Below, piece by piece: positions 1 through 46,567 of a DNA stretch of 46,567 bases. The position numbers were made by a program, and so were the translations under genes. Under the pieces are notes generated by a model that made no database searches, was not told the origin of the DNA, and worked only from the letters and a program-made list of their open reading frames with translations. Source of the DNA: a virus; the IMG/VR virus record IMGVR_UViG_3300019776_000980, positions 1 through 46,567 of that record, one strand, 5' to 3'. Numbering within the stretch: position 1 is the first letter of the stretch; each line of letters starts with the position of its first letter.

Positions 1-99
1 TAATCGGGCAAAAAGAAACGGGCACCCCTGGCCGGGCGCCCGCATTTCAATTCTTCATGAGCTACTAACTCACCACAAAGAAAATGAAATCTCACCAAA
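1..99. repeat. Left copy of the terminal direct repeat (circular join)
   Basis: These 99 bases are repeated exactly at the right end of the window (46469-46567). They hold the stop codon of the gene ending at 46471, a hairpin, and the start of the gene at 84. Exact end overlap of this length is how assemblers write a closed circle. The molecule is then about 46,468 bp and this sequence exists once. A true terminally redundant linear genome is the less likely alternative. Confidence 0.9.
19..42. terminator. Hairpin after the gene ending at the join
   Basis: CGGGC (19-23) pairs with GCCCG (38-42) and CCC (25-27) with GGG (34-36), with one A-C mismatch and a 6-base loop. It lies 15 bases after the stop codon at 1-3. 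No T-run follows, so it may act as an RNA-stabilising hairpin rather than an intrinsic terminator. The same hairpin is at 46487-46510. Confidence 0.5.
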
Positions 100-1067
100 T
101 CAACGTATCCACTTCGCAACGCGCTGCCGGTTCCTCGACGAAAGCCCTGAACCCCGATTTTATCACCATACCCGGTATGCCGGAGCCGTCGGCTCCTGAA
201 GAGCCGCAGCTGCTACAGGACTGGCTGAAGGATTCCCTGGAATACATGGCCAACACGTCAGCCATCGGGCTTGTGGAAGCCCGCAGAGTAAGTTCCCTGC
301 TTGCCCGGCCCGGCTTCACCCAACAGGCGGGTTTGCAACTGCAACAAGCCCTGATCTACTGCATCCAGCAGGCCGATGCCACCCGGATACTACAACTGAA
401 AAAGCGGATTGCCCAGCGTATTAATACTCACCCCCGGTTGTTCGTGCAGACCTACTTTGGCAATAGCCGGGCACAATCTTACTTAAGTTACATTTCTAGC
501 CCCTACCCAAACCGGGAGAAGCTAGAGCGGATCGATGCTGAATCGGAAGAAGCAGTAGCGGCCTGGCTGGACTTGTACAACCTGATTGATGTGGCCCTGT
601 TGGACGGGGAGAAGCTGCAACAGCAGATGCGCCGGGCCCTGCGCCGGCCGGGCACTACGGAGGCCGAAGATCAGGCCACGATTGCCCAGCACATGGAGCG
701 CTTTATGAAAGGCCACGCCGGGCAGGGTAGCCATAATATGATGGAAGCGGCTCGCCACCTCTACGAGATGCTGCTGGACGCAAAAGACCCCAAGCGCTTC
801 ATTGAACTGGTACTGCTCCAGTTCACTATGTCACAAAATACACCCAAAACCACAAACAGCGATACCGACTGCTCTTCCACGCTGATCGATGTTGACCGCA
901 TGAAGATGCTGGTGCAGCACATATATGTGGCTTACTCGCACGACGCTGCTCCAGAGACCATCTTTCGCCTCATCTCGGAAATCTATTGCCTCCTGCTACA
1001 TGCGCCTGAGCACAATACGTCCGTGGATGCGCTGCAACAACTGATGAACGACTATAACGCCAGTTAG
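84..1067 (+). CDS. Unknown 327-residue protein of the phage-like early region
   Basis: I do not recognise this family. The protein is soluble and mostly helical by composition, with no signal peptide or membrane segment. It has a Pro-rich N-terminal stretch (around residues 30-45) followed by Leu/Gln-rich helices. The start at 84 is the first ATG after the hairpin, preceded by an A-rich CACAAAGAAA stretch. On the circle it follows the gene ending at 46471 by about 80 bp, and it precedes the replication organiser and DnaB. An early-region accessory role is inferred from position only. Confidence 0.7.
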   Translation: MKSHQINVSTSQRAAGSSTKALNPDFITIPGMPEPSAPEEPQLLQDWLKDSLEYMANTSAIGLVEARRVSSLLARPGFTQQAGLQLQQALIYCIQQADATRILQLKKRIAQRINTHPRLFVQTYFGNSRAQSYLSYISSPYPNREKLERIDAESEEAVAAWLDLYNLIDVALLDGEKLQQQMRRALRRPGTTEAEDQATIAQHMERFMKGHAGQGSHNMMEAARHLYEMLLDAKDPKRFIELVLLQFTMSQNTPKTTNSDTDCSSTLIDVDRMKMLVQHIYVAYSHDAAPETIFRLISEIYCLLLHAPEHNTSVDALQQLMNDYNAS

Positions 1068-1290
1068 CCTATCATGCTTGCTCCTAGAGGTCGCCAATGT
1101 ATGGCCTCTTATGTCTTGCGCTTCGCCTTGTGGACACCGCTTAATTCCTGAAGACGTTCAGTTAAGAAGACAATTATTCTCGCCGATCCTCTTTCTATAG
1201 TTCAATTTCCTGCGGTAACAGGACTGACGACTTTCTTACTCTTGGTCCCGCAGCTGGCCCTCCGTCAGCCGTGTGCCTATTGCCTGCTCC

Positions 1291-2220
1291 ATGTCCATTA
1301 ATAACCGAGCACTCATTGTTCCACCTGAAGTATTGGCTTTGTCAAGCGACATTGTCACTTGGGCTGCTCGCTTGGTTTTATCTGAGATAATTGATCTCTA
1401 CAAGCCTCACAATAAAGTTTTTGCTAGGGATGATCACTTTAGCAAACGGTGTATACTATCAATGCGGTCAGTAAGCGATGCTATTAAGCAACTAGCTGAT
1501 GCAGGACTCATTCAGCGAGTTGTAGATCAAAAAAAACCGGAATCCTGCCGACGTACAATCACGCCGACGGTACCAGGTATGGTTTACCCAGCCCCTACTG
1601 CTGCTAATTACTCGTCTCTAGAAAACAAAGAAAATGAGATACCTCTCGCAAAATCTGCGAGAGGTACGGACAACCTCTCGCAGATTTTGCGAGAGGCTCC
1701 CGCAAAATCTGCGAGAGAGCTCCCGCAAAATCTGCGGGAGCCTCTCGCAAAATCTGCGAGTATAAATAACAGTTTAAATACAAGGGTAAATATCAAGGAA
1801 GAACCTATACCTACCGCGGCTTCGCCGGCGGGTGGTGGCGAGTCTTCTTTGCAGGGTGAGGAGCTGGCCGCTGAACAGAAGAAGATTCAGGAGCGCTTTG
1901 CCAAATGGCAGACCTGGGCAAAGGAGAATGCCCCGCAGGTGTTGAAAATGAAAGTGCCGCTAACGGCCGACAAATTCAACGACCTGCGCGCCAAGTGGGG
2001 TGTGACCCTGCTGCAGGAAGTGTTTTCGGACATGGACAACTGGGCGCCGCTGCTCACCAAAAACCGCAACGCGTGGAAAACCGCCGACACCTGGTGCCGG
2101 AAACGGAAAGAACAGCCTCTGCCACAAAAGGGAAAAATAACCCAGGGCATCACCCCGACCCGGACTTCCGATAGTCTGGCGGATAAGATTCACGGCCAAC
2201 AAACCAAAGTCATCGAATGA
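1291..2220 (+). CDS. Phage replication organiser (DnaD/O-like) with an origin inside its gene
   Basis: The N-terminal half (about residues 1-100) reads as a winged-helix replication protein: SINNRALIVPPEVL, then a helix-turn-helix-like stretch with SMRSVSDAIKQLADAGLIQR. The C-terminal part (about residues 190-309) is a separate helical domain ending in basic TWCRKRKE. A 40-residue linker of repeating LAKSAR/LREP motifs lies between them and is dictated by the palindrome array in the DNA (1641-1760). The stop overlaps the DnaB start (ATGA at 2217), so the two are probably translationally coupled, as expected for an origin-binding protein and the helicase it loads. A GTG at 1273 would add six residues; the ATG at 1291 is preferred. 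Confidence 0.75.
   Translation: MSINNRALIVPPEVLALSSDIVTWAARLVLSEIIDLYKPHNKVFARDDHFSKRCILSMRSVSDAIKQLADAGLIQRVVDQKKPESCRRTITPTVPGMVYPAPTAANYSSLENKENEIPLAKSARGTDNLSQILREAPAKSARELPQNLREPLAKSASINNSLNTRVNIKEEPIPTAASPAGGGESSLQGEELAAEQKKIQERFAKWQTWAKENAPQVLKMKVPLTADKFNDLRAKWGVTLLQEVFSDMDNWAPLLTKNRNAWKTADTWCRKRKEQPLPQKGKITQGITPTRTSDSLADKIHGQQTKVIE
1641..1800. other. Candidate phage-type replication origin inside the initiator gene
   Basis: Five inverted-repeat units share the core CTCGCA-AAATC-TGCGAG or close variants: 1641-1665 (10-bp arms), 1673-1696 (spacer inverted), 1697-1717, 1719-1741 and 1744-1760. Spacer centres are near 1653, 1685, 1707, 1730 and 1752. The spacings of 32, 22, 23 and 22 bp are close to whole turns of the helix. 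An AT-rich stretch follows directly (1761-1800, with TATAAATAA and TTTAAATA), as expected of an unwinding element. The plan matches lambda, where origin iterons and an AT-rich region lie inside gene O. Binding by the host gene's product is inferred. Confidence 0.7.
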
Positions 2221-3665
2221 AAACGCCCCAACGCACCGAAACGCTGCCCCCGCCCAGTGATAGCAAACTGGAGGCGTCCTTTCTCGGCGCCATGCTGCTG
2301 GAGAAATCCGGTTTGCAGGCCGGTATGTCCCTGTTCCGTAGCAACCACGAGGTTTTCTACGAGGATAAGCACCAGTATATCTTCCAGGCTATCTGCAAAC
2401 TCTACAACGTCGGCCAGGCGGTGGATATCCTCACCGTTACCCACCAGCTGAAGGCCGACGGCCGCCTGGATCAGGTCGGGGGCCCGCACTACGTCGCCCA
2501 GCTTACCTTCTCGGTGAACGGGGCCGCCAACCTGCAGACCCACGGCGTATTCCTGATGGAGCTGTACTCCAAACGGAAGATGGCCGATGTGGCCCGCCGG
2601 ATCCTGGCCAAGGCGTATACCCCGACCTACGACGCCCACCAGCTGATCAGTGACTCCTACACGGAGATGAACACCCTGCATGACGTGCTCCAGATCAAGC
2701 GGCCCAAGTTCGTATGGGAGCTGCTGGACGAGACGGTGGACAAAATCGAATACGCCGCGCAGCAGCCGGGCGGCCTGACCGGCGTTACCAGCGGGCTTAC
2801 GACCGTTGACCGGATTACCGGCGGCTGGCAGGCCCCCGACCTGATCATCATCGCGGCCCGTCCGTCGATGGGCAAAACCACCTGGGCCCTGTACATGGCC
2901 CGGGCCGCCGCGTCTATCGGCTTGCCCGGCGTATTTTTCTCACTGGAGATGAGCGATGTGCAGCTGATCACCAAGATGATCGGTACCCTCACCAGCTACT
3001 CGACGAGCCGCCTGACGCGGGGCGACTTTCGCGGCGGCCTGGATGAGGCCCGTACGATCCGGCCCAAAGCCGAGCTGCTGCGCCACCTGCCCATGCTCAT
3101 CGACCAAACCCCGGGGCTTTCCATTGGCGAGTTCCGGGCGAAAGCCACCAAGCTCAAAGCTGAGCACAATATCCGGTGGATCGTGGTAGACTACCTCCAG
3201 CTGATGAGTGGCGACCGGAACGGCGGCAGCCGCGAGCAGGAGGTGGCCAGCATCTCGCGGGCCCTGAAGGAAGTGGCCAAAGAGCTGAACGTGCCAGTAC
3301 TGGCCCTCTCCCAGCTGAGCCGGGAGGTAGCCAAGCGCGACGGGGAGAAGGAGCCGGTACTTTCCGACCTGCGCGAATCCGGCTCCATCGAGCAGGATGC
3401 CGACGTGGTAGCCTTCGTGCACCGCCCGGAGTACTACAAGATCATGGAAGATGCGATGGGCGTTTCCACTGCCAACACCACCAAGATCATTTTCGCCAAG
3501 CACCGCAACGGCCCGCTGGAAGATGTAGTACTGTTCTCGGACCTGCGCTACGGCCGCTACGAGGATATGAACCAAGCCCCGGCGGCGTTAGAATACAGCA
3601 GCCCTACCCGCATCCTCGGTGCCGCAGCTCCCAGCACGTCGGATGATGATCAGGACCCGTTCTAG
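2217..3665 (+). CDS. dnaB: Replicative DNA helicase, DnaB family
   Basis: This hexameric 5'-3' helicase would unwind DNA at the fork and contact primase. The N-terminal DnaB domain covers about residues 14-120 (SKLEASFLGAMLL). The RecA-like domain covers about 185-450, with Walker A ARPSMGKTT (K220), Walker B IVVDYLQLM (D325), and a sensor/linker segment LSQLSREVAKR followed by LSDLRESGSIEQDADVV. At 482 residues it is full length. It is coupled to the upstream organiser by an ATGA overlap. Carrying its own DnaB makes this replicon less dependent on the host helicase and marks the phage-type replication module. Confidence 0.97.
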   Translation: MKTPQRTETLPPPSDSKLEASFLGAMLLEKSGLQAGMSLFRSNHEVFYEDKHQYIFQAICKLYNVGQAVDILTVTHQLKADGRLDQVGGPHYVAQLTFSVNGAANLQTHGVFLMELYSKRKMADVARRILAKAYTPTYDAHQLISDSYTEMNTLHDVLQIKRPKFVWELLDETVDKIEYAAQQPGGLTGVTSGLTTVDRITGGWQAPDLIIIAARPSMGKTTWALYMARAAASIGLPGVFFSLEMSDVQLITKMIGTLTSYSTSRLTRGDFRGGLDEARTIRPKAELLRHLPMLIDQTPGLSIGEFRAKATKLKAEHNIRWIVVDYLQLMSGDRNGGSREQEVASISRALKEVAKELNVPVLALSQLSREVAKRDGEKEPVLSDLRESGSIEQDADVVAFVHRPEYYKIMEDAMGVSTANTTKIIFAKHRNGPLEDVVLFSDLRYGRYEDMNQAPAALEYSSPTRILGAAAPSTSDDDQDPF

Positions 3666-3719
3666 CCCGATACCTATCTCATTTTCACCCATTCCATTTA
3701 CTTCTAACTACCTCCTATC

Positions 3720-4082
3720 ATGGCCACCACGAACCTCGATTACCTGACCCGCCTGCAGAATGTACTGATCGAAACCAAGCAGGAGTACGACGTTTTACAG
3801 TACATCTCCATCGACGGCATGGTGGATGTCACGGTCAGCTCGGTAAAGCGCACGGTGAAAATCGCTATCCAGCCCGGCCCGGCCGTGTCGGTTTTTACCG
3901 AGTTGTCCCAGGCCGTGTACCAGCGCATTCTGGAACTGGAAAAGGAGCTGGCTTCGGTCATTGAGGAATACCAGGAAGAGATTGGGGCCGATCATCCAAT
4001 GATCATTATGGCCCGCGCCCTGGCCAACGGGGAATCTGTCGCTGCTCAGTCTACCGCCCCCACCTCCCGGACCGCCGCGTAG
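3720..4082 (+). CDS. Unknown 120-residue protein downstream of dnaB
   Basis: I do not recognise this family. A mixed alpha/beta first half (about residues 25-65, strands around YISIDGMVDVTVSS and TVKIAIQPG) is followed by an amphipathic, Glu-rich helix (about 65-95) and a low-complexity Ala/Ser/Thr tail. It starts 54 bp after dnaB on the same strand and is probably cotranscribed. A role in replication or recombination is inferred from position only. Confidence 0.7.
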   Translation: MATTNLDYLTRLQNVLIETKQEYDVLQYISIDGMVDVTVSSVKRTVKIAIQPGPAVSVFTELSQAVYQRILELEKELASVIEEYQEEIGADHPMIIMARALANGESVAAQSTAPTSRTAA

Positions 4083-4124
4083 GCCCCGTTGCCCTCTTCC
4101 GCTCACTTCATCTTCTTTCTGGCC

Positions 4125-4994
4125 ATGCGTTACCGTATCCTGGAACCCCTACAAGCCGACGACACGTTGGCGCAACTTTTCAATACCTACCTCCGCGGCC
4201 TCTCCACCTACGAAATCGTAACGGTACCCCGCGAAACCATGCGCGAGTACCAACAGGAGATGAAGCAGGAACTGGAGGCAGAAGCCATAGACACACCTTC
4301 GTCCCTCATCGACCGTTCCCTGCGCTACTATGAACTGGTGGTACTGCGCAACTCCCTGCATGGGTTGCACCGCAACGTAGTGCATGCGCTGGGCACGCTG
4401 CATAGGTTCTTCACCACCTACGAGGGCGACCTGAAACGCTTCGCCATTGAGAACCGGATCAGGTCGCTGCAGGAGTATGGCGACGGGGAAGATGGTGACT
4501 GGGAGTGGAGCGGCGAGGGCGACAAGGATGATACCGCCACCTGGAAGCCGACCTACAAGGACGATCCGGAAAGCATCCGCCCCTACTCGCTGCATCAGGA
4601 GCTGGCCGGCTGCTTCGATGGATATGACGGCCGGGAAGAGTACATCGGAACCAGTTCGCCGGCCCACTTCGAAATGTTCAGCCAGATCGTAGCTACTCAG
4701 ACCGAGCTGTCTTTCCGTCGGATCATGGGCTCGCGGCTGGGGGAAGATATTCCGGTATACCGGGCAGAACCGGGGGGAGAGCTTGCCCCGCTGTCCTTGG
4801 CCGATCAGATAGAGCATGAGCTGAACGAGGATCTGGCCAACGCCCGAATCGTCGAGCGCTTCAACGGGGTGCTGATCCTGGGCGAAGATGTACTGAAGCT
4901 GTATCAGTCGATGGATCAGAACCAGGTAGAGCCCTACCGTAAGCTCCAGGCGTTATTGCAATGGATGCTGGAGGCTTCCCTACGCATGCCGTAA
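4125..4994 (+). CDS. Unknown 289-residue protein at the end of the replication operon
   Basis: No family is recognised. The protein is acidic, with helical segments on both sides of a very acidic insert (about residues 125-150, DGEDGDWEWSGEGDKDD). The frame is open from a TTG at 4089, but the ATG at 4125 gives a natural N-terminus (MRYRILEPLQ) and is preferred. A hairpin follows 10 bp after the stop (5005-5025), so it is probably the last gene of the operon that starts with the replication organiser. Confidence 0.65.
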   Translation: MRYRILEPLQADDTLAQLFNTYLRGLSTYEIVTVPRETMREYQQEMKQELEAEAIDTPSSLIDRSLRYYELVVLRNSLHGLHRNVVHALGTLHRFFTTYEGDLKRFAIENRIRSLQEYGDGEDGDWEWSGEGDKDDTATWKPTYKDDPESIRPYSLHQELAGCFDGYDGREEYIGTSSPAHFEMFSQIVATQTELSFRRIMGSRLGEDIPVYRAEPGGELAPLSLADQIEHELNEDLANARIVERFNGVLILGEDVLKLYQSMDQNQVEPYRKLQALLQWMLEASLRMP

Positions 4995-5548
4995 CACCGG
5001 CCCCGGGATGGTGCAGCACCGTCCCAAGGGAAGATAACAGCCTGTAGTAGGGGGCCAGCGTCGGATTTCAGAGTAGGTAACGCCCGCCGATGGCGCCGCC
5101 ACGAAGTAGAGCACGAGTTAGCATACACCATATGGGCCACTTTCGGACGCTGCGTCGGCTTCCGGAAGTGGCCCCTGTTGTTGGGCAATAGTAATCCCGC
5201 CTCAGTAGCCATAAACGCCTGTTTGGGCGGCATAGCGCCGGTACGTCGGATACTGGCCACCGCCTTAACCACCAAAGTCGGGAATCCTGACCTTGCCCCA
5301 AACACCCCACGGCCTCGCTCGCGCACCCTGCCATTTCGCCCCAGCACCACCGAGGCCGCCGTTACTTTTCGTTACCTGTTTACCAGATCGGCCGAAGCCT
5401 ACCCGTATTTTTTCTACCCGCCGGCCCGGCTTCTCCCAGCATTCTGCCCAATCTCAGACCGTTTCTCAGCAATTACGACGATATATCGTATCATTATGCC
5501 GTAAATTGCGACAATTAATCACCCACCCCGAATACCCCTTCTTCCGGT
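4995..5548. other. Non-coding gap with two hairpins and a regulatory element
   Basis: No convincing gene is seen. A hairpin at 5005-5025 (GGGATGGTG-CAG-CACCGTCCC) without a T-run may end the upstream operon. A larger inverted repeat pairs 5134-5147 with 5161-5174 (13 of 14 bases, 13-base loop). The right end holds the composite regulatory element at 5478-5512. Open frames on the reverse strand here are arginine- and serine-rich without domain-like character and look like chance. Confidence 0.5.
5478..5512 (+). promoter_or_regulatory. Composite late-region element before the terminase-like operon
   Basis: A perfect 12-bp palindrome ACGATATATCGT (5478-5489), an 8-bp spacer, then GCCGTAAATTGCGAC (5498-5512), a degenerate form of GCCGTAATTTACGGC. 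The second box ends 36 bp before the ATG at 5549. The same two boxes with the same 8-bp spacer occur at 8094-8128 and, reversed, at 17939-17973. A shared activator or repressor site, or a phage-specific promoter, is inferred. Confidence 0.6.
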
Positions 5549-6226
5549 ATGTCAACCCCAACTCCTGCCGCTGCCTTATCCCGCCGCAAAAAGCGCTTTG
5601 TTGAACTCTTCGCCGAAAGTGGGCAGGCGGTTTCGTCCGTTGAGAAGGCCGGCTACAGCCCGCGCCGGTCGGCTGAAATAGCCAAAGAGTTTCTGAAGGA
5701 TCCGGCCATTATCGCGGCCGTCGAGCAGCGCACCCGCCTGGCCAGCATCACCCGGCCCGAAGCCCTGATGCGTCTGACCCAGATCGGCCGCGGCAGCATG
5801 CAGTCTTTCCTGGAGGTGGTGAGCACCCCAGCCGGCGAGCAGGTCCGCATCAACCTCACCACCGAAGAGGCCCAGCAGAACCTGCACCTGATCAAGTCGG
5901 TAACCCAGCAGCGCTACACGATGCAAACCGCCGAGGGGCCGGTGGATGTAGTGGAAACCGGCGTAGAGCTGCACTGCGCTATGACGGCCATTGATCATAT
6001 CCTGCACCTGCTCGGGGAGTACCCAGCCCAGAAATACGACTACACCACCAACGGGCAACCCATCAACACGGTGCTGGACATCGGCCGCGTCGCCCAGCAG
6101 CTGGGCATTACCGACGAGGACGTGGCCCGCTTCGTTATGGCCGTCAACTCAGCCGCGCAGTCCTTGCCGTCGGAGAGTAGCCCCGACACGTCGGAAACTG
6201 CTGCTCCTGCCGCCGCTGCCGCCTAG
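5549..6226 (+). CDS. Small terminase subunit-like protein (first of a tandem pair)
   Basis: The N-terminal 70 residues have the terminase small-subunit pattern, a helix-turn-helix region with KKRFVELFAESGQAVSSVEKAGYS and then EFLKDPAIIAAVEQR. In phages this domain recognises packaging sites on viral DNA and feeds it to the large subunit. The remainder (about residues 75-225) is helical with an Ala-rich tail. The composite regulatory element lies just upstream, and a second protein of the same type follows 50 bp later. No large terminase is present in the window, so a packaging role here would need a partner from elsewhere; use as a DNA-binding regulator is the alternative. Confidence 0.7.
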   Translation: MSTPTPAAALSRRKKRFVELFAESGQAVSSVEKAGYSPRRSAEIAKEFLKDPAIIAAVEQRTRLASITRPEALMRLTQIGRGSMQSFLEVVSTPAGEQVRINLTTEEAQQNLHLIKSVTQQRYTMQTAEGPVDVVETGVELHCAMTAIDHILHLLGEYPAQKYDYTTNGQPINTVLDIGRVAQQLGITDEDVARFVMAVNSAAQSLPSESSPDTSETAAPAAAAA

Positions 6227-6276
6227 CAGCGGCTTTTTCCGCTTATCTACTTGCCGATTATTACCCCCTGCCCCTG

Positions 6277-7062
6277 ATGGCTACCCAGCAGCCCCTACCG
6301 TCTGAGCTACCCGCCGATACCAAGCCCCTGACCCAGCAGCAGCAACGGTTTGTGGAAGAGTATGCCCAGCACTGGAAGGGAGCCCAGGCCGCCCGCGAGG
6401 CCAACTACAGCGCTGCCCGCGCCAAACAGACTGCCCGCGACCTGTTGAAGGATGAGCGGATTCTGGCCGCCATCAAGGCCCGGGCTATCGAGCTGGGCAT
6501 GAGCCAGGAGGAGGCCACGGTACGCATGAGCCAGTGGGGCCGGGCCTCCATTGAGGATGTGATGGAGAAGGTGGTAGTAGAGTACACCCCTCGCATCCAC
6601 AAGCCCCTGCGGGAAATCGTCGCCGAGTTCAAAGAGCAGATGGAGTTTGAGCAGGAGTTTGCCATTGCGGCCGAAGCCCTCATAACCGATAAGAAGTCGC
6701 AGACGAAGTTTCGGAAAAAGCAGGCCGTCATTCACGCCCTGCGCAAGGTCGAGCTGCTGCGCATGGAAATGGAACTGGCCCGTAAGCCCGATGCCAAACG
6801 CTGGGTAAGTGGCGAGACGATTCCGAAAGAGGAAGTTCGCCTGAGCCTGGTGAAGGTGCTGGAGGCCAAAGCCGGCGGCCTGATCAAGAAGATCACCCCT
6901 ACCCGCTATGGGCTGTCGGTAGAGCTGCACGACGCCAAGGATGCCACTACGACCATGCTCAAGGTGCTGGGCGCCTTCGCTCCGGTAAAAGTAGACCACA
7001 CCACCAACGGCAACGATATGCCCGGCTCCAACATCATGATGCCCGACAATGGCCGCGACTGA
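6277..7062 (+). CDS. Small terminase subunit-like protein (second of a tandem pair)
   Basis: Residues about 15-75 repeat the terminase small-subunit pattern of the preceding gene: LTQQQQRFVEEYAQHWKGAQ, the AAREANYS turn, then LLKDERILAAIKARA. The middle (about 85-185) is a charged helical region, perhaps coiled coil. The tails of both proteins share a KVDHTTNG/YDYTTNG-type motif before the C-terminus, which supports an old duplication. The last bases overlap the next gene (ATG at 7049). As with its neighbour, the matching large subunit is missing. Confidence 0.7.
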   Translation: MATQQPLPSELPADTKPLTQQQQRFVEEYAQHWKGAQAAREANYSAARAKQTARDLLKDERILAAIKARAIELGMSQEEATVRMSQWGRASIEDVMEKVVVEYTPRIHKPLREIVAEFKEQMEFEQEFAIAAEALITDKKSQTKFRKKQAVIHALRKVELLRMEMELARKPDAKRWVSGETIPKEEVRLSLVKVLEAKAGGLIKKITPTRYGLSVELHDAKDATTTMLKVLGAFAPVKVDHTTNGNDMPGSNIMMPDNGRD

Positions 7063-7351
7063 TCTGCTGGATGACTGGGCCTGCGCAGCCCGCTGGGCGG
7101 TAGAAGATGAAGTGGCCGCCGGCATCGCCGAAGCTTACCGGGCCGTCACGTCGTCGGTGCTGGCCGCCGACGCCCGCCTCAACGAACAGGAAGCCCTTCT
7201 GCACGCCGGCTTCTTCGATCAGTACGAACAATGGCTGTTCTGCCAGTATGGCGACCGGCGCAACGGCGGCGAAGGGCTGGGGCCCTGGGGCAGCCGCCAC
7301 GTTCGGGAAATGCTCTCCCCTGGCTGGCACGGCTGGCATAGCAAATCATAA
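7049..7351 (+). CDS. Unknown 100-residue protein overlapping the terminase-like gene
   Basis: It starts inside the upstream gene (14-bp overlap), which suggests coupled translation. The protein is acidic and helical, rich in Ala and Trp, with a Gly/Trp/His-rich C-terminus (SPGWHGWHS). No family is recognised. Small proteins of this kind are common in phage packaging regions. Confidence 0.65.
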   Translation: MAATDLLDDWACAARWAVEDEVAAGIAEAYRAVTSSVLAADARLNEQEALLHAGFFDQYEQWLFCQYGDRRNGGEGLGPWGSRHVREMLSPGWHGWHSKS

Positions 7352-7355
7352 TTCC

Positions 7356-7688
7356 ATGAGCCACACGCAACCCAACGACCTCACCCCGGCTGTTCACCAG
7401 GCCGACCACTTCCACCCCGGCTATCAGGCGGTGCACCGCTGGTTCGGCCTGAGCTACGCTAACTACCTCATCATGCCCCGCGCGCAGCTCCAGTCGATGC
7501 CGGAAGGATGGCAGCAGCGCTTTTCCTCCTGCCTGCAGGAGTTCAGGGCGGCCTTTGCCGGCAGCGAGCAGGCCCGCAGCTACCAGGTGCGGGCAGTTGA
7601 CGCAGAAGGCTGTTATGTCAAGGATCCGGTACCGCACTACGATGGCGGCCGTGCCCTTCTTCCGATCAACCGTGCTGGCCATGAGTAA
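7356..7688 (+). CDS. Unknown 110-residue phage-type protein
   Basis: The ATG at 7356 lies 5 bp after the previous stop; the frame is open further upstream but overlaps the previous gene. A conserved-looking core reads WFGLSYANYLIMPRAQLQSM followed by PEGWQQRFSSCLQEF. I associate this pattern with short uncharacterised proteins of phages and prophages, but give it no function. The C-terminus is charged and probably flexible. Confidence 0.65.
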   Translation: MSHTQPNDLTPAVHQADHFHPGYQAVHRWFGLSYANYLIMPRAQLQSMPEGWQQRFSSCLQEFRAAFAGSEQARSYQVRAVDAEGCYVKDPVPHYDGGRALLPINRAGHE

Positions 7689-7755
7689 CCAGCGCATCCA
7701 TCGGCTACTGCCGGCGCGCGGGACCGTATTCCGTGCGGCCCTGCCTGTCGAATAA
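7681..7755 (+). CDS. Possible 24-residue protein
   Basis: An ATG overlaps the previous stop region and opens a short basic reading frame (MSNQRIHRLLPARG...) ending at 7755. Only the overlap and position between two phage-type genes support it. It could equally be chance. Confidence 0.25.
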   Translation: MSNQRIHRLLPARGTVFRAALPVE

Positions 7756-7790
7756 GCTTTTCAGCGTTTCCCCACCTGCACGCTTCTACA

Positions 7791-7955
7791 ATGAACATTT
7801 CCGCATCACCCCGTAAGCGTCTGGCCACTCGGCGGCGCCAACAACGTCTGGCGGCCCTGGCCGGCCACACCGACCGCCTGTTTGCCTTCTACGCCAAGGC
7901 CTATGCCGAGCGGCCCCGCTACGTCATGCCGCAACGGGCGCTGCTTCAGTACTGA
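7791..7955 (+). CDS. Small basic phage-type protein, 54 residues
   Basis: The frame encodes a very basic N-terminus (SPRKRLATRRRQQRLAAL) followed by an aromatic helix (RLFAFYAKAYAERPRY). It sits between a phage-type gene and a strong terminator 24 bp after the stop, which supports it as the last gene of the terminase-like operon. A nucleic-acid-binding role is possible from charge alone. Confidence 0.5.
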   Translation: MNISASPRKRLATRRRQQRLAALAGHTDRLFAFYAKAYAERPRYVMPQRALLQY

Positions 7956-7978
7956 GCAGCCGCACTTTCTTCCATCAA

Positions 7979-8006
7979 GCCTCCCTCGCCCCAAGGAGGC
8001 TTTTTT
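7979..8006 (+). terminator. Rho-independent terminator ending the terminase-like operon
   Basis: GCCTCC (7979-7984) pairs with GGAGGC (7995-8000) around a 10-base loop and is followed by six T residues (8001-8006). It separates the small-terminase operon from the tape measure gene, which has its own regulatory element. Confidence 0.85.
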
Positions 8007-8093
8007 ATGCCCGTTTACGATGGGTATAGCACATAACCGGCCGCAATCACCCCTCTTTAAGCAGGCTAAGGGTCACTTTTATAACGAAACTAT

Positions 8094-8128
8094 ACGTTAT
8101 ATCTTCTCTTAATATCGTAATTTACGGT
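8094..8128 (+). promoter_or_regulatory. Composite late-region element before the tape measure gene
   Basis: ACGTTATATCTT (8094-8105), an 8-bp spacer, then ATCGTAATTTACGGT (8114-8128), which contains the inverted repeat CGTAA-T-TTACG. The first box matches the palindrome at 5478 in 10 of 12 positions and the spacing is identical. The second box ends 23 bp before the ATG at 8152. Confidence 0.65.
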
Positions 8129-8151
8129 CATTAACATCAACCCAGAGCACG

Positions 8152-11100
8152 ATGGCCGGACCTATTAACTACTCAGATTTATTCGACGGCCTCGGCCCGG
8201 GGGCAGCCGAGCTTCTTGAGTTCACCAAGAATGTAAAAGGCCTCAACACCAACTACAAAAACTTCGCGAAGAACCTGGAAGGAGACTCGCAGAAGATTGC
8301 GGCCGGCCTGGCTACCGTGTTGGCGGCCATCAACGGCACCAAAGCCAAGTTCGAGGACGTCAACGTCGTCAGCCGCAAGAGCCGCACTACGCTGGATGAG
8401 CTGAGCGGCACCATTGCCAAGCTGGCCAAGGAGCAGCAGGATCTGAAGGATCGGATGGCTGGCCTCGGCAAGGTTCAGAAAGACACGGAGGCCTCCACCA
8501 AGGGCCTCAACTCGGCGCTGAAGCAGCAGCAGGATGCGCTGAAGAAAGCGTTTGCGGCGGGTGATATGGAAGCGGCCAAAGCAGCGGCCCGCGAAATCAT
8601 CAAGCTCAAAGCCGAAACCGACAACCTGAGCCGGGCCCTACGCGGTGCCAACTCCGACTTCACCGCGGCGGCCGGCAGCTTTCGGGCCATGGAGAATGAG
8701 GCCCGGCAGCTGGATGCGAAGCTCAAGAGCCTCGCCGGCGGCATGGACAACAACAGCGCGGAGGCTCAGCAGCTCAAAACGCAGTTGGCGGAGGTAAACG
8801 AAAAGCTGCGCACCTTCACCCAGGAAACCGGCGTGGGCTACCGCAACGTGGGCCGATATGCCGAGAGCCTGCGGGAAGGGGTTGCAGCCCTCAACGCCCA
8901 GCGCACGGAGCTCATCGCCAACGCCGCGGCCCTGCGTACGCAGATGCAGGCCACCGGCTTATCAGCGGATCAGCAGGAGCGCCTGCAGCAAGAGCTGAAG
9001 CAGACCGATGCGGAGCTTACCAAGAACTCCAATGCCCTGAAACAGTATGGCGTCGGGGTAAAGAGCAGCGGCGTGTCCACGGCGGGCCTGACCAGTAACC
9101 TCGGCGGGCTGACGCAGAGCCTGGCCGGGGCTTACTACGGCATTCAGGGCGTGGCTACGGCCCTGCAGCAGGGCTTTGAGTCCAACCTGAAGTACAGTGC
9201 CTCGCTGGCCGATGTACGCAAAACGACGGGCCTCACGGCGGAAGCTGCCGAAGAGCTGGCCCAGAGCCTGAAAGAGATACCAACCACTACCTCGCTGGCT
9301 GGCCTTCTGGATATTGCCAAGGTAGCGGGGCAGCTCGGAATCGCGAAGGAGGACATCCTAGCCTTCACCGGGGCCGTGGACGTGGCGGTACAAGCATTAG
9401 GGGATGACTTCGGGGGCGGGGCGGCCGGGGCGGAAGCCATCGCGACCCAGCTGGGCAAAATCGCCAGCGTCTACAAAAAGGAGCTTAGCCCCGACATTGC
9501 CAAAAACCTGCTCTCCATCGGTTCGGCACTGAATGAGGTCGCTGCGACCGGCTCCTCTACGAGCGTATTCATGGCCGACGTAGCGCTGCGCGTGGGCCAG
9601 GTATCGGCCCAGTATGGCGTTGGGCTGAAGAACGTACTCGCCTACTCAGCCGTGCTGGAGGAGCAGGGCAGTACGGCTGAAAAATCCGGAACGAGCCTGA
9701 ACCGTTTTTTCTCCACTCTGGCCGGAAGAACGAAGGCATCCTTCGAAATTGCCAAGCTGGGGGACACCAACCTTACCCTAAAACAGTTCACCAAGCTCGT
9801 AAATTCAGACTTCAATTCTGCCATTCAAGCCTTCCTCCGTGGGCTCAATGCCGGGGGAACATCAACGACAAAAGTCAATGCCCTGCTGGAGACACTGAAG
9901 CTTCAGTCCGGCGAAGCGAAGTCAACCATTCTTGCCCTGGCGCAGAATACGGAGCTGTTTGCCAAACGTCAGGAAACGGCCAACGAGCAGCTGATCTCTG
10001 CGACAAGTCTGGCCGCCGAAGCCGACGTGAAGACGAAAACGCTGGCCGGCTCCTGGGACAAGCTCAAGAACAGCATCGTTTCCACCATCACCAACGGCAA
10101 GGTGGGCGGCTTCTTCAAGGGCATCGTTGATTTTGCCAACAACACCATCAACGAGCTGGGCAAGTTCGGCAAGGCCACCAAGGATACCACCGCTGCCACG
10201 CTGGCCACCGCGCAGTCGAACCGCGTGGCGGCCGAATCGGCTGATGCGTTGCTGAAGCGCTACGAGCAACTCACGGCGAAAGGTGTGAAGCCCACAACCA
10301 AAGGGAAAGAAGAATTAGACCTCATTACGGAGCAACTGACTCAATCCCTGGGGAAATCCGTCTCTTCTATCGACAAGGAGACGGGCGCCCTCATTCTGAA
10401 TGAGAAGGCGGCCCGCGATGCCATCAAACAGAAGATCCTGCTCAGTAACCAAGCCGTTTCCACACTCATCCTGGAAGCCGATAAGCTACAGGAAAGAATC
10501 AAGTTGGAAGAGCTGGCTATCAAGACTGAACAGGGCCGGATCAAGAATCAGGAGAAGCTTCTGGGCCTGACGGTTGAGCAGGCTCGCCAGCGTGTTGTCG
10601 ACTTCACCAACGAAACGGATGATGGAGTAATGAGCGACCGGCTCATAGCGACCGACGAGCTCTATAAGCGCAGTATCGCTTTGGCTGGTTCCTTTCAGAA
10701 CCTGTCTCGCATCAACGCCGAGTACAACCAGAAGCTGGAGGCCATGGACAAGCTGGGCGCCAAGAGTGCCTACCTGGCCGGCGGCTTCACTACTCCGGCT
10801 ATCGACGCCAACAAGGACCTGACCAAGTCCATTGATGATACCGTTGCCGCTGATAAGGCCAAAGCTAAATCAGTAGCCGACGTGGCCGCTGAAGAGTACA
10901 AACGGCGTAAGCAGCTGCTGGAATTTGAGGCGGAAGATTTGGCCCGGCAGGCAAAAAACCCAGCCAACACCGAGGCTATTCGTTTGCGTGCTCTGGAGAA
11001 AGAGAAGGACGTTCGGGTGCAGATTGCCGAGTTGGACCGTAACGAGGGCATCCGTCTGGCCGTGCAAACCAACAAGGATAAGATCGGAGGGGAGCAGGCC

Positions 11101-12615
11101 GCCAACATTGCCCGCCTGACGCTTACCGAGAAGTATAACAACGAGGTACGGCAGCTGGGCATGAAGCTCAGCAAGGACGAAATCGCCCTGCACAATGCCA
11201 CGTTGGAGGCTTTGTCACAGACCGACCGGGTCAACATCGAGCAGCAGATCAAGGTGGCCGAAAACGCCCGCGACAACATCAACAAAACCTACGAGGAGCG
11301 GCAGCAGGCCGCGCAGGATGTGTCCGACTACCAGGTGCAGCTGGCCACGCTCACCCGGGACTCGGAAATACGGGCTGCTGAAGGTGCCCTGGATAAGATA
11401 GCCGCCGCCAATCAGAAGTTCGAACAGGCGAAAGACAATGCCCGCAAAGGCGTGAAGTTCTTCGACTCGGGCAAGGCCATTGATGATATCGAGAAGGACT
11501 ATGCCCGGCAGCAACTCGCCCTGGAGGACGCGCGGGGCAAGAACCTGCTCACGGAGAAGCAGTATCGGGAGAAGCTGGAGACGCTGGACTACCAGCGCGA
11601 GTACACCATCATCGAAGCCCTGGAGCGGGAATATGGCATCACGGAAGATACCCTGCGCCGCAAGTATGAGCTTCGCAAGAAGTACAACGAAGCGGAGTTG
11701 CAGGATGAGCAGGAGGCATTTGATAAACGCATGGAGCTTATCCAGATGGGCCTGGACTTCGTGCAGGAGGCCGGCAATGCGGGCTTCCAGGCAAAGGCCG
11801 AATCACTCAGCCGGGAGCAGGAGTTGAACGAGAAAACCTACGAGTCAGCTACCAGAGCAGCCGGCGAAAACTCCCTGCTGAAGCAACAGGCCGAAGATCA
11901 GTACTTCAAAAAGAAGAATGAGCTGGCCCGCAAGCAGTTCGAGAATGATAAGAAAGCCGCCCTGTTTCAGATTGCGCTTTCGACGGCAATGGGTATTGCC
12001 TCCGTCCTGTCCACTGGCGGCCCGGCCCGGTACGCCGACGCCGGTATCGGTGCCGGCATTCTGATTGCTGGCGTACTTGCTACCGGCGCAGTTCAGGCCG
12101 CCGTGGTGCTGTCCCGTCAGCCTCCCCTGCCCGAATACTTCAAGGGCCGCGACGGTGGTCCCGCCGAGTTTGCCTGGGTGGCTGAACGCGGCCCGGAGCT
12201 TATCGAGGGCAAGAGCGGTGGTAGTCGGCTGGTGGAAAAGAAGCAGGTTACCTACCTGCAAGAGGGCGACAAGGTGCACACGGCTGATAAGACCCGCCAG
12301 ATGCTGGCCCATGTGCCCCAACTTCGGGAGCCGGCTGCGGCCGCCCGCGGTGATATGGAGAATACCACAGAGTACACCCACAAGCTTCAGCAGCAGACCC
12401 AGCAGTACCTGTCCCCCTATGCTCACCAGGAGCGCGACACACGGATGGCCAGAACCATCGTTGAGGGGGTGGTAAATGGAGTAGTCGCCGGCACCCGGCA
12501 GGCCCTGCATGATCAGCCCGCGTACCAGATGACAGAGAAAGGCATCTTCCTGTATACCAGGTCGGCTAATTCGGTCACGAAGCATATCAATGGTCGCCAC
12601 CGGCGCAACGGATAG
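8152..12615 (+). CDS. Phage tail tape measure protein
   Basis: The tape measure sets tail length during assembly of a long-tailed phage and is ejected with the DNA. This one has 1,487 residues: N-terminal coiled coils rich in Ala, Lys and Gln (to about 300), a TP901-type core (about 330-640, around SLADVRKTTGLTAEAAEEL and AGQLGIAKEDILAFTGAVD), a second long coiled-coil region (about 900-1260), and two hydrophobic stretches (about 1269-1320). By the usual 1.5 angstrom per residue rule it would span a tail of roughly 200 nm. It has its own regulatory element and terminator. The genes normally found between terminase and tape measure (large terminase, portal, capsid, tail tube) are absent. A decayed relative lies at 23960-24389. 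Confidence 0.9.
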   Translation: MAGPINYSDLFDGLGPGAAELLEFTKNVKGLNTNYKNFAKNLEGDSQKIAAGLATVLAAINGTKAKFEDVNVVSRKSRTTLDELSGTIAKLAKEQQDLKDRMAGLGKVQKDTEASTKGLNSALKQQQDALKKAFAAGDMEAAKAAAREIIKLKAETDNLSRALRGANSDFTAAAGSFRAMENEARQLDAKLKSLAGGMDNNSAEAQQLKTQLAEVNEKLRTFTQETGVGYRNVGRYAESLREGVAALNAQRTELIANAAALRTQMQATGLSADQQERLQQELKQTDAELTKNSNALKQYGVGVKSSGVSTAGLTSNLGGLTQSLAGAYYGIQGVATALQQGFESNLKYSASLADVRKTTGLTAEAAEELAQSLKEIPTTTSLAGLLDIAKVAGQLGIAKEDILAFTGAVDVAVQALGDDFGGGAAGAEAIATQLGKIASVYKKELSPDIAKNLLSIGSALNEVAATGSSTSVFMADVALRVGQVSAQYGVGLKNVLAYSAVLEEQGSTAEKSGTSLNRFFSTLAGRTKASFEIAKLGDTNLTLKQFTKLVNSDFNSAIQAFLRGLNAGGTSTTKVNALLETLKLQSGEAKSTILALAQNTELFAKRQETANEQLISATSLAAEADVKTKTLAGSWDKLKNSIVSTITNGKVGGFFKGIVDFANNTINELGKFGKATKDTTAATLATAQSNRVAAESADALLKRYEQLTAKGVKPTTKGKEELDLITEQLTQSLGKSVSSIDKETGALILNEKAARDAIKQKILLSNQAVSTLILEADKLQERIKLEELAIKTEQGRIKNQEKLLGLTVEQARQRVVDFTNETDDGVMSDRLIATDELYKRSIALAGSFQNLSRINAEYNQKLEAMDKLGAKSAYLAGGFTTPAIDANKDLTKSIDDTVAADKAKAKSVADVAAEEYKRRKQLLEFEAEDLARQAKNPANTEAIRLRALEKEKDVRVQIAELDRNEGIRLAVQTNKDKIGGEQAANIARLTLTEKYNNEVRQLGMKLSKDEIALHNATLEALSQTDRVNIEQQIKVAENARDNINKTYEERQQAAQDVSDYQVQLATLTRDSEIRAAEGALDKIAAANQKFEQAKDNARKGVKFFDSGKAIDDIEKDYARQQLALEDARGKNLLTEKQYREKLETLDYQREYTIIEALEREYGITEDTLRRKYELRKKYNEAELQDEQEAFDKRMELIQMGLDFVQEAGNAGFQAKAESLSREQELNEKTYESATRAAGENSLLKQQAEDQYFKKKNELARKQFENDKKAALFQIALSTAMGIASVLSTGGPARYADAGIGAGILIAGVLATGAVQAAVVLSRQPPLPEYFKGRDGGPAEFAWVAERGPELIEGKSGGSRLVEKKQVTYLQEGDKVHTADKTRQMLAHVPQLREPAAAARGDMENTTEYTHKLQQQTQQYLSPYAHQERDTRMARTIVEGVVNGVVAGTRQALHDQPAYQMTEKGIFLYTRSANSVTKHINGRHRRNG

Positions 12616-12868
12616 CAGCTGCTGCAACAAAAAGCCCCTCTCACTCTGAGAGGGGCTTTTTGCTTTTAAGGGCCAGCCTGCGTCGGGCGCCGCCGGCTTG
12701 TTCAGGCCCAGCGTTTCAACCACGTACTCACTGATGCCCCGGTTTTGCAGCCTGGGCCAGCTCGCCCAGCCGCTTCCACTCCTCATCGGTCATGGAGATG
12801 TTGTGCCCGCGCTTATGCCGCGCTGGGTCTTTCGTCGGGCGGCCTTGGCGCCTGGGTGCTTGTTCCAT
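12616..12868 (-). pseudogene. Frameshifted ribbon-helix-helix (CopG/Arc-like) gene
   Basis: Reading leftward from 12868, the frame gives MEQAPRRQGRPTKDP, HNISMTDEEWKRLGELAQAA and then a premature stop. In the next frame it continues NRGISEYVVETLGLN, exactly where a ribbon-helix-helix protein should continue. One extra base in the T-run at 12743-12746 (A-run on the coding strand) explains the break. After the family-like end, the frame runs through the tape measure terminator without a stop, so the 3' end was probably lost as well. A sequencing error could explain the frameshift but not the lost end. Confidence 0.65.
12633..12662 (+). terminator. Terminator after the tape measure gene
   Basis: AGCCCCTCTC (12633-12642) and GAGAGGGGCT (12648-12657) form a perfect 10-bp stem with a 5-base loop, flanked by A residues upstream and T residues downstream, so it could work in both directions. 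Confidence 0.9.
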
Positions 12869-12980
12869 GCCCCAAAGGATGTAGCTTCTGTACTGATGTG
12901 GTTTACTCTGTTAATCAAGTTTCCCTCGACCATAGATACCTTTTTATGCTCGTCTACGATGAATTCAGAGCATCGATGAT

Positions 12981-13032
12981 CTCACTAATAAAAAAGGTCA
13001 CTGTACATACAGTGACCTTTTTTATTAGTGAG
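12981..13032. terminator. Perfect 25-bp inverted repeat, bidirectional terminator
   Basis: Arms 12981-13005 and 13008-13032 are exact reverse complements with two bases between them, and each contains a run of A or T residues. It covers the stop codon of the leftward ATPase gene (13025-13027). A bidirectional terminator is the simple reading; a mobile-element end is an alternative. Confidence 0.8.
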
Positions 13033-15118
13033 ATTTAAAATCAATTTTCAATTTTTCAAACAGCACATTATTTCTTTTCACGGAATCATCTAATATCTTA
13101 TCGTAAGATATGACCTCCATATATGTATTCAATTTTTCTTTAAGTGCAAATAAACCATTACCTTCCACCATAGGCGTAAATTCATGCATTTCCTCAATTT
13201 CGTTTTTAAGAGAAGGTGTAATATCGCAAATCAAATAAGCAAAAAACCTGCAATTTTTTGATACAAGAATAGGCCTACCATTAGGATGCACTGCGTTTCC
13301 GCTTCTTATTTCTCGTATATAATTTTTAATCTGATTAATAGGATCTTTTTCACCTGAGTATTCCTTACGCATAGCTCTTTTAAACTCTAGTATAACCATA
13401 GAATCATATTCCGTAAACTTCTCGCCATCAGAATACGCTACAGGTATATTGAATGATTCTTTCTCTCCAGTTGATACAGCCTTACCTACTAAAACATCTG
13501 GTTTTTTACTCTTCTTCTTAGACTTATCTAGAGATTGATCCGAAGCAACAAACCGATGATACGAAAGTCGTTCATCGATAAGCCATAAATTTTGAGACAT
13601 ACCTAACATAGTTTCAGAAGATTCACCCATTGGAAATATCAGGTTATGAATTTCTTGTTCCCAAGGATATGTACCATCACCTCTTTTTGAAAGTACTCTT
13701 TCAAAAATTTCGATAAGCATTCTTCTATGAATAATATACTCAGATAGCTCAGTTTTTGTAATAGCATTAAGTTTCCCTACAAGTAGGTTAAAGCCATTTT
13801 TGTATTCTGACAACACTTCTGGAGTCGCATTAGCTTCAGATATGTTGTCCATTTGAATCTTAAGATCATTGGTTTCCCTTCGAGCGTCAAGAAGCATATC
13901 ATATTTAGCTTTTTGCAAAGCTAAATTCAATTTGTTTTTATCATGAAGCTGCGCAGCTGTTATGGAATCAATGACATCATTAAATCCCAGCAATGGTATA
14001 TAGTGTGGAAAGTCATTAAAAACAATCTGCTCTAATCGCGTTTTTTTTTCTTCCCTTAAACCATTCAGATAAACCTCAAACTGTTCCTTGATGATTTCGG
14101 CAGCTTCGCTCTCTATCTGTTTAAGAGTAATCTCATTGAACACATCTGCATTAGTTTCTGCATTATTCCCAGTTCGTAGAAAAAATTTAGTTCTCTCATT
14201 ATTTACATGGCTATCGAGATAATCACTAGTCACTAGAGCCTTAATGCAAAAAATCTCTTCTGCCTGTAAATCTATAAGTGGCTCTACCAAATTAGGTATA
14301 TACTTGCTAATAGAGGTCGAAGTAACAACTCTATCATCCCCACTCAAATATATAGAATGATTAGAAGATTTTTCTTTAGCTTTTACTTTCAATAACCCAA
14401 CTGAAAATGTATAACCATTAATGTTAAACGAATCACTTTCTTTATCCAGAAGATAATAATTTAAAAACTTATCATTTATATTCACTTCAATTGTTGGATT
14501 AACACTAACATCACGCAATGTTATTGATGGGCAACTGTTCGACACTAAACGTATTATCAAATGTTCAATAATCTTATCTGAAATTTCATCAAACGTTCTA
14601 GGAAATTTTTCCAAATATTCTCCTTTTATATGATTTAGGCTTACAATGGTTTCCAGAGTACCTTTAGAAGTTGTCTCAAATTTTTCCTCAGCAATAGCTT
14701 CTTTATTATTAATAAATTGAAAACTACGGCGCAGATGGGTTCCGTTATGAACAAAAACACTGCGGATACTTGCATGATCAAAAACTTTTAGCCAAGAGAA
14801 CCTACCTATACCTTTACCACCTCTATTTAATTTATAAGTAGAATCCGAACTTAAGAAAGAGGTGAAATTATCTTCCCCAAACCCAATACCGTTATCTGTA
14901 ATAACAATTGAATCAATGGGTAAAACAGAATCTTTTTGACCTTCAAATAAGCTTTTACTTCTTATCAATTCAATTAGAATCTTACCATCTTCTATTTTGG
15001 CATCCTCAATACTTTGCATCGAGTTATAGATAGCCTCGAATAAGGCCATCACCCCATCTTTGCTAGCTAATCTAGTGTTGTGGACCTTGCCAACAACATC
15101 AGCATTCATCTTTGACAT
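13025..15118 (-). CDS. GHKL-type ATPase with a C-terminal PD-(D/E)XK-like nuclease
   Basis: A 697-residue protein. Residues about 20-200 carry the GHKL (Hsp90/MutL/MORC) ATP-binding motifs: N-box EAIYNSM (E28, N32), DNGIGFG (D75), and GGKGIGRF (100-107). A long helical middle (about 330-500) follows. Near the C-terminus, PDVLVG and then SMVILEFKRAMRKEY (E578, K580) look like a PD-(D/E)XK nuclease core. ATPase plus nuclease architecture is typical of defence proteins, where nucleotide-driven clamp closure could gate cleavage. The gene is much more AT-rich than its neighbours, pointing to transfer. It lies 53 bp downstream of a small ribbon-helix-helix gene on the same strand. Target and trigger are unknown. 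Confidence 0.75.
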   Translation of the reverse strand: MSKMNADVVGKVHNTRLASKDGVMALFEAIYNSMQSIEDAKIEDGKILIELIRSKSLFEGQKDSVLPIDSIVITDNGIGFGEDNFTSFLSSDSTYKLNRGGKGIGRFSWLKVFDHASIRSVFVHNGTHLRRSFQFINNKEAIAEEKFETTSKGTLETIVSLNHIKGEYLEKFPRTFDEISDKIIEHLIIRLVSNSCPSITLRDVSVNPTIEVNINDKFLNYYLLDKESDSFNINGYTFSVGLLKVKAKEKSSNHSIYLSGDDRVVTSTSISKYIPNLVEPLIDLQAEEIFCIKALVTSDYLDSHVNNERTKFFLRTGNNAETNADVFNEITLKQIESEAAEIIKEQFEVYLNGLREEKKTRLEQIVFNDFPHYIPLLGFNDVIDSITAAQLHDKNKLNLALQKAKYDMLLDARRETNDLKIQMDNISEANATPEVLSEYKNGFNLLVGKLNAITKTELSEYIIHRRMLIEIFERVLSKRGDGTYPWEQEIHNLIFPMGESSETMLGMSQNLWLIDERLSYHRFVASDQSLDKSKKKSKKPDVLVGKAVSTGEKESFNIPVAYSDGEKFTEYDSMVILEFKRAMRKEYSGEKDPINQIKNYIREIRSGNAVHPNGRPILVSKNCRFFAYLICDITPSLKNEIEEMHEFTPMVEGNGLFALKEKLNTYMEVISYDKILDDSVKRNNVLFEKLKIDFKSH

Positions 15119-15171
15119 ACAGCTTGATATTACTTAGAGTGAGCGTGTTGTACCAGCGAAAATATTGATAG

Positions 15172-15333
15172 TCACTTGATGCCTAATCGACGAGCTTCGT
15201 CATGAGCTAGCATCTTCAGCAAAGTGGCTGTCTTTACCCCTCTAGCATTGGCAACTTCTTCAAAGAGTTGCTTCTCTTCTAGGGTAACCTCAACATTAAT
15301 TTGTGGTTTACGAGGCTTTCCTGGTGTTCTCAT
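15172..15333 (-). CDS. Small ribbon-helix-helix-like regulator, 53 residues
   Basis: The product reads MRTPGKPRKPQINVEVTLEE..., with a basic N-terminal strand region and two helices (KQLFEEVANARGVKTATLLK), as in small CopG/Arc-type DNA-binding proteins. The start codon lies 4 bp after a TATATTTG promoter box, so the message may be nearly leaderless. The TACCCTAG/CTAGGGTA sites upstream are the likely operator. With the ATPase-nuclease gene it forms an apparent two-gene operon. Confidence 0.65.
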   Translation of the reverse strand: MRTPGKPRKPQINVEVTLEEKQLFEEVANARGVKTATLLKMLAHDEARRLGIK

Positions 15334-15346
15334 GCTTCAAATATAA

Positions 15347-15416
15347 TACCCTAGGAATAACCTTGAAAAATACTTTACAGCAAGCTTGATTATAGTAAAA
15401 CACTAGGGTATATTTG
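15347..15416. promoter_or_regulatory. Divergent promoters with paired operator half-sites
   Basis: TACCCTAG (15347-15354) and its reverse complement CTAGGGTA (15403-15410) face each other. Leftward, TTTC-N19-TATATTTG drives the small regulator, with the half-site between the two boxes. Rightward, CTTG-N20-TATATTTG (box at 15409-15416) points to the gene at 15515, and its half-site touches the -7 box. The symmetry suggests one repressor controls both directions. Confidence 0.65.
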
Positions 15417-15441
15417 ATCTACCAAAGGGCTAGAAATAGGG

Positions 15442-15471
15442 AGGGGCCAGCTGCGCTAACAGCTGACCCCT
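15442..15471. terminator. Leader hairpin between the rightward promoter and its gene
   Basis: AGGGGCCAGCTG (15442-15453) pairs with CAGCTGACCCCT (15460-15471) with one mismatch and a 6-base loop. No T-run follows. It sits in the presumed leader of the 15515 gene and may attenuate or protect that message. Confidence 0.5.
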
Positions 15472-15514
15472 CAGTAACCGAACCAAGGCCCGATCACTTT
15501 CACAGTCCAAAGGT

Positions 15515-16000
15515 ATGCAAACTGCAACCAACCTTGTACCTGCCGTTCGGCTGGTCCTCTCCCTCGTGCGCCGTCAAATCATGGAGCGCATGGCCAGTAC
15601 CGTCTTTACGCCTGCTGAACGCCTGCGCGCCAACGACAGCGTGTACCAGTGTGACGACGAAGCGCAATTAGTCCTATGGCATCGCAACGTATGCCGTGTT
15701 GAATTAGAGCGTACAGCCACACAGCCTATCATGCCTGTGCTACCGCTCGACTTGCAGGCAACGACCTCGCAGCAGGCAGAAATCGTGCGCCTGTGCAGCC
15801 ACCCCGCCGTCGCACGTCGCGACGCGTCGGCATTGCTCTGTGGTCTGCGCCAACTCACCTACCCACAAGCTCTACGGACTATCAACCAACTCATCTCTAC
15901 GATCTGGACGCATGATGCGGGTGCCATCACATCTTATGCCCAACTGGGCTCACTGCTGGATAGCGTCAGTATACTACACGCACAGTCTCCAACTGCATAG
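15515..16000 (+). CDS. Unknown 161-residue protein
   Basis: No family is recognised. The protein is soluble and probably helical, with one Cys-containing segment (DSVYQCDDEAQLVLWHRNVC). Its promoter faces away from the ATPase-nuclease operon and shares operator half-sites with it, so coordinated expression is inferred. A link to that system is possible but not shown. Confidence 0.6.
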   Translation: MQTATNLVPAVRLVLSLVRRQIMERMASTVFTPAERLRANDSVYQCDDEAQLVLWHRNVCRVELERTATQPIMPVLPLDLQATTSQQAEIVRLCSHPAVARRDASALLCGLRQLTYPQALRTINQLISTIWTHDAGAITSYAQLGSLLDSVSILHAQSPTA

Positions 16001-16011
16001 TCCCTTTCGTC

Positions 16012-16110
16012 ATGCAGTTTTCTTTCACCCAGGCGGTTCGCAGAGTGCGGGCCGCCTGGAAAGTCACGGCCAAGTCTGACAAGCAGGGCAGGAGGAGCCA
16101 TGCCCGCTAA
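16012..16110 (+). CDS. Possible 32-residue basic protein
   Basis: A short frame, MQFSFTQAVRRVRAAWKV then a Lys/Arg-rich end, overlaps the next gene by 11 bp. The N-terminus resembles the start of small SH3-fold proteins common on Bacteroidota mobile DNA, so it may be a truncated remnant. A palindrome (16029-16036 with 16052-16059) lies within it. Confidence 0.25.
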   Translation: MQFSFTQAVRRVRAAWKVTAKSDKQGRRSHAR

Positions 16111-17047
16111 ACTCACTACGCAGCAGTTCATTGAAAAGGCTCGTGCCGTGCATGGAATGACGTACGACTACTCACAAGTGGTCTATAATGCACGCAGGAA
16201 GAAGGTAATCATCCGTTGTAGTGTCCATGGCCCATTTGAACAAACCGCCAATGGTCATCTAAATGGCAATGGGTGTGACGCGTGTGGGGGCACAAAAACA
16301 CTTGATACACCCGCGTTTCTAGCTAGAGCAATTGCTATTCATGGAGATGTATATGACTATTCCTTAGCCCAATACTCTTCACGGCAGACCTTAATCAAAA
16401 TCATCTGTAAAGTGCATGGTCTGTTTGAGCAAATGCCTAATAACCATTTTAGTGGCGCCGGTTGCCCTAGATGTGCAAGGTTGGCAGTTGGGCGCAGGAA
16501 TGCTCATCAAACAGAGGTTTTTGTTCGAAAAGCCACTGAAGTGCACGGAAGCCGGTACGACTATTCGCTGGTCAACTACCAAACTACTGAAACAAAAATT
16601 CTTATCCGGTGCCAACTGCACGGGGAGTTTAAACAGACCCCGCATGCTCATCTGATTGGTCAGGGGTGTAGAGCGTGTGGCTATGAATCAATAGGTAGTC
16701 CTCAACATAGTAACACTGCGGGCGCGTGGCAGCGCAAAGACTGGATACGAGCGCGCAAAGGAAGAAAATCCAAACTGTATGTAGTCAGGCTTTACAATGC
16801 AGAGGAGTCATTTTATAAAGTAGGTATTACTCACCGCTCTGTAGAAGCACGATTTACGAAGAGAAACATGCCTTATTCTATTGAAATAGTAACTGTTTAT
16901 GAGTCAGAAGATGCAGGAATGATTTATGATAAAGAGCGACAGATTAAACGTCAATTAAGGCACCTTAAGTACCAACCTAAGATTCCTTTTCCAGGTCAGC
17001 ACGAATGCATCAAATCTGTCAGTAGCATTTCAGTTGCCCTTTCATAG
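16100..17047 (+). CDS. GIY-YIG nuclease with three DUF723-like zinc-finger repeats
   Basis: Three tandem units of about 55 residues (about 9-63, 72-125, 140-193) each read F..KA..VHG..YDYS, then a C..HG pair and a GC..C pair. The likely zinc ligands are C40/H43/C59/C62, C103/H106/C122/C125 and C171/H174/C190/C193. Residues about 226-290 form a GIY-YIG-like domain (LYVVRLYN, KVGIT, R251). DNA-binding fingers joined to such a nuclease are typical of homing-endonuclease-like mobile genes. The start is set by a GGAGGAG Shine-Dalgarno sequence 4 bp upstream, unusual in Bacteroidota and a hint of foreign origin. Confidence 0.75.
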   Translation: MPAKLTTQQFIEKARAVHGMTYDYSQVVYNARRKKVIIRCSVHGPFEQTANGHLNGNGCDACGGTKTLDTPAFLARAIAIHGDVYDYSLAQYSSRQTLIKIICKVHGLFEQMPNNHFSGAGCPRCARLAVGRRNAHQTEVFVRKATEVHGSRYDYSLVNYQTTETKILIRCQLHGEFKQTPHAHLIGQGCRACGYESIGSPQHSNTAGAWQRKDWIRARKGRKSKLYVVRLYNAEESFYKVGITHRSVEARFTKRNMPYSIEIVTVYESEDAGMIYDKERQIKRQLRHLKYQPKIPFPGQHECIKSVSSISVALS

Positions 17048-17051
17048 AACC

Positions 17052-17140
17052 CGAAAGTAGCTGATCATAGATAAGGACAGAAGGGTAATTGTTTTGAGAG
17101 TTACTACTCCTCTGCTCTTATCTATGATCAGCTGCTTTCG
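17052..17140. terminator. Long inverted repeat between convergent genes
   Basis: Arms 17052-17075 and 17117-17140 match in 23 of 24 positions around a 41-base loop. The right arm contains the stop codon of the leftward gene (17118-17120). It probably terminates transcription from both sides. The left arm may be an inverted copy of the leftward gene's 3' end. Confidence 0.65.
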
Positions 17141-17903
17141 TTACTTGCATCTTTTTCGTGATATAATTCAACCTCCCTTGAAAGGAGAACAACGTCATCT
17201 TCTCCGGCTCCGGAGTGCCGTGATCAGCCATCACCCCGCAGAGTTGCGAGAAGGCAATACGACGTAGCACCAGGGCATTTTCCGGATGCCCCGTTTCGAA
17301 TACTTCCGGCTCCATCATGTCCAGCAGCGCATTGTCCACATCTTCGATGGTTTTCAGGTGCTTCGGATCCTCATTCAGCAGGTAATCGCACAATGCCAAA
17401 CCCCTCCGCTTCAGGTGAATCGCCTTGTTCATCTCCAGGCCATTCTGGTCATATCGGGACGGGAAGTGTTCGGCCAGCTCATTGCCAAATGCTTCGTGCA
17501 CTGAATCCAGAGACGCTTCCACCTGCTCATCTGTCAGGCCCAACACCTTAAGTTCAGTAAGCAGGGACTCCAGCCCATATTCTGTAAGGTCGTTCGCGGC
17601 TACTCCATCCACACTCTCTACCAGCACGGCAAACGCCATTCGCCGCGCGGAGAAGTTCGTGTCAACAAAATGCTGGGCGTAGTGGGCATTACACTTCTCT
17701 AAAAACTCCTCCTGCTCCTTCCCCTGCCGGGCGCCGAAGCGAGCGGCCAGCTGCTCGTGACGCGCCACGTCCTGGGGGGTTGAGCCTACGCCGGCATCCA
17801 GCGCCATGTAGCACTGATATTCCATGTGGCGCCCGGCGGGCAGTTCCATGATGGATTGATAATAGCGAAGGCTATGCTGGGGGCTGAGCTGTATCGAGCG
17901 CAT
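17118..17903 (-). CDS. Unknown 261-residue protein of the tail locus
   Basis: No family is recognised. It is an acidic, helical protein without signal peptide or membrane segment (core around YGLESLLTELKVLGLTDEQV). The frame is open to 17963 but that start would lie over the regulatory palindrome; the ATG at 17903 (MRSIQLSPQH) is preferred. It is divergent from the large possible tail gene at 17975 and is fronted, in the correct orientation, by the same composite element as the terminase-like and tape-measure genes. Confidence 0.65.
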   Translation of the reverse strand: MRSIQLSPQHSLRYYQSIMELPAGRHMEYQCYMALDAGVGSTPQDVARHEQLAARFGARQGKEQEEFLEKCNAHYAQHFVDTNFSARRMAFAVLVESVDGVAANDLTEYGLESLLTELKVLGLTDEQVEASLDSVHEAFGNELAEHFPSRYDQNGLEMNKAIHLKRRGLALCDYLLNEDPKHLKTIEDVDNALLDMMEPEVFETGHPENALVLRRIAFSQLCGVMADHGTPEPEKMTLFSFQGRLNYITKKMQVTKAADHR

Positions 17904-17938
17904 GAGTGAAAGGGGAAAGGTAAGATTGTGTAATAAAC

Positions 17939-17973
17939 GCCGTAATTTACGGCATAAATACACGATATTTCGT
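17939..17973 (-). promoter_or_regulatory. Composite late-region element between divergent tail-locus genes
   Basis: On the reverse strand it reads ACGAAATATCGT, an 8-bp spacer, then GCCGTAAATTACGGC, a 15-bp inverted repeat that is perfect except for the central base. This matches the element at 5478-5512 in order and spacing. On the forward strand it ends 1 bp before the ATG at 17975, so it could govern both genes. Confidence 0.7.
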
Positions 17974-17974
17974 C

Positions 17975-20251
17975 ATGCTAGGTACCAACGCTCCCCAGTT
18001 CCGCTTCATACTGAACTCTGACATCTTTACTCCAGGCCGCAAGCTGCTGCAGCACGACCCGATTGGATGGGATAGCATGGGCCTGACGATTCACCGGGAT
18101 CAGAAGTACCACGGTATTGCCACTGAGTACAACAGCGAAACCCTGGGCTTTATCAAGGACGGTAAGCAGTACCTGGAACAGGCAAAAGACAATCGGGGCA
18201 TTGAGGCCGACATTGATCTGGAGGTGCAGATATACCGGCCCAATGAGTTCTACTGGGACACCTACCGGCATTATCGGCTCGACCTGACTGCGGCGGAAGA
18301 AACGGCTACGGAATTTCGGTGTGGGTTGGACAACTCGGGCCTGATGCAGAAGTTCCTCAACCGCGACGATACGAAGGTGGATTTACTGGGCCGCGACAAC
18401 GTGAGCGGCGGCGCTTCCTTCCCCCCGCAGCCGGTGGCCCTGGAGTTGCACTCACGCGCTATTTATCAGCGCTTCGACTCGCGTATCACGGAGTCGCCGG
18501 TAAGGGCTGCTCCAAACTTTGTTACCAATGGCGAGTCTCGGTTCCAGATTATGTATTTCGGCTTTGGCGAGCCGAACATCAATGATTTCAAGCTGGAGCC
18601 TGTCTACGGCGGCTTCTTCACCCAGCCCTCGGGCGTAAACAATGCCGAGCAGCCGATCTATACGACGAAAGAGGCGGGCATTTTTGATATCAAAATCAAT
18701 ATTCTCTGCGAGCTAATCGTCAGTCGTACCGGCAATGGCTTCGGCGACTTCGATAAGGTTTCCTGCGAAGTGTTCTTCCGCATCAACGACGAACAGCCAG
18801 TACGCCTTTTCTTTTTCAATGACACGGCCGGGGGTGGTACATTGCGTCGGCAGATTTCGGCCTACTACCCCATATTCCGACGTCTGGACATTGGGGACAA
18901 GATCTACGTCTATGGCCGAATCCATGTGTACGACATCAACGAGGGCATTTTTGGGTATCGGTTCCAGGTAGATGCCAACTTCTTGCCCGGCTCGTTCATG
19001 ACGATCAATGCCGAGACTACTACCACGCCGACGGTAGCCAATGGCCTGTTGATTTACGAGGCGCTGGAAAAGCTTGCCCGCGACATTACCGACGAGCACA
19101 ATACGTTCCGATCCAGCTTCTTCGGCCGCACGGATTCCGTGCATCCGTACCCGGCCGATGGCCCTGGCAGCCTGTTATTCGTAACGGGAGGCTTCCAGTT
19201 GCGCGGGTTTCCACTGGATAAGAAATCCCTCTTTGCCAGCTGGCAGGAGTTGATTGACTCGCTTAGTGCCATCTACAACCTAGGCGTGGGCGTAGAAAAG
19301 CTGCCTGATGGGCGGGAAGTGATTGTCGTCGAAGAGATGTCGTACTTCTACTCGGATGAGATTGTACTGGACCTGACCAACCCAGATGAAGGCTACAGTC
19401 ATACGCGCTTACCCGATACGGCCGGCGAGGATGGGCAAGAGGCCAAAAAGGTTACTGTTGCCGCCGACCACTACAATTCGGTTGATATCGGCTATCAGAA
19501 ATGGCGGCCCAATCAGATCAACGGCCTGGAGGAGTTCAACACCCGGCACGAATATGCGCTGCCCCTGACGCAGGTAAAGAACAAGTACACCCAGCTGAGC
19601 AGCTACATCACGGCCGGCCACTACATCGAAACAGTGCGCCGGGACCGGTACGATATTACCGCCACCACCGATACCAGCTCGGATGATGAAGGCTTCCTGA
19701 TCTGCGTGATCCGCAATCCGGACATTCTCAAGCCGTTCGTAACAGAGCGGGATCAGCTGGCCGTAGATACGGTCGAGGGCATCTACTCTCCGGATACCGT
19801 CTACAACTTACGCCTCAGCCCGAAACGGATGCTGCTGCGTCACGCACCAACACTTGCCGCCGGCCTGATCAGGATTAGCGACGGGGGAGTGAAGTTCAGA
19901 TTTGGGGAAGGCAATTCGGAGCTTAAAAGCCGACTTGCGGGGGAAGAGTTGCCCATCCGAGAAAAGGCGGATGTGCGCATGACTGCCCTCAACCGCAACG
20001 ACCCACAATACCAGGAGTACAACCTGAGCATGCCCGAACCGATATGGTTGCCGATGCAGTACAGCTTTGATCACCCGCTGCGACATACGCAGGTGCAGCA
20101 GGTTCTGGAAAATCCGCGCGGGCGGGTGCGTTTCCGCGACCACCGGGGCCGCGCCTGCGAGGGTTGGATCATTGATTTGAAGCATGATGCCGCCAAAAAC
20201 ATGGCGTCATTCACGTTGAAGGCCTGCGCTCGTTTGGTTGGGGGTAATTAA
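17975..20251 (+). CDS. Large possible phage tail-tip or baseplate protein
   Basis: A 758-residue soluble protein with no signal peptide, rich in beta-type sequence and aromatic residues. I do not recognise a named domain. A phage structural role is inferred from its size, the operator shared with the tape measure gene, and its position as the next high-GC phage-like gene after the tape measure once the 12.6-17.1 kb insertion is ignored. The C-terminal 100 residues (QVLENPRGRVRFRDHRGRAC, then EGWIIDLKHD) resemble a small beta-domain joined to the main body. Its stop overlaps the convergent gene at 20248 by a few bases. Confidence 0.55.
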   Translation: MLGTNAPQFRFILNSDIFTPGRKLLQHDPIGWDSMGLTIHRDQKYHGIATEYNSETLGFIKDGKQYLEQAKDNRGIEADIDLEVQIYRPNEFYWDTYRHYRLDLTAAEETATEFRCGLDNSGLMQKFLNRDDTKVDLLGRDNVSGGASFPPQPVALELHSRAIYQRFDSRITESPVRAAPNFVTNGESRFQIMYFGFGEPNINDFKLEPVYGGFFTQPSGVNNAEQPIYTTKEAGIFDIKINILCELIVSRTGNGFGDFDKVSCEVFFRINDEQPVRLFFFNDTAGGGTLRRQISAYYPIFRRLDIGDKIYVYGRIHVYDINEGIFGYRFQVDANFLPGSFMTINAETTTTPTVANGLLIYEALEKLARDITDEHNTFRSSFFGRTDSVHPYPADGPGSLLFVTGGFQLRGFPLDKKSLFASWQELIDSLSAIYNLGVGVEKLPDGREVIVVEEMSYFYSDEIVLDLTNPDEGYSHTRLPDTAGEDGQEAKKVTVAADHYNSVDIGYQKWRPNQINGLEEFNTRHEYALPLTQVKNKYTQLSSYITAGHYIETVRRDRYDITATTDTSSDDEGFLICVIRNPDILKPFVTERDQLAVDTVEGIYSPDTVYNLRLSPKRMLLRHAPTLAAGLIRISDGGVKFRFGEGNSELKSRLAGEELPIREKADVRMTALNRNDPQYQEYNLSMPEPIWLPMQYSFDHPLRHTQVQQVLENPRGRVRFRDHRGRACEGWIIDLKHDAAKNMASFTLKACARLVGGN

Positions 20252-20670
20252 GAGCCTTTGCGACCTGAGCGACGGCGGGCACGGCGCAATCCGATTGCAA
20301 CTAATTTCTCATCAAACTCTCTCTGCTCAGCTTGATTTAAGGTATCTATCAAATTACGCTGTTGCCAAGCCTGCACATCGCTCAACCGAATGCGCCTGCC
20401 TCTGCTAGTATCGGTGCATTCAACAAATGGTAGACGACGAATATGTCCTATAGGCTTTGTGAGATAGGAACGAACAGTGTTGGAATCAAGACAGAGTAAG
20501 CGTGCTACTTCTTGAACAGTGTATTGAGGGTCAGGCTTGGGCCATTTTGCAAAGTGCTCTTGCACTAGACTTTCTAACACTTGCTCAAACAACGCTTTAA
20601 ACGGCTCATCCAATTTCTCTACAAAGGCCTTCAATGGCTCATCTAGGAGCGACAGGTTAGACTTTGGCAT
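20248..20670 (-). CDS. Helix-turn-helix (excisionase/MerR-like) DNA-binding protein
   Basis: A 140-residue protein. Residues about 48-105 (YTVQEVARLLCLDSNTVRSY, then RRLPFVECTDTSRGRRIRLS and DVQAW) follow the HTH_17/AlpA pattern of excisionases and small phage regulators. An N-terminal helical arm with duplicated DEPLKAFVEKL/DEPFKALFEQV motifs may dimerise. The C-terminus is very basic. No integrase is present, so a regulatory role is more likely than excision. Confidence 0.7.
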   Translation of the reverse strand: MPKSNLSLLDEPLKAFVEKLDEPFKALFEQVLESLVQEHFAKWPKPDPQYTVQEVARLLCLDSNTVRSYLTKPIGHIRRLPFVECTDTSRGRRIRLSDVQAWQQRNLIDTLNQAEQREFDEKLVAIGLRRARRRSGRKGS

Positions 20671-20818
20671 GTGTACTAGCTTTTGTGCAGAGTAACGTTT
20701 ACATCTATTGTTATATTGAGGCCTAATTACAATCCGCCGAATATATCAACACTGGTCACCTAGCTGTGATATGTAAAAGGTCTACTGGCTGTAACCGCCA
20801 CTATCTGTAAGTTATTTC

Positions 20819-21496
20819 ATGCCCCACTGCCCCAATTGCTCCACCGAATACAAGAAGTCTCTCTTCAGCAGCAACCTCCCTTACAACCAGAAGGGCATTG
20901 AACTCATCCAAGCCTTCACCGACTCCCGAGCTACCGGTTACTGTGAGAAGTGCGGCGGTACGCTCGTAGACCAGGCCCGCGCCAACGCCCGGGCTGCTCG
21001 CGCCAGCTTCCAGGAGATTGTGCAGAAGAACATCATCGCCATTCCTATCCTATCGCTGCAGGCGCCCGCTAACTGGGAGTTTCGTCCCATCACTCTCGTC
21101 AGTGGTCAGTCCGTCACGGGCACCGGTGTATTCTCGGAGTTCGCCAGCAGTTGGACCGACTTCTTCGGTGCCCAGTCCAACGCCTACAACCAGAAGATTG
21201 CCAGTGGGGAGACACTCTGCCGTACCCAGCTGCGCATGAAGTGCCTGGAGCAGGGAGGCAATGCTATCCTAGCGGTTGACATTGACTACGCAGAGGTAGG
21301 AGGGGATAAGGGCATGCTCATGGTGTGCATGGCCGGCACCGCAGTGAAGCTGCAGGATACGTCGGTACTGGGTCCGGAAGTGTCCGCGGCTCTGGAGGCG
21401 CTACAGAAAGCTATCGAGGACCGGAAGGCGCTAGAGCGATACAAGGCGCTCGTGGATGGGGAGGCGTATCTGCTGGCGGAGCTGCCGGTTGGGTAA
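20819..21496 (+). CDS. Zinc-ribbon protein with a YbjQ-like domain
   Basis: The N-terminus holds two CxxC pairs (C4/C7 and C42/C45) as in a zinc ribbon. Residues about 95-185 follow the YbjQ/UPF0145 pattern: an amphipathic helix, then a GGNAILAVDIDYAEVGG-like strand-turn and MLMVCMAGTAV. The C-terminal 40 residues form a charged helix. YbjQ proteins form ring-like pentamers of unclear function. Two membrane-protein genes follow on the same strand, so a membrane-linked complex is possible. Confidence 0.7.
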   Translation: MPHCPNCSTEYKKSLFSSNLPYNQKGIELIQAFTDSRATGYCEKCGGTLVDQARANARAARASFQEIVQKNIIAIPILSLQAPANWEFRPITLVSGQSVTGTGVFSEFASSWTDFFGAQSNAYNQKIASGETLCRTQLRMKCLEQGGNAILAVDIDYAEVGGDKGMLMVCMAGTAVKLQDTSVLGPEVSAALEALQKAIEDRKALERYKALVDGEAYLLAELPVG

Positions 21497-21545
21497 ATCG
21501 AATGTTTACAAGACATCGATATTTATACAAGCAGACATCCTTTCC

Positions 21546-22463
21546 ATGTTTAAGCAATTAGGCTCTCTTGAGATCACAGTACCCACGCTTCTCTTCCTTA
21601 TATATCTAACCGGTTTTCTCTGCTTAAATGCCCATCTGCACCCTTATGGACTATATGAGACCAATGCGCTAAGCTTTAACTATGTGAAAGCAGGTGTATT
21701 ATTCCTCCTATACAACTCCAGCTTAGCTGCTCTAGCCCATTTAGTCCATCAGGAGCACAATAAGACAGCGCGATGGGAGTATGGACTTAATATCTTACTA
21801 GTTGCCGTTCTCTCCATTGAGGTTGGCGCAGCAGCTATCTACCTATATGACACGGTAACTGTTACCAGTCTGCCATTCTACATTAGTGCTGAGCATCCGT
21901 GGGTAGCAAGAACTCTTGTGGTGGCCAATGTCCTGCTGCTAATCTGCATTGTTAACATATCCGATAGCGAGGAGACGACACCAACCGATGATAAATTGAT
22001 GTGGGTGATATTTCTCAGCCTCATCTCCACTACGGTCCTATTAGCCTATTTCGAAAGAAGCATTCTGTATAGTTTAGCTCTGTATCACAGTATAGCTATT
22101 GGATGCCTCCTATTATTGGTAAATGATATCCGCTCAGTCCTCAAAGATCCAGAAGAAAGCATTGGGTCGGTTGTCCCCACCTTTGCATTAGTGCTGCTGG
22201 TCGTCAGCTTAGCGTTTGGCAAAATGGTGTATCCATTGATTTCAGCGGCACTAGGAGGAGGAAAACCTTACGCTTCTCGACTCTATCTAACCCCAGCGGA
22301 GCATCAGGTTCTTGTCCAAAGCCACCTGCTGCCTGCTGCCAATCAACTAGATAAGCCTGTGCTCATTCTCTACCAGACAGAGAAAACTGTGTATGTGCAG
22401 CTAGAGGGGAAAGTAGTTGAAATTGCTACTGAAGGAATAAAGGCTTATGAGGCTTCCCAATAG
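21546..22463 (+). CDS. Polytopic membrane protein of unknown function
   Basis: The ATG at 21546 is preferred because the first hydrophobic helix begins soon after (VPTLLFLIYLTGFLCL). About seven hydrophobic segments follow to residue 250, and a soluble C-terminal tail of about 55 residues (KPVLILYQTEKTVYVQLEGK) ends the protein. No transporter or enzyme family is recognised. It is less GC-rich than the phage genes. It lies 49 bp after the YbjQ-like gene. Confidence 0.7.
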   Translation: MFKQLGSLEITVPTLLFLIYLTGFLCLNAHLHPYGLYETNALSFNYVKAGVLFLLYNSSLAALAHLVHQEHNKTARWEYGLNILLVAVLSIEVGAAAIYLYDTVTVTSLPFYISAEHPWVARTLVVANVLLLICIVNISDSEETTPTDDKLMWVIFLSLISTTVLLAYFERSILYSLALYHSIAIGCLLLLVNDIRSVLKDPEESIGSVVPTFALVLLVVSLAFGKMVYPLISAALGGGKPYASRLYLTPAEHQVLVQSHLLPAANQLDKPVLILYQTEKTVYVQLEGKVVEIATEGIKAYEASQ

Positions 22464-22592
22464 CATGACTGCTTGGGTTAGCGATTAAGGTACGTCCTCA
22501 CTGCCATGTATCCCCCCCCGTATCGAAGTGTTAAGCTTGCCGAATAGGCAGCTATATTGCTTATCTGTATTCCCTATATAAACGGCCGCGGT

Positions 22593-23072
22593 ATGCGCAA
22601 TAGGATTTGGTATCTGTTGGTGGAAACCAAGACAAATGAGTATTATGCCATATCAGTCACGAAGTTTTATCAGGTATGTGAGTGGCTTACCAATACGTTT
22701 TTGGTAGTAGCGACCTCTGCTGGCGTTGCAGCTTGGGTAACGTGGCAGAAGCACCCCTTCCTTTGGATTGTAATTATCGGCGGCTCTCAACTTCTCACTC
22801 TGATTAAGCCGTTTTTGGGGTTTCCGAAGTATGTCAAAACATACAATGAGAAGTCGGTAGCTCTACAAAACATTGCCTGCGACTTAGAGAACTTGTGGTA
22901 TCAAATCGAACGCAACAAGATAACAGAGGAAGAAGCCGAACGAGACTATAATTCGCTCAAGAAGCGTATAGTAGAAACTGACAGGTTTCCAGATGAGGTA
23001 ATTGTATTTCAGCACACGAAAGCCTTAATTAAGGCAGAAAACCGCGCCGAATCTTTTTTAAGCAGACTATAA
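22593..23072 (+). CDS. SLATT-like two-transmembrane-helix protein
   Basis: A 159-residue protein with a short cytoplasmic N-terminus, two membrane helices (about 32-51 and 55-76, separated by a tight QKHP turn), and a soluble charged helical tail. This layout matches SLATT proteins, predicted pore-forming effectors in bacterial nucleotide- and SLOG-linked conflict systems. No SMODS synthase or SLOG gene is seen nearby. Two polyproline microprotein genes follow with gaps of 2 and 6 bp, so they are almost certainly cotranscribed. Membrane location is well supported; the effector role is inference. Confidence 0.6.
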   Translation: MRNRIWYLLVETKTNEYYAISVTKFYQVCEWLTNTFLVVATSAGVAAWVTWQKHPFLWIVIIGGSQLLTLIKPFLGFPKYVKTYNEKSVALQNIACDLENLWYQIERNKITEEEAERDYNSLKKRIVETDRFPDEVIVFQHTKALIKAENRAESFLSRL

Positions 23073-23074
23073 GC

Positions 23075-23200
23075 ATGGGAAAACAGCCTTCATTACCTAC
23101 TTCACCACCTGTCGGGCCTATTCCAGGTACAAGGTCATTACCGGGGCACCGGAATCCGCCGCCGCCTCCGCCACCTCCACGTCAGAGTAAACAAGGATAG
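23075..23200 (+). CDS. Polyproline microprotein 1, 41 residues
   Basis: Starts 2 bp after the SLATT-like stop. It begins MGKQPSLP, continues through a Pro/Gly/Ser stretch, then SLPGHRN, eight prolines and a basic tail (RQSKQG). It is paralogous to the next gene. A pure proline run of this kind forms a polyproline-II helix, a common docking ligand, and can also stall ribosomes without EF-P. No family is recognised. Confidence 0.7.
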   Translation: MGKQPSLPTSPPVGPIPGTRSLPGHRNPPPPPPPPRQSKQG

Positions 23201-23206
23201 TCATAA

Positions 23207-23332
23207 ATGGCAAAACAACCTTCTTCACCTCGACCTTCACCTTCGCCCATCCCAGATACAAAGTCTTTGCCTGGGCACAGGAATCCGCCTCCGCCGCCGC
23301 CGCCGCCGCCAATACCACAGCAGAACAAATAA
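23207..23332 (+). CDS. Polyproline microprotein 2, 41 residues
   Basis: Starts 6 bp after microprotein 1 and has the same length. It begins MAKQPSSP and shares SLPGHRN followed by nine prolines, ending PQQNK. Differences in the first third show the duplicates have diverged while the shared motif was kept. Its proline run is coded by a CCG-type triplet repeat, which may change length. Confidence 0.7.
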   Translation: MAKQPSSPRPSPSPIPDTKSLPGHRNPPPPPPPPPIPQQNK

Positions 23333-23380
23333 TGGAGTCAGAGAGTCAAGTACCTGTATTAATTATTAACGTCAGTACTC

Positions 23381-23409
23381 AGGCCCATAGCAAAGGGCTT
23401 TTTCTTTTA
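23381..23409 (+). terminator. Terminator after the microprotein genes
   Basis: GCCC (23383-23386) pairs with GGGC (23395-23398), extendable by two weak pairs, followed by a T-rich tract. It closes the YbjQ-membrane-SLATT-microprotein run. Confidence 0.6.
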
Positions 23410-23429
23410 ACACGTTGTCCCATTTTGTC

Positions 23430-23927
23430 ATGCGTACGATTACACTCCTTCCAGTTGAAGAATTTAAATTTCTAAAAGTCCTTCAAATCGAAGGTCCAGA
23501 TTATCACAGGTTTACTGCATACTTGCCTTATATTAGAACGTTCGATGAGAAAAAATATGTACCTCAGCACGCTGCTAAGGACGATTTATTAGATGAGCAG
23601 ATCCTCGCAACTATTCAGTCTGTTTATCCTGATACACGTTTGCGTTATAGTCGAAGCATCTTTTTTGAAGGTGAGCTAGAAGAGACTTTAAAGGCTATTG
23701 CAGGAGGCACAATTAAGCCGTGTACCATACAATTTAATCCACATATCACTTATGAGGTAATAGCCCGTTCGGGACGCACTACTTTCTCGGCTTATCCTTT
23801 CAGTTTTCAGTTGAGAGTCCATTTGTCGCCGGAACATCCAAGACTGGAAGCTATTAATGATTATTTCTTATGCCAACTCCCTCTCGAACAGCTAGATGGC
23901 CTCGCAAAAACCATAAAACCCATTTAG
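23430..23927 (+). CDS. Unknown 165-residue protein
   Basis: No family is recognised. A frame open from a TTG at 23415 is trimmed to the ATG at 23430 (MRTITLLPVEEF). The protein is mixed alpha/beta, soluble and AT-rich in coding compared with phage genes. It is preceded by the terminator and followed by a 12-bp-arm inverted repeat (23948-23959 with 23985-23996), so it appears to be a lone transcription unit. Confidence 0.6.
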   Translation: MRTITLLPVEEFKFLKVLQIEGPDYHRFTAYLPYIRTFDEKKYVPQHAAKDDLLDEQILATIQSVYPDTRLRYSRSIFFEGELEETLKAIAGGTIKPCTIQFNPHITYEVIARSGRTTFSAYPFSFQLRVHLSPEHPRLEAINDYFLCQLPLEQLDGLAKTIKPI

Positions 23928-23959
23928 GTGCATAGCAGTTAAGCAAACTACCCTGCCCG

Positions 23960-24389
23960 CCCATCTTGACTTCCTCCAGTAGGCCGGGCAGGGTAGTGTG
24001 GGGGGGCTTGAGCGAGTCGGCCAGCCGGTCGGCTTCGTCGGCGATGAGTTACATTGTTTTGCGCACGTCGCCCAAGGCCATCGGATATTCGACGTTTTCG
24101 GTAAAGAACTTCTGCAGGCCGTTGCTCAGGCCTTGCATAAATAGTAGGCACCGGCCGGATTCTGCACCAGCCCAGCCACATTGTTGCTGAGCCCAGCCGT
24201 AAAGCCAGCGCTCTGGGTCATGCCCATGTAGTAGCTTTTCAACTGGCCATTGACTTTGCCCAGTTCCGCTTCGGTCTGCCGGATTTCGGACTGCAGCTTG
24301 TCCTGCTGATCGACCGACAGGCCCGTAGCGCGGCCTGTTGCTGCAGCGCGCAGATAGATAATAGCAGCTGCCGGCAGGTGACAGTGCAA
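23960..24389 (-). pseudogene. Decayed fragment of a second tape measure gene
   Basis: Leftward reading gives ATGLSVDQQDKLQSEIRQTE, then SAGFTAGLSNNVAGLVQNPA and GAYY. After frame breaks it continues LSNGLQKFFTENVEYPMALG, DVRKTM and IADEADRLADSL. These align, in order, with residues about 260-400 of the intact tape measure protein. The match is clear but far from identical, so it came from a related phage and not from recent duplication. Both ends of the gene are missing. Confidence 0.8.
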
Positions 24390-24568
24390 GCCGGGGTGAA
24401 CAGCTATACCGATGAGACTGCAGAATGCTGATACGAGACAAAAACAGGCTTTTTAGCACGTAACGGGCGTTTCTTGTGAGATTAGCTTTTACTCTATTTC
24501 TCACACCTTGCGGAGTCAGCACTTTTCTAGCTTTATTCGTGCTCCAACCTATCTAGCATTACTTCCTC

Positions 24569-24904
24569 GTGACGTATTCTGAATTCGAAGACCGCTGGCG
24601 CGTATCTGGTGGCGCTGAGCGGGCCAACTACGGCCTGTTCCTACAAGACCTCTGCGACCTGCTACAGGTGCCGCGACCGAACCCGACGACTGACCGGCCG
24701 GCGGAAGATGCCTACGTGCTGGAGCGCGCGGTGCAGTTCAACGACGGAGCAAAAAAGAGCACCGGGCGCATTGATTTGTACAAAAGGGGCTGCTTTGTAT
24801 TGGAAACGAAGCAAGGAGTCGGTACCTTTACCGGCTTAAATTCTAAGGCACCTGGCACCTGGCACCTGGCACCTGGCACCTGGCACCTCAGACGAAAGGC
24901 GTGA
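24569..24904 (+). CDS. MmeI-like restriction-modification gene, N-terminal nuclease part
   Basis: Starting at a GTG, this frame encodes the N-terminal domain of an MmeI-type (type IIL/IIG) enzyme. It contains [18 protein letters not shown], with D69-X9-E79-x-K81, the PD-(D/E)XK nuclease spacing known for MmeI. Upstream [16 protein letters not shown] is also family-like. The frame runs into six copies of a 7-bp repeat and stops at 24904, cutting it from the methyltransferase that follows in another frame. It is either the off state of a phase-variable gene or a fixed mutation. Confidence 0.75.
24847..24888. repeat. Six perfect copies of the heptamer GGCACCT
   Basis: Units at 24847, 24854, 24861, 24868, 24875 and 24882 are identical. 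Because 7 is not a multiple of 3, each change in copy number moves the reading frame. The tract sits just after the nuclease motif of the restriction-modification gene. With five or eight copies the upstream frame joins the downstream frame; with six it does not. Confidence 0.95.
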
Positions 24905-24974
24905 ACTGGGCCTAAGTCCCGAGAAACGCCGCACCGGACACGCCACCCGCGGCACGGCCAAATGGGAGCAGGTC

Positions 24975-27900
24975 ATGCAGACCGCTCGCCAACAGGCGCT
25001 CAACTACGTCCGCGCGCTGCCGGCCGATGAGCCCCGCCCCCTCTTTATTATCGTAGTCGACGTTGGTTACTGCATCGACATCTACAGCAACTTCGTGGGC
25101 GTTGGGGACTCGTTCATTCCCTTCCCCGACCAGAGCAGCTTCCGCCTGCTGCTGCCGGCCTTAGCTGAGGAAAGTAACCGCGAGCTGCTGCGTCAAATCT
25201 TCCTGGACCCGCAGCAGCTGGACCCCAGTCGCCGGGCCGCCCGTGTGACCCGGGAACTGGCCGGCTACCTCGCGGGAGTTTCCTCCCAGCTCGAACGGGC
25301 TGGCCATTCCCCTGACCTGGTCGCGCAGTTTCTCATGCGCTGCCTGTTTACCATGTTCAGCGAGGACGTCGGTCTTATCCCAAAGGCGTCCTTCACCGGC
25401 CTGCTGCAACAGTATGCTACGCCTGAGCTGCGGCAGCATCTACCGGATGCGTTGCAGAGCCTCTGGCACAAGATGGACACCGGTGGCTTCTCCACCGAGC
25501 TCAAGGCCCGGGTACCGCGCTTCAACGGCAAGCTCTTCCACGACGCGACGGCCCTGCCACTCACGGCTGCGCAGATCGAACTACTATTGAAGGCCGCCGA
25601 GGCCGATTGGACGGAGGTAGAACCGGCCATCTTCGGTACGTTGCTGGAGCGAGCACTGGACCCAAAGGAACGCCACCGGCTAGGTGCCCACTATACCCCA
25701 CGGCGCTACGTGGAGCGGCTGATCCTGCCGACCGTGCTGGACCCGCTACGGCGCGAGTGGGCCGCGGCACAGGCAGCCAGTGCCCGCCGCCTGGAAGACA
25801 AGAAGCCCAAGGAGGCCCGGGCCGAACTCGTACGCTTTCACAAGCGACTGACGAGTCTACGCATTTTGGATCCGGCCTGCGGGTCAGGTAACTTTCTGTA
25901 CGTGACCCTGGAGCACCTCAAACGGTTGGAGGGGGAAGTACTGACGGCCATCAACAGCTATGGACATACCGGCCTGCTTGATCTGGGAGGAGGCACCACC
26001 GTGGGCCCGCAACAGTTCCTGGGGCTGGAGCTCAACCCGCGTGCGGCAACGGTGGCGGACGTAGTGCTGCGTATTGGGTACCTGCAGTGGCATATTCGCA
26101 CCTATGGCCTGAGTGAGTTACGCGAGCCGTTGCTGGATGAGTACCAGAACATTCGCCAGCAGGACGCGGCCCTGCAGCATGACCCACCCGTGCCCCGTCT
26201 TGACGCCCAAGGCCAGCCCGTGACGCGCTGGGACGGCACCACCCGCTTGCACCCGGCCACCGGCCAGCCCGTGCCTGACGAAACCGCCCGCACGCCCGTA
26301 CTCGACTACCCTGACGCTAAACCTGCCGAGTGGCCCCAGGCCGATTTCATCGTAGGTAACCCGCCGTTTGTGGGGCCGGCCCGCATGCGCGACGCCCTTG
26401 GCGACGGCTACACCGAAGCTCTACGCAAAGCCTACAAAGGCAAAGTGCCCGATTCGGCCGATCTCGTCATGTATTGGTGGTACAATGCCGCCGCCGCCGT
26501 GCAGCGCGGGGCCTCGGAGCGGTTCGGCTTCATTACCACCAACAGCCTCAAGCAGACCTTCAACCGCCGGGTAATGCAGCCCTTTCTAGAAGGTGAACCG
26601 GGCCCGCTTACCCTCACCTTCACCGTGCCCGACCATCCGTGGGTAGACGCTGGCGACGGAGCCGCCGTACGCATTGCCATGACCGTAGCCGAGCGTACCC
26701 TGGGTATGCCTCCGTTGGGTCAGTTGTTGATAGTGAAAACAGAAACTGCGGCGGAAGGTGAGGATGCGGCTGACGTTACGTTTGCGGAGCAGCAAGGCCG
26801 GATATTATCTGATTTGTCTATCGGGGCTGAGCTGGACAGTGCAAAAGCCATGAAAGCTAATGAAGGTCTTTCAAGCCCTGGCGTGAAACTGCATGGTGCA
26901 GGATTCATTGTTGCCCAGGATAAAGCTCAACAACTAGGGCTTGGCTCTATAAAAGGTCTGGAAAACCATATTCGCCACTACCTAAACGGTCAGGATTTCA
27001 CTGGCAAATCACGCAAAGCAATGGTTATTGATTTGTTTGGTTTGACCTCTAATGACGTACTGACACGTTTTCCAAGCGTCTATCAGCATTTAGTTGAGAA
27101 TGTAAAACCGGAGCGTGATGCCAAAGGCAATACTAAAGATGGTGCTGGGTACGCTAAGTTTTGGTGGCTCCACGGCAAGCCGCGTCAGGAAATGCGAAAG
27201 ATGCTGGAAGGCCTACCGCATTACATTGGCACTGTTGAAACCGCAAAGCATCGTACGTTTCAGTTTCTTGGTTCGGACATTTTACCTGACAACAAGCTGT
27301 GTGTCATTGGCTTGAGTGATGCTCGTTACTTGGGTGTGCTTTCAAGCAAAATCCATGTTGTTTGGGCAATGGCGGCAGGTAGTCGTTTGGGGGTTGGGAA
27401 TGATTCAGTTTACGTAAAATCCCGTTGTTTTGACCCGTTCCCATTTCCAGCAGCCAATGTGGACCAGCAAGCGCGCATCCGGGAGCTGGCTGAACAGCTC
27501 GACGCTCACCGCAAGCGCCAGCAGGCCCAGCACCCCGCCCTCACACTCACCGACCTCTACAACGTGGTGGAGAAACTACGCGCTGGCCAGCCCCTCACCA
27601 CGTCCAAAGAGCAAACCATCAACCAGCAGGGCCTGGCCTCCGTCGTCCTGAGCCTACACCAGCAGCTCGATGCTGCCGTCGCTGCTGCCTACGGCTGGCC
27701 CGCAGACCTGCCCGACGCAGATATCCTCACCCGCTTGGTGCGACTCAACCACGAACGGGCCCGAGAGGAGCAGGCTGGCCACGTGCGTTACTTGCGCCCT
27801 GCCTACCAGGCTCCTGAGCTGCAGCAGTCGGCACTGTCGTTACCGACCATTACGGCAACGGATGCTACGACCACCGTCACGGACATGCAGCCCTGGCCGG

Positions 27901-28085
27901 CCGAGTTGGCCGAACAAATGCAAGTCGTATGGGCGATGGTTCAACAGGCAGGCCAGCCGGTTGATCCGGCGCAAATTGCCAGGCGATTCCAGCGAACGAA
28001 GCCTGGGAGGGTGCGTCCGCTATTGGATACCCTCACCGCATTAGCGTTACTTAGGAAGACACAGGAAGGTGTGTACGTAGCGTAA
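24975..28085 (+). CDS. MmeI-like N6-adenine DNA methyltransferase with specificity domain
   Basis: A 1,036-residue protein with a linker/helical region (to about 230), GAHYTP (237-242), methyltransferase motif I DPACGSGNF (299-307), motif IV NPPF (462-465), and a family block with DHPWVDAGDGAAVRIAMTV. A less GC-rich target-recognition region (about 570-820) suggests exchange of specificity, and a C-terminal helical region ends the protein. The frame is open upstream to 24840, reading KWEQ just before the ATG, which looks like continuous protein; with the 24569 segment rejoined the enzyme would be about 1,170 residues, normal for the family. From the ATG at 24975 it could still act as a methylase alone. 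A 24-bp-arm terminator follows. Confidence 0.9.
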   Translation: MQTARQQALNYVRALPADEPRPLFIIVVDVGYCIDIYSNFVGVGDSFIPFPDQSSFRLLLPALAEESNRELLRQIFLDPQQLDPSRRAARVTRELAGYLAGVSSQLERAGHSPDLVAQFLMRCLFTMFSEDVGLIPKASFTGLLQQYATPELRQHLPDALQSLWHKMDTGGFSTELKARVPRFNGKLFHDATALPLTAAQIELLLKAAEADWTEVEPAIFGTLLERALDPKERHRLGAHYTPRRYVERLILPTVLDPLRREWAAAQAASARRLEDKKPKEARAELVRFHKRLTSLRILDPACGSGNFLYVTLEHLKRLEGEVLTAINSYGHTGLLDLGGGTTVGPQQFLGLELNPRAATVADVVLRIGYLQWHIRTYGLSELREPLLDEYQNIRQQDAALQHDPPVPRLDAQGQPVTRWDGTTRLHPATGQPVPDETARTPVLDYPDAKPAEWPQADFIVGNPPFVGPARMRDALGDGYTEALRKAYKGKVPDSADLVMYWWYNAAAAVQRGASERFGFITTNSLKQTFNRRVMQPFLEGEPGPLTLTFTVPDHPWVDAGDGAAVRIAMTVAERTLGMPPLGQLLIVKTETAAEGEDAADVTFAEQQGRILSDLSIGAELDSAKAMKANEGLSSPGVKLHGAGFIVAQDKAQQLGLGSIKGLENHIRHYLNGQDFTGKSRKAMVIDLFGLTSNDVLTRFPSVYQHLVENVKPERDAKGNTKDGAGYAKFWWLHGKPRQEMRKMLEGLPHYIGTVETAKHRTFQFLGSDILPDNKLCVIGLSDARYLGVLSSKIHVVWAMAAGSRLGVGNDSVYVKSRCFDPFPFPAANVDQQARIRELAEQLDAHRKRQQAQHPALTLTDLYNVVEKLRAGQPLTTSKEQTINQQGLASVVLSLHQQLDAAVAAAYGWPADLPDADILTRLVRLNHERAREEQAGHVRYLRPAYQAPELQQSALSLPTITATDATTTVTDMQPWPAELAEQMQVVWAMVQQAGQPVDPAQIARRFQRTKPGRVRPLLDTLTALALLRKTQEGVYVA

Positions 28086-28105
28086 TATGTATTCAAGCGA
28101 CATCT

Positions 28106-28161
28106 AACGATGAGCCCCCCCGGCTGCTTCTGATGGAAAGCAGCCGGGGGGGCTCATCGTT
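28106..28161. terminator. Perfect 24-bp inverted repeat between convergent genes
   Basis: Arms 28106-28129 and 28138-28161 are exact reverse complements around an 8-base loop, and the GC-rich stem starts AACGATGAGC. It lies between the rightward methyltransferase and the leftward exported-protein gene and would stop transcription both ways. Confidence 0.85.
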
Positions 28162-28184
28162 CTTTATCCTCGCGGTTGCCGGCG

Positions 28185-31100
28185 CTAGCGCACCAGCACC
28201 AGGCGGGTATGCAGCGGCGGCTGGCTGGAGGCCGTGGCGCGCAGTAGGTAAGTGCCGGCCGGCAGCGTGGCCGGCAGCGTCAGGGGCACCTGTTCAACTG
28301 CAGTGGCGGGCGTGAGCGGGCGGCTCAGCAGCAGGCGGCCGTTGAGGTCGAAGATCTGCAGGGTACGGGCCTGACCAGCGCAGCCGCTGAGCGTAAGCGT
28401 GAGTGGCTGGCCGGAACCAGCTGGGTTGGGTGCCACGGTGAGGGAGGCGGCCGGGGCGGTACCGGGGCCGACCGACACGATGCTGCTGTAGTGCAGCGTG
28501 CCGTCGGTGTCTTCCTGCGCGAGGCGGTAGTAGAGCGTGGTGGCCGGGGCCGTGGCATCGAGGGCCTGGTAACGGCGGGCCTGGCTGCTGGTACCGGCGG
28601 CAGCCTGGCTGCTAATCGTGGTGAACGTACGCCCGTCGAGGCTGCGCTGCACCCGGAATAGGCGGGCGTTCAGCTCCTGGGCCGTGGCCCACTGCAGTTG
28701 CACGCTGCCGGACGACTGCCGGACGGCGGTGAAGGCGGTGAGTGTCACGGGCAGCGGCGTGGACGGTGCCACAAAAGCGCGGGCCGCCGAGTAGCTGTTA
28801 GCCACGCGCAGACCGTCGAGCAGCAGCGGGCTGGTGTTGGCCCCCTGCCGCAGGGCTACCGCCCCGATGCCGGCGGGCGCGGAGCTGGCGGCCTCGGTGC
28901 TGGTGGCGTTGGCCGTGGTGGGCTCACTCGCGCCCGGATTCACATAGAGGCGGGTTTCGGTACCGGAGGGGCCGAAGGTGTAGCGCATCACCAGCAGATA
29001 AGTCGTGTTCAGGTCATAGAGCGTGGGGTCGTACTGGGTGGTAGTACCGCTACCCGACACGCCGAACTGCAGCTTGCCTCCGGTGGCCGAGCGCACGAAC
29101 AGACGGGCCCGGAACGTGGAGACCACCGGATCGGTGCTCAGGTGCAGGAAGTAATCGGCCGTACCGGCCGCGCTCACGTTCACCAGCACCGAGGCGTACA
29201 CGGCCGTACCGGCGGCCTGTTCCGGGAACGTGCGATGCACGTCCTCGCCCGAAGCGGTGAGGCCGGCGGCGGCGTTGGTCGCGGCGGGGCGGTTGAGGCC
29301 GGTCCCATCGTAGCCGCCGTAGCTCAGGCCGGGCGTGGCCAGCAGGATGGTATTGGTACCGCCCGCGCTGTGGGCCGTCCAGCCGTGGCTGGTCAGCGGG
29401 TCGCCGGCCGGGTAGTCGAAGTTCTCGGCCAGCAGCAGGCCGGCCGGCAGCGGCGGCGTGGACAGGGTCAGCTCGCCGCGGGGCGAGAGCAGGTAGTTTT
29501 CGGCCCCGCTGGTGTTGTCATCGTTGTAGTCGTACACGGCGAAGGTGTACTCCGCGTCGGCCGAGAGGCCCGTGACGGTGAGGCTGGCGGCGCTGCCGGC
29601 CAGCACCACGTAGGTACCCGGCGTGGGCTGGTCCCCCTGGCCGAAAGCAGCATTCCCGGCGTAGGTGGTGCCGTCTTGGGGCGGGAAGCTCAGGGCCGGG
29701 CCGGGGGTGACGAGCAGCAGCCGCCTGGCCCCGTTACCGCCGCTGATGGCGAGCGTGACGGTGGTGGGCGTGACGGTAGTGGCGGTGAGGGTGCTGGCCT
29801 GGGTAGGCTCGGCGGCCAGGGCCACGGCCGGGGTGGTGAAACTCGCCTGCTGGCCGTAGCTGGTGCCCTGGGCGTTGGTGGCGTAGGCCCGTACGTAGTA
29901 GGTGGTGTTGGGCAGCAGGCCGGTAAGGGCGCTGGTGAAGGCCCCCAGCCCGGCGCCGTCCTGGGTAAAGTCGTCCTGGGTAGTGGGCGCCTCGGTGGTG
30001 GCGAAGGCCACGCCGCGGGCCGTAACGGGACTGCCGTTGTCTTCCAGCACCTCCCCGCCGCTGGTGGCGGTGGTGGCCGTCACGGCCGTGGGGGCCGCCG
30101 TGCTTACGCCGGGCGGGTAGGCCGGGGCGGTGCCGGTGCCCGACACCTGGATGCCGGTCAGGCCGGTGGCTCCGGGGCTGGTGATGCTGACGGTGCCGGT
30201 GGTGGCCTGGGCCAGGGCGGGCAAGAAGCGCACCTCCACCGTGGCCGAGAGACTACCGCCCGTGGCGGGCAGCGTGAGCGGGGCGCAGCTGAAGGCGCCA
30301 GTACCGGTGCGCAGCTGGAAGCCCGCGGGCGGGGTCAGGGTCACGTCGCCGGGCAGGTCGCTGCCGGTTACGGTCACGAGTTTGGCGGCCGAGGCCGAGC
30401 CGACCGCGACACTACCGAAGTCGGGCACGGGGTTGGGATTGGCCGTGACGGTGGGTTGGGGCACGCTCAGGGTGATGGTCACCGGGGCGCTGGTGCCCAC
30501 GACGCTGCCGCAGGTGCTGGTAGCGCGGGCTACCAGGTAATAGGTGCCGGCCACGCCGCCGAAGTCACTGCCCTTGGGCGTGTAGGTGGCGGCGGAGGCC
30601 CCGCTGATGGCGGTGGTGAAGGGGCCGCCGGCACTAGTCCCATAGGCCCACCCGAAAGTGGAGGCCGCGGTGGGCGTAGCTGTAAGCAGCGTGCCAGTAC
30701 CGGTGGTAACGAGGTTCTGGGCAGTGGCCGGGCTGACGGTCACGGTATTGGTGGCGGGGGCCACCGTGACAGTAAGGTCGCTGCCGTTGGGCGTGCCGGT
30801 GGTGGGGCCGGCCGCGTGTACCACCCGGATGCGGTAGCCGGTGCCGGCCGGGGTACCAGCGGGAATAGTAGCGGCGATGGGCGAAGCCGAGCCGGTGCCG
30901 ATCAGGTTCTGGGTCAGGTCGGCGGCAAACGCGCCGGTGGCATCGGAAAGCTGGGCGGCGAAGCTGCCCGTCAGGCCGCCGGTGGCGGTGAACGGCACGG
31001 CGACGGCCGCGCCGCTGCCGGCGGCGCAGAACGGGCTGCCGGTGATGGTACCGGTACTGAGGGTGGGCGTAACCGGTCCGGTCCCCAGGGTGGGCGTCAG

Positions 31101-31796
31101 CCGGAGGTTATCCAGTCCCAGGCCCTGGGCGTTGGTGCTACCGCCGTTGCCCACGTAGGACCAGCGCAGGTACAGGGTGCCCGCATCGGCCAGATTCAGG
31201 CCCGTGAGCGTCACGGCCTTGCTGGTCGTGGTGGGCGGGTTAACCACAGCAATGGCCGCGTCGGCCGCATAGGCCTGGGAGCCGTCAGGCAGGACGGCCG
31301 ACCACGTCGTGCCGTCGGCGCTGGTGAAAAACTGCCAGTCGAAGGCGCGGGTACCGGTGCGGTATTTCTCGATGTCGAACTCTACCAGCAGGCTGCTCAG
31401 GGTCTGGCCCGTACCGTTGCGCACGGCCAGCAGGATGTGGCGGGGCGAGGAATAGCTGCCGGAAGTCAAAAAGCCCAGCGCCCGTTCGGTGCTGGAAGCA
31501 GTCACCCCGTTGGCGAAATTGTAGGCCCCGCCGGCGGAGCTGCTGGACAGCGCCCCGGTCCCGGAGCTGCCGCCGGCCTGGGTGGTGGCGGTGGTGTTGG
31601 CCGCGTTGCCGTACGTGGGGGAAGCGCCGCCGGCCAGCTGAAATCCGGTCGGCAGGGCCGCCGTGGCGCTGGTACCGAGGGAGAAGTCCTGGGTGACGGC
31701 ACCCGAACCGGTCAGCGTCAGCTGGGCGTGCGCGCCGAAACTCAGCAGCACCAGCAGGGCCGTGAGCACGCGCGTCAGGGAGGAAAAAGCCTGCAT
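28185..31796 (-). CDS. Large exported protein with T9SS sorting domain
   Basis: 1,203 residues with a signal peptide (MQAFSSLTRVLTALLVLLSF then GAHAQ). A jelly-roll-like N-terminal domain is followed by several Ig/fibronectin-type beta modules (for example LLPNTTYYVRAYATNAQGTS), a lectin/LamG-like region around NFDYPAGDPLTSHGWTAHSA, and a C-terminal T9SS type A sorting domain (LTVAPNPAGSG, LQIFDLNGRLL, PAGTYLLRA). It should cross the outer membrane through the host type IX system and stay on the surface or be released. It lies 43 bp downstream of the secreted nuclease gene, so the two probably form an operon. It is very GC-rich and repetitive. Adhesion or polymer binding is possible. Confidence 0.85.
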   Translation of the reverse strand: MQAFSSLTRVLTALLVLLSFGAHAQLTLTGSGAVTQDFSLGTSATAALPTGFQLAGGASPTYGNAANTTATTQAGGSSGTGALSSSSAGGAYNFANGVTASSTERALGFLTSGSYSSPRHILLAVRNGTGQTLSSLLVEFDIEKYRTGTRAFDWQFFTSADGTTWSAVLPDGSQAYAADAAIAVVNPPTTTSKAVTLTGLNLADAGTLYLRWSYVGNGGSTNAQGLGLDNLRLTPTLGTGPVTPTLSTGTITGSPFCAAGSGAAVAVPFTATGGLTGSFAAQLSDATGAFAADLTQNLIGTGSASPIAATIPAGTPAGTGYRIRVVHAAGPTTGTPNGSDLTVTVAPATNTVTVSPATAQNLVTTGTGTLLTATPTAASTFGWAYGTSAGGPFTTAISGASAATYTPKGSDFGGVAGTYYLVARATSTCGSVVGTSAPVTITLSVPQPTVTANPNPVPDFGSVAVGSASAAKLVTVTGSDLPGDVTLTPPAGFQLRTGTGAFSCAPLTLPATGGSLSATVEVRFLPALAQATTGTVSITSPGATGLTGIQVSGTGTAPAYPPGVSTAAPTAVTATTATSGGEVLEDNGSPVTARGVAFATTEAPTTQDDFTQDGAGLGAFTSALTGLLPNTTYYVRAYATNAQGTSYGQQASFTTPAVALAAEPTQASTLTATTVTPTTVTLAISGGNGARRLLLVTPGPALSFPPQDGTTYAGNAAFGQGDQPTPGTYVVLAGSAASLTVTGLSADAEYTFAVYDYNDDNTSGAENYLLSPRGELTLSTPPLPAGLLLAENFDYPAGDPLTSHGWTAHSAGGTNTILLATPGLSYGGYDGTGLNRPAATNAAAGLTASGEDVHRTFPEQAAGTAVYASVLVNVSAAGTADYFLHLSTDPVVSTFRARLFVRSATGGKLQFGVSGSGTTTQYDPTLYDLNTTYLLVMRYTFGPSGTETRLYVNPGASEPTTANATSTEAASSAPAGIGAVALRQGANTSPLLLDGLRVANSYSAARAFVAPSTPLPVTLTAFTAVRQSSGSVQLQWATAQELNARLFRVQRSLDGRTFTTISSQAAAGTSSQARRYQALDATAPATTLYYRLAQEDTDGTLHYSSIVSVGPGTAPAASLTVAPNPAGSGQPLTLTLSGCAGQARTLQIFDLNGRLLLSRPLTPATAVEQVPLTLPATLPAGTYLLRATASSQPPLHTRLVLVR

Positions 31797-31839
31797 ATCG
31801 AAGAAGGAAAAAATCAGGAGGAAAGGAAACCGGAGGGCC

Positions 31840-33156
31840 CTAGTTCGTCGGGCCGTTGTCGACCTGGGCTTCGACCACCTGCTGCACGCTCACGGGCAGG
31901 GCCGAGAGCAGGTCGAGGCCGGTGGCGGCCTCGATGGCATCGACGCTGGTGCGGAACGGGCCCCAATTGGCGGTCAGTCCCTGCTGATTGGGGGTGTCGA
32001 TGGCGATGATGCGGGTCGCGGCCGACACGCGGCTGACGTCGTTGTTACCCGTGGGCAGCACCACCAGCACCTTCCACACGCGGGCCGGTACCTGGACGCG
32101 GCCGGCGTCGATGGTTTCCTTGTAACCGGCCGAGCCGGTGCCTCCCCGGCCGTAAGAACCCATGATGATATAGAGCTCGTTGCCCTGGTCCATGAGAGTA
32201 CGGGCGTAGTTTTCCAGGGCGGCCCAGGTCTGCTGGTTATTGTTGGGCGCCTGGGGAATCATGTTGGTCATCAGGAAGGTAGCCGAGTTGTCCGCCACGG
32301 AGCTGGTCCGGTCGGCCGAGGGGCAGTTGTGGCCCCGGTCGAAGCCCGAACCCGAATAGCTGCTCCCTCCTACCTGGTACCAGCCGGCGGGCAGCGTATT
32401 ATCGGCGCGGAAATCATCCTGGCGGGAAGCGGAGCCGCGCCAGATGGGAGCCAGATACCAGCTGACCCAGGTGGGCTTGCCCTGGTCGCGGTGGTAGCTG
32501 AGCGCGTACTGGGGCTTTTCCAGCAGGTAGTTGGTAGGCTGGTTGACATCGGCAGTGGCCCCGGAGGGGTTGCCCATGGTCAGGTGTTGGTTGTCGGCCG
32601 CAACGGGCGGCGGGGCCGTGGTAGTGAAGGCCGCAACGGTGAAGTTGTCGAGGTTGAGGCGGGCGGTGCTACCGGTGACCTTGCGCAGCTGGAAGCGCAG
32701 GCTGCCGGGCATGTTGACCGGGAAGGAAGCGGTCTGCAGGGTGTAGGTGGAGGCCACTACGGGCTGGCCCACCCGCACCCAGTCGGGGCAGCCCTGGGTC
32801 TGGTACCACAGCTCGAAGGCAGCGGTGGCGTCGGTGCCGTAAGCAGCATGCTGCACCGTGACGGTGGAGGCGCCATCGGGCAGGAAGAAGTCCATGGTCA
32901 GCGAGCCGGCCTGCCGGAGGCGGGCAGCCTGGGCGCCGGTACGGTGGTCGGCAGGCTCGGTGCCGAGCAGGGCATCATCGAAGGTCCAGGAACCGGTACT
33001 AAGGGTGACAGCCGCGGCCGGATAGGTGGTCTTGGTGCCGGTGTCAAAGGACTCGGTCGTGGTGGTCGTCTGAGCCTGAACGGCAGAACTCAGCCATCCG
33101 GTCAGGGCCAGCAGCAGGGGAATGCGCACGGCCCGGGGAAAGGTGAAACTGGACAT
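31840..33156 (-). CDS. Secreted DNA/RNA non-specific endonuclease
   Basis: A 438-residue protein starting MSSFTFPRAVRIPLLLALTG with a signal peptide ending VQAQ; the frame extends upstream to 33261 but that would bury the signal. A beta-rich region (about 30-190) precedes the nuclease domain (about 195-435). The catalytic signature FDRGHNCPSADRTSS with downstream FLMTNMIPQAPNNNQQTW matches the DRGH-type NUC1 family, which needs Mg for cleavage of DNA and RNA. Secretion suggests feeding on extracellular DNA, biofilm change or attack on competitors. No full sorting tail is seen, so periplasmic or free release is possible. Confidence 0.9.
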   Translation of the reverse strand: MSSFTFPRAVRIPLLLALTGWLSSAVQAQTTTTTESFDTGTKTTYPAAAVTLSTGSWTFDDALLGTEPADHRTGAQAARLRQAGSLTMDFFLPDGASTVTVQHAAYGTDATAAFELWYQTQGCPDWVRVGQPVVASTYTLQTASFPVNMPGSLRFQLRKVTGSTARLNLDNFTVAAFTTTAPPPVAADNQHLTMGNPSGATADVNQPTNYLLEKPQYALSYHRDQGKPTWVSWYLAPIWRGSASRQDDFRADNTLPAGWYQVGGSSYSGSGFDRGHNCPSADRTSSVADNSATFLMTNMIPQAPNNNQQTWAALENYARTLMDQGNELYIIMGSYGRGGTGSAGYKETIDAGRVQVPARVWKVLVVLPTGNNDVSRVSAATRIIAIDTPNQQGLTANWGPFRTSVDAIEAATGLDLLSALPVSVQQVVEAQVDNGPTN

Positions 33157-33370
33157 CAACTGGATTGAAAAAGAAAGACTTCCCGGGTGGACGTATCTCC
33201 GGAGCCTTAAAAATACCAGGATTTCATAGATGAGCCAGGAGATTACAGCAGATGGTAACAATAAGAAAACACGGACACTAATCAGATCAATCTATCACCT
33301 GGAGCAAGGCCGTGACACAAATTGCTGGCACTTGCGAGGCCAAGTGTATTCCTACTGGTACTGAGCTACC

Positions 33371-35026
33371 CTACATAGACATTCCCCGATCCATTCCCTT
33401 CGGCTCACGTTCCCGCTCAATCATGCGCACCGCACCTTCGCGCCTGTTGTGGTGCGTATAATCCTCCTGTACCTCTACGCCTTCCGCTTGTCGCGCTTGG
33501 CGAAATACGGTGTTGATGCTTTCCACGGTAGTCCAATCAAAGACGTAGCTCACGCTTAAAGCCGTACGCTTATCGGGTAGTACCGCGTTCTGCCAGACAC
33601 TGGCGCCGGCCTTTTCCAACGCCGTTGCAATGCGCTCTGCCTTGCCCGCATCCTGTACCGTAACGGTGGCGTGCATTGCATGCGGGTGGCGCGCGACCTC
33701 CAGTCTCTTTTGCTGCAACTGCTCTTGCAGCTGCTCCTGCCTGGTACGTTCGACGGCCTGCTTCATTTGTTCCTTCAGCGGCTGGCCATTGATTCGCAAG
33801 GAGACTACCATAAGCTGCACGGCAGTTTCCGACTCCCGCAGGATGAGTATACCCTCCTTATTTCTGAAGAGTTTATAGCCTTGCTGATCCAGCATCTCTC
33901 TTACCTGCTTCGGATCCGTTACCGGCCCGCGCAACGCGGTGGTGATTAGGTGCTCCGCCCGTTGCCGGCTGCGGGCTTGTTGCTTACTGCCAAACTCCGT
34001 CTGATTCGCGTTTAAGCCCTCCCCCTGCAGCGTCCGGACAATCAGGCGGTGGTACTGTCCCTGCACGTTGGACAAAGCCTTCTCCTTTTCCGCCAATGCT
34101 TGCGTTTTTTGGGCCAACTGAGCTGCCAATCGCTGCTCGTGCTCCTTACTGGTGGCCAGCTGCTTTTCCAGAATGCGAACCCGTTCCTGTGCCAGCGTAT
34201 TAGCCGTGGCGATGGTCGAGACCTGCGCCAGCTTGGCGTTGACGGCGGCCACCTGTTGGGAAGCATGCTCATTCAGCCGGGTCTGCTCCCGTTCCAGATA
34301 TGCCTGCGGGCTAATTCGCTCCAGTGCCTTCATGGCCGGCAGCTGGAAGGGGACGTGGGTTAGGGGCTTGGTTAGCGCTGCCAGTTCCTGCTGACTGGTT
34401 TTCTGGGCTCCGTAGTAGCGACGTACGTCTTCGTGTACAGCCGTGCTGTACATCACACCCCGCTTGAGTCCGTAGGGCGCCATGGCCTGGGCATAGTCGG
34501 TTTGCAGCTGCCGCAAAGCCACGGGGCTGAATAAATCACGAGCCGATAGCCGCTCGGCAGCTCCCACCTTTTCACCCTTATGCAGGCGCTGCTCCTGGGT
34601 AATCGGAACGACCATAGCATGCAGGTGGGGAGTGCTCTCGTCTTGGTGTAGCATGCACCCGATGACGTTTTGGGCGCCGTAGCGCTTCTGTAAAAAGTCC
34701 AGATTGTCCTGTACCCATTTTGAGTTCCGGATGTCTGCCCGCTGGCCGGTTACCGGATCCTTGGGAAACTTCTCCTCGCTGGCGGTGAGCAAGACTTCCA
34801 CTACCCGGACCGCATCCTTGCGCAGGCGTGGCAGCTGTAGCTCAGCGATACGCTCCGTGGCTAAGTCCCAGTAACTGCGCTGCTCGTGATTGACTAGTTC
34901 CTCGTTGAGGTGTCGCAAAGCCGGGTCGGCGTTAGGCGTGTCCTGTGTCCGGTAGTTGTGATGAGCCGCGCTCTGCGCCTGCTCACGGCTGGCGATTTTC
35001 GTGACGCGAATGATAGCAAAGGCCAT
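33371..35026 (-). CDS. mobV: MobV-family relaxase (Mob/Pre)
   Basis: This enzyme nicks oriT and pilots the single strand during conjugative mobilisation. MobV motifs are present: HHNYR (22-26), AVRVVEVLLTAS (72-83), and the metal-binding HQDESTPHLH (127-136). The relaxase domain spans about residues 1-215; a coiled coil (about 255-320) and a charged C-terminus follow. At 551 residues it is normal for the family. A pMV158-like nick region lies about 50 bp upstream of the start. No coupling protein or mating-pair genes are seen, so transfer would need a helper element. Confidence 0.95.
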   Translation of the reverse strand: MAFAIIRVTKIASREQAQSAAHHNYRTQDTPNADPALRHLNEELVNHEQRSYWDLATERIAELQLPRLRKDAVRVVEVLLTASEEKFPKDPVTGQRADIRNSKWVQDNLDFLQKRYGAQNVIGCMLHQDESTPHLHAMVVPITQEQRLHKGEKVGAAERLSARDLFSPVALRQLQTDYAQAMAPYGLKRGVMYSTAVHEDVRRYYGAQKTSQQELAALTKPLTHVPFQLPAMKALERISPQAYLEREQTRLNEHASQQVAAVNAKLAQVSTIATANTLAQERVRILEKQLATSKEHEQRLAAQLAQKTQALAEKEKALSNVQGQYHRLIVRTLQGEGLNANQTEFGSKQQARSRQRAEHLITTALRGPVTDPKQVREMLDQQGYKLFRNKEGILILRESETAVQLMVVSLRINGQPLKEQMKQAVERTRQEQLQEQLQQKRLEVARHPHAMHATVTVQDAGKAERIATALEKAGASVWQNAVLPDKRTALSVSYVFDWTTVESINTVFRQARQAEGVEVQEDYTHHNRREGAVRMIEREREPKGMDRGMSM

Positions 35027-35074
35027 GATCGAATAGATAGGATGCGTGATAATTAAAAGGACCCTCGCGTTTGG

Positions 35075-35100
35075 TCAATGTGTAGTGAGTTATACATTGA
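35075..35100. other. oriT: Candidate oriT nick region (MobV/pMV158 type)
   Basis: TCAATGT (35075-35081) and ACATTGA (35094-35100) form an inverted repeat around TAGTGAGTTA. The pMV158 nick region reads TAGTGTG/TTA, so the predicted cut is between 35089 and 35090. Its position directly upstream of the relaxase gene fits the family. Confidence 0.75.
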
Positions 35101-35571
35101 ACGAAAATCGTTGCGCCTGCTCTAACGGTTTGCTTGTCTGTTCTATTGCTAGACTCTTCCGAAGGAAGTGTATATTCTCTAGCTATTATATCTCCCGGTT
35201 TATGATTTATACATAAAGCGATACTCCTCTCTCCGGACATAGTTGGTCATGTTGCAAGGATCCATTTACCGTATGATGGTTCTATCACCAGTAGGTCGTT
35301 GAGCAGCTTGAATAGGTCGGCTTTTTATGTCTGGCAGTTCTGTGCATTTGTGGTGCTATGAGCAAATTAGCCTTGCTCCGATCAACGTGGCTATTAACCC
35401 TCCGCCCCCACTGCACATAATGTGGCTGCAGCGTCAGTAGAATCACTGGTTACCCATCGACCTTTATAAAATTCAAATTGCCAGCACTTACTGCCAACAA
35501 AGAATTCTAGGTTCCAACGAGTCGTAACATCGCTTTTGTGTCTGGTAATTGGAGTAGAAAAGGCACACCTG
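35101..35571. other. Gap between oriT and the iteron region
   Basis: I see no supported gene in this 470-bp stretch. It is AT-rich near oriT, with a TTCCGAAGGAA palindrome near 35157. A reverse frame of 66 codons (35394-35594) has some protein-like character but overlaps an iteron and lacks other support. Confidence 0.4.
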
Positions 35572-35677
35572 AAAAACGACTTTTTATCAGTCATACCCTG
35601 TCAAAGCAGTCTCTGCAACAGCATGGCCCCTCACAGGATAGCGGTGAGTCTGGACTGACTGATAAAAAGTCGTTTTT
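35572..35677. repeat. Inverted pair of origin iterons
   Basis: AAAAACGACTTTTTATCAG at 35572-35590 recurs reverse-complemented at 35659-35677, and the match extends three bases inward on each side. Rep_3 plasmids often place an inverted pair apart from the direct iterons, where the initiator represses or loops the origin. The 316 bp between this pair and the direct iterons is AT-rich with no gene seen. Confidence 0.8.
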
Positions 35678-35993
35678 ACAACTTGTCGGGCTTCTCAAAC
35701 GGATGAGTGTGGTAACTATGATCATACAGTGACAGCACATAAAGTAAAACAGGAGTTAGGTGTGTGAACAATCAAAGTATAATTAAGTATTAAAATAGTA
35801 CAATCACTTCATGCGGTTATGGACTTCTTTATGCCTTTCCGTTTTGCTGCTTTTTCTCGGCGACACCTGTTATGTACCACCTATTAAAAGCCTCTTTTTT
35901 ACCTCGCGTATGAATCAACAACTTGTGTATTTTTAGGTATTTGTCTATTTGCAGGACTCACAACTCGTTGTATATCTGATAAATACACGCTTT

Positions 35994-36117
35994 ATAAACT
36001 ACCTTTTATCAGTTAAAAACGACTTTTTATCAGCGAACTACTACTTTTTATCAGTTAAAAACGACTTTTTATCAGTTACTACCAGAGTTAAAAACGACTT
36101 TTTATCAGTTAAAAACG
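35994..36117 (+). repeat. oriV: Direct iterons of the plasmid replication origin
   Basis: Full copies of AAAAACGACTTTTTATCAG start at 36015, 36057 and 36090. Partial copies fit at 35994, 36036 and 36111. Starts are 21 bp apart (two helical turns), except for a 33-bp step (three turns) between 36057 and 36090. They lie directly upstream of the initiator gene and are its expected binding sites. Confidence 0.9.
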
Positions 36118-36130
36118 TCCTGTAAAAACA

Positions 36131-36161
36131 GTTGTAGTTTTTCGCTGCTTTTCTATATTTG
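36131..36161 (+). promoter_or_regulatory. Promoter of the plasmid initiator gene
   Basis: GTTG (36131-36134), exactly 19 bp, then TATATTTG (36154-36161) matches the Bacteroidota consensus TTTG-N19-TAnnTTTG. The start codon is 19 bp downstream. Closeness to the iterons suggests autoregulation by the initiator. Confidence 0.8.
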
Positions 36162-36180
36162 TGTTCTATCCCGTTCCCCT

Positions 36181-37119
36181 ATGGAAGCATCTGAATCACT
36201 GGAGGTCAGGCAGCATAATGCCATCACTACGGCCCGCTACGATTACACAGCCTGCCAGCTGGATCTGCTGTTCTTCCTGCTCTCCAAGCTGCGCCGGGAA
36301 GATAAGCCCAACCAGGAATACCAGATTCACATGAATGAGGTGGTGGCTATGACCGGACGGGAGTGGCACTACAAACAACTGAAGGAAGCCACCGAATCCA
36401 TGGGCTCGCGTATGTTCGAGGTGGAGAACGACCACTCGTACGTGCAGCTGTGGATGTTCCAGAAGGTGGAGTACGTCAAAGGCCAGGGCTACCTGCGGAT
36501 TCGCCTCTCGGAAGATATTCGGCCGTACCTGTTCGAGCTGAAGAACAATTTCACTTCCTTCCAGCTGTTCTCCGCCCTGAAGATATCGAGCAAGTACGCC
36601 AAGCGCATTTACCAGATGGCTTCGCAATGGAAGGACATTGGGGAAACGAAAACCTACGACCTGGACGAGTTCAAACTGATGCTTCGACTCAAAGATCCGA
36701 AAGGGAAAGAACCGGAGCAGTTTCAGCGTATAAGTGATCTAAAGGCAAAAGTGCTGGACATCGCCGTGCGCCAGATCAACGAGAACACGGAACTCAAGAT
36801 CGGCTATACCCTGCTCAAGCAGGGGCGTTCCTTCAACGCCGTGCGCTTCTACGTAACCAAGCAGCAGCCCAAGCAGCTACCGATTCCGTTCGATGAGTCC
36901 CCCGAGCAGGCGAAGGTGCTGATGGCCCGCCGACATCTGGAGTCGCTCGGCATCAAAGACCAGAAGCTCGTTGCTCAGATCATCGGGGACGAAGGACTCG
37001 TAAATGAGCTATTCAAATTCATGTACCGTCTGAAAACGGATAAGATCAAGGCCGACAAGAACCCAGCCGGTCTACTGTTGACCGTGCTCGGGCTCAAATC
37101 ACCCGCTAAGAACGCATAG
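36181..37119 (+). CDS. Plasmid replication initiator, Rep_3 family
   Basis: A 312-residue protein with the two winged-helix domains of Rep_3 (RepB/RepE) initiators: WH1 about residues 5-125 (TACQLDLLFFLLSKLRRED, YLRIRLSEDIRPYLFEL) and WH2 about 130-235 (SSKYAKRIYQMASQW, FQRISDLKAKVLDIAVRQIN). It binds the upstream iterons, opens the origin and recruits host helicase. A C-terminal extension (about 240-312) is helical. The promoter and six iteron positions lie immediately upstream, so origin and gene form one module. Confidence 0.95.
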   Translation: MEASESLEVRQHNAITTARYDYTACQLDLLFFLLSKLRREDKPNQEYQIHMNEVVAMTGREWHYKQLKEATESMGSRMFEVENDHSYVQLWMFQKVEYVKGQGYLRIRLSEDIRPYLFELKNNFTSFQLFSALKISSKYAKRIYQMASQWKDIGETKTYDLDEFKLMLRLKDPKGKEPEQFQRISDLKAKVLDIAVRQINENTELKIGYTLLKQGRSFNAVRFYVTKQQPKQLPIPFDESPEQAKVLMARRHLESLGIKDQKLVAQIIGDEGLVNELFKFMYRLKTDKIKADKNPAGLLLTVLGLKSPAKNA

Positions 37120-37144
37120 TCTGAAGCTTCTCCCCTACCCTGCC

Positions 37145-37435
37145 ATGACCTCTCACAACCAAGAAGCCTATCGTGCGCTCAGAGCGTATCTGACGCACTT
37201 ACTGACCGATCCGCGGGACAAGGCCCTGGAAGACATCCCGACTCCGCTACGCGCCAGCGTAGAGGCTTTTATGCAAGGTAAGACGGTATACCATGATGCC
37301 GCCGACCGGCCCGTCATCTACGCGCACGATCTGGCAGCCTGGGCCCACCAAGTCGTCCACGTCTCCGGTCTGGAGTATCCGGTCGCACTGGCCACCGTCG
37401 ACGTTGACCGCCTGCGCCAGGCCATGGCGGCATGA
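37145..37435 (+). CDS. Unknown 96-residue partner of the Fic gene
   Basis: It lies 25 bp after the initiator gene and its stop overlaps the Fic start (ATGA at 37432), so the pair is translationally coupled. The protein is small, helical and soluble. Its position suggests a regulator or antitoxin, but the usual Fic inhibitory motif is in the Fic protein itself, so the role is open. Confidence 0.7.
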   Translation: MTSHNQEAYRALRAYLTHLLTDPRDKALEDIPTPLRASVEAFMQGKTVYHDAADRPVIYAHDLAAWAHQVVHVSGLEYPVALATVDVDRLRQAMAA

Positions 37436-38202
37436 GTGAGTGGGAAGAGATTGAGCGTCTGACTGCCTTGGTGCACCAGTTGCCTGAGGCGGACCGGCTA
37501 TCACGTCAGCAGTTGAACCACGTGCTGGTATCGGCACACTCGACGATGATCGAGGGCTCGCGGGTAACCGTGCAGTCGGCATTCGACTTCCTGGTGAAGG
37601 AAGAGGCTGTCATCGACCCGACGCTTCCGTGGGACGGCTACGACATGCTGGCCGACCATGCGCAGGCATTGGATATGGCCCTGCAGTGGGCCGATGAGAA
37701 GCGCCCCGTCTCGGTGCAGCTGCTACAAGAACTGGCCGGCGCGGTGATGCGGACCACCGGATTGCAGACCAACAGCATCCTGGGTAGTACGGATGCGGCC
37801 CGGGGTGACTTCCGCGTCGACAAGGTCTCCATCATGGGGGCCAGTTCATTCCCCAATGCCCAGAAGGTTCCTAATCTGGTGGAGCAGCTTACCTGGCAAC
37901 TCCGTCAACGCATGGATACCGCCACAACGCTGCAGGACCAGATGCACATCGCCTTTGATGCACACCAGCAGCTCGTGAGTATTCATCCATTCAATGACGG
38001 CAACGGCCGTACCTCCCGCCTGTTGATGAACTATATTCAACAGTACTTCGGGCAACCCCTCACCGTTGTGTTCCGAGAGGATAAGAAGGAGTACTTCGCA
38101 GCACTGGAAAACAGCCGCCAGGCAGATGACTTAGAGATATTTCGCGCGTTCATAAAAACTCAGCACATCAAGTCACTGAACCATCACCTGTTGAGCAGTT
38201 AG
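37432..38202 (+). CDS. fic: Fic-domain AMP transferase, self-inhibited class II type
   Basis: Fic enzymes transfer AMP from ATP to hydroxyl groups of target proteins. The catalytic motif HPFNDGNGRTSR (185-196) is complete. The inhibitory motif S-xxx-E-G (S37, E41, G42) lies in the N-terminal helix, which places it in class II, where that helix blocks ATP binding. At 256 residues it is compact, with a short C-terminal helix. Between the replication and partition genes it could be a maintenance (addiction-like) module with the 96-residue partner. Confidence 0.9.
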   Translation: MSEWEEIERLTALVHQLPEADRLSRQQLNHVLVSAHSTMIEGSRVTVQSAFDFLVKEEAVIDPTLPWDGYDMLADHAQALDMALQWADEKRPVSVQLLQELAGAVMRTTGLQTNSILGSTDAARGDFRVDKVSIMGASSFPNAQKVPNLVEQLTWQLRQRMDTATTLQDQMHIAFDAHQQLVSIHPFNDGNGRTSRLLMNYIQQYFGQPLTVVFREDKKEYFAALENSRQADDLEIFRAFIKTQHIKSLNHHLLSS

Positions 38203-38321
38203 TTTACAACTAAAACAACAACTCTTTCTGGTTCTTTTTATAGTTGCAGCTATCTGCCTTATAAGGCATGGCGTCATAGGCCGCAAAGCATGCGATATAT
38301 ACAACCTATTTTACAACTAAA
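38203..38321. promoter_or_regulatory. Partition-region repeats: two TTTACAACTAAA boxes around a palindrome
   Basis: TTTACAACTAAA occurs at 38203-38214 and 38310-38321, with the perfect 14-bp palindrome TGCCTTATAAGGCA at 38255-38268 between them. Inverted copies of the 12-mer lie at 38684-38695 and 39406-39417. The set brackets the partition genes and is a candidate centromere and operator array. Confidence 0.6.
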
Positions 38322-38328
38322 GTATCAA

Positions 38329-38637
38329 CTACTTCGAGTTGCTTTTCTTTGCCATCTTCCCAATCTTTTCCTTCACGGCAGCTAAGACAAAGTCGTGAAT
38401 GGAGATGCGGTCCCGCTTCGGTAAGCTGTCCTGAATGGCACGGATCTGCGCCAGTTCGCTTTCGTAGATTTTGAAAGTAAAGGACTTGAGTTTATCCTCT
38501 TCCAGTGTAGGCTTGGCCACCGCCGCTGGTGACTCCAGCACGGAGCCACCTTTGTTGATCATCTCCTGCATGGCCGCATTCGACAGGGAGGCGGGAGGCG
38601 TAGGAGGGAGGCCGAGCTTAGGTTTCTTGATGGCCAT
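38329..38637 (-). CDS. Ribbon-helix-helix partition partner (ParB/ParG-like)
   Basis: A 102-residue protein: a flexible Pro/Ala/Ser-rich N-terminus (1-50), then a ribbon-helix-helix domain (KSFTFKIYESELAQIRAIQD and ISIHDFVLAAVKEKI). Small centromere-binding proteins with this layout work with ParA ATPases, the arm stimulating ATP hydrolysis. It lies 79 bp downstream of parA on the same strand and is bracketed by the 12-mer repeats. Confidence 0.8.
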   Translation of the reverse strand: MAIKKPKLGLPPTPPASLSNAAMQEMINKGGSVLESPAAVAKPTLEEDKLKSFTFKIYESELAQIRAIQDSLPKRDRISIHDFVLAAVKEKIGKMAKKSNSK

Positions 38638-38650
38638 GGGGTACGTGTAA

Positions 38651-38695
38651 TGTTGTGGTACAACATCTGTTTACACAAGCTTATTTAGTTGTAAA
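38651..38695. promoter_or_regulatory. Operator sites between parA and its partner gene
   Basis: TGTTGT-GGT-ACAACA (38651-38665) is a perfect inverted repeat 13 bp upstream of the partner gene's start. TTTAGTTGTAAA (38684-38695) is a reverse copy of the partition 12-mer. Both share the TTGT/ACAA core, as expected of sites for one regulator. Confidence 0.6.
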
Positions 38696-38716
38696 ACAGG
38701 TTGTAATTTCAGAATT

Positions 38717-39373
38717 CTACTTGGTTGTCGAAATAGCAGCCTGTACGCTTGCACACAGCTCGTTAACTTCAACAACGGCTTTCTCATCAACCGGCTTTAT
38801 TTCCAGCACACCGAGACCGGCAGCCGCAGCATTGGCAAAAGAGATACGGTTTCCTACCGATGTCTCCAGGAACTGCAGGTACTCGGAACCCCGTAGCAGC
38901 TCAGCCGCTTCCTCCTTGTACGTACCGCGGGCGTCGGCCTTGTTGATGAAGGTGAGCGAGCGGAGGCCGGGATTGAAAGGAGCTACCTCGGCAATGAGGT
39001 TCTCCACTTTGCGTAGCGTCCAGATGTCGAGCGAGCGGGGAGCAAACGGAACCAAGTACACATGGGAGATAGTCAGGGCCGACCGCTGGCTGACCGTATC
39101 ACGCCCACCTGTATCAATGACAATGTCGTCGCATTTCGTGGCCAGGCGCTGCACCTGAGCGTTGAGTTCCCGACCGGTAACTTTAACGGCGGTGTAACCC
39201 AGGTCGCCATCAAGCGATTGGTGACGGAAAGACGTAAAGTCCGTAGCCGACTCCTGGTCGTCGGCATCAATGAGGATAACGTCCCGTCCCTGTTGGAGGA
39301 GGTAGATCGTCAGATTTGTTGCTATTGTGGTTTTACCACTGCCACCCTTAATGCCGCCTACCGTGTAGATCAT
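38717..39373 (-). CDS. parA: Partition ATPase, ParA family
   Basis: A 218-residue Walker-type ParA: deviant Walker A KGGSGKTT (9-16), switch/Walker B region VILIDADDQESA, and DDIVIDTGGRD. It lacks an N-terminal DNA-binding domain, so it is a small type Ib ParA, which normally relies on a separate small repressor such as the ribbon-helix-helix protein downstream. It moves plasmid copies apart along the nucleoid. A 12-mer repeat lies 33 bp before the start. Confidence 0.95.
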   Translation of the reverse strand: MIYTVGGIKGGSGKTTIATNLTIYLLQQGRDVILIDADDQESATDFTSFRHQSLDGDLGYTAVKVTGRELNAQVQRLATKCDDIVIDTGGRDTVSQRSALTISHVYLVPFAPRSLDIWTLRKVENLIAEVAPFNPGLRSLTFINKADARGTYKEEAAELLRGSEYLQFLETSVGNRISFANAAAAGLGVLEIKPVDEKAVVEVNELCASVQAAISTTK

Positions 39374-39405
39374 GTTGCCGTACTTGAACTGGTATGGGTT
39401 GTCAA

Positions 39406-39417
39406 TTTAGTTGTAAA
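39406..39417 (-). promoter_or_regulatory. Partition 12-mer upstream of parA
   Basis: TTTAGTTGTAAA is the reverse complement of TTTACAACTAAA. A partial second copy (TAGTTGTTA, near 39420) follows. It sits where a parA operator is expected. Confidence 0.6.
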
Positions 39418-39780
39418 ACTAGTTGTTACTATTGAACCAGCAACATAGTATCAGGTACCTCTCACCATTCTTGATTATTCATCTTGTACGTGTTTCTTTA
39501 CATAAACCGACTTATAAGCGGCATCACGGAATTGTGGTGGTTTTTCTCCCCACTGCCTCTACCCTTGAATTGTGGTACTTTGCCGGAGAACCGAGCTATT
39601 GTTTGGAGTTTACGAAACTCATCCCTGCGGCGCGTTTCGTAAACTTTGAATCGTAGACGAGTTTCTTAAACTCGCCCGGCACCAAGTGGCCAACTGGCCA
39701 CTTGGTGCCGGGCTGATTGCTGTCGTTCACCGAAAGGAGCGTTTGTACAGGTATCTTTCCGTTCAACCCTCGACTCCGTA
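39418..39780. other. Non-coding gap with several inverted repeats
   Basis: No gene is seen. AGTTTACGAAAC (39607-39618) and GTTTCGTAAACT (39634-39645) form a 12-bp inverted repeat. GAGTTT/AAACTC follows near 39658. A perfect stem pairs 39675-39692 with 39695-39712 (18-bp arms, 2-base centre). The first cassette-type element lies at 39725-39766. Confidence 0.6.
39725..39766 (+). repeat. Cassette-boundary element, copy 1
   Basis: It begins GTTCACCGAAA and ends CCGTTCAA, 42 bp in all, 14 bp before the next ATG. It is the most divergent of four related elements (others at 40132, 40882 and 41533). Confidence 0.45.
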
Positions 39781-40122
39781 ATGCCTCGCTTTCTTACATT
39801 CAACGAATTGTGCCAAGCCGAGGACCGGTTGCCCAACGATGAACAGATTTCCTATTTGCTAGAGGCCGTTACCGACTGGCCCACGTTCAATTTGCAAGAG
39901 CCCGGGGAACTTGTGGCAGCATTAACCGCGGAGTTGGACATGCCCCTGACTTACGAAGCCCTCTCCCAGTATGCTCATGGCTTGAGCGAGCTATGGAAGC
40001 GCGAAGCTATTTGCTCGCTACTGCGGCTCTTTGCAGAAGGGCAGGAACAACCTGACCAAAAGGTCGTCTTAGAAAGCATTCTCGACGAACTCACAGCTCG
40101 TGTTCGAGGGCGTTTGCAGTAA
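39781..40122 (+). CDS. Unknown 113-residue cargo protein
   Basis: No family is recognised. The protein is acidic and all-helical (core EQISYLLEAVTDWPTF, LWKREAICSLLRLF), of the size and character of many toxin-immunity proteins. It has its own upstream repeat element and is followed by a strong hairpin, like a self-contained cassette. Confidence 0.65.
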   Translation: MPRFLTFNELCQAEDRLPNDEQISYLLEAVTDWPTFNLQEPGELVAALTAELDMPLTYEALSQYAHGLSELWKREAICSLLRLFAEGQEQPDQKVVLESILDELTARVRGRLQ

Positions 40123-40124
40123 CA

Positions 40125-40165
40125 GGCAAGTGTTCAGCGAAACGGTGGGTCGGTGAACACTTGCC
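40125..40165. terminator. Hairpin after the first cargo gene
   Basis: GGCAAGTGTTCA (40125-40136) and TGAACACTTGCC (40154-40165) form a perfect 12-bp stem with a 17-base loop, two bases after the stop. It overlaps the second copy of the cassette-boundary element. Confidence 0.65.
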
Positions 40166-40171
40166 GTTCAA
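40132..40171 (+). repeat. Cassette-boundary element, copy 2
   Basis: It begins GTTCAGCGAAACGGTGGG and ends CCGTTCAA. It aligns with copies 3 and 4 over its whole length and into the following AAGAGC-TATT motif. Confidence 0.55.
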
Positions 40172-40215
40172 AAATAAGAGCGTATTCTTGAAAGATAACA
40201 CCTTGGTAAGTCGAT

Positions 40216-40863
40216 ATGCAGTACCCCTCCGCTCTTAGTGAATTCATGCATTGGTTCAAAGGCCATAGCGAGCGGCATTTTGCTGAACTACAGCTGGACG
40301 TTGAGGCCTACGGACTGCAGCATCAACCGGGAACGTGCTGGCGGCCGGGGTTAACCGAGCCCGAGCTCGCGGCGTTTCAAGTGGCCGTGGGATTCGATTT
40401 CCCGGAAGAATTGCAGGCCTTTTACCGGGTCATGAATGGGACGACCGTGCCGGGGGTCAACGTATACGGGGAATGCGGCACCCCCCATCACGTTGCGCCC
40501 ATCTACTATTCCTATCCGGAGCACCTGCCCGACATCCAGCAGCGCATCGCGGAACTCTTAACCATTAAGGGCCTTACCCTTGACCAGATGAAAGAAAAGG
40601 CCATCCCCTTTATCTTTCCAATCAACGACTTTTATTTTCTTATTATCGACCGGAAAACGAATCCGGTGTATTTCTTGACGCCGGTTCCTCCCACGCGCCG
40701 CAATCCGCAACCCGATGTTTACGGCTCGCTCTGGACGGATACGCTTCAAGGCTGGTTAGTAAAAGACGCCTTCGCCCGATGCACCCATGTGAATGACGCG
40801 GAGGAGTTCCCAAACCGAGAACGAACACCCAACTATTGGACTAGCGAAGACGAAGCACAGTGA
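40216..40863 (+). CDS. SMI1/KNR4 (SUKH) family protein
   Basis: A 215-residue soluble protein. Residues about 40-200 fit the SUKH fold: GLTEPELAAFQVAVGFDFPE and ELQAFYRVMNGT, then a central region ending IPFIFPINDFYFLIID and PVYFL. In bacteria SUKH proteins are mostly immunity proteins against contact-delivered toxins. No toxin is visible nearby, so it would protect against others' toxins or serve another role. It has its own upstream repeat element. Confidence 0.75.
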   Translation: MQYPSALSEFMHWFKGHSERHFAELQLDVEAYGLQHQPGTCWRPGLTEPELAAFQVAVGFDFPEELQAFYRVMNGTTVPGVNVYGECGTPHHVAPIYYSYPEHLPDIQQRIAELLTIKGLTLDQMKEKAIPFIFPINDFYFLIIDRKTNPVYFLTPVPPTRRNPQPDVYGSLWTDTLQGWLVKDAFARCTHVNDAEEFPNRERTPNYWTSEDEAQ

Positions 40864-40881
40864 GCGTTGTCTGACATCTTA

Positions 40882-40919
40882 GTTCACGCAAACGGTAGCA
40901 AGGTAAACGCGCTGTTCAA
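40882..40919 (+). repeat. Cassette-boundary element, copy 3
   Basis: It begins GTTCACGCAAACGGTAGC, contains GGTAAACGC and ends CTGTTCAA, followed by AAAGAGCATATT. It is 31 bp before the next start codon. Confidence 0.55.
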
Positions 40920-40950
40920 ATGAAAGAGCATATTGCGTAGCTTGGCTGAT

Positions 40951-41478
40951 ATGAATTTCCGTCTGCTCTTCAGTGCACTTTTGCTCCTCACTTGCCCGGC
41001 GTTCGCTCAAACGCTAAAGCCAAGTCAAAATTGGCCGCGTAATCAACAAACGGGGAAAATTGAGTTTCACGGGGTTCTGGCTTGGCCGACTTGGGTAAAA
41101 ACGGAACATCAACGTAAAACGCTTATTCGCAAATGGTACACTGCGAAACTGATAGATGACCCTGCTGAACAAGAGTTAAAGGAAGCGGATGAGGAGACGT
41201 CAGAGGTGCTGCTAACCTATGGCCACCTGTTTAATGACGTTGTCATTCAGTACGGCAAGAGTCCACAATGTGCGCTGTTAAGCTATTCCGTCTATCTGAC
41301 GCCTTCGCCTCTAGGTGTAGAATATGTACTTACTGAATTCTCTTGGAACACTTGCAAAGGAGTTGATATGAAGGAGCTAAGGAAGCCATTAGAACACGTT
41401 CTCGCCCAGGATTCATCCATTAATGCGGCGGCTATAAACTTCTTTCGTCCTCGATTTAATAAGCTAGCAGGGTGGTAA
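40951..41478 (+). CDS. Unknown exported protein, 175 residues
   Basis: The ATG at 40951 gives a clear signal peptide (MNFRLLFSALLLLTCPAFAQ); the frame extends upstream to a TTG at 40933. The mature protein is basic, mixed alpha/beta, with one Cys pair candidate. No family is recognised. Export makes it a candidate periplasmic or surface protein among otherwise cytoplasmic cargo. Confidence 0.7.
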   Translation: MNFRLLFSALLLLTCPAFAQTLKPSQNWPRNQQTGKIEFHGVLAWPTWVKTEHQRKTLIRKWYTAKLIDDPAEQELKEADEETSEVLLTYGHLFNDVVIQYGKSPQCALLSYSVYLTPSPLGVEYVLTEFSWNTCKGVDMKELRKPLEHVLAQDSSINAAAINFFRPRFNKLAGW

Positions 41479-41532
41479 CCTGCACTAAGTGGTATGAACA
41501 AGATGCGGTACTGCTTAGGACGTAGTTGCGTA

Positions 41533-41571
41533 GTTCGCTGAAACTGTGGAGGCATAAACGCGGCAATTCAG
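41533..41571 (+). repeat. Cassette-boundary element, copy 4
   Basis: It begins GTTCGCTGAAACTGTGG, contains ATAAACGCGG and ends CAATTCAG, followed by AAGGAGCCTTATT. It is 41 bp before the next start codon. Confidence 0.55.
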
Positions 41572-41612
41572 TTTAAGGAGCCTTATTTTATCACTTGCAT
41601 TGATTGACTAGT

Positions 41613-42110
41613 ATGGAGTGTAACCTATTAGCTGCTTACGAGACGACGGGACAGCTTTCGGGGCAAGCCCTCGCGCAGATAACAGACGAGGAAGACGATT
41701 CGGCCGCAGGTATGCGCCTATATTACTGCTACCGGCAACGCCCCAACATTGCTTTTGCCCGCGCCCTACTCACCACCCTGAGCACCCGGTATGTGCACGC
41801 TTATACGCATAGTGGACTGGCCACGACCCAGGGGCTGCGCTTGGCTGGCTACCTCATCGGCCTGCACGGCGACGTGCGCGACGCGCTTGCGCTCTGGCGC
41901 ACCAAGCAACTCACTTTTGACACGGCCTGCGAGTTTGACATTCAACTGGTCGCCTTTGCCGGCATTGACCCAACGATTGCTTACCTGCAGACCTTGCCCG
42001 ACCCAGATGCCGCGGCCGCCGTGGACTACTTGCAGCAATGCCAGGCAGCGGGCGATTTTGATGATTTACACGCGTATTTCTCCCCAGACAACCTGCCGTA
42101 CTGGCTATAA
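41613..42110 (+). CDS. Unknown 165-residue cargo protein
   Basis: The ATG at 41613 (MECNLLAAYE) is preferred over a TTG at 41604. The protein is helical, with repeat-like segments (LATTQGLRLAGYLIGLHGDV and FDIQLVAFAGIDPTIAYLQT) that resemble a small helical-repeat scaffold. No named family is recognised. It probably shares a transcript with the DUF4291 gene 55 bp downstream, since no boundary element separates them. Confidence 0.65.
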   Translation: MECNLLAAYETTGQLSGQALAQITDEEDDSAAGMRLYYCYRQRPNIAFARALLTTLSTRYVHAYTHSGLATTQGLRLAGYLIGLHGDVRDALALWRTKQLTFDTACEFDIQLVAFAGIDPTIAYLQTLPDPDAAAAVDYLQQCQAAGDFDDLHAYFSPDNLPYWL

Positions 42111-42165
42111 TGTCCCGGGTGGGGTTATCCCTTGCCAAACGTTATGACGGCGCTATATTTTTCTT

Positions 42166-42753
42166 ATGCTAATTCGTGCGGCCTACGACGAGCACACGCT
42201 CACCGTTTACCAAGCGTACGCCCCCGGCATTGCCGGCCCGGCCGTGGCGCAGCAAAGCCTGGCCGTGCCCGCCTTCAAGGTGGAGCGCATGACGTGGATT
42301 AAGCCCTCGTTCCTATGGATGATGTACCGCTCGGGGTGGGCCACGAAAGAGCACCAGGAACGGGTGCTGGCCTTGAAAATCAGGCGTACTGGTCTTGACT
42401 GGGCCTTGCAGCATGCCTGCTTGTCCCATTTTGTAGCCACGGCCCATCCGAACCCGCTGGCGTGGAAGGAACAGCTGCAGGCGGCACCCGTGCGCATTCA
42501 ATGGGACCCCGAGCGGGACCTGCACCTCAACCCGTTGCCGCATCGTGCCATTCAAATTGGGTTGTCCGGCGAAGCCGTGCCTCGGTTGGTGCACGAGTGG
42601 GTGGTGGAGATAACCGATATCACGGACCAGGCCCACGAAATCCAGGCGTTGGTGCAAGCCGGTCACCTGCAAGCCGCTGCGGACCGATTGCCGAAAGAAA
42701 CGGTTTACCCAACCCAGGCCCTTCCCCACCTGCTATTGGAGGAGGCCTGCTGA
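42166..42753 (+). CDS. DUF4291 family protein
   Basis: A 195-residue protein whose core MTWIKPSFLWMMYRSGWATK with ERVLALKIRRTGLDWALQHA matches the DUF4291 family, a widespread family of unknown function. QWDPERDLHLNPLPHRAIQI and GLSG are also family-like. It ends the cargo array; the serine recombinase follows after about 150 bp. Confidence 0.8.
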   Translation: MLIRAAYDEHTLTVYQAYAPGIAGPAVAQQSLAVPAFKVERMTWIKPSFLWMMYRSGWATKEHQERVLALKIRRTGLDWALQHACLSHFVATAHPNPLAWKEQLQAAPVRIQWDPERDLHLNPLPHRAIQIGLSGEAVPRLVHEWVVEITDITDQAHEIQALVQAGHLQAAADRLPKETVYPTQALPHLLLEEAC

Positions 42754-42824
42754 TAACCCATAGTACAGTAAACGTAAGTTTCCCCCGTTCACATAAACGG
42801 TAATCGAGTAACCTGAAGGCCACG

Positions 42825-42858
42825 TAACGTTTTACAAACGGACGTTTAGAAAACGTTA
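42825..42858. promoter_or_regulatory. Operator-like inverted repeat before the serine recombinase
   Basis: TAACGTTTT (42825-42833) and AAAACGTTA (42850-42858) are exact inverted repeats 16 bp apart, 43 bp before the recombinase start. The region also has GTTCACATAAACGGTA (42787-42802), matching the first half of the cassette-boundary element. Confidence 0.55.
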
Positions 42859-42901
42859 TAAGGCCCTATCTTGCGGGCCGTTTTCTCCCTACCGCCCCTC
42901 T

Positions 42902-43564
42902 ATGAAGAAGTATATTCCCTACTACCGGGTCTCGACCCTCAAGCAGGGCCAGTCCGGCCTGGGCCTGGAAGCGCAACGCGCGGCCGTGCATAGCTTCGCG
43001 ACAGGAGGGGGTCAGTTAGGAGAAGAATTCGTAGAAGTGGAGAGCGGCAAGAAGAACCACCGGCCGCAGCTGGCGGCGGCCATGGCGGAAGCCAGAAGGG
43101 TAGGGGGGACGCTGCTCATCGCCAAGCTCGACCGCCTCTCCCGGAACGCCGGCTTCATCTTCGCCCTGCGCGACTCGGGCGTGGACTTTGTGTGCTGCGA
43201 CATGCCCGATGCCAATACGCTCACGGTGGGCCTGTTCGCCGTCATCGCCCAGCACGAGCGGGAAACCATCAGCAAACGCACCAAGGATGCGCTGCAGGCC
43301 AAGAAAGCCCGCGGCGCTCAGCTCGGCACGCCGGCCAACCTGACGGCCGAGGCGGTGGCCAGGGGGAAGGAGATGCGCCAGCAGAATGCCCGCACCCACC
43401 AAGCCAACCGGCAGGCCGCCCGGTTGGCCTCACTCCTGCAGGCGCAGGGCCACACGCTGCAGCAGATTGCCGGGGAGCTCAACGAGTCCGGCTACCGCAC
43501 CCGCCGCGGGAAGGAGTTCTTTTCCATGTCCGTGCAGCGGCTGCTGAAACGAGTAGAGGTCTGA
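42902..43564 (+). CDS. Serine recombinase, resolvase/invertase family
   Basis: A 220-residue small serine recombinase. Catalytic Ser11 lies in YYRVSTLKQ, with the family's LDRLSRNAG (R and S contacts) and the long E-helix (LFAVIAQHERETISKRTKDA). The C-terminus carries a helix-turn-helix (HTLQQIAGELNESGYRTRRG) for site binding. Such enzymes resolve plasmid multimers or invert segments. The nine phased boxes right after its stop codon are the likely recombination or regulatory site. Confidence 0.93.
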   Translation: MKKYIPYYRVSTLKQGQSGLGLEAQRAAVHSFATGGGQLGEEFVEVESGKKNHRPQLAAAMAEARRVGGTLLIAKLDRLSRNAGFIFALRDSGVDFVCCDMPDANTLTVGLFAVIAQHERETISKRTKDALQAKKARGAQLGTPANLTAEAVARGKEMRQQNARTHQANRQAARLASLLQAQGHTLQQIAGELNESGYRTRRGKEFFSMSVQRLLKRVEV

Positions 43565-43669
43565 GGAAATCCAGGTGGATTTCCCAGCTGCTATTTTGGA
43601 AATTCATCGGATTTCCGGAGGATTTCCACCGGATTTTCTTGGGAAATCCAGGTGGAAATCCGGAAATCC
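43565..43669. repeat. Nine helically phased GGAAATCC-type boxes
   Basis: GGAAATCC or its reverse GGATTTCC, with a few one-base variants, occurs at 43565, 43577, 43598, 43609, 43620, 43631, 43642, 43654 and 43662. Steps are mostly 11-12 bp, one helical turn, with one double step of 21 and a last step of 8. The array starts immediately after the recombinase stop codon. A res-type site or a multi-dimer binding platform is inferred. Confidence 0.8.
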
Positions 43670-43808
43670 CCTACGCTGTATAACCCCAATCATGTGTCGG
43701 CAACGTACTGAACGGTGATTGTTTCCAGCTGGATTTGGTAGGTTTGCCTCGCTCCTCCGGCTTACAGGTGTGTGTGCCGGAGCAGTAGAGCGACACCTCT
43801 TGCAACAT

Positions 43809-43838
43809 AACGCCTCTCCTGGACGCAGGGGAGGCGTT
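43809..43838. terminator. Hairpin downstream of the recombinase region
   Basis: AACGCCTCTCC (43809-43819) pairs with GGGGAGGCGTT (43828-43838) with one mismatch and an 8-base loop. No strong T-run follows. The rest of 43670-43927 shows no gene. Confidence 0.55.
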
Positions 43839-43927
43839 ACTATGTAATAACCAGTAATGCCTTTATAGGCTTTGTTTAACTCGGGCGCCCTACCGCATTG
43901 GGTGGGCTGGCAATGGCATAGGCAGGG

Positions 43928-44818
43928 CTATTTGGTGGTGTCGGAGTTGGTATTGGTGTTGGTGTTGGGCAGCAGGATGCTTTCATCTGGCAACGTGGCG
44001 GCGTACGCGCGGGCCTCGCGCTGGATCATGGCGAAGTAGCCTTCCTGATCTTCGACGGGGCCGTTTGACTGTTCATATAGAGGCAGTATTTGCAGGGCTA
44101 AGTGCTTTATATAACCATCTGATTTTATCTCAGGATGCTGTTTGTCTCCTATCATAGTCTGTAGCATTTGTTTCCAGACTGGCTCTTCATTTAGGGTCTT
44201 ATTTAACCGTTGCTTGTCGCTTTGTCGCCGCCGTTGTGCAAGGGTAGCACCTTGAGATACAACTGCTCTTGGCGGCCTTCCTGCTGTTAAGACTGGCTTT
44301 GGATACTTAGGCCTTCCCTCACTGTCATCACCACGGATGATATACATAAGGTCTACTTCAAAATATGCATCCAGCATGTATATCAGTTTAAGATTGCAGT
44401 GATAACGACCTGTTTGAATCTCAGTAATAATACTACGGTGTGCCTGTAGAAGACCTGCTAGTTCTGAGAAAGTTTGGAAGGCACCTTCATACCGTAGTCG
44501 ATAGATTTCATCTAGAAATCTTTCATCTACTTCAGCCTGATCATAGTTGATTATTGGTTTGGTAGGCTCAATAGGCATATCCTCTTTGAGCATTGGTCCA
44601 TCTCCAGTCAGGAGCCATTCTGTACGCAGAAGCGGATACGCAGAAGCAATTTTAGACAAGATTTCAAATCCTGGCTTGTTTTGCCGTTTGCCTAAAATAT
44701 CACCTACCGTACCCGTTCTAACGGATATATGTCTCGCAAAAGCGGCTTGAGACCCTCCATGCATTACATCAACTATATTTTGAAGTCTTTGATTTACAGT
44801 GTTTTGTATTTCATCCAT
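43928..44818 (-). CDS. Phage-type repressor with two helix-turn-helix blocks
   Basis: A 296-residue protein. Residues about 5-75 are a cI-like helix-turn-helix typical of Bacteroidota prophage repressors (SQAAFARHISVRTGTVGDIL, then TEWLLTGDGPML). Residues about 100-150 form a second, XRE-like block (TFSELAGLLQAHRSIITEIQ). The rest is charged and helical, ending in a short Asn-Thr repeat coded by a 6-bp repeat that may vary. It is divergent from the cro-position gene, the classic immunity arrangement, and likely binds the palindrome between them (44909-44923) and perhaps its three relatives at the late loci. Confidence 0.8.
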   Translation of the reverse strand: MDEIQNTVNQRLQNIVDVMHGGSQAAFARHISVRTGTVGDILGKRQNKPGFEILSKIASAYPLLRTEWLLTGDGPMLKEDMPIEPTKPIINYDQAEVDERFLDEIYRLRYEGAFQTFSELAGLLQAHRSIITEIQTGRYHCNLKLIYMLDAYFEVDLMYIIRGDDSEGRPKYPKPVLTAGRPPRAVVSQGATLAQRRRQSDKQRLNKTLNEEPVWKQMLQTMIGDKQHPEIKSDGYIKHLALQILPLYEQSNGPVEDQEGYFAMIQREARAYAATLPDESILLPNTNTNTNSDTTK

Positions 44819-44849
44819 GAGATTTCATCATTTTTTTGAAAGTTAAAAC

Positions 44850-44880
44850 TTTGATACTGATATTACTTTACACACATTTG
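44850..44880 (+). promoter_or_regulatory. Early promoter of the cro-position gene
   Basis: TTTG (44850-44853), 19 bp, then CACATTTG (44873-44880), one base off the Bacteroidota -7 box. Transcription would start just before the palindrome at 44909. Confidence 0.55.
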
Positions 44881-44908
44881 TAACAGCATTAACAATATCA
44901 AAAGAACG

Positions 44909-44923
44909 GCCGCAATGTACGGC
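44909..44923. promoter_or_regulatory. Operator palindrome between repressor and cro-position gene
   Basis: GCCGCAATGTACGGC matches the late-locus box GCCGTAATTTACGGC in 13 of 15 positions and ends 16 bp before the ATG at 44940. A second-box partner at the 8-bp spacing is not clear here. Confidence 0.65.
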
Positions 44924-44939
44924 ATTTCCCTAAACCGCT

Positions 44940-45164
44940 ATGGTACCAAAAGTCCCGACCATTCGCGAACTCATGCCCAATGGGTTTTTGCGCGAGTTGA
45001 TTGCGCGTACGAAATGCAGACAGTCTGCTTATCTGTCCAACATCGTGCTCTGCGAATCCGTGGGCTCGAAATACTGGCCTGCCGTCGAAGCCTTGGCGCA
45101 GGAGACGAATCCAGAGGGCTTTGCCAGCTGGAAAGCCAGCCAGGACGAACCTGTTAGCGCGTAA
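44940..45164 (+). CDS. Small protein in the cro position, 74 residues
   Basis: The product (MVPKVPTIRELMPNGFLREL...) is short and helical, without an obvious helix-turn-helix. It is the first gene of the rightward early operon, directly after the operator, and is followed by the Rha-like gene with a 4-bp gap. Cro-like or antirepressor function is inferred from position. Confidence 0.65.
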   Translation: MVPKVPTIRELMPNGFLRELIARTKCRQSAYLSNIVLCESVGSKYWPAVEALAQETNPEGFASWKASQDEPVSA

Positions 45165-45168
45165 GGCC

Positions 45169-45927
45169 ATGCAAGAGTTCGTGTTCCCTACCGAGGCTGG
45201 CAATGCTGCAACAGATACGTTGCGGGTGGCCGCCGCATTTGAGAAGCAACACGAAGACGTTCTGAGCATCTACGATGAACTGAAGTTGCTGCCGGCTATC
45301 CGCAGCTGCCACTTCGGCGAAGGCTTCTACACCGATGAGCACAATGAGCGCCAGCGCAGCGTCCTGATGACCTGCACCGGCTTCAAGAGCTTGGTAAACG
45401 GGTTTTCGGGTAAGAACTACGCCCACGTAAAGCGGATGTTCCTGGCCAAATTCGAGCGACTGGAAGTCCAGTTGTGCGGCTACGTTCAGCTCCTGCAGGC
45501 GCTGCCGTTGCTGGGCCTGACTACCCGTTCGACGCAGGTAGCGGCCGAAACAGGACTTGCTGAGCACCTATTGGAGCAGGCGGCCGGGGCGAAGGGCCTG
45601 GCTGCTTACCATAACAACATCATGCGCTGCCTGACGGGCAAAACCGCTTCCGAATACGTGCAGGCCGGGGTATTCGCCGGCATCTGCCCGCCCTCCACCT
45701 CGGGGCGGGAACTGCTCCGCCAACTGGAGCCGGCCAAAGCCGCTACGGCTGCGTGGATGGATGACCAGATACGCCGCGGCCGCAGCCTGACGCAGATGAC
45801 CAAAGCCGGCGTGCACAAATACCTTCCCCTGGCTTTCGAAGCCATGCTGCGTGCCGGCATCGCGCCGGCGGAACTGCAGCTAGAATCACACTCAACTCAT
45901 GGCGGCTGGCCCCGCCTTAACGCTTAA
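45169..45927 (+). CDS. Rha-like phage regulatory protein
   Basis: The ATG at 45169 follows the upstream stop by 4 bp; a longer open frame overlaps that gene and is rejected. Residues about 50-105 fit the Rha (Phage_pRha) pattern: RSVLMTCTGFKSLVNGFSGK and HVKRMFLAKFERLE. Rha proteins are early regulators and antirepressor-like factors of lambdoid and other phages. The C-terminal half (about 110-252) is an Ala-rich helical region with TGKTASEYVQAGVFAGI and no clear domain. Confidence 0.75.
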   Translation: MQEFVFPTEAGNAATDTLRVAAAFEKQHEDVLSIYDELKLLPAIRSCHFGEGFYTDEHNERQRSVLMTCTGFKSLVNGFSGKNYAHVKRMFLAKFERLEVQLCGYVQLLQALPLLGLTTRSTQVAAETGLAEHLLEQAAGAKGLAAYHNNIMRCLTGKTASEYVQAGVFAGICPPSTSGRELLRQLEPAKAATAAWMDDQIRRGRSLTQMTKAGVHKYLPLAFEAMLRAGIAPAELQLESHSTHGGWPRLNA

Positions 45928-45958
45928 TCAACCTAACCACTTTTCAATTCTTCACCTT

Positions 45959-46471
45959 ATGAAAGCTTCTCAGAAAATCGCCACTGCTACTTCCGTAGCG
46001 TCTGTTTCCACCACCACCAAGGCCGCTGCCGCCAACATGGGGGCTCCGACCAAGCCCAAGCGTGCGCCCCGCCCGAAGCGCGCCAAGCATGCGGCGGCCG
46101 CTCCGCAGTATCAAGTTGTGACGCCGGAAGGCAAGAAGGTTTCGCTCTCGACGGTGCGCCCGGGTGATCAGCTCGCTGTGTACACGGTAACCGGCTCTTC
46201 GAGCGGTGCCCCCGTGCAGACGACGCCGGCGCCGATCATCGGCTGGGCCCGCACCAGCACCGGTATTTCCCTGTACCTGCCCGGTTCCACTAACTCTTCG
46301 TTCCGCTCCGCGCTGGAAGAAGATGGCCTGGTAGAGGAGTGCTTTTTCACGCCTGCCACGCCTACTACCCTCTGCGAGGTGGCCATTCAGGAGCATAGCG
46401 TTGGCGAGCTGGTCTACTACCCGGCTGCCCTGCAGATGCCCTACGTGACCACGTTTACGCGGCGCGCCTAA
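45959..46471 (+). CDS. Unknown 170-residue protein with a basic N-terminus
   Basis: The ATG at 45959 (MKASQKIATA) is preferred over one at 45899 that overlaps the Rha-like gene. Residues about 1-50 are Ala/Lys/Pro-rich and basic (PTKPKRAPRPKRAKHAAA), as in nucleoid-binding tails. A beta-rich domain follows (YQVVTPEGKKVSLSTVRPGD, LAVYTV). DNA or RNA binding is possible. The stop is in the terminal repeat and a hairpin follows. Confidence 0.7.
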   Translation: MKASQKIATATSVASVSTTTKAAAANMGAPTKPKRAPRPKRAKHAAAAPQYQVVTPEGKKVSLSTVRPGDQLAVYTVTGSSSGAPVQTTPAPIIGWARTSTGISLYLPGSTNSSFRSALEEDGLVEECFFTPATPTTLCEVAIQEHSVGELVYYPAALQMPYVTTFTRRA

Positions 46472-46567
46472 TCGGGCAAAAAGAAACGGGCACCCCTGGC
46501 CGGGCGCCCGCATTTCAATTCTTCATGAGCTACTAACTCACCACAAAGAAAATGAAATCTCACCAAA
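46469..46567. repeat. Right copy of the terminal direct repeat (circular join)
   Basis: Identical to bases 1-99 over all 99 positions. It holds the hairpin again at 46487-46510 and the first codons of the gene that starts at 84. Confidence 0.9.

Follow-up and report, generated by a model that had tools for sequence, protein, structure and literature searches.

A block lying among the phage tail genes of a virus-derived record raises the question of whether it encodes an anti-phage defence operon, as had been predicted from the letters of the DNA, and which of its genes would belong to such a system. The block lies in what we call the window, the complete 46,567-nucleotide stretch of IMG/VR record IMGVR_UViG_3300019776_000980, and comprises a gene for a putative ATPase-nuclease fusion, a small regulator-like gene ahead of it and a further gene, starting at 15515, that had been proposed as a possible partner.

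The host element and the inserted block

The 46,567-base record carries a 99-bp direct terminal overlap, so that the element is a circle of 46,468 bp. Genes for a Mob_Pre relaxase, a Rep3 initiator, ParA and Fic are present alongside phage genes (two small-terminase-like genes, the tape measure and virion proteins), and the element is therefore a mix of plasmid and phage. In the scanned ORFs, none could be recognised as a large terminase, portal or major capsid gene. Carriage by a mobile element, as originally proposed, is thus borne out, with the block being cargo of a circular phage/plasmid element. The same element encodes at 24975-28085 an MmeI-like methyltransferase with Mtase, helicase spacer and TRD domains, in which the N-terminal MmeI nuclease domain was undetected and which is possibly truncated. 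Additionally, a 19.8-kb Flavobacterium circular record (L175, 1-19757) has a tail-type structural protein in common with the window, contains ParA and DnaB-like helicase genes and seems to be a smaller element with a comparable mix of genes.

The block falls, as predicted, between phage tail genes, since the tape-measure gene (8152-12615) ends at 12615 and a virion structural gene (17975-20251) starts at 17975. In two relatives, Tenacibaculum phage JQ and a circular record from Flavobacterium, only 0-3 bp separate the corresponding genes, and the interval 12616-17974 is therefore best read as an insertion at the junction of tape-measure and virion gene. The AT-richness of the ATPase-nuclease gene was also recognised correctly, its GC content being 0.331 versus 0.589 in the tape-measure gene and 0.555 in the 17975 gene. 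Scanning viral contigs with the 17975 protein revealed no syntenic contigs, and a DNA-level search of the 12616-17974 insert against plasmids returned no close copy. Besides the ATPase-nuclease, the inserted block holds a homing-type endonuclease (DUF723/T5orf172-like, phrog_681; 16100-17047) with relatives in 758 phage records, and an ORF on the minus strand matching a virion protein family (17118-17963). The designation as a defence island needs qualification, as the block contains a single defence gene, although the homing-type endonuclease at 16100 accompanies it. The 16100 and 17118 genes converge on a 36-nt inverted repeat (86%; 17052-17140), which probably serves as a two-way terminator.

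Domain architecture and comparison with known systems

The minus-strand gene at 13025-15118 is a real ORF of 697 aa, annotated from the ORF itself, alignment, AlphaFold2, Foldseek and hhalign as a GHKL ATPase-nuclease of paraMORC3 / Shedu type I-D-like appearance. It contains all the motifs originally quoted, including the Hsp90/MutL-type ATP motifs (N-box E28/N32, DNGIGFG and GGKGIGRF), and its C-terminal domain has the PD-(D/E)XK residues E487, D541 and E578-x-K580. Across 95 aligned homologues, no variation was seen at N32, D75, G77, G79, G100, G103, G105, R106, E487, E578 or K580 and hardly any at E28 and D541; the ATP and nuclease motifs are therefore not due to chance. From the N-terminus, a GHKL ATPase domain (about residues 1-165) is followed by an S5/transducer domain (about 166-320), long helices (about 332-476) and a PD-(D/E)XK nuclease domain (about 480-692). 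A perfect 27-bp inverted repeat with a 2-nt loop at 12979-13034, found by repeat search and RNA folding (-39.1 kcal/mol, z -13.8), overlaps the stop codon and is the transcription terminator of the ATPase-nuclease gene.

The whole protein was modelled by AlphaFold2 with a pLDDT of 91.6, and Foldseek with this model led to Hsp90/TRAP1, SMCHD1 and GyrB. When the C-terminal 228 residues were modelled separately (pLDDT 88.7), the search against nuclease folds that had been suggested as a check placed PD-(D/E)XK nucleases (McrC, Cas4, NucS) first, albeit with weak matches (best E 8e-3, TM 0.27). Furthermore, hhalign of the C-terminus against Shedu proteins (P 7e-5, probability 63%) brought E, D, ExK, Q and the terminal TYD-L into register, in order. 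Conserved residues and predicted folds together thus sustain the proposed fusion of a GHKL ATPase to a PD-(D/E)XK-like nuclease.

Of 70 family members scanned with Pfam, 46 gave a match to HATPase_c and 42 one to HATPase_c_3; the window protein matched HATPase_c_3 at E 7e-4, below the Pfam cut-off. The Pfam model SduA_C was not matched by the window protein even at E 1, but directly by two of the 70 members (best E 0.0014). Searches of PDB sequences with phmmer and hmmsearch yielded nothing useful for the ATPase-nuclease. In PADLOC and NCBIfam, the window protein matched Cas5 and MutL weakly and over the helical or transducer region; these matches were discarded, that to Cas5 being judged a chance one. 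Overall, the family is largely missed by the PADLOC 2.0.0, NCBIfam and Pfam libraries.

Two described groups resemble this protein in architecture. The first is paraMORC3, a group set up by Iyer, Abhiman and Aravind (2008, PMC2292703) for GHKL-S5 proteins whose C-terminus carries an E-D-ExK nuclease; it is known from Bacteroidetes and proteobacteria, and some members stand alone. The defining parts are present in the window protein, namely intact GHKL ATP motifs with an S5/transducer domain (alignment, AlphaFold2, Foldseek) and a C-terminal E-D-ExK domain of restriction-endonuclease fold (95-member alignment, weak fold matches), and no difference in architecture was found relative to paraMORC3 (PMC2292703). 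The second counterpart is VcSduA from the Vibrio cholerae WASA VSP-II, classed as Shedu type I-D and likened to paraMORC3 by its authors (PMC12137116), which as a single gene guards against Drexlerviridae and phage X29 and whose protection is abolished by E27A or K557A (PMC12137116). Both VcSduA and the window protein are single proteins with an N-terminal GHKL ATPase, a clamp-like middle and a C-terminal PD-(D/E)xK nuclease; the catalytic Glu is E27 in VcSduA and E28 in the window protein, and the ExK Lys is K557 and K580, respectively. Gammaproteobacterial family members match the VcSduA numbering, with E27 combined with K556 in a Vibrio fluvialis member and with K558 in Acinetobacter and Endozoicomonas members. 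A patchy distribution on mobile islands is likewise common to VcSduA and the family of the window protein. In contrast to VcSduA, the window protein has 697 aa, K580 and a longer nuclease loop, lacks a detectable SduA_C match by HMM, and has its gene, preceded by a ribbon-helix-helix (RHH) gene, on a circular phage/plasmid element that is Hymenobacter-like in origin.

Canonical Shedu (SduA, DUF4263) is remotely similar in its nuclease core, including E, D, ExK, Q and the terminal TYD-L motif, but has no GHKL ATPase, and the profile similarity is weak. Prokaryotic MORC, MutL and Hsp90 GHKL ATPases share the fold over the first about 320 residues, yet are not known to carry a fused PD-(D/E)XK domain of this type (PMC2292703). 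By predicted architecture and residue numbering, rather than by sequence comparison with VcSduA, the window protein is assigned to the paraMORC3 / Shedu type I-D kind; the ATPase-nuclease belongs to an already described family and is not a new candidate system.

Family distribution and genomic neighbourhoods

Full-length homologues were found at no fewer than 477 loci in genome contigs, on 55 plasmids and, by profile scan, in 30 viral contigs; a scan of viral contigs with the single sequence gave no relatives, although the profile scan did find them. A phage search identified one phage carrying a family member. In phage vB_RanS_PJN03 the family member (L003, 2485-4509) is labelled N-acetylmuramoyl-L-alanine amidase, apparently a misannotation. 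The closest relatives, L130 (57% identity) and L131 (56%), are both from Hymenobacteraceae and group with the window protein in a FastTree phylogeny with support 1.0, and 10 of 204 Hymenobacteraceae genomes contain a family member, the tenth of these being a borderline match at the limit of E 0.001. To our knowledge, no member of this Hymenobacteraceae branch of VcSduA-like GHKL-nucleases has been tested.

The neighbourhood survey of homologues proposed earlier revealed a defence-rich environment. The flanks of 17 family loci matched 157 PADLOC models at E 1e-10, including Thoeris, type IIG R-M and PARIS AriA, compared with 2 in 17 paired control regions on the same contigs, a ratio of model matches rather than of genes, because one protein can match several models. 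On plasmids, AbiE, CBASS, type I R-M, Shedu and SIR2 are among the neighbours of family members. In one Vibrio fluvialis plasmid (L006, 6619-10013), a type I R-M operon is followed by a canonical Shedu gene that overlaps the start of the family member, giving two Shedu-like nucleases in succession.

These neighbourhoods bear on the view that the protein is a MutL-like DNA-repair or maintenance enzyme of the phage or plasmid rather than a defence protein. Such a role would fit a GHKL-nuclease architecture common to MutL and topoisomerases, but we regard it as extremely unlikely considering the patchy distribution (10 of 204 Hymenobacteraceae genomes), the defence-rich surroundings of the family loci and the proven defence by the like protein VcSduA (PMC12137116).

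Gene order at the homologous loci points to a possible connection with restriction-modification. An adjacent ORF on the same strand lies downstream in 29 and upstream in 21 of 119 loci, and the largest cluster of such ORFs is type I hsdS (eight linked by BLAST), confirmed as Methylase_S by Pfam in seven loci. The L130 gene has hsdM on one side and hsdS on the other within a type I R-M operon (6456-14613) and overlaps hsdS by 8 bp, and in another locus (L075) the family member sits between hsdS and hsdR. This hsdS coupling recurs in other phyla. Accordingly, the ATPase-nuclease could be an R-M accessory that acts together with R-M enzymes, of type I or another type, and reads their methylation or handles DNA that they translocate; here its partner in trans would be the MmeI-type methyltransferase at 24975-28085. 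The position of the closest relative, the hsdS neighbours at the seven confirmed loci, hsdR next to the L075 member, the methyltransferase on the same element and the placement of the broader family in R-M systems by Iyer et al. (2008; PMC2292703) would agree with this role. Nevertheless, the second closest relative, L131, stands alone, most of the 119 loci have no adjacent hsdS, and VcSduA is protective as a single gene (PMC12137116), and an accessory role in R-M appears unlikely.

The upstream control region and a proposed mode of action

The gene preceding the ATPase-nuclease (15172-15333, minus strand) encodes a 53-aa RHH-like protein, a probable repressor, and would be the first gene of a two-gene transcript; its Pfam matches to RHH-type models are sub-threshold. 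It lies upstream on the same strand with a gap of 53 nt, in which no strong structure was found. The motif TACCCTAG occurs three times in the window, all within 15279-15410 (expected 0.86; at least three in 2 of 100 shuffles), and one of these copies falls within the RHH ORF. The other two, lying upstream, are parts of a longer inverted repeat, TCAAATATAATACCCTAG / CTAGGGTATATTTGA, which agrees with the paired half-sites reported initially and spans a promoter-like site. The operator-like arm TCAAATATAATACCCTAG (15337-15354) overlaps the -10-like TATATT of this minus-strand site (15369-15340), and the arm CTAGGGTATATTTGA (15403-15417) is an inverted copy of it with a 3-nt deletion. A promoter scan gave 11 sites versus 10.6 in shuffles, i.e., no excess. 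The shared strand, the 53-nt gap and the position of the inverted repeats over the promoter make it plausible that the RHH protein controls its own expression.

RHH proteins are frequent DNA-binding domains of antitoxins, and the small RHH gene, which precedes the ATPase-nuclease gene by 53 nt in the same orientation, together with its inverted repeats, could therefore denote a toxin-antitoxin-like or abortive infection system in which an antitoxin-type regulator holds a killing nuclease that is freed upon infection. We consider this very unlikely: no RHH relative was found beside about 120 homologous loci, the closest two included, the plasmid relatives are unlinked to the ATPase-nuclease family, and 53 aa leave little space for a toxin-binding region. 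RHH relatives do exist on four Hymenobacter plasmids, and in the three plasmid regions inspected they are not located beside a family member. TACCCTAG is absent from the plasmid regions with RHH relatives, and the operator is thus without conservation support. Taken together, the lack of RHH genes near homologues, the unlinked plasmid relatives and the absence of TACCCTAG there indicate that the RHH gene is probably a local, plasmid-derived regulator. The pairing of RHH gene and ATPase-nuclease was seen on this element alone, and a conserved RHH-nuclease system was consequently dropped; from the predicted regulator, the upstream RHH-like ORF itself stands, but not its role as a conserved part.

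The suggested partnership with the 15515 gene found no support either. This gene (15515-16000) is an orphan ORF with no match in Pfam, PHROG, PADLOC, NCBIfam or the plasmids searched, and a 14-bp GC-rich hairpin (15441-15472, z -5.0) parts it from the control region that the two sides had been thought to share.

Overall, we consider it probable that the protein acts on its own as a defence nuclease of the paraMORC3 / Shedu type I-D kind, including a clamp mechanism and RHH repression. The defence-type reading originally given is upheld by membership in a known kind of family, the defence-rich flanks and the VcSduA counterpart (PMC12137116). By analogy, ATP binding by the N-terminal GHKL domains would close the dimer, the transducer and long-helix middle would act as a DNA-sensing clamp, and closure would license the C-terminal PD-(D/E)XK domain to cleave invading phage or rival plasmid DNA. 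The outcome would be direct restriction that dispenses with a methylation-based self/non-self test; DNA rather than RNA as substrate, and restriction rather than abortive infection, are likewise proposed by analogy. Outside this core machine, the RHH protein would be a probable local repressor binding the inverted TACCCTAG repeats over the shared promoter; an RHH companion is not described for paraMORC3 in the parts of PMC2292703 consulted. We infer the dimer clamp, DNA as the target, the trigger and RHH repression from these comparisons.

A more far-reaching and rather improbable version would place the GHKL-nuclease of this phage-plasmid hybrid under a dedicated plasmid-type RHH repressor responsive to entry or copy number, so that the locus would work as an inducible inter-element exclusion device; for the family at large, the repeated hsdS coupling of relatives would mean that type I R-M complexes serve this ATPase-nuclease as sensor. 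For the stand-alone defence nuclease that we favour, our data suggest that VcSduA-like GHKL-nucleases form a large mobile defence family extending to phage/plasmid elements of Hymenobacteraceae, and the repeated hsdS coupling of its relatives offers a testable lead on how the ATPase is activated.
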